Shown piece by piece: positions 1 to 25,024 of a stretch of DNA of 25,024 nt; within the stretch, counting starts at the first letter, position 1, and each line of letters starts with the position of its first letter. The DNA comes from a virus. The position numbers were made by a program, and so were the translations under genes. The notes below the pieces were generated by a model, which had not been told where the DNA came from, ran no database searches, and saw nothing but the letters and a program-made list of their open reading frames with translations. The stretch is from IMG/VR virus record IMGVR_UViG_3300044634_000444, positions 1 through 25,024 of that record; one strand, given 5' to 3'.

Positions 1-800
1 GTGAGCTTCGATTCATCAACTGGGCAATGTCGTTCCTCGCCACGCGCATTGCAACCAGCGCGCAGGTGCTGATCGGTGTAGCCAAGTCCGCAGACCCGGA
101 GCTAAAGGCCAAGATCCTGGAGAAGGATGAGGGCGGGTTCAAGATCGTAGAGATCTCTGAAGCCATTGGCCGGTCGGTCAACGATGTGATCTCGGTCTTC
201 CAGATGCCGGGCGTCACCTCGGACATGTACCAGATCATCTCTGAGGTCACCGCGCTGTTCGACCGTCGCGTTGGTTTGACAGAACTCATCTATGGCATGA
301 CCAGGAATTCCTTCAGATCAGCTGCAGAAGCGCAGGTGAAGGCTGAGCAGATTTCGGTCAGGCCGGACGATTACGCAAATATTTTGGAAGACGCTCTGTC
401 GCTGGTCGCTCGCAAGGAAGCCCTCCTCGCCAGATGGTTGATTGGCCCGCAGGACGTTGCTCCTCTGCTTGGCCCCATGGCTGCGCAGGCGTGGCAGATG
501 CACGTTCAAGGCGAAGACCCGGATTCCGTTGTGCGGGAGTATTCGTACCGCGTTGAGGCTGGGTCTGTGAAGAAGCCCAACGTCGCCACTCGCATTGAGA
601 ACATCACCAACGCGATGCAGATCCTCGCGCCGATCAGTCAGGGTCTGTTGCAGGCCGGTAAGCCGGAACTGTTCAACGCGCTCTTAGAGGACTGGGGCAA
701 GGCGATGAACACCGATGTGTCGCGGTACATGGTTCCGCCGCCACCTCCCCCACCCCCAGGCCCGCCCCCCGAAGGACCGCCCAATGGAAATCCCGGTTGA
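1..800 (+). CDS. Portal protein (head-tail connector), C-terminal part, 5' end outside window
   Basis: The reading frame is open from base 3 to the TGA at 798-800 with no stop back to the window edge, so this is the last 265 residues of a longer protein; the Met codon at 27 is internal. Phage portal proteins form the dodecameric ring at the capsid vertex through which DNA is packaged and ejected. The visible part has the typical portal C-terminal helical region: a GLTELIYGMTRN segment followed by SAAEAQVKAEQISVRPDD, then a long helix with paired acidic and basic residues (roughly nt 265-440). Podovirus portals are usually 500-750 residues, so about half is missing. The extreme C-terminus is a poly-proline tail (nt 733-782) ending NGNPG. 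The next gene starts inside this tail. Family assignment is from motif recognition, not a search. Confidence 0.7.
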   Translation, partial: ELRFINWAMSFLATRIATSAQVLIGVAKSADPELKAKILEKDEGGFKIVEISEAIGRSVNDVISVFQMPGVTSDMYQIISEVTALFDRRVGLTELIYGMTRNSFRSAAEAQVKAEQISVRPDDYANILEDALSLVARKEALLARWLIGPQDVAPLLGPMAAQAWQMHVQGEDPDSVVREYSYRVEAGSVKKPNVATRIENITNAMQILAPISQGLLQAGKPELFNALLEDWGKAMNTDVSRYMVPPPPPPPPGPPPEGPPNGNPG

Positions 801-1317
801 AGTGAAGCGCGCTGGCGCAGAAGCCATCGCAGCGTATAAGCGTGCCCTGCCCTACGGTGAGAAGTGGGCCGCAATGGTCGCCACTCAGACACCCCCGGGA
901 ACGTCCGGCACTGACCGTGCGTTCATGGAGGGCCGCATGAACAACCAGCAGCTGGACGACATGCCCGTCCGACAGGCCAAGTACGTGGCCGCGGAAGCCA
1001 AGAGCGCCGGGATCAACATCTCGGGCAAGCACTACGTGGGAGGGCTGGCTGACAAGCGAGGCTGGCGCGATCCCGAAGCGTGGGTTTCCAACAATGACGA
1101 TGTCCTCAAAGTCGCCCACAAGCGGCGATTGGCCGTGAGCGGAACGGTGAACTACGACCCGGGCGTGGCCGATCCCAAGCGGAAGCTTATCAGCGAGACG
1201 ATTGTGCGAGAGGAAGTTGCGAAAGCCAAGAAGCTGAACCCATCCGCAAAGAACTCGGACCTCCGCGAGCAAGTGATTGCCAAGCACGCCTATCGGGCCA
1301 AGGGGCGCGGCGTATGA
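784..1317 (+). CDS. Unknown phage protein next to the portal, 177 aa
   Basis: I chose the ATG at 784 rather than the upstream in-frame ATG at 715. The extra 23 residues read as the out-of-frame shadow of the portal's proline tail, and a GAAGGA Shine-Dalgarno-like stretch at 770-775 lies 8 nt before 784. The protein is soluble and charged, with many Lys/Arg/Ala helices and a central GKHYVGGLADKRGWRDPEAW segment; the C-terminus is strongly basic (AKHAYRAKGRGV). No membrane segment or catalytic motif is visible. It overlaps the portal gene by 17 nt and the next gene by the ATGA at 1314-1317, so it belongs to the same translationally coupled late operon. I recall similar proteins of unknown role beside portals or fibres in marine phages, but cannot name a function. 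Confidence 0.7.
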   Translation: MEIPVEVKRAGAEAIAAYKRALPYGEKWAAMVATQTPPGTSGTDRAFMEGRMNNQQLDDMPVRQAKYVAAEAKSAGINISGKHYVGGLADKRGWRDPEAWVSNNDDVLKVAHKRRLAVSGTVNYDPGVADPKRKLISETIVREEVAKAKKLNPSAKNSDLREQVIAKHAYRAKGRGV

Positions 1318-1673
1318 GCTACATCAAATACTCGCAGCTTCGACGCGGTACGGCTGCGGAATGGTCGGCAGCGAATCCGATCCTTCTTGCGGGCGAGGTG
1401 GGCTATGAGCGAGATGTCCCGCTTACCACGGAACCATCGGCAGACACGTACGACTACACAGACCCAGCGTTCGGCTCGGGCGCGATCAAGATCGGGGACG
1501 GTGTGACGCGGTGGAACGATTTGCCGTATCTGCTGTCTGCGTTGCGGTTCTCGTTGCCGTCGTCTAGCGATGTGGAGATGACAGACATCAGAACAGGTGA
1601 TGTGCTGCGGTGGTCTAGCGGCAAGTGGCGCAATTACTCGGAGACACAACTTTTCGACGGGGGGAATTTTTAA
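1314..1673 (+). CDS. Tail-fibre N-terminal-type protein (Mtd-N-like module), 119 aa
   Basis: The start ATG overlaps the preceding stop (ATGA at 1314-1317). The N-terminus has the short module seen at the start of many phage fibres and of the major tropism determinant: LRRGTAAEW, then P-x-LLAGEVGYERD, then KIGDGVTRWNDLPY around residues 55-73. In known fibres this module docks the fibre on the virion. After it comes a short SDVEMTDIRTGDVLRWSSG segment, and the protein stops at FDGGNF followed by TAA. At 119 residues it is far too short to be a complete receptor-binding fibre. The next ORF starts on the base after the stop and in the same frame. It could be a free-standing adaptor, or the N-terminal part of a longer fibre made by readthrough. 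A GGGGGG run at 1659-1664 can serve as ribosome site for the next gene. Confidence 0.75.
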   Translation: MSYIKYSQLRRGTAAEWSAANPILLAGEVGYERDVPLTTEPSADTYDYTDPAFGSGAIKIGDGVTRWNDLPYLLSALRFSLPSSSDVEMTDIRTGDVLRWSSGKWRNYSETQLFDGGNF

Positions 1674-2450
1674 ATGGCTACATTACGGATCAAGCGACGG
1701 GCGAGCGGGGGAGGTGCGGGGGCACCCAGCAGTCTGGCCAACGCAGAGTTGGCATTCAATGAGCAGTCGAACATTCTTTACTACGGGACTGGCACGGGCG
1801 GCGCGGGCGGGTTGGCCACTAGCGTTATCGCCATCGGTGGATCCGGCGCGTTTGCCACGCCCAGCTACGTGGACTCTGCGCTGTCGTCTGGCGTGTCGTC
1901 CGCAGTGGCGTCACAGCTGACGAACTACGCTGCCTTGGCTGGTGCGTCCTTCACTGGCAACGTAACGGTCGCTGGCAATCTGACCGTCAACGGGACGACG
2001 ACCACCATCAACAGCACAACGGTCAGCGTGGATGACATCAACGTCGTTCTTGGCGATACCGCCTCTCCTTCAGACGCCACATCAGACGGCGGTGGCATTA
2101 CGCTCAAGGGGAACAGTGACAAGACACTGAATTGGGTCAGCGCCACTTCCGCCTGGACAAGCAACCAAGACTTCAACCTGCTGACTGGCAAGGTGTATGA
2201 GATCAACGGATCGACCGTCCTCTCGGCCACCACGCTCGGCTCGGGAGTCACAAGCTCCAGCCTGACGAGCGTTGGCACGCTTTCCACGGGTGTCTGGCAG
2301 GGCACCGCGGTAGCCGTTGGCTATGGCGGCACGGGCCTGACCGCAGCCGTTAACGGACTTCTCAAAGGAAATGGCTCCGCGTATTCCGTAGCGTCTGCTG
2401 GAACTGATTACCTCGCGCCCGCATCGGACATCGATGGAGGCACGTTCTAG
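1674..2450 (+). CDS. Tail-fibre protein, 258 aa
   Basis: This ORF starts directly after the TAA of the previous gene and in the same frame. The N-terminus (MATLRIKRR, then PSSLANAELAFNEQSNILYY) is the same attachment-type module found at 2451 and 5898. The middle is Thr/Ser/Gly-rich beta-strand sequence with the fibre motifs ASFTGNVTVAGNLTVNGTTT and VSVDDINVVLGD, which are common in trimeric phage shafts. The C-terminus is VGYGGTGLTAAVNGLLKGNG, a motif common near the ends of shaft domains, then SDIDGGTF and TAG. No obvious receptor-binding tip follows, so it may be a shaft or an incomplete fibre. A GGAGG inside the codons of its C-terminal DGG is the likely ribosome site for the next gene. 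Confidence 0.8.
   Translation: MATLRIKRRASGGGAGAPSSLANAELAFNEQSNILYYGTGTGGAGGLATSVIAIGGSGAFATPSYVDSALSSGVSSAVASQLTNYAALAGASFTGNVTVAGNLTVNGTTTTINSTTVSVDDINVVLGDTASPSDATSDGGGITLKGNSDKTLNWVSATSAWTSNQDFNLLTGKVYEINGSTVLSATTLGSGVTSSSLTSVGTLSTGVWQGTAVAVGYGGTGLTAAVNGLLKGNGSAYSVASAGTDYLAPASDIDGGTF
2436..2440 (+). promoter_or_regulatory. Shine-Dalgarno GGAGG supporting the TTG start at 2451
   Basis: GGAGG lies 10 nt before TTG 2451, inside the last codons of the upstream fibre (the DGG of SDIDGGTF). There is no ATG or GTG at the expected place. The N-terminal module that follows aligns residue by residue with the paralogues at 1674 and 5898 only if translation starts at this TTG. Confidence 0.6.
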
Positions 2451-3662
2451 TTGGCTACCGTTCGGATCCTCCGATCAACGACGGCCTCTGCGGTGCCGTC
2501 TTCGCTCGTCTCTGGGCAGATCGCCATCAATGAGGCAGACGGCAAGCTGTTCTATCGCAACGGCTCGGGGGTCGTCACGCAGCTGGCTACCGGAGGCGGC
2601 GGTGGCACTGAGCTATTCACCTATGCCACCACGGCCAACTTCCCGGGCACCGGGGCCACTACAGCCTTATACCTGAGCATCGCGTCCGGCCGCGTCTATC
2701 AATGGAACGGCAGCGTCTACTCTGAAGTGGGTCCGGTTGGTGGTGGCGGCTCTGGCCTCTCTTGGTCAAGCGTGCCAGCGTCAGCGACTGCGACAGGGAC
2801 GGCGGGGAGTATCGCGTATGACGGCTCGTTTTTCTACATCGCAACAGCAACGAACACATGGGCGAGGGCTTCTCTTTTGTGGCCGGAACCCGACGCTGCC
2901 GCATTCATTTCCGCCGCAGGAATCACTGACGCAACGCAAATATCTGCTATCCAATCGCTCGTTGTAGGTCTCAAGTCTGCGGGCGTCTGGTCAAAAATGC
3001 GCGCGATTTACCCGTTCATCGGCGGCACGGCATCGACTCACAAATGGAACCTCAAAGACCCGCGAGACTTGGACGCCGCCTATCGACTGGCGTTTTCAGG
3101 CAACTGGACGCACTCCGCAACGGGGGCCACTCCAGATGGCAGCACGGCATATGCCAATACGTTCGCCGTGCCATCCACGTTTTTTAGCGACTACACAGGC
3201 GCATACGGCCTGTATCTGCGCACAAACCCAGCATCTTCGACTGGGTATCGGGTGGACATGGGCGCTCAGTTTTACTCCGACCCAACGAGCAACCGATTTC
3301 TCCAGCATATTGGATCAACCGACGGCAATTCGTACTACGACTGGCGGAATCGCGTAACAGTTGCCACGTCGACCGTCGGTAGTGTAACTGGGTTCCATGT
3401 CGTCTCGCGGACAAGCACTTCGCTGATGACGGTCTACCGAAACGGCAATTCAGTGGCGTCCGGGGCATCGTCGGACATCACCACCGACCTACCAAACCGC
3501 CCGCTCTACATAGGCGCACAGAACCATACCGATGGCCCAAACTTGCACTCAAACCGCGAGCAGTCATTTGTGTTCCTGTCGGAATCTCTGTCTGGCTCGG
3601 AAGTAACTGCCGTCAATTCCGCCGTGCAGGCGTTCCAGACAACTCTCAGTAGGAGCGTCTAG
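2451..3662 (+). CDS. Tail-fibre protein with C-terminal LamG/concanavalin-like domain, 403 aa
   Basis: It begins at TTG 2451, immediately after the TAG of the previous gene and in the same frame. Residues 1-45 are the shared attachment module (MATVRILRS, PSSLVSGQIAINEADGKLFY). Residues 54-96 hold an FPGTG...ALYL...YQWNGSVYSEVGP block that recurs in the fibre at 3789. From about residue 175 the sequence changes to a jelly-roll type region with WSKMRAIYPFIGGTAS, a WNLKDPRD motif, and a typical LamG ending (HVVSRTSTSLMTVYRNG, RPLYIGAQN, then FVFLSESLSGSEV). Such concanavalin-like domains bind carbohydrate at the tips of phage fibres. Base use in the C-terminal half looks more AT-rich than in the shaft genes, as expected for an exchanged receptor-binding tip. 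Specificity cannot be read from sequence. Confidence 0.8.
   Translation: MATVRILRSTTASAVPSSLVSGQIAINEADGKLFYRNGSGVVTQLATGGGGGTELFTYATTANFPGTGATTALYLSIASGRVYQWNGSVYSEVGPVGGGGSGLSWSSVPASATATGTAGSIAYDGSFFYIATATNTWARASLLWPEPDAAAFISAAGITDATQISAIQSLVVGLKSAGVWSKMRAIYPFIGGTASTHKWNLKDPRDLDAAYRLAFSGNWTHSATGATPDGSTAYANTFAVPSTFFSDYTGAYGLYLRTNPASSTGYRVDMGAQFYSDPTSNRFLQHIGSTDGNSYYDWRNRVTVATSTVGSVTGFHVVSRTSTSLMTVYRNGNSVASGASSDITTDLPNRPLYIGAQNHTDGPNLHSNREQSFVFLSESLSGSEVTAVNSAVQAFQTTLSRSV
3651..3655 (+). promoter_or_regulatory. Shine-Dalgarno AGGAG for the 41-aa ORF at 3662
   Basis: AGGAG sits 6 nt before GTG 3662, within the last codons of the fibre gene. This is the main reason for accepting the short downstream ORF as a gene. 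Confidence 0.55.
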
Positions 3663-3787
3663 TGAGGGACTCCATCTTCCTCGCCGCTCTCCTCACGTTC
3701 TCGCTCGCAGCGGGCGTGACGGCGGCACGCACTACGGCGGCGTTCATGCGATGGGCTGTCCAGCGAACACTAGCAGTGGAGTGGTGA
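3662..3787 (+). CDS. Small predicted membrane peptide, 41 aa
   Basis: GTG 3662 shares a base with the TAG of the fibre gene (TAGTG) and has an AGGAG ribosome site 6 nt upstream. The frame runs 41 codons to TGA 3785-3787, one base before the ATG of the next fibre. The peptide starts MRDS and then has one hydrophobic stretch, IFLAALLTFSLAAGVTAA (residues 5-22), followed by a basic and aromatic tail (RTTAAFMRWAVQRTL). This is the pattern of a single-pass inner-membrane peptide or an uncleaved signal anchor. It fills nearly the whole gap between two fibre genes. A tiny holin-like or membrane-targeting role is possible, but no family is recognised and the length is below that of known pinholins. 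Coding status is supported by spacing and ribosome site only. Confidence 0.5.
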   Translation: MRDSIFLAALLTFSLAAGVTAARTTAAFMRWAVQRTLAVEW

Positions 3788-3788
3788 C

Positions 3789-4724
3789 ATGAGCATAACC
3801 TTCCCAGCATCGCCAACGTCCGGCCAAACTGCCGCGGTCAACGGCCGTACCTACTCTTGGGACGGCTACGCATGGAACTTGGTGGCTAACGTCCCTGGCC
3901 ACGCCGCGAGCCATGCCGCAGGCGGAAGCGACCCTCTGACAATCGTACATGAGTATGACACGCCCGCCAGTTTCCCCGGCACCGGCTCCAGCGCCGCCAT
4001 ATACATTGCAACGGATACAAGCCAGACTTATCGCTGGACTGGCAGTCAATACATGGAGACAGGCCCGCTTGGCAGCACCGTCTCCTTAACCTCGGCCTCT
4101 GATCTGAGCAACGGCACGCTGGCCGATGCGCGGTTGAGCGGCAACGTCACGCGGAATGAGAACCTGCGATGGGCGATGCAGACGACCAATACATCCATTG
4201 ATTGGCTACCACGCGGGCATGGAGTTATCGGTAGCGCGGCTGCTGCATCTACCGGATTAATCTTAGCTTTTTTCACCGCCCCCTATTCTTTCACAGCCAC
4301 TACGTTGACTTTCTGCACTGGAGGCACCGCTACGGCTGGTCTTTCACTGTGCCGGTTTGGTTTGTTTACCGTTTCAGAAACGATCACCGATGGTGCCACT
4401 GCCACTACGCCTGTTGTTACGTTGGTTGCTCGCACTGCCAATGACACAACAATTGGCAATATCACAAACACGCTGTATTCGCGCACCTTTGCTTCTGACG
4501 GCCTGCCAAATTCGTATAACCTAGTCGGCGGCACTCGCTACGCGGCTGGCCTTATGATTGTCGGCACTACTCCGGGCACTTGGCAGTGCGCCACGTTAAG
4601 TACCGGCGTAATCATGCGACTGCCCCCTATGGTTGCGGGGGTCGTAGGTTCTCTTAATGATCTGCCAACGGCACCGACAAGCGTCTCCAGCGGAACTTTT
4701 GTGCTTTACGGGAGAATTTCATGA
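3789..4724 (+). CDS. Tail-fibre protein, paralogue A, 311 aa
   Basis: The ATG follows the small ORF's stop by one base. The N-terminus (MSITFPASPTSGQTAAVNGR, then YSWDGYAWNLV, then GHAASHAAGGSDPL) is a fibre docking and His-containing shaft module different from that of the 1674/2451/5898 group. Residues 54-94 carry the FPGTG...IYIATDTSQTYRWTGS block shared with the 2451 fibre, then SNGTLADARL, the shaft motif repeated in the 5898 fibre. Residues from about 150 to 311 form a beta-rich tip (AFFTAPYSFTATTLTF, CRFGLFTVSE, LPNSYNLVGGTRYAAGLM) that aligns along its length with the next gene. The C-terminus is VLYGRIS. The tip-coding DNA looks less GC-rich than its surroundings. Receptor binding is inferred. 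Confidence 0.8.
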   Translation: MSITFPASPTSGQTAAVNGRTYSWDGYAWNLVANVPGHAASHAAGGSDPLTIVHEYDTPASFPGTGSSAAIYIATDTSQTYRWTGSQYMETGPLGSTVSLTSASDLSNGTLADARLSGNVTRNENLRWAMQTTNTSIDWLPRGHGVIGSAAAASTGLILAFFTAPYSFTATTLTFCTGGTATAGLSLCRFGLFTVSETITDGATATTPVVTLVARTANDTTIGNITNTLYSRTFASDGLPNSYNLVGGTRYAAGLMIVGTTPGTWQCATLSTGVIMRLPPMVAGVVGSLNDLPTAPTSVSSGTFVLYGRIS

Positions 4725-4762
4725 TTACCACTTATCTCGGCGTGATCGACAATGCCTATTAA
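4721..4762 (+). pseudogene. 13-codon relic of a fibre-associated protein gene
   Basis: The sequence ATGATTACC... at 4721 overlaps the stop of the fibre gene (ATGA) exactly as the intact gene at 5513 overlaps the stop of its fibre. It encodes MITTYLGVID and then NAY before TAA at 4760-4762. The intact gene begins MTTTYIGVID; the first 30 bases match at 24 of 30 positions. After ten codons the similarity stops and the next fibre's start (ATG 4752) lies inside the relic. This is best read as the 5' stub of a duplicated partner gene whose body was deleted. It may still act as a coupling mini-ORF, because its stop lies just after the next start codon and that start has no good ribosome site of its own. 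Confidence 0.7.
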
Positions 4763-5516
4763 TTTTCCAATAACTCCAACGCTCAACCAGACATCGGTGC
4801 AAAACGGACGCACTTTTGTCTGGAGCGGTACGGCGTGGAACTTTGTGAACAACATTATCGGCCACGGCGGCTCGCACGCCGCGAACGGCACAGACGCCGT
4901 ATTGTTGTCCGCCGCCCAGATAACATCCGGCACGCTCAATGAATCTAGGCTTCCTGCGTCTGCCGTGCTGGCGAGCAGTTTACTGGCATCTGTGAATTCG
5001 TCTACCGCAGTCATCGACACAATCCCGCGAAACATCCAAAACACAGCTATCACTTTGACTAGTGGCAGTATGGTTCTGACGTTTTTCACGCCACTAGTGA
5101 CGCGGACAATCACTCAAATCACGGCAGGCTCCGGCAGCGTTGCAGGGGCAGGGCTGACGCTCGCGAGGCTTGGGCTATACACCTGGGACGAAACGAACGC
5201 CACGCTGGTGGCCGCAGTGGCGAGCGACACCACGCTTTTTACTGCCGCCAACACAGTTTATACGCGATCTCTGTCTACGGGCGGTGGCCTGCCGTCCAGC
5301 TACACGCTAACCGCTGGGACTCGGTATGGGTTTGCGGTGTTAGTCACCGGAACAACCATGCCGTCCCTCATCGGTTTGAATAGCTCGGGCTTTAACTTTG
5401 CAACTATATCGCCGCGCACAAATGGACAGCGGCCATCTCTGACAGACCTATCGACCTCTTTTGGGGTGGGGAATATATCCGTGACTACGAATTTGTTTTG
5501 CGCGAGGTTCTCATGA
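4752..5516 (+). CDS. Tail-fibre protein, paralogue B, 254 aa
   Basis: It is a tandem paralogue of the fibre at 3789: N-terminus MPINFPITPTLNQTSVQNGR, then FVWSGTAWNFV and GHGGSHAANGTDAV; a short shaft with ITSGTLNESRL; and a tip with VLTFFTPLV, LARLGLYTWDE and GLPSSYTLTAGTRYGFAVLV, each matching the first copy in order. It lacks the FPGTG...YRWTGS block of copy A, which accounts for part of the length difference. The C-terminus is NLFCARFS. The start ATG is inside the 13-codon relic and is preceded only by a weak GGCGTGATC stretch, so translation probably depends on reinitiation. The tips have diverged widely while the N-termini stay close, as expected for two fibres docking at similar sites but seeing different receptors. 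Confidence 0.8.
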   Translation: MPINFPITPTLNQTSVQNGRTFVWSGTAWNFVNNIIGHGGSHAANGTDAVLLSAAQITSGTLNESRLPASAVLASSLLASVNSSTAVIDTIPRNIQNTAITLTSGSMVLTFFTPLVTRTITQITAGSGSVAGAGLTLARLGLYTWDETNATLVAAVASDTTLFTAANTVYTRSLSTGGGLPSSYTLTAGTRYGFAVLVTGTTMPSLIGLNSSGFNFATISPRTNGQRPSLTDLSTSFGVGNISVTTNLFCARFS

Positions 5517-5857
5517 CGACCACATACATCGGCGTGATTGACGGCATGCACACATGGGAGGTTCGCGACGAGAGCGGCACCTTGGTCGGCATGAACCAGC
5601 AGGCCGTGGACGACTCTGTACCGGCGAGCGTCTCCGCTCGCCAGATACGCCTATGGCTGCTGCGTCAGGGCATTAGCCTCGCACAGGTCGATGCGGCCAT
5701 CGACGCCATCCCCGACCAGCTACAGCGAGACTCAGTGCGGGTGGAGTGGGACTACGCGCCTTACATAGAGCGGTCACACCCCATGCTGCCACCAATTGCC
5801 CAGGCTCTGGGGCTAACCGACATCGACGCGGCTTTTCGGGAGGCGGCGACGATCTAG
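5513..5857 (+). CDS. Fibre-associated small protein (possible fibre chaperone), 114 aa
   Basis: I chose ATG 5513, which overlaps the fibre's TGA (ATGA) and has GAGG upstream; the in-frame ATG at 5498 would add only five residues that are a shadow of the fibre's end. The N-terminus (MTTTYIGVIDGMHTWEVRDE) is followed by VSARQIRLWLLRQGISLAQV, then WDYAPYIERSHPML, and ends LGLTDIDAAFREAAT. This order, a helix starting with S-x-R-Q-x-R-L-x-L, a W-[ED]-Y-A motif and LGLTDxxxDxxFxxA, is what I recall for small proteins encoded just after tail-fibre genes in many phages, often regarded as assembly or chaperone partners. That role is inferred from position and resemblance. A truncated copy of this gene lies after the first fibre of the tandem pair, at 4721. 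Confidence 0.65.
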   Translation: MTTTYIGVIDGMHTWEVRDESGTLVGMNQQAVDDSVPASVSARQIRLWLLRQGISLAQVDAAIDAIPDQLQRDSVRVEWDYAPYIERSHPMLPPIAQALGLTDIDAAFREAATI

Positions 5858-5897
5858 AGGGGACAATAGTCTTTAGGCCCACTTTCGCAGGTTTTCC

Positions 5898-8681
5898 ATG
5901 CCCCCTCCACGCCTCAAACGCAGTAATACCTCCGGTACTGTCCCTGCGTCATTAGAGGACGGGGAGATCGCCATCAACCAGGCGGATGGCCGGCTGTACC
6001 ATCGCACTGTCGCTGGCGGCGTGTCATCTTTCACAGCCGCTCCAAGCGATGGGAGCATAACGACTGTATCGATAGTAGACGGCAGCATCACCACGGCGAA
6101 GATTGCGAACTCGGCTGTCACGTATGCCCAAGTCCAGAACGTGTCTGCGACCGACAGGCTGCTTGGTCGCTCCTCCTCTGGGGCTGGTGTTGTCCAAGAA
6201 ATTATCTGCACAGCTTTTGCTAGAAGCATCTTGGATGATGTAGACGCTGCGGCAGGCAGGGCCACACTGGGGCTTGGCACTGCTGCCACGGCTGCAAGCA
6301 CTAGCTTTGCGGCTAGCTCCCACACACACGGGGCCAGCGAGATCGTCTCTGGCACCCTCGCAGACGCCCGCCTTTCTACCAATGTAGTGCTTACTGGCGA
6401 CTCACGCCTGACAAACGCTCGCACGCCAACCGCACATAGCAGCACCCACGCCGCTGGGGGAACAGACCCGTTGGCTCTGGCCATATCGCAGGTGACGAAT
6501 CTGCAGACCACGCTGGACGGCAAGCAGGCGTCGGGTTCCTACGCCCCTGCCACGCACACCCACACAGCCGCCCAAGTGTCCGGGCTCGCGGCCGTTGCGA
6601 CGAGCGGCTCCTACGTAGACCTAACCAACAAGCCTGCGATCCCTGCTGCCACCACCAGCGCTACGGACTTGGTATCTGGCACGCTTGCGGATGCTCGCCT
6701 GACGGCCAACGTAGTCCTGACGACAGACTCCCGCCTGACTAATGCCCGCACACCAACCGCCCATACGCACGGCAACCTGACCAACGCTGGGGCTATCGGG
6801 ACAACGTCAGGCGTGCCAATCATTACGACCACCTCTGGCGTTCTGGCTGCTGGCACATTCGGCACCGCAGCCGGGAGCTTTTGCCAAGGGAACGACTCTC
6901 GCCTGTCCGATGCCCGTGCGCCTACCACACACAACCACACTGCCTCACAGATCACAGACTTCGCCACGCAATCAGCTTTGTATGGCCCAGTGACCAGCGT
7001 CAACGGCCAAGCGGGGGCTGTAACCGTCTCCGGTGTCACTGACGGCGACAAGGGTGACATCACTGTCTCGGGCACCGGGGCGACATGGACGATTGACAAT
7101 AGCGCCGTCACATACGCCAAGCTCCAGAACGTCTCTGCGACCGACCGGCTCTTGGGCCGCTCCTCTGCGGGGGCCGGTGTGGTGCAAGAGATAGCCTGCA
7201 CAGCATTTGCCCGTAGTCTCTTGGATGATACAGACGCAGCAACCAGTCGAACAACCTTGGGGCTGGCCACTGTTGCAGCGACGGGCTCCTATGTCGATCT
7301 CTCCAACAAGCCTACTATCCCGGCAGCTACTACCAGTGCCACAGACTTGGTGTCTGGAACCTTGGCCGATGCTCGCCTGACGGCTAACGTGGTGCTTACA
7401 GGCGATGCGCGGCTTGCCAATGCCCGCACTCCAACCACTCACAAGGCGAGCCATGCAGTCGGCGGCGTGGATGCTTTGTCCCCCGCGGACATCGGCGCTG
7501 TCCCCTCGTCCGGCGGAACACTCACTGGCACTCTTACGCACGCCGCGGCGCAGACGTTTGTCTCTGCAGGTGGGTCTGCCGCGAGCCCGGCGTACTCGTT
7601 TACGGGTGATACCAACACCGGGATGTTTTCTTCTGCCGCCGACACACTTGGTCTGTCCACTGGTGAAGTGCAGCGGCTGCAGATCGATGCCAATGGGAAT
7701 GTGGGCATCGGCAACAACGCATTGAGTAACGTCCGCCTGACCGTGGCCTCCACGCTGACGAACGTGACCGGGTTCGGCATGCAGTGCAACACCGTCTCTG
7801 CAGCAACGAGCAATGGGGCCTATAGCGTATTTGGATCGCAAGCACAGGTAACCCACAACATCACTGCCGGTCTATCGAATACCGGCGTCTCCCGCGCGAT
7901 GTTTGTGTCTTGTGCCCGCAACAACGGGTTTTCGACAGACGCGGGGAGTCTAGGGTTTATACGCGGAATGGAGTTTCAATACGGCCACGGCAACACAAAT
8001 GCTGCGATAAGCCCCACAACGACACAGGTAATCGGACTGCAAATGGTGCCGCTGTTGGGCCCCGGAACGATGACAGAACTCTATGACATCTTTGTTGGCG
8101 CGCCCGCGCACGGCACAGGCACCATCGGAAATCATTTCTCCATATTCCAAGCAGCGGCGACCGCCAAGAACTATTTCGCTGGTCACGTTGGCATCGGGAC
8201 GACCACGCCCGCAACCAAGCTGGATGTCTCTGGTTCTATCCGCGCTTCGTCAGGCATCTTGTTCGGCGCTGACACGGCTGCGGCTAACACGCTGTCGGAC
8301 TACGAAGAGGGCACGTGGACTCCGGCGTTCACTACCGGCTTTTCGTCCGTGACCGTAACTGAGGCCCTCGGCCGGTACATCAAAATAGGCAAGACAGTCA
8401 CCGCTCATCTTCGGCTCAGCGTGAGCGCGTTCACGGGCAACGGAATGCCTGTTGGTGTTTCGCTGCCGTTCACTGCGGCGACTTCGACCTTTGGCGGTGG
8501 ATTCGTTCACTCCAGCAATGCCTTTCTCGCCACCGCCACGGCCCCGCCCATGGTAGGTGGGCCGGATTCGGGATCGTCCGGCGCTGTTTTAAGCAAGGCG
8601 ATTGGTGAAGGGTTCACGGCTAGCGATTTCAAAACTCCAAGCTGGACGATAGGGCTCACAGTTCTTTACACGGCAGGGTAA
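5898..8681 (+). CDS. Long repeat-rich tail-fibre protein, 927 aa
   Basis: The largest fibre of the cassette. Residues 1-36 are the shared attachment module (MPPPRLKRSNTSGTVPASL, EDGEIAINQADGRLYH). A long shaft follows with several copies of SGTLADARL...NVVLT...RLTNARTPT and four HxH motifs (HTHG, HTHT, HTHG, HNHT); in T4 gp37 HxH motifs coordinate iron along the fibre axis. A 48-residue block is present twice, at residues 71-118 and 401-448. Further on are two NVGIG-type motifs (near nt 7700 and 8190), the latter in the form HVGIGTTTPATKLDVSGS, then LSDYEEGTWTPAF (near 8296), which in many phage fibres precedes the C-terminal domain. No S74 chaperone catalytic domain is evident. The remaining ~120 residues are the likely tip. 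A 40-nt gap precedes it, with only an AGG at 5889-5892 as ribosome site. Confidence 0.85.
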   Translation: MPPPRLKRSNTSGTVPASLEDGEIAINQADGRLYHRTVAGGVSSFTAAPSDGSITTVSIVDGSITTAKIANSAVTYAQVQNVSATDRLLGRSSSGAGVVQEIICTAFARSILDDVDAAAGRATLGLGTAATAASTSFAASSHTHGASEIVSGTLADARLSTNVVLTGDSRLTNARTPTAHSSTHAAGGTDPLALAISQVTNLQTTLDGKQASGSYAPATHTHTAAQVSGLAAVATSGSYVDLTNKPAIPAATTSATDLVSGTLADARLTANVVLTTDSRLTNARTPTAHTHGNLTNAGAIGTTSGVPIITTTSGVLAAGTFGTAAGSFCQGNDSRLSDARAPTTHNHTASQITDFATQSALYGPVTSVNGQAGAVTVSGVTDGDKGDITVSGTGATWTIDNSAVTYAKLQNVSATDRLLGRSSAGAGVVQEIACTAFARSLLDDTDAATSRTTLGLATVAATGSYVDLSNKPTIPAATTSATDLVSGTLADARLTANVVLTGDARLANARTPTTHKASHAVGGVDALSPADIGAVPSSGGTLTGTLTHAAAQTFVSAGGSAASPAYSFTGDTNTGMFSSAADTLGLSTGEVQRLQIDANGNVGIGNNALSNVRLTVASTLTNVTGFGMQCNTVSAATSNGAYSVFGSQAQVTHNITAGLSNTGVSRAMFVSCARNNGFSTDAGSLGFIRGMEFQYGHGNTNAAISPTTTQVIGLQMVPLLGPGTMTELYDIFVGAPAHGTGTIGNHFSIFQAAATAKNYFAGHVGIGTTTPATKLDVSGSIRASSGILFGADTAAANTLSDYEEGTWTPAFTTGFSSVTVTEALGRYIKIGKTVTAHLRLSVSAFTGNGMPVGVSLPFTAATSTFGGGFVHSSNAFLATATAPPMVGGPDSGSSGAVLSKAIGEGFTASDFKTPSWTIGLTVLYTAG
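6108..6251 (+). repeat. 48-codon internal repeat of the long fibre, copy 1
   Basis: It encodes NSAVTYA, QNVSATDRLLGRSS, GAGVVQEI and FARSILDD in order. The same order occurs in the second copy at 7098-7241. Amino-acid identity is high, while many third codon positions differ, so the duplication is old or kept by selection on the protein. Confidence 0.8.
7098..7241 (+). repeat. 48-codon internal repeat of the long fibre, copy 2
   Basis: Second copy of the block at 6108-6251: NSAVTYA, QNVSATDRLLGRSS, GAGVVQEI and FARSLLDD. Both copies are followed by a short R-x-TLGL segment, suggesting that the repeating unit is a shaft subdomain. Confidence 0.8.
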
Positions 8682-8683
8682 CT

Positions 8684-8932
8684 ATGGCACTTACGCAAAG
8701 TTCAGAAGTAGACCGGGTGGAAGTGGTGGGCGTGTATCGCTCCGTCCAAGTGCGAGAGTCCATCATCGTCCGCGACGGTGACAAGGAGATTGCAAGCAAC
8801 TTCCATCGCCACATCATCAATCCCGGTGATGATTACTCGGCCGAAACTCCGCTTGTCCGGGCCGTATGCGCGGCCGCGCATACTGAGGAAGTGGTTGCCG
8901 CATACCAAGCCAGCCTGGGCGAGCAGGCGTGA
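8684..8932 (+). CDS. Small phage protein of unknown function, 82 aa
   Basis: ATG 8684 lies two bases after the fibre's TAA, with AGGGTAA just upstream as ribosome site. The product starts MALTQSSEVDRVEVVGVYRS, has a beta-rich N-terminal half (VQVRESIIVRDGDKEIA), a FHRHIINPGDD segment, and a helical C-terminus ending TEEVVAAYQASLGEQA. From memory this is a common small protein beside tail genes of marine and freshwater phages, with no known role; its fold looks like a small structural or assembly protein. The stop is TGA followed by C, and the same frame continues to look coding for 32 more codons. Confidence 0.75.
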   Translation: MALTQSSEVDRVEVVGVYRSVQVRESIIVRDGDKEIASNFHRHIINPGDDYSAETPLVRAVCAAAHTEEVVAAYQASLGEQA

Positions 8933-9129
8933 CCGTGCTGGCAGACTGTTCTGAACCGAACGCCAGAACTGCTCCAGGCGTACCAAGACCGCACTTCCGG
9001 GGGCAAACACCAACAGCGCGTGTACGCCTAGCCGCCCTCGCAGGCCACTAGCCTATAGAGGAAAGCCCAGTCTTGGAGGGCCATTCCAACGCTGTCCGCT
9101 GCTGCCCCCCCGGAGCCTGAGCCTGACGT
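8933..9129 (+). other. 197-nt spacer with in-frame coding-like sequence interrupted by stops
   Basis: There is no ORF with a normal start and good ribosome site here. In the frame of the upstream gene, after its TGA, 32 codons read QTVLNRTPELLQAYQDRTSG and then GKHQQRVYA to TAG 9029-9031. Then come 8 codons to TAG 9056-9058, then 24 codons (including SWRAIPTLSAAAPPEPEPDV) to a TGA at 9131-9133 that overlaps the next ATG. Codons of the first segment have high GC3, as in neighbouring genes. A GTG-started 40-codon alternative at 8929-9051 in another frame has poorer codon use. GCCCTC at 9034-9039 can pair with GAGGGC at 9076-9081, and AGGC can pair with GCCT around 9042-9054. The spacer may be a decayed gene, a readthrough extension, or a structured untranslated segment. 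Confidence 0.4.
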
Positions 9130-10272
9130 ATGACTCTCCTGACTTACTACGACGCGGTCGAACATCTCATCACCAGCAGTTCGGGTGGCCCGCAGGATGC
9201 GGAGCAGACCGACATCCGCACATCCATCCAGCGCGCCTACAGCGAACTCTCAACGATCCGTGACTGGAACTACTACCAGACTCACGGCCGGATTCGGTTC
9301 TCCATCAACTGGTACGGCTCGGTTACCTACAGCCAAGACACAAGGTTCTTCGACCTGTCGTCTGGGGACGCATTCCCGACCAACTCGGTGCTGTCGCGCA
9401 TGCGACTCAACAACACGGTCGCCAAGATCGCCACCCGCGTCAGCAGCACCCGACTGCTGTGCGACCCGATCCTGACTCCATCCAGCGATTTCCTCAATCC
9501 CACAGCAGCCACGCTGTACCAAGACACCTTCCCCCTGCCGTCCGACTTCCGGTCGCTGGACTCCCCAATCGACCATGTCGCTTGGACGCGGTTCATCTAC
9601 GTGTCGGCCGACCAAGCGATGAAGCTGGAGAACGCTAACAACCTTGCAGGACCGCCGCATGCGTGGACGGTCATCAAGGATCCGCATGGCACTGGGTGGG
9701 CGATTAAGGTCGTTGGGTATCCGGTCGCCAACTCCAACTTGGACTTCACGTATCGCCGCCTGCCGCGCCGCCTGCGGATCTCGGGCCATGAGGCTAGCTC
9801 GCGTCAGGGCACGGTGACCATCGCTGGCACGGCCGTCACTGGCACGGGCACTGCCTTCACAGCCGCCATGGTTGGTTCGGTCATGCGAGTGGGCACCGCC
9901 ACTGATTTCCCAGGCAGCGATGGATCGCTTCTCCCCTACCAAGGAGAGGCAGTTATCGCATCAGTCGCCAGCGCCACCTCTTGCACGTTGGCCACCTCCC
10001 TTACGGCAACGGGGGCGAAGTACCTCGTCACCGACATAGTGGACATGTCGCCTGGGATGAATAACGGATTCTTGTCCTGTGCTGCGTATTGGCTGGCCCG
10101 CACGCGCAACACCAAGCCGGACAACGCCTTCGCCATGTACCAGCGGGACTTGCGTCTGGCCATGGAGTCTGATGCCCTCACTCCGTTCCAGCAGCCGCAG
10201 CGAGTGATCTTCGATGCTATGGCGTGGAGGACGCCGCTGCAGGCCGACAACTTCGATGGAGGTAATCCATGA
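9130..10272 (+). CDS. Probable head-tail adaptor / neck protein, 380 aa
   Basis: The N-terminal half is helical and aromatic (LTYYDAVEHLI, DIRTSIQRAYSELSTIRDWN), which is typical of phage adaptor proteins with a packed helical bundle that docks under the portal. The centre reads QDTFPLPSDFRSLDSPIDHV, and a Thr/Gly-rich small beta domain follows (about residues 225-300: GTVTIAGTAVTGTGTAFTAA, MVGSVMRVGT). The C-terminus returns to helix (LARTRNTKPDNAFAMYQRDL). Helical bundle plus inserted beta domain, and position directly before the nozzle gene, match the P22 gp4 / T7 gp11 class functionally, but no signature proves it. It ends NFDGGNP, sharing the DGG tail seen in two fibre genes. Its stop overlaps the next start (ATGA at 10269-10272). 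Confidence 0.55.
   Translation: MTLLTYYDAVEHLITSSSGGPQDAEQTDIRTSIQRAYSELSTIRDWNYYQTHGRIRFSINWYGSVTYSQDTRFFDLSSGDAFPTNSVLSRMRLNNTVAKIATRVSSTRLLCDPILTPSSDFLNPTAATLYQDTFPLPSDFRSLDSPIDHVAWTRFIYVSADQAMKLENANNLAGPPHAWTVIKDPHGTGWAIKVVGYPVANSNLDFTYRRLPRRLRISGHEASSRQGTVTIAGTAVTGTGTAFTAAMVGSVMRVGTATDFPGSDGSLLPYQGEAVIASVASATSCTLATSLTATGAKYLVTDIVDMSPGMNNGFLSCAAYWLARTRNTKPDNAFAMYQRDLRLAMESDALTPFQQPQRVIFDAMAWRTPLQADNFDGGNP
10258..10262 (+). promoter_or_regulatory. Shine-Dalgarno GGAGG for the ORF at 10269
   Basis: GGAGG in the codons of the adaptor's C-terminal DGG lies 6 nt before ATG 10269. It fixes the start of the 91-residue hub N-terminal ORF. Confidence 0.6.
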
Positions 10273-10544
10273 TCGTCATCGACAAATGGGCTGGGCTGGT
10301 CACAAACGCCTCGCCGTATTCCATACCTCCCGGCTCAACGGTACAGCAAGTCAACCTGCAGTGCTTGGTGCCGGGGAAGCTCACTGTGCGCGCTGGCCTG
10401 TCGCCCATCACGTTTACTTCTGCCGACTCCACGGCATCTCCTGTTGTGTCAGCCTTCCGATACCAGAGCGGCACACAAGAGCATCTCGTCTACCAAGACT
10501 CGGCCGGACGCATCTACTCCTCCGTGAAGACAGGCAGCGCCTAA
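10269..10544 (+). CDS. N-terminal part of tail hub/nozzle protein, separate ORF, 91 aa
   Basis: The product starts MIVIDKWAGLVTNASPYSIP and contains VNLQCLVPGKLTVRAGL (about residues 28-44), then VVSAFRYQSGTQEHLVYQD and RIYSSVKTGSA. The pattern 'N-x(n)-PGKLxxRxGL' is the usual beginning of T7 gp12 / P22 gp10-like nozzle proteins, where it forms the first strands of the platform before the beta-propeller. Here the frame ends at TAA 10542-10544, and the following ORF, which carries the rest of such a protein, starts at the overlapping TAATG one frame back. The two products probably form one functional hub, either as two chains or through a rare frameshift. No classic slippery heptamer is evident near the junction. 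Confidence 0.7.
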   Translation: MIVIDKWAGLVTNASPYSIPPGSTVQQVNLQCLVPGKLTVRAGLSPITFTSADSTASPVVSAFRYQSGTQEHLVYQDSAGRIYSSVKTGSA

Positions 10545-13129
10545 TGACCTATCTGGCCCAGCGTCGATCCGGCCAAGTCGTCTCAATCTCAATAACCACT
10601 GGCGGTTCCGGGTACACCGCTCCACCTTCAGTGAGCTTTTCTGGCGGCGGCGGCACGGGCGCTGTCGGACTTGCCCACATGGCCGGTACGCAGGTTGAGT
10701 CTGTTGTTATCACCAATGGTGGAACAGGCTACACATCCGCCCCCACGGTCACTCTCTCTGGCAATGCCTTGGCGTCCGCGAGCGTCTACGCGGGATCTAT
10801 CATCCCGGCGTCGTTTGTCCGCTCCCGCTTCAATGATCTGTACGTGTTCGATGGCATGGGCCGCGGCCTGCGCTGGGATGGCTCCGCAGGCACCATGCAG
10901 CCAATCGGGTTGCAGAAGCCCTACAAGGGACCGGCAGTCGCTATCGCAAGTTCATCAATGGCTGGCTATGTGGATGCGGTCAATGTCGTCAGCCCCGGCA
11001 ACGGCTACTCGGTCGCTCCGACAGTCACGTTCTCTGGCGGCTCCCCAACCACCACTGCAGTGGCGCGTGCGGATGTCGCTGGCGGAAGGGTTGTCGGCAT
11101 CACCATCTCGGAGCCTGGGGCGGGCTACACATCTGCTCCAGCCGTGTCCCTGAGCGTCAGCAATGCGGCTGGTGCGACGTTCTCTGTTGGCGTCTCTGGA
11201 TCTGTGCAGGCCGTAACTGTGGTCAATGGCGGCACGGGCTATACCTCCACTCCCACGGTGGTGTTCTCCAGTGCGCAGGGTCTGACCGGCGCGAACGCTG
11301 TCGTCACCGTATCGGACACTGGCGTTATCTCGGCCGTAGACCTTCGCTCTGGCGGCAAGGGAGCGACTGGCGCTGTGACTGCTTCGCTGACTGGAGGCGG
11401 TGGTGCGGGTGCCGTCCTGTCTGTCGGCATGCAGTACGGGGTAGCGGCGGTGACGGTCACCAACGGCGGGACCGGCTTTCTCTCGCCGCCCACCATCTCA
11501 TTTCAGCCCGACCCCACCGACGATACAGCCTCTGCAGCCGCGGCCACTGCGGCGGTGTCCGGCGGAAGCATAACGAAGGTATCTGTCTATGGCGCTGGCA
11601 GCTACGCCTTGCCGCCGACTGTGGCGCTTGGCGACTACAACGCCACTGCCACCGCGACTGTCTCCAACGTCCTGCGCGGCAAGTATAAGTGCGCGATCCG
11701 ATACATCGACTCCACGCCAGAGAAGTTCCGCGGCCCGATCAGTTCTTCGATTTCGGAACTGGTTGAGGTTGACGTTCAAAACGGTGCGTCCTCTTTGACC
11801 TGGACGCTTGCGCACGCGGGGCTGGACGACCGTGTCACTGCCGTAGAGTTGTGGCGCACCACCTCCGACCAAAGCGTCCTGCTGTTCCGCGTGGCGAAGA
11901 TCCTGCGGTCGGCCGGGAATTTTACTGGCACGTTCACCGATACGTTCACTGACGAGCAGCTGTCTGATGCGGAGCGCGATGGCTACGGCTTGCTGCCTGT
12001 GACGCTGCCTAGCGGCCAGCTGAACGCCCGCCGGTTTGGAGTGCCTCCCGGGAATTTCTCAGTGGCGTGCATGTTCCAAGACCGCTGCTGGCTGGCCGTG
12101 GATACGACCGGCGAGAAACCCAACAGCCTCTACTTCTCAGAGGTGGACGAGCCAGAATCCATCCCCTTGGAAAATGAGCTTGTTGTCCAGGAGAACGCTG
12201 GCGACTCCGATGCAGTGGTGGCCCTCATCCCTCTTGGCTCATTTCTAGTCGCCGCCCAGTCCCGGCACCTATACAAGCTGAACTACGTGGCCCAGCCAGT
12301 GCTGGATGCCAGCATCATGCTGGTGGCCTACCGCGGCGTGCTGAACAGCCGCTGCTGGGATGTGATGGGCGGCGTGGCTTTCATTGCGGATAGCTACGGG
12401 ATGTACGTATTTGACGGCCAGGGCGACCAGCCTATCTCCGTGCCGGTGGACAACTACTGGCGTGACGGCATCATCGACTTCTCAAAGTCCGCGCTGTTTT
12501 TTGTGCGGGCCGACTTGGCCACCAAGGTTGTCCGATTCTTCTACTGCAACTCCACAGACTCCTCGCCCGCCCGCGCGCTGTGCTACTCGGTAACTACCAA
12601 GTCTTGGTGGGACGAGCAGTACGCAGTGCCACTGACTGCAGCGGCACCCTATGCAGTTGGCGGGCAGCAGGGGGTTGCGTACGCCGCGTCTGGCTTCGTA
12701 CGCATGGCTGGTTACTCGGACAACGGCACGGCCATCCCGTACAGCTTCCGTTCCGGCAACATGGAGCTAGTGAATGAGGACAGCAGGCAGGCCGTGAGCG
12801 TACTGTACACGCCGACTACTGGCGATGCCCCGCTCTCGCTGTCTCGCTACTTCAACGGCTCCGATACCCCGCGTCCGAATGCCGTTGCCAGTGATCGGGG
12901 GGATGGGTTTGTCCCAGTCGTCCCGGGCGCGGAGTCCGTTTTGAACATGAAACGCACCCGCTCTACTCTCGGGGAGGCGAGCGGTGTTGCACGCGCCATG
13001 TTCAGCGGCGGCAATGAAGAGCGCTCTGCCGGTGCCGACAGGCATGTCGCCGTAGCGTTTGCCGGTACTCAGTCGTCGTCCGCGAACACTCCTTCCATAC
13101 ACACGGTCGTTGTGGAGGGTGCGAAGTAG
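10544..13129 (+). CDS. Tail hub/nozzle beta-propeller protein with GxGYT repeat insertions, 861 aa
   Basis: ATG 10544 overlaps the previous stop (TAATG). The open frame extends upstream to 10214, but that part only shadows the two preceding genes. Residues 11-372 contain eight units of about 30-45 residues with the core GxGYTxxPxV(T/S)xSGG; the last three are degenerate. Between units two and three (residues 91-129) lies NDLYVFDGMGRGLRWDG, a strand pattern of the hub itself. After residue 378 come KYKCAIRYIDSTPEKFRGP, VELWRTTSDQSVLLFR, NSLYFSEVDEPESIPLENEL, SFLVAAQSRHLYKL and VAFIADSYGMYVFDGQGDQ, typical of P22 gp10 / T7 gp12-like propeller proteins that close the tail and gate DNA. The C-terminal ~130 residues are a further beta domain. 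Location: tip of the short tail, holding fibres. Confidence 0.7.
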   Translation: MTYLAQRRSGQVVSISITTGGSGYTAPPSVSFSGGGGTGAVGLAHMAGTQVESVVITNGGTGYTSAPTVTLSGNALASASVYAGSIIPASFVRSRFNDLYVFDGMGRGLRWDGSAGTMQPIGLQKPYKGPAVAIASSSMAGYVDAVNVVSPGNGYSVAPTVTFSGGSPTTTAVARADVAGGRVVGITISEPGAGYTSAPAVSLSVSNAAGATFSVGVSGSVQAVTVVNGGTGYTSTPTVVFSSAQGLTGANAVVTVSDTGVISAVDLRSGGKGATGAVTASLTGGGGAGAVLSVGMQYGVAAVTVTNGGTGFLSPPTISFQPDPTDDTASAAAATAAVSGGSITKVSVYGAGSYALPPTVALGDYNATATATVSNVLRGKYKCAIRYIDSTPEKFRGPISSSISELVEVDVQNGASSLTWTLAHAGLDDRVTAVELWRTTSDQSVLLFRVAKILRSAGNFTGTFTDTFTDEQLSDAERDGYGLLPVTLPSGQLNARRFGVPPGNFSVACMFQDRCWLAVDTTGEKPNSLYFSEVDEPESIPLENELVVQENAGDSDAVVALIPLGSFLVAAQSRHLYKLNYVAQPVLDASIMLVAYRGVLNSRCWDVMGGVAFIADSYGMYVFDGQGDQPISVPVDNYWRDGIIDFSKSALFFVRADLATKVVRFFYCNSTDSSPARALCYSVTTKSWWDEQYAVPLTAAAPYAVGGQQGVAYAASGFVRMAGYSDNGTAIPYSFRSGNMELVNEDSRQAVSVLYTPTTGDAPLSLSRYFNGSDTPRPNAVASDRGDGFVPVVPGAESVLNMKRTRSTLGEASGVARAMFSGGNEERSAGADRHVAVAFAGTQSSSANTPSIHTVVVEGAK
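10574..11659 (+). repeat. Eight GxGYT-type repeats in the hub protein
   Basis: The units begin near codons for ISITTGGSGYTAPP, VVITNGGTGYTSAP, VNVVSPGNGYSVAP, ITISEPGAGYTSAP, VTVVNGGTGYTSTP, VDLRSGGKGATGAV, VTVTNGGTGFLSPP and VSVYGAGSYALPP. Units 1-2 span about 10574-10780 and units 3-8 about 10976-11659, with hub sequence between. Spacing varies, so this is a protein repeat rather than a DNA tandem array. Confidence 0.85.
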
Positions 13130-15018
13130 TGTTTACGCAAAGCATGCCGCAACTGGCGCAGGCTCTGTCCGGCGCTCTCCCAGAGGCCGCGCTGCGGCAG
13201 CTGATGCAGGCTCTCGGTAACTGCCAGCAGCCGCTCTCGCACCGCGGTGCGGTCAATATCCAGCCCCCAAACACCACAGGCGCTGGTGGTCTGGCGCGGC
13301 CAGGAGTGTGGAGAACATCCGACTACCGCGATCTGCTGCCTACCGCTGGCCAAGACACGTTCATTGATGTCGCTGGTGACACTTACAACAACACCAACAA
13401 CACCAACAACTACGACGGTCACCAGTTCAATTTCCCGATCAACCAAGACTTCAACTACAACAACTACTTCGGTGGCGACACGTTCAACGTCGCAGGCAAC
13501 AGCACGTTTGAAAACACCACCATCAACAACACAACCACCGAGAACCTCAACACCACCAACCTTAATGTTGACTACATCAACAACACCTACGTTGGTCAAG
13601 CCGGTCGCGATGGCGCGAGCGGGCGCGACGGGCGCGATGGCATAACCACCGTCCTTTTTGGCGGCGGTGGTTTCGTTCCGATGCAGCTGCCTTTCACTAA
13701 CGGCCGCACGCGCATTCTGAAGAGCGTGCTTGTCAGCGGCACAGTAGGTGTGCCGCACGCGACCAACGCCTACGTGTTCGACAAAGCGGTGACGGTTGGC
13801 ACCACGGACAGAAACAAGGAGTTTACGGTCACGGGAACCGTGGAAGTTCCGACTGTCGAAAGCGCAAGCATCAGTGCCATCAGCGCCTCCGGTACGGTAA
13901 CCCTTCCGACCGTCACGGGCGGTTCGTTATCGGGTGCCACAGCGAGCGGCAACATTTCCTACGACACGTACCCGACCGCTACGTGCAGCACCATCACTGG
14001 CACGGTATCTCTTCCTACTGGCGGGTCGCTGTCAGGAGCGACGGCTGACGGCACCATTTCCTACGACACCTACCCAACAGCGACCTGTGGCACTGTGTCA
14101 GGAACCGTCTCGCTCCCAACCACTGGGGCACTCGCTGGCGCAACGGCCAGCGGCACAATCACGTACGACATATACCCGACCGTCAACGTGGGATCCGTGA
14201 CTGGATTGTGCTCGGTGCCGACGACGGGATCTTTTACCGCAACGCCAGAGGGCATCAAAGCAGACGCTTCACTGGGTTCTCTGGCAGGAACGGTCACCAT
14301 CCCGATTCCGACCGGAGGTTACTTGGACGCCTCCTGCAAGTTAGTGCTTACAACCACCAACCAGACCTACAACGTGACCTTCACGGGCACGCCCGGGGTG
14401 ACCATTAGCTCGCAGGGAAGTGTTGCGGGCAGTGTTTTGCTGGGCGGTGAAACGAGCCGTAGCCTTACTATCTTTGGCCCATCCGTAACTCTGAACAAGT
14501 CCACCGCAACCGTCACGCCGACGTTCACGGTCGCAGGTGGTACGGTCGCCCTGTCTGGCTCCACATCTCGCGCGTTGTCAATCACAACGCCAACCATCTC
14601 GCTCACCAAGACAAATGCCACCGCCGCGTTTTCTGCTCCAGTTTCCGGTGGTGTTGTTTCGCTGACTGGCTCTACAGCCACCGCCGTCTCCATCACCACG
14701 CCCACCGTCACACTCACAAAGTCCTCCGGGTCCGCATCTGCCTCGCTCACGGTGAATGGCGGCACGTTCACTCCAACGAGCGGCAGCACCACATCGACAG
14801 TTACGGTCAGTGCTACTGGAGCCACCGTCACGCTAACGGCGGGCACCATTGATGTGCCCGCGTCCTTAAGTGGTTCAATAGCAGTCAAGGAGCCTACGGG
14901 CGAAGGGACTCTGAAGGACGACGAGGTGTCACTGGATGAAGAGCAGGAGACAAAGAAACTGGACATAACAGTAGTGCAAAAGGCAGACTTTCTCGTTTAT
15001 TTGAGGCCGCGCATCTAA
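13129..15018 (+). CDS. Repeat-rich low-complexity virion protein, 629 aa
   Basis: It starts at GTG 13129, which shares a base with the hub's TAG; GGAGGG at 13114-13119 is the ribosome site. Residues 1-75 are helical. Residues 86-155 are extremely Asn/Thr-rich (TYNNTNNTNNYDG, ENTTINNTTTENL). Then come a short collagen-like GRDGASGRDGRDG (159-171), a FVPMQLPFTNGRTRILKSVL segment, three 34-residue repeats (264-364), and three further Ser/Thr/Val strands of about 40 residues with S(L/I)TTPT(I/V)(S/T)LTK. The C-terminus (from about 590) is acidic and then KKLDITVVQKADFLVYLRP. This architecture suits an extended fibrous or decoration protein attached to the tail. There is no catalytic motif. Position between hub and lectin-like protein supports a tail-associated role. 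Function unknown. Confidence 0.75.
   Translation: MFTQSMPQLAQALSGALPEAALRQLMQALGNCQQPLSHRGAVNIQPPNTTGAGGLARPGVWRTSDYRDLLPTAGQDTFIDVAGDTYNNTNNTNNYDGHQFNFPINQDFNYNNYFGGDTFNVAGNSTFENTTINNTTTENLNTTNLNVDYINNTYVGQAGRDGASGRDGRDGITTVLFGGGGFVPMQLPFTNGRTRILKSVLVSGTVGVPHATNAYVFDKAVTVGTTDRNKEFTVTGTVEVPTVESASISAISASGTVTLPTVTGGSLSGATASGNISYDTYPTATCSTITGTVSLPTGGSLSGATADGTISYDTYPTATCGTVSGTVSLPTTGALAGATASGTITYDIYPTVNVGSVTGLCSVPTTGSFTATPEGIKADASLGSLAGTVTIPIPTGGYLDASCKLVLTTTNQTYNVTFTGTPGVTISSQGSVAGSVLLGGETSRSLTIFGPSVTLNKSTATVTPTFTVAGGTVALSGSTSRALSITTPTISLTKTNATAAFSAPVSGGVVSLTGSTATAVSITTPTVTLTKSSGSASASLTVNGGTFTPTSGSTTSTVTVSATGATVTLTAGTIDVPASLSGSIAVKEPTGEGTLKDDEVSLDEEQETKKLDITVVQKADFLVYLRPRI
13387..13410 (+). repeat. 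AAC/ACC trinucleotide run
   Basis: Eight codons alternate AAC, AAC, ACC and encode N-N-T three times (NNTNNTNN). It is a short coding microsatellite at the start of the Asn/Thr-rich region and could change length by slippage in steps of whole codons. Confidence 0.8.
13918..14220 (+). repeat. Three 34-codon repeats in the 13129 protein
   Basis: Each unit reads G(S/A)L(S/A)GATA(S/D)G, then I(S/T)YDxYPT, then a Thr/Val stretch ending in VSLP or CSVP. Units start near residues 264, 298 and 333. Third codon positions differ between units, so this is not a very recent expansion. Confidence 0.8.
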
Positions 15019-16253
15019 TGGCGTGTCCATGTTGCGAGACAGGCCGGTGCTGCAATGGTGCCACTTGCACTGCTACGGGAGCCTCTCAGTGCGCTGCCAC
15101 TTCCGGCACGTTTACAGCGGGCGGGAATTGCACGCAGTACGCATGCACCGCCCCCGTAAACCAGCCTTCAGTCTCCCCGCAATGCACTCTTGCGGATGCG
15201 TGCCAGTGCAGTAATGCAGGTAAGATTCTGCACGCCCCCTACACTACATGCAATTGTGTCACGCTGACTTCGGGCGGTGTCTTTAACGGCGGGTGCCCAA
15301 GCTACTACTGCAACGCATGCGACACCGCCACGGGTGTCTGCGTTCTCACCTGCCCTGCTCCTCGTTCCTGCTGTGCCGGAACGTGCTGTCCGCTGTCGCA
15401 GAGATGCGATAATGCCAGCGGGAACTGTGTGAACAAGTGTACGACCGGCGCGTTTTGCGCTGGCACGGGTTCGGCCTACGCCTGTTGCACATCTGGACAG
15501 AAGTGCTGCGGGTCATCTGGATGTCTTCCTGCATCGACCACCAGCTTCACCGTCGATGTCACCACAAACGAGTGGCTGAACACTGGCGTGACGCTTACGG
15601 CGGGTTCAGCCGTGGCGATCTCGGCCACGGCGAGTTGCGACCGCTGCGCTGCCGGGACAGTGGAGTGGGCGGGAGCCGGTTCGACTGCCACGCCCAATGG
15701 CGTGCCTGCTGCTGACTGCTCCAATTCGAACAGCGTGGTGTTTGCTATTTGCCACATGGCTCTCATTGGCAGGATTGGCCTAACAGGCACCCCCTTCTTG
15801 GTTGGCTCAAGTTACTCCGGGTCGCCTGGGGCGGGCCTGTTGTACCTGCGCCAGAACGATTCAAATACTGGAGACAACCGCGGAACTTTCACCGGGACCA
15901 TCACACCGGACCCCTGCCCCGGCTACACGCCCGCAGCCATTGGTGATCCAATCGTTTACGCAGCCGGGGAGGAACCGCCACCGCCACCCGGGCCTGGGGC
16001 GGAAGTCAAAAGGCTCCTGAGCCTCGCGGGAATTGTGGCATCCCCCACCTGCAGCTGTAACGCGCGGGCTGCACAGATGGACGCTTGGGGGGAATGGGAG
16101 TGCCTGACGCGCCTGCCTGAGATCATCGGCTGGCTCAAGGAAGAGGCCGAAAAGCGGGATTTGTGGTTTTTCCAACCCGCTGGGTACGCCTTGGTTTTGG
16201 CCGCTATTTCCCTGTCGGCACTGAAACGAGCCATTCGGGGCAATAGCAAATAG
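15018..16253 (+). CDS. Cysteine-rich virion protein with LecA(PA-IL)-like lectin domain, 411 aa
   Basis: The start ATG overlaps the previous stop (TAATG), with GAGG 11 nt upstream. Residues 1-169 hold 32 cysteines, with several CC pairs (CPCCETGRCC, CCAGTCCP, CCTSGQKCCG) as in disulfide-knotted granulin- or toxin-like folds. Residues about 176-296 resemble the galactose-binding LecA/PA-IL family: TNEWLNTGVTLTAGSAVAI, then MALIGRIGLTGTPFLVG, then LYLRQNDSNTGDNRGTFTG, where ND and DN fall where LecA's calcium ligands lie. After a poly-Pro linker comes a C-terminal block: SLAGIVASPTCSCNARAAQM, GEWECL, IIGWLKEEAEKR and a short hydrophobic stretch (GYALVLAAISLSAL). I recall this C-terminal block from planctomycete phage or host proteins. 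A host-surface-binding role is likely; chemistry and disulfide state are inference. Confidence 0.7.
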   Translation: MACPCCETGRCCNGATCTATGASQCAATSGTFTAGGNCTQYACTAPVNQPSVSPQCTLADACQCSNAGKILHAPYTTCNCVTLTSGGVFNGGCPSYYCNACDTATGVCVLTCPAPRSCCAGTCCPLSQRCDNASGNCVNKCTTGAFCAGTGSAYACCTSGQKCCGSSGCLPASTTSFTVDVTTNEWLNTGVTLTAGSAVAISATASCDRCAAGTVEWAGAGSTATPNGVPAADCSNSNSVVFAICHMALIGRIGLTGTPFLVGSSYSGSPGAGLLYLRQNDSNTGDNRGTFTGTITPDPCPGYTPAAIGDPIVYAAGEEPPPPPGPGAEVKRLLSLAGIVASPTCSCNARAAQMDAWGEWECLTRLPEIIGWLKEEAEKRDLWFFQPAGYALVLAAISLSALKRAIRGNSK

Positions 16254-16262
16254 GAGACACGC

Positions 16263-17462
16263 ATGGCTGCATTTGATGGAACCTTTCTGGCCCCGTGGGG
16301 GGCGAACACCGCCAAGGAATACGCCACGGCTGTTGGTGGTCAGGTTGCTGGGGCACCAACCCAGTTTGGCCAGACGCTGGGCGGGATGTACGACTCCTAC
16401 AACAAGGGGTATGGCACGTACAACCAAGGGCTTGCAAGCCTTGGAAACAGCTACGCCCAGAACTATGCCGCCATGGCTGGTGGTATCGGCGGCGTGGCCA
16501 ACGCTCTTGGCAATACGTGGAACAACGCCCAGGCCAACAACCAAGCTGCTTCCGCTGCCGAGGCTGCGCGTCAGGCGGCAGTGTCGAATCTCGGCACCGC
16601 AGCTATGGCGAACTACGGCAACGTGGCTGGCCAAGGTCTGCAGGCGTGGGCGCAGAACCAGAACGGCTACCAGAAGTCTCTGGCTGACATGAATGTCGGC
16701 AACCAGAACGCTGTCAGCCAGCTTGGCATTGGTCGGTACAACGCCTTGGCTGGCCTGGGCAAGTCTGGCGCTGCGATGCAGGTCGGCCGCGATGTCTCCG
16801 CTTCCCTTCCCGGTCTGGCAGGCAATGCCACTGGTAGCTCTCCTGCTAGCGGTGGCGAAGGCTACAGCATGCTGGAAGGCTTGCGCGGTGACATCAACAA
16901 CGGCGCTGAGCTAAACGCCTTGGCGCGCACGCATGACGCTGACGTTGGCTCCCTCAATGCAGATCAAGCCCTCGCCCGCAACATGCCACGTACGATGGTG
17001 AGCGATGCCTATGGCGCACTGATGGACTTTAACCGGATGAATCTCGGCGCGTCATCCGGCGGCATGAATCAGTTCTATGACTTCGCGCGTGAGTCGCAGG
17101 AAAACAACAACCGCCCCGGCCAAGCGATCCCGACCGGCTCGCTCTTGGAAGCCTTGGCTGGTGGTTATTCCGATTCGGCCAATCGAATCGGGACCGTCCA
17201 GACGGATATGAACTCTGGCTGGTCGGACAACAAGGGCATGTACAACTCGTCCGTGGCCGGGGTGAACGATCTGTTCAACCGCTCCATTGGCAGCATTGGC
17301 GTGTTCCGCAACAAGTCCCAGATCCAGCAGGACGAGTGGGCCATGGAGGACGCGGCCCGTGAGCGCAGCAAGCGCGAGAGAGAGCGGGCGCTTGCCGAGG
17401 TTGCCAACTCTCCTTACGCCGGGGTTCAGCGTCGTCAGTCCACGTTCAGAAATTTCATGTAG
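16263..17462 (+). CDS. Probable internal virion (ejection) protein, 399 aa
   Basis: ATG 16263 follows AGGAGAC at a good distance. The product is dominated by Ala, Gly, Asn and Gln: an N-terminal region with YDSYNKGYGTYNQGLASLGN and a GGIGGVANALGNTW stretch, then long predicted helices (ASAAEAARQAAVSNLGTAA), a central Gly/Ser linker (ATGSSPASGGEGYS), and a very charged C-terminal helix (EDAARERSKRERERALAEVA). Small Ala-rich amphipathic proteins of this type, encoded downstream of the tail hub, are the ejection proteins of podoviruses (T7 gp14 / P22 gp7 class by role). They leave the capsid with the DNA and line a channel across the envelope. Sequence identity to those is not visible, so the role rests on composition and position. 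Confidence 0.6.
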   Translation: MAAFDGTFLAPWGANTAKEYATAVGGQVAGAPTQFGQTLGGMYDSYNKGYGTYNQGLASLGNSYAQNYAAMAGGIGGVANALGNTWNNAQANNQAASAAEAARQAAVSNLGTAAMANYGNVAGQGLQAWAQNQNGYQKSLADMNVGNQNAVSQLGIGRYNALAGLGKSGAAMQVGRDVSASLPGLAGNATGSSPASGGEGYSMLEGLRGDINNGAELNALARTHDADVGSLNADQALARNMPRTMVSDAYGALMDFNRMNLGASSGGMNQFYDFARESQENNNRPGQAIPTGSLLEALAGGYSDSANRIGTVQTDMNSGWSDNKGMYNSSVAGVNDLFNRSIGSIGVFRNKSQIQQDEWAMEDAARERSKRERERALAEVANSPYAGVQRRQSTFRNFM

Positions 17463-17477
17463 AGGCGACTACTAACA

Positions 17478-17744
17478 GTGCCATCACCCTACTCCACCTA
17501 TCCGCAAGGCCACCAGGACGTTTTCGCCTCGCTCCTCCAAGGGGCGCAGGCCAGCAACGACATGGACGCCGCCCGCCGCCAGTCGGAGCTTGGCAAGCAG
17601 AGTAAGGAGTTTGCCCAGAGGTATGCGCTGCAAGGCTTGCAGAACGACATCTCGGAGCAGGGGCAGCGAAACAACTTGATGCAGTCGCGAATGGATGGCG
17701 TCTTTGGGCCTGCTGGCAACATCTTGCGAGGGCTATTCAATTGA
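17478..17744 (+). CDS. Small helical virion-associated protein, 88 aa
   Basis: The start is GTG 17478, with AGAGG at 17461-17465 about 12 nt upstream. The product is a mostly helical, Gln-rich protein (YPQGHQDVFASLLQGAQASN, RRQSELGKQSKEFAQRYALQ) ending in a hydrophobic VFGPAGNILRGLFN. Its last codons overlap the next start (TTGA, 17741-17744). Position in the run of ejection-type genes suggests an internal protein; no family is recognised. Confidence 0.65.
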   Translation: MPSPYSTYPQGHQDVFASLLQGAQASNDMDAARRQSELGKQSKEFAQRYALQGLQNDISEQGQRNNLMQSRMDGVFGPAGNILRGLFN

Positions 17745-18118
17745 TCCCACAGCAGCGGGTTAACGCCAACTTCAACAACGACTACGCCAGTGCGATCTCG
17801 CTGGGCGATCCGCGCCTGACGATGAAGCAGATGGACCGCGGCGGCATGTCTCGCGGCGCAGGGCAGATGAGCAACGCTGGCATGATGGGTGCGCAGAAGA
17901 TGGCCCAAGGCATCGCGGAGGCGTACGGCACCAAGCAGAAGGCACAGGACTACAACAACGCCTACTCCATGCAGAACCAGCAGTCCGACGCTTCGCAGCA
18001 ACAGTCGATTCAGTCTCTGCTGATGCAGCAGCAATACAACAACCAGATGGCCGCACAGCAGCGGCAGAACTCTGCGATGAACTTTGCGACTTCGATCCTT
18101 GGAGGCTTGCTTCAGTAA
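17741..18118 (+). CDS. Gln/Met-rich probable internal virion protein, 125 aa
   Basis: It starts at TTG 17741, overlapping the preceding TGA. The next in-frame ATG, at 17821, would remove the well-formed N-terminus (NANFNNDYASAISLGDPR). The body is rich in Met, Gly and Gln (MSRGAGQMSNAGMMGAQKMA; SMQNQQSDASQQQSIQSLLM), with a long Gln-rich helix and a hydrophobic end (AMNFATSILGGLLQ). This composition recalls small ejection proteins, which are flexible enough to pass through the portal. The stop overlaps the next start (TAATG). The function is inferred from composition and context only. Confidence 0.65.
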   Translation: MIPQQRVNANFNNDYASAISLGDPRLTMKQMDRGGMSRGAGQMSNAGMMGAQKMAQGIAEAYGTKQKAQDYNNAYSMQNQQSDASQQQSIQSLLMQQQYNNQMAAQQRQNSAMNFATSILGGLLQ

Positions 18119-18393
18119 TGGCACGCATTGACTTTGACCTAGACGATCTGACGCAGGCCGGACTGAAGCGACTGGTAAAGCAGCTGCTGTCCGCTAGCGA
18201 CGAAGAGGAAAAGAAGATCATCGCCAAGCTGGGCAAGGGCGAGAAGTCCGACAAGCAGCCGAAGAACGACCTTGCCGATCTGGACGAAGAGATGCACGGC
18301 AAGCCCAACACCCCGATGGTCGAAGACGACGACGGGCCGAAGGACGGGGAAGAGATGCCTGACATTCCGAAGAAGGGGAAGAAGCGTGGCTAA
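18118..18393 (+). CDS. Small highly charged protein, 91 aa
   Basis: ATG 18118 overlaps the previous TAA. The product begins MARIDFDLDDLTQAGLKRLV and is a short amphipathic helix followed by an almost entirely charged, disordered tail alternating Lys clusters (EEEKKIIAKLGKGEKSDK) and Asp/Glu clusters (MVEDDDGPKDGEEMPD), ending PKKGKKRG. Such acidic/basic tails occur in phage scaffold or assembly proteins and in DNA-mimicking proteins, but nothing here decides among these. Its last eight bases contain the GTG start of the next gene. Confidence 0.65.
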   Translation: MARIDFDLDDLTQAGLKRLVKQLLSASDEEEKKIIAKLGKGEKSDKQPKNDLADLDEEMHGKPNTPMVEDDDGPKDGEEMPDIPKKGKKRG

Positions 18394-19441
18394 TTACGCA
18401 GATGAAGTTTTAGATAGCATTCGCGCGCTGATGCGCAACTCTGGCGTAGTCCTTCCTCCTCCCGGTGCGGCCCGCGCTGCGGCGAACGTAACTATTGACC
18501 CTGCCATTGCTGCCCGTGCAGCGCGGCAGGCTGCTCCCGACTTTAGCAACGTGCAAGGCATCCCTGACGCTGTCCTGCCGTTTACGGACCCAAGTGTTGC
18601 CGCACGGCTAGATGGCGCGATGCCTCCCGCTGGCCCCGACATGAATCTCGGCACGCCGCTTTTCGATCAGATGCACAAGAGCGCAGGAGCGTTCGACAAC
18701 ACGCTCCGCGGCCGGACGGCCAACCTTCGCAACCAGCCGTTCGCCAAGCCCGCGCAGGCTGCGATCAAGGACGCTAATGACAATGCCGCTAGGATGCGTG
18801 CCGCAATGGCCGCGTCTGCTGAGCGTGGCGAAGTTATGAAGGATGTTGGAACCATTGGTGGCATGGTCGCCGGGGCCGGTGCGCTGGGCGCTGGTGCCCT
18901 CGCCCTGACTTCACAAGGGTCTGCGCCGAAGACGCCTGCGGTCCAAGCTCAGCCATCCCCGGCTGCGCCACCCCCTCCACCGGCCGCGCCGCCACCGACC
19001 GCCAAGAAGCCGGTCGATCCAGTGTTTGAAGACAATGGTGCGTTGACCGATACGGGCGGCACGGCAGAGCTTGCCAACGAAGCGCGTCCCGTCCCTGCCG
19101 TTGCGGCGTCCACGGATCCGCGCGAGCAGGCTCAGGAACTAATGGCCAAGCTGAACCAGATGCGCCGTGCGGCGGGTGGCGAGGTTCCCGAGGCCGCGCA
19201 GATGATGTCTGAGATCAACCGGCTTTTGGCTCTCAGCAATCAGAGCCGTAACGCCATGACTCCGCAGCAGGCTCAAGGCTCCAAGGATCCGCTCGTCCAA
19301 GCTCAGGCTCTCATCGCCCAGCTGAACGAAATGCGCAAGAAGGCTGGCGGCGAAGTCCCGCAGGCTCAAAAGATCATGGCAGAAGTCCGCAGGCTTCAGG
19401 CCATTGGTGATCAGCAGCGCAACGCAGCCCAGACACGCTAG
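18386..19441 (+). CDS. Probable internal virion protein with duplicated helical repeat, 351 aa
   Basis: I chose GTG 18386, preceded by GAAGGGGAAG; the longer in-frame extension back to 18272 is an out-of-frame shadow of the charged gene. The product starts MANYADEVLDSIRALMRNSG. It has an Ala-rich helical middle and one Gly/Ala hydrophobic segment (VGTIGGMVAGAGALGAGALA, residues 154-173) that could insert in a membrane. A Pro-rich linker (PSPAAPPPPPAAPPPTAKKP) follows, then two copies of a 46-residue helical repeat (19115-19252 and 19286-19423). A membrane-active segment plus flexible linker and helical repeats fits a protein ejected with the DNA, but no family is recognised. Confidence 0.65.
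   Translation: MANYADEVLDSIRALMRNSGVVLPPPGAARAAANVTIDPAIAARAARQAAPDFSNVQGIPDAVLPFTDPSVAARLDGAMPPAGPDMNLGTPLFDQMHKSAGAFDNTLRGRTANLRNQPFAKPAQAAIKDANDNAARMRAAMAASAERGEVMKDVGTIGGMVAGAGALGAGALALTSQGSAPKTPAVQAQPSPAAPPPPPAAPPPTAKKPVDPVFEDNGALTDTGGTAELANEARPVPAVAASTDPREQAQELMAKLNQMRRAAGGEVPEAAQMMSEINRLLALSNQSRNAMTPQQAQGSKDPLVQAQALIAQLNEMRKKAGGEVPQAQKIMAEVRRLQAIGDQQRNAAQTR
19115..19423 (+). repeat. Two 46-codon tandem repeats, period 57 codons
   Basis: Both copies begin DPxxQAQxL, contain AGGEVPxA at the same place, and end with (N/D)QxRN. Copy 1 is 19115-19252 and copy 2 is 19286-19423. They encode paired helices around the AGGEVP turn. Confidence 0.85.
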
Positions 19442-19449
19442 GAGTGACG

Positions 19450-21021
19450 ATGGCCATTAATATGCAACCCAGCCAGCTGGACTCTCTCTTCGCAGCTGAC
19501 ACTCCGATCACGCCAGACCCGCCGGTTCGCACCACACCACCTGCTGCCAGCAGCGCGCGCGGATGGATAGTGCGTGGCAACGTGTCGCGAGACGAGATGA
19601 TCAAGCGTCTGGTCGATGCGGGCATGACCCCCGCGGAAGCGGCCAAGATTGTGGACGGTGAACTGAACCGCAGCGGCGGGCGACCTCGCGCGATGTTCGA
19701 CCAAGACAATACCACCGAGGGTAACGAAGCCCTGCGGCAGCGTGTTGTCACGTTGCGTGACACGGAACGTCGCCAAGGGATCTTTGAGGATAACTACAAC
19801 GAGGCCACTGGTGCCCCGTCTAGGTCCGACATGGCACCGCCGCCAATGGATCCAGACCAAGTTCCTCTGACTGCCCAGCAGCTGCGTGAGATGGGCTACA
19901 ACCCATACACGGAGCCTGGGGTCAACATGCCCGATGGCTCAAAGGCCGAGGGTCCGCAGCAGCTTATGAATGAGCGCGAGGCTGCGGCTTACAACGTCCG
20001 CACCCCCAATGGACCGGGGTGGTACAACCCATCCGGTCGCGACAAGGCCATGATGGCGCGCGGGTATGTGCCCGTCATGAATCAAGACGGCACGGTGTCC
20101 TACCGCTTGGGACCAGGCGGCGAGGTCGATGGCTTGCCGGGAACTCCCGGGCGCGGCGGGCGGCGCGAAGACCTAGAAGCCCAGATGCTGAAGGCGGATG
20201 GCACGCCCATGGTTGATGGGCAAGGCAACGCCATCCCGCGCTTCCGCGTAGCAAACATGTCTGGGCCGCTGTCCGAAAACAACTCGGTGTACGTGCAGTC
20301 CAACGAAGCCAAAGCCAAGCAGGCTGCGTACATGAAAGAGCGGCAGTTGTACCGCGATGCCGAGATCCAAGGGGTGTCACCGGCTGCGCTGATGGCTGCA
20401 AACCCTGGCGACTACGGCGACCTCACAGCTGGTGGCCAGCGAGATCGCGTTGCCGCGAGAGCAGCGAACGAAGGCGCACGGCAAGCAGCTGCCGACAAGC
20501 GCGAGGCCGCGTGGCGTTCGCAGATGATGCTGGCTGGTCGCAACCCAGCCAAGAATGCAGTCAACGCTTACAACGCGCTGAACGATCCAAACACCAACGA
20601 CTGGCAACGGGCGGTGATGGCCAACGCGCTGCGGCCGGACATGGACAACACCACACCGCTGACCGTTGATGCGATGGGTGCGCAGAATGCCTTGCGGTTT
20701 CTAAACAGCACCAACTTGGGTGCAGCCGGACTGGGTGGAACCAATGCGTTGATGCAAGCGCAAGCAGACCAGCTGGCCCGAGACAAGGCGGTGGCTCGCG
20801 CGGATGCCTTAATCGCCAAGTACCCGAAGGGCTGGGACGGCATGTACAAAGCGGCGGATGTCAAAGCCGTGCGTGATGCGGTCGAACTTCAGCACCCGGG
20901 CATGGGCGATGCTGCGACGGCACACATTCGGGCTCGGCCAGCAGCTCAGCCTAGCTCTGGACCGCCTTCCCCGCCGCCAGCCCCCGGGCCAATGAACGGC
21001 CTGCCGCCCATTGGGAGGTAG
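19450..21021 (+). CDS. Probable internal virion protein, 523 aa
   Basis: The ATG at 19450 is favoured over the in-frame GTG at 19444, because TAGGAG at 19439-19444 then sits 5 nt upstream as ribosome site. The product opens MAINMQPSQLDSLFAADTPI, has a helix-turn segment (VSRDEMIKRLVDAGMTPAEA, residues about 45-64) and a Gly/Pro/Asn-rich middle (YNPYTEPGVNMPDGS, GPGGEVDGLPGTPGRGGR). A long Ala/Arg helical region follows (RAANEGARQAAADKREAAWR), and the C-terminus is a Pro-rich tail (PPSPPPAPGPMNGLPPIGR). There is no catalytic signature and no clear membrane segment. It lies between two other ejection-type genes with a 2-nt gap to the next start. A virion-internal role is inferred; a soluble assembly factor is the alternative. 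Confidence 0.6.
   Translation: MAINMQPSQLDSLFAADTPITPDPPVRTTPPAASSARGWIVRGNVSRDEMIKRLVDAGMTPAEAAKIVDGELNRSGGRPRAMFDQDNTTEGNEALRQRVVTLRDTERRQGIFEDNYNEATGAPSRSDMAPPPMDPDQVPLTAQQLREMGYNPYTEPGVNMPDGSKAEGPQQLMNEREAAAYNVRTPNGPGWYNPSGRDKAMMARGYVPVMNQDGTVSYRLGPGGEVDGLPGTPGRGGRREDLEAQMLKADGTPMVDGQGNAIPRFRVANMSGPLSENNSVYVQSNEAKAKQAAYMKERQLYRDAEIQGVSPAALMAANPGDYGDLTAGGQRDRVAARAANEGARQAAADKREAAWRSQMMLAGRNPAKNAVNAYNALNDPNTNDWQRAVMANALRPDMDNTTPLTVDAMGAQNALRFLNSTNLGAAGLGGTNALMQAQADQLARDKAVARADALIAKYPKGWDGMYKAADVKAVRDAVELQHPGMGDAATAHIRARPAAQPSSGPPSPPPAPGPMNGLPPIGR
21014..21018 (+). promoter_or_regulatory. Shine-Dalgarno GGAGG for the TTG start at 21024
   Basis: GGAGG, in the last codons of the upstream gene, is 5 nt before TTG 21024. 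It supports a non-ATG start for the largest gene of the window. Confidence 0.6.
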
Positions 21022-21023
21022 CG

Positions 21024-24000
21024 TTGCCTCGTTCACCACTCTTTGACATCTATGATCCGTTTGGCGACCTTGCGAGACAAGCGCAGCAAGGCATTTTTCC
21101 AGGCGGCGACGAAGAGCTTGATCCTCTAGGCGTTGCCCCGCTTGGCACCCGCAAGCTGCAACTTGCGGATCTCATGCCCGAGGAGGAGAAGTCCAGTCTC
21201 CTGCACAACCTCGCCACCGCTGGTGGGTCTGGCCTGGCGGGCTTGGGGTGGATTCTAGATACCCCGGGCGCCATGGTGCGTGGCGGGTTGTCTGGCGGGC
21301 CGATGAAAGCACTGTCCGCTCTCTGGGACACCACCGACGAGCGTGTCGATGGCCGGGAACTTCTGCGGCAGTACGGCATGGTGGGCGAGGACGATACGTG
21401 GGGGAATTTCGCAGGCGGCTTGGCATCTGAAGTTTTTTTAGATCCTCTGACCTACGCCTCGCTTGGACTCAATCAGTTCCTTGGAAAGGGGGCGAAGACT
21501 GCTGCCGGTGCTGTGGCGCAGAAAGCCGGCCTGCTGGAAGACTTTGGAGTTTACGCCCGTAACACGCTTGGCAAGGGCGAGCGTGAAGCGATGCGCGAGG
21601 CGACTGCGCGCTCGCTCTTGGAGAGCATTCCGCAGGGGTCAGCGCGTGACGCTGCCATGCGTGACTTCTTGGCCGCTGGTGGCAAAGACGAATTACTAGA
21701 CCAGCCGCTGGCCCGGATGAACCGCGTCAGCATTCCAGGGTTCACAACCGATGCCACCGACTTCTACGGCAAGTCTGTTGGCGACTGGGCCGCGAAGACA
21801 GGCGATGCTCTTGGCGAAGGGTTAATGACAAACCCCTACACTGGGCGCGTAGCCCGTGGGCTGCAGGCTGCGTTTGATCCTAACGTCCTTGGCTTTGTGG
21901 ACCGGGACAAGCAGCTGGATGCCCAGACGATCATGGCGGCGCGTAGACAGCGCGGCCGAGCAGACCGGCTGGACTTGGCTGGCCTGCAGTACGACGCCAA
22001 CAAAGAGCTTCGGGCGGCTGGTTCCACGCTGAACGACTCCGATCTGTCCGACGCCATGCGGCTCGTCTTTGAAGGCGGCGATGCTCCCGAAAACTTTAGA
22101 GATTACCTAGACCTCCCTGCCGTTAAGACGTTGATGGACTACGTTGGCGGTTATCGCGCCGAGGCTGTCAACCAAGCCGAGCGACTTGGTCTTCCTCTGA
22201 AGGAGTTCCAGTCGCGCACTGGTGGGGACTGGTTCCCACGCCAGCAGCTTGGCTTCGACAAGCCTCAGATGCCGCAATGGCCAGAAGGCACGGTTCCTCC
22301 CGAGAGGCTGAAGAAGCAATACTCCCAAGGCTCTAGGCCCGTCACGTTCGATGACAACCTCGCCCGTGGCCGCGACGAAGCATACGATGTGATGGGGCAG
22401 AGTGACACGCTCAATCGCATGTCCACGGACGCTGAGCTACAGCAGGCTCTGCGGGGTGCCAAGAACGAGGATGTGCGTGGCATCTTGGAGAGGTGGTTCC
22501 AAGACAACATCGCTCCTCGCAGGTCCGATCCAACCAACTGGCATGTCGATCCGGCGAGCGGCGAGTGGTCCCCGGCCGATGACTTCATTGAGGGAGTGGA
22601 TGGAAACATCGTCCCGTCCCGAGCGTCCGGACCAAGCCATGATCTCTACGGCTGGATGGATGCCATGGACGATGAGGGGAACTACCTCTACGAGGCTCCA
22701 CAGCTACCGGCCGATCATCCTCTCAGCAGGCAGGCGCGGGCGCTGCGTGAGCAAATGCAGAGGCAGACCGCGGCAGGGGAAACGGCCCGATATGTTTCCG
22801 TTGACGGCAAGACGGTGCGTCCTGGCAACGATGAGCTTGCGCAGCAGCTTGCAGAAGTGCTTGCCCAAGTCCCGGAGGCTCAGCGGGAAGCATGGCGCGA
22901 CACCATGCACACCAAGCTGGCCGACTTTGTGCGCGGCATGGATCCGCAACACGCTGAGACTGGCCTGCCTATCTTCGGCCAGAACACGTTCAACGAGTTG
23001 GCTCGCTACGTTGTCGGCCGAGGGCGCAACGAAGTCAACGCCCAAGAGATGCTGAAGATCCTCAAGCGCCAAGTAGAGAACACGCCAGCAAATGCTGTGA
23101 CGGGTGGTGTGAACTACGCACCGGCCGATGCGCTTAAAGCTCTTGGGTTGACCGGCGATACGGCACCGGAGGTGTTGCGCAAGACACTGGGCGTGGATAG
23201 CTTGGACAACGTCAGCTTCAACAAGAAGTACATCGATGAGTGGGCCAAGACCTTGGAGCGCGGCAAGACTCCACCAGAACTATCTGACCTCGCCCAATCC
23301 TACGACAACTTCACCAAGCGGTTTAAGGCGCTGGCACTTCTCTGGCCTTCGCGGTACTCGCGTGATGCCTACTCAGGCTCGTTCTCTGCGGCCACCAAGG
23401 GCGGCTACAGCCCGTCAGACTGGTGGACTGGGACGCAGATCAACCGGGGCGAATACTCGGATCTCCTTCGCAAGATCAAAGACCTGCCACGCTACAAGGA
23501 TCTCCCCACCGACGAAGCGAAGCTGCGGCAGTTTCTGGTTGAACAAGGTGCCGAAGGGCTGGGCACCTCCACGGCGAACGACGAGCTACTGTCTGGCGCA
23601 GGCAACGCCTCTCTGCGCGGCATGTACCCTGGAGCCACGGCACCGGACACTGAGTCCCTTGTGGATCGCGGCAGGCGGGCTACGTGGAGGGAGTGGCTGA
23701 ATCCGTTCTCAATCTCCACGGCGAGCGGCAACACCAACCCCATCTTGGAGGCTGGTGATCGGGCGGCACAGTTCACTGACTCTGGCAATCGTTACGGCTC
23801 ATACCTGACGTTCATCCGCAAAGGCCACGCCCCCAACGAAGCGGCGAGGCTGGCCAACCTGACCCAGGTGGACTACCGCCCCGAGGCATTCACCGACTTT
23901 GAGCGGGATGTGATGAAGCGCGCGTTTCCCTTCTATTCATACACCAAGGGCATTACGCCGCTCATCGCAGACGAGCTTGTCAACAACCCTGCTGGCCTGA

Positions 24001-24806
24001 CGGGCATGTCGATGCGTGCGTTGAACCGCGGCGGGCAAGCTACGGAACAGAACTTCACGCCGGAACACATGCGCAAGAAGGCGAGCATCCCGCTGCCTAA
24101 TGAGTTTCCGCTCTTGGGCCTGCCAGCCGACTCGCCGCTTCGACGCTCGCTGTCGAACATCGACTTCTTCTACTCGGCCCCGGTCAACCTCATCACTCCC
24201 GGCACGGGCAACAGCCTACTGGACAAGCTGGGCAGCAGCGCAAAGAGCAGCTTGCTCAACGTCCTTGGTCAGAGCAACCCGCTGATCAAGGGTCCGCTGG
24301 AGATGCTGACCAATCGTCAGTTCTACTCTGGCCGCGAGATGTCAGACTTGTACTCCATGCTGGAGCAGCCCCTGTCTGGGTTCGGGCTTGGGCCGCTGGG
24401 CCGCGTGGCAGAGCAGGTCATCTCCAACGCCCCTGGCGGCTCGCGAGTGCTGGGCCTGACCCGTCAGCTGATGGACGACCGCATGCCATTGGCACAACGT
24501 CTACCCAAGGTGGGCTTCAACACCATGACGGGCTTCTCCCTTGAGGACATTGACGTTGAGCGGACCAAGCAGCAGGCGGCTAGGCAGATGCTCAACAAGA
24601 TGCTGGAGTCCACCCCGGGCGTACGCACGTACGAAAACGTCACAGTGCCAGAGGATGTCCTGCGGACGATGCCCGAGGAGCAGCGCAAGATGTACCTGCT
24701 CTACAAGATCGTCCAGTCCGAAGCCGCCAAGCGGGCACGGGACAAGAAGAAAGCTGAGTTGGCACTGGACCCCCTCCAAGTTCTAGGGGTTACCAACCAG
24801 TTCTAG
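21024..24806 (+). CDS. Giant internal virion / DNA-ejection protein, 1260 aa
   Basis: TTG start with a strong GGAGG 5 nt upstream. The N-terminal ~100 residues (FDIYDPFGDLARQAQQGIFP) lead into a Gly/Ala-rich hydrophobic region (LATAGGSGLAGLGWILDTPG, about residues 64-83) and FLDPLTYASLGLNQFLGKGA. The middle is charged and helical, with aromatic clusters (LALLWPSRYSRDAYSGSFSA). Near residues 948-975, TQVDYRPEAFTDFERDVMKR is followed by AFPFYSYTKGITPLI, a motif I recall from very large internal or 'polyvalent' phage proteins. After residue 1060 are LLNVLGQSNPLIKGPLEMLT and more helices, ending EAAKRARDKKKAELALDPLQ. Long helical proteins here in podoviruses are injected and form the trans-envelope channel (T7 gp16 role). 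A tape-measure role is the alternative. The last 24 nt overlap the integrase gene. Confidence 0.65.
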   Translation: MPRSPLFDIYDPFGDLARQAQQGIFPGGDEELDPLGVAPLGTRKLQLADLMPEEEKSSLLHNLATAGGSGLAGLGWILDTPGAMVRGGLSGGPMKALSALWDTTDERVDGRELLRQYGMVGEDDTWGNFAGGLASEVFLDPLTYASLGLNQFLGKGAKTAAGAVAQKAGLLEDFGVYARNTLGKGEREAMREATARSLLESIPQGSARDAAMRDFLAAGGKDELLDQPLARMNRVSIPGFTTDATDFYGKSVGDWAAKTGDALGEGLMTNPYTGRVARGLQAAFDPNVLGFVDRDKQLDAQTIMAARRQRGRADRLDLAGLQYDANKELRAAGSTLNDSDLSDAMRLVFEGGDAPENFRDYLDLPAVKTLMDYVGGYRAEAVNQAERLGLPLKEFQSRTGGDWFPRQQLGFDKPQMPQWPEGTVPPERLKKQYSQGSRPVTFDDNLARGRDEAYDVMGQSDTLNRMSTDAELQQALRGAKNEDVRGILERWFQDNIAPRRSDPTNWHVDPASGEWSPADDFIEGVDGNIVPSRASGPSHDLYGWMDAMDDEGNYLYEAPQLPADHPLSRQARALREQMQRQTAAGETARYVSVDGKTVRPGNDELAQQLAEVLAQVPEAQREAWRDTMHTKLADFVRGMDPQHAETGLPIFGQNTFNELARYVVGRGRNEVNAQEMLKILKRQVENTPANAVTGGVNYAPADALKALGLTGDTAPEVLRKTLGVDSLDNVSFNKKYIDEWAKTLERGKTPPELSDLAQSYDNFTKRFKALALLWPSRYSRDAYSGSFSAATKGGYSPSDWWTGTQINRGEYSDLLRKIKDLPRYKDLPTDEAKLRQFLVEQGAEGLGTSTANDELLSGAGNASLRGMYPGATAPDTESLVDRGRRATWREWLNPFSISTASGNTNPILEAGDRAAQFTDSGNRYGSYLTFIRKGHAPNEAARLANLTQVDYRPEAFTDFERDVMKRAFPFYSYTKGITPLIADELVNNPAGLTGMSMRALNRGGQATEQNFTPEHMRKKASIPLPNEFPLLGLPADSPLRRSLSNIDFFYSAPVNLITPGTGNSLLDKLGSSAKSSLLNVLGQSNPLIKGPLEMLTNRQFYSGREMSDLYSMLEQPLSGFGLGPLGRVAEQVISNAPGGSRVLGLTRQLMDDRMPLAQRLPKVGFNTMTGFSLEDIDVERTKQQAARQMLNKMLESTPGVRTYENVTVPEDVLRTMPEEQRKMYLLYKIVQSEAAKRARDKKKAELALDPLQVLGVTNQF

Positions 24807-25024
24807 GCTGGGAACCGCCCGCTTCAGATCCGACAGAATCACGGGATCTAGGTAGTGCCGTTTCATACCCGGGGTCAAATGACCCAGGTGTCCAGTGGCG
24901 TCCATTCCCGCTAATTGGGCGTAAGTTGCACTGCTTCTACGCAGGTATTTGCCTGACCCTGTCAGGCCCGCGCGCTTGACCAGTGAGCGCATGGCCACTA
25001 TGATCCGGCTCCTTCCGACCAGTC
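24783..25024 (-). CDS. int: Tyrosine recombinase (phage integrase), C-terminal catalytic end, 5' part outside window
   Basis: Reading right to left, the frame is open from the window edge to TAG at 24785-24783, so this is only the last ~79 residues; the apparent GTG start at 24998 is internal. The end of the catalytic domain is clear: GSGKYLRRSSATY gives the KxxR form of the HxxR box, GHLGHLTPGM the LGH box, and KRHYLDP the tyrosine nucleophile (codon 24852-24854). Tyrosine recombinases use these residues (with an upstream Arg and Lys, not in the window) to cut and rejoin attP and attB. The tail after the tyrosine is VILSDLKRAVPSLELV. The Lys in place of His and the LGHxTPGMxxHY spacing resemble integrases I associate with Planctomycetota. 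The gene converges on, and overlaps by 24 nt, the last virion gene; no terminator hairpin is seen between them. Confidence 0.85.
   Translation of the reverse strand, partial: LVGRSRIIVAMRSLVKRAGLTGSGKYLRRSSATYAQLAGMDATGHLGHLTPGMKRHYLDPVILSDLKRAVPSLELVGNP

Follow-up and report, generated by a model that had tools for sequence, protein, structure and literature searches.

A partner gene remnant between two fibre genes of different tip lineages points to insertion of a second fibre in a phage genome

The two-fibre locus

In the 25,024-nucleotide stretch of viral DNA analysed here (the window), two fibre genes lie in series, separated by a 13-codon stub of a small partner gene, of which an intact copy follows the second fibre. 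With moderate confidence we read this as the insertion of a second fibre, whose tip comes from another lineage, between fibre A and the partner gene by way of the conserved 30-base start of the partner, with the stub left behind; the stub would couple translation of the two fibres, and the one partner would aid both fibres, or fibre A would need none. The features concerned are as follows.

3789-4724, plus strand: fibre A gene, 311 aa, with a docking-type N-terminus and an A-lineage tip domain at about 4188-4721
4710-4714, plus strand: GGGAG, a strong Shine-Dalgarno-like match inside the end of fibre A that would serve the stub (computed -7.4 kcal/mol)
4721-4762, plus strand: stub, consisting of partner gene codons 1-10 and three chance codons, starting in the fibre A stop (ATGA) and overlapping the fibre B start by 11 nt
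4721-4750, plus strand: left copy of a 30-bp imperfect direct repeat (partner start), 24/30 identical with 5513-5542; the alignment to L087 continues to 4750
4752-5516, plus strand: fibre B gene, 254 aa, whose N-terminus is of the docking type and whose tip domain, at about 5001-5513, belongs to another lineage than that of fibre A
5513-5857, plus strand: intact partner gene, 114 aa, of which residues 2-31 form an N-terminal element of three strands and residues 39-114 a helical domain at the C-terminus
5513-5542, plus strand: right copy of the 30-bp repeat, the start of the intact partner

The coordinates of the four genes, as given in the first-pass annotation, are all correct, and the stub and the intact partner both start within the stop codon of the preceding fibre, in the form ATGA. 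The same arrangement of fibre A, stub, fibre B and partner was found in five further IMG/VR contigs from other samples and metagenomes, four of which show zero base differences across 3601-5900 (2300 bases), while the fifth begins at 4491 and has zero differences over the covered 4491-5900 (1410 bases). Fibre genes are repetitive and mosaic, which could favour an assembly artefact fusing two of them, but because five contigs from other samples are identical over the covered region the arrangement is not an assembly error, and we consider such an artefact next to impossible. A scan of the viral collection for the stub-fibre B junction pattern matched five contigs only, all of the same phage population. 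At L083 (1-5855) the four genes are arranged as in the window, and to the left of approximately window position 2739 its sequence differs.

Tips of fibres A and B

The first-pass annotation had described the locus as a tandem duplication of a fibre and partner unit in which the first partner was subsequently deleted. The homology of the two fibres from N- to C-terminus on which it drew was borne out, with 31% identity over 297 columns (130 bits, E 5e-41; BLASTP with composition correction off) and a local score of 342 against a mean of 57 and a maximum of 104 for shuffles of fibre B, and the C-terminal parts alone also align, scoring 209 versus a shuffle maximum of 86. Such end-to-end homology is what an in situ tandem duplication would leave, and a real case was found at L139 (4088-5897), where the tips of two fibres are sisters (support 100), the second fibre starts 2 nt after the first, and only the second is followed by a partner. 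In the window, however, the tips are not sisters: the fibre A tip falls within a 10-row clade of A-type tips (support 100/100) and shares 77-79% identity with that of L024, whereas the fibre B tip lies outside this clade and has at most 54% identity to any other tip, and a tree with A and B as sisters was rejected under the model used, both with 28 tips (p-AU 7.4e-8) and with 68 tips (p-AU 4.8e-6). Judged by their sequences, tips A and B are separate lineages, and as L139 demonstrates that the test can detect a real duplication, the proposed tandem duplication did not hold up; we regard it as very unlikely, also with regard to the stub, which is closer to the partner start of another phage than to that of the window itself (see below). 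Several B-type fibres end in the same 12 bases as fibre B (12/12).

The start region of fibre A (3787-3925) has 92.8% identity to the fibre of L087 and L008, and because the DNA of its tip has only 69% identity to the L008 tip, the fibre A tip may itself have been swapped. Directly before fibre A, window positions 3668-3795 have 94.5% identity to L058 5893-6020, which is far above the surrounding genes, and this is perhaps a recombination site. Neither Pfam nor PHROGs yielded a significant domain in fibre B, and fibre A had weak partial matches only; PDB sequence searches with the fibres returned nothing; among cultured phages, two relatives of the tips were found.

The stub is a remnant of a partner gene

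The stub translates as MITTYLGVIDNAY followed by a stop codon (13 codons), and the intact partner starts with MTTTYIGVID. As the first-pass annotation had noted, the stub and the start of the partner are identical at 24/30 bases, and the runner-up among all 30-mers on both strands of the window reaches 21/30; the match of the stub to the partner start of L047 is higher still (28/30). Among relatives, an intact partner gene follows the A-type tip with the same 4-base stop/start overlap wherever such tips are complete, and with the 28/30 match to L047 this identifies the stub as a true remnant of a partner start. That it was never part of a longer gene, and is a short peptide in its own right or an ORF that arose by chance, could be argued from the 28 of 66 distinct tips that are followed by a version of the partner element shorter than 80 aa. 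We find this highly improbable, however, as no intact version that has the whole element is shorter than 36 aa, the stub covers a single strand of the three and its final codons read across the fibre B start, and the same 13-codon ORF, following fibre A where there is no fibre B, is absent from all A-type relatives examined. Because only strand 1 of the three-strand partner element is kept, the stub is probably not a working partner.

The surviving partner and the single-fibre site

The nearest backbone relatives of the window, L087 and L008, have 98.6% identity to it over the downstream region 9139-15164, and at the corresponding place they contain one A-type fibre and an intact partner. Window positions 4113-4750 correspond to 8178-8815 of these relatives, and 5511-6280 to 8784-9559, so the two targets are adjacent and slightly overlapping; the window thus looks, from these alignments, like the L087/L008 arrangement with approximately 790 bp of extra sequence at the start of the partner, bounded by the 30-bp repeat. 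The whole records of L007, L008, L026 and L047 contain one tip each, and the window's twin contains two.

The surviving partner appears from its sequence to be a mosaic of an A-lineage body and an L006/L047-like end. Its body (5581-5740) has 87-96% identity to L008 and 60-87% to L047, its end (5791-5857) has 91% identity to L006/L047 and 69% to L008, and the breakpoint is supported by permutation (p 2e-4). In a tree of the whole partner protein the window partner groups with L047 and L006 (95/98), which both have B-type tips, and this grouping can be explained by the C-terminal end of the mosaic.

These observations suggest the following history. The ancestor would have had one fibre with an A-type tip and one partner, as in the close relatives, and fibre B would have been spliced in between fibre A and the partner by recombination within the conserved 30 bases with which partner genes begin, in what we infer to be a single insertion step. 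The stub would be the left end of the recombination site, and the partner now located after fibre B would largely be of the lineage serving A-type tips. We favour this insertion before an A-lineage partner because L087 and L008 resemble an empty site, the partner is mosaic, the single-tip records exist and the end of fibre B matches B-type fibres.

A deletion is possible, though we think it rather unlikely: an array of fibre A, partner, fibre B and partner, produced when a whole fibre B plus partner cassette was gained or when two phages underwent unequal crossover, may have lost most of its first partner, by a cut running from codon 11 to the fibre B start. Fibre-partner-fibre orders are known, with a fibre starting 18 nt past the partner stop in L026 and approximately 24 nt past it in L051, and since tips and partners reassort (in L024 and L026 A-type tips are paired with other partner types), a deletion from a four-gene array is conceivable. 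There is also a possible precedent around 4567-4700 of L144 and L145, where L145 has lost 94 bp from a related small partner, which is intact in L144 and L146 and of which L145 retains the first 13 codons; L145, however, differs upstream too and is rearranged elsewhere, and could be a mixed assembly. Against a deletion, the surviving partner has an A-lineage body and not that of a B-type partner, and no relative with the four-gene order was found among the loci examined, which also did not have fibre B at another location. Of the duplication and subsequent partner deletion proposed in the first-pass annotation, it is therefore the recognition of the stub as a partner remnant that stands, while the deletion is doubtful, given the A-lineage partner body and a nearest relative resembling the empty site. 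Recombination is so extensive here that the surviving partner may have been a mosaic before it left the donor, and insertion is then not uniquely supported over deletion. More generally, the fibre island is variable between conserved borders, with relatives differing in the number, order and N-terminal type of their fibres.

Translation of fibre B

Fibre B has a single possible start, located soon after an in-frame stop, and its ATG is not preceded by a Shine-Dalgarno sequence (-1.7 computed). If the stub is disregarded, the distance from the fibre A stop to the fibre B start is 27 nt; in reporter work on bacterial and archaeal gene pairs, translational coupling was nearly gone beyond approximately 20 nt (PMC10666635). 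The stub may therefore couple the translation of fibre B, which lacks a ribosome site of its own and is separated from the fibre A stop by those 27 nt: one message would give both fibres, with the stub taking over the ribosome from fibre A at the ATGA and handing it on to the fibre B start through the 11-nt overlap. A counterpoint is that the fibres of some relatives (L043, L051) also lack a Shine-Dalgarno sequence. The predicted RNA fold of the stub region is not unusual (z 0.70). Gene overlaps are enriched among subunits of complexes (PMC10666635).

Tip fold and known fibre systems

The model of the fibre B tip (pLDDT 93.9) matches the tip domain of the Douge central fibre with Z 19.0 (162/176 residues, rmsd 2.4 Å, VIA-align) and the Bxb1 tail tip (9d93) with Z 18.4 (166/176 residues, 2.4 Å), and through its sequence homology to tip B, tip A is predicted to have the same fold. 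The whole-domain fold is thus shared with the tip of the Douge gp20 central fibre (8zdp/8zdq, PMC13033339) and with Bxb1, although the Douge tip has 13% identity to that of fibre B and continues in the same chain into another C-terminal domain, whereas here the gene ends after the tip. A recombinant tip-CTD fragment of Douge binds glycans of its mycobacterial host (PMC13033339), and by analogy tips A and B may bind receptors or glycans. Because both tips are predicted to have a glycan-binding-type fold, the likely gain from a second fibre would be two receptor specificities at once. The locus would then exemplify a route by which a phage keeps its receptor-binding fibre while acquiring a second one, with the conserved start of the partner gene serving as splice point.

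Exchange of a fibre together with its cognate chaperone as a module between distant phages has been described for the Alteromonas phages V22 (gp26/gp27) and A5 (gp8/gp9), of which the A5 fibres are active without their chaperone and the V22 fibres require it (PMC10579305). The present case is a variant of such fibre-module exchange, and differs from V22 and A5 in that no Pfam chaperone match was detected for the partner, whose size goes down to approximately 36 aa in relatives, and in that a single partner follows two fibres; the more general lead is the small protein element associated with the tips.

The partner family

The window partner did not match the curated Pfam tail fibre chaperone families, its two sub-threshold matches being to unrelated families, and PDB sequences gave weak matches only. 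Its residues 36-114 match the PHROGs profile phrog_6034 (E 7.9e-19); this family and phrog_14311, both of unknown function, match the C-terminal domain of the window partner, and their proteins match from approximately residue 27-30 onward only. In the structure model (pLDDT 93.1) strands at residues 2-9, 12-18 and 24-31 are followed by helices. When the model was compared with solved structures with a view to a chaperone fold, the best neighbours were helix-turn-helix proteins and helical regulators, with a best Z of 4.1 for the C-terminal domain only. These Z values of 4.1 or lower were taken to reflect a common helical arrangement and not to indicate a function. The pattern scan used did not detect relatives of the partner in the genome collection; such relatives are located directly after tail genes in Sinorhizobium phage phiM9 and Pseudomonas phage HHBS14_1. 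In phiM9 (L256 2761-3760) two related proteins follow in series after the tail collar gene, the first of which has the C-terminal domain of the partner.

Behind 59 of 66 distinct tips in relatives lies an ORF with the partner element (58 by pattern search, and L114 by eye), and the overlap of tip and partner is ATGA in the window and in most relatives. The shared element comprises approximately 30 residues in three strands, of the form TTYIGVIDGLHTWEVRDESGVVIGYNQ. A short form of 37-65 aa, lengths which include alternative upstream starts, is present in 28 of the 58, and the others carry the helical domain. Short proteins of approximately 36-60 aa with the three-strand element directly follow the tip stop in L113, L125, L137, L148, L170 and others, and eight short partners scanned against PHROGs gave weak matches only (E 0.03 or worse), none of them significant and none to phrog_6034 or phrog_14311. 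Across 28 partner-element sequences the third codon position varies most (0.45 vs 0.23 and 0.14) and the median dN/dS is 0.25 over 274 usable pairs, a pattern of variation as expected of a protein under constraint; the subset of ten short forms shows a weaker contrast (0.55 vs 0.39 and 0.39), partly since some rows are out of register.

It is plausible that the surviving partner serves both fibres. Tips without a recognisable partner also exist (L139 tip 1, L157, L162 and the cultured phages LonelyBoi and DSL-LC01), thus tip A may not need one, and by analogy fibre A could work without a partner. We tentatively suggest, as a possibility we would not rate highly, that the conserved unit consists of a receptor-binding tip and a three-strand microprotein of approximately 30 residues at its stop codon, acting as a minimal cap or folding partner for which the helical domain is optional, and that in the window what is left of the microprotein gene has been retained as a translational bridge of 13 codons, setting the ratio of the two fibres. 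The locus in any case exposes a small and largely unannotated element which accompanies a widespread tip domain, and which is a candidate for a minimal fibre partner.

Other genes in the window

The tail gene at 9130-10269 had no match among cultured phages, and the gene at 21024-24803 had one weak partial match. A candidate frameshift near 10540 turned out to be an ordinary TAATG overlap of two genes. Window positions 15018-16253 encode a 411-aa protein, for which there was no PHROGs match, and which has a cysteine-rich N-terminal half that is unusual in a phage structural region.
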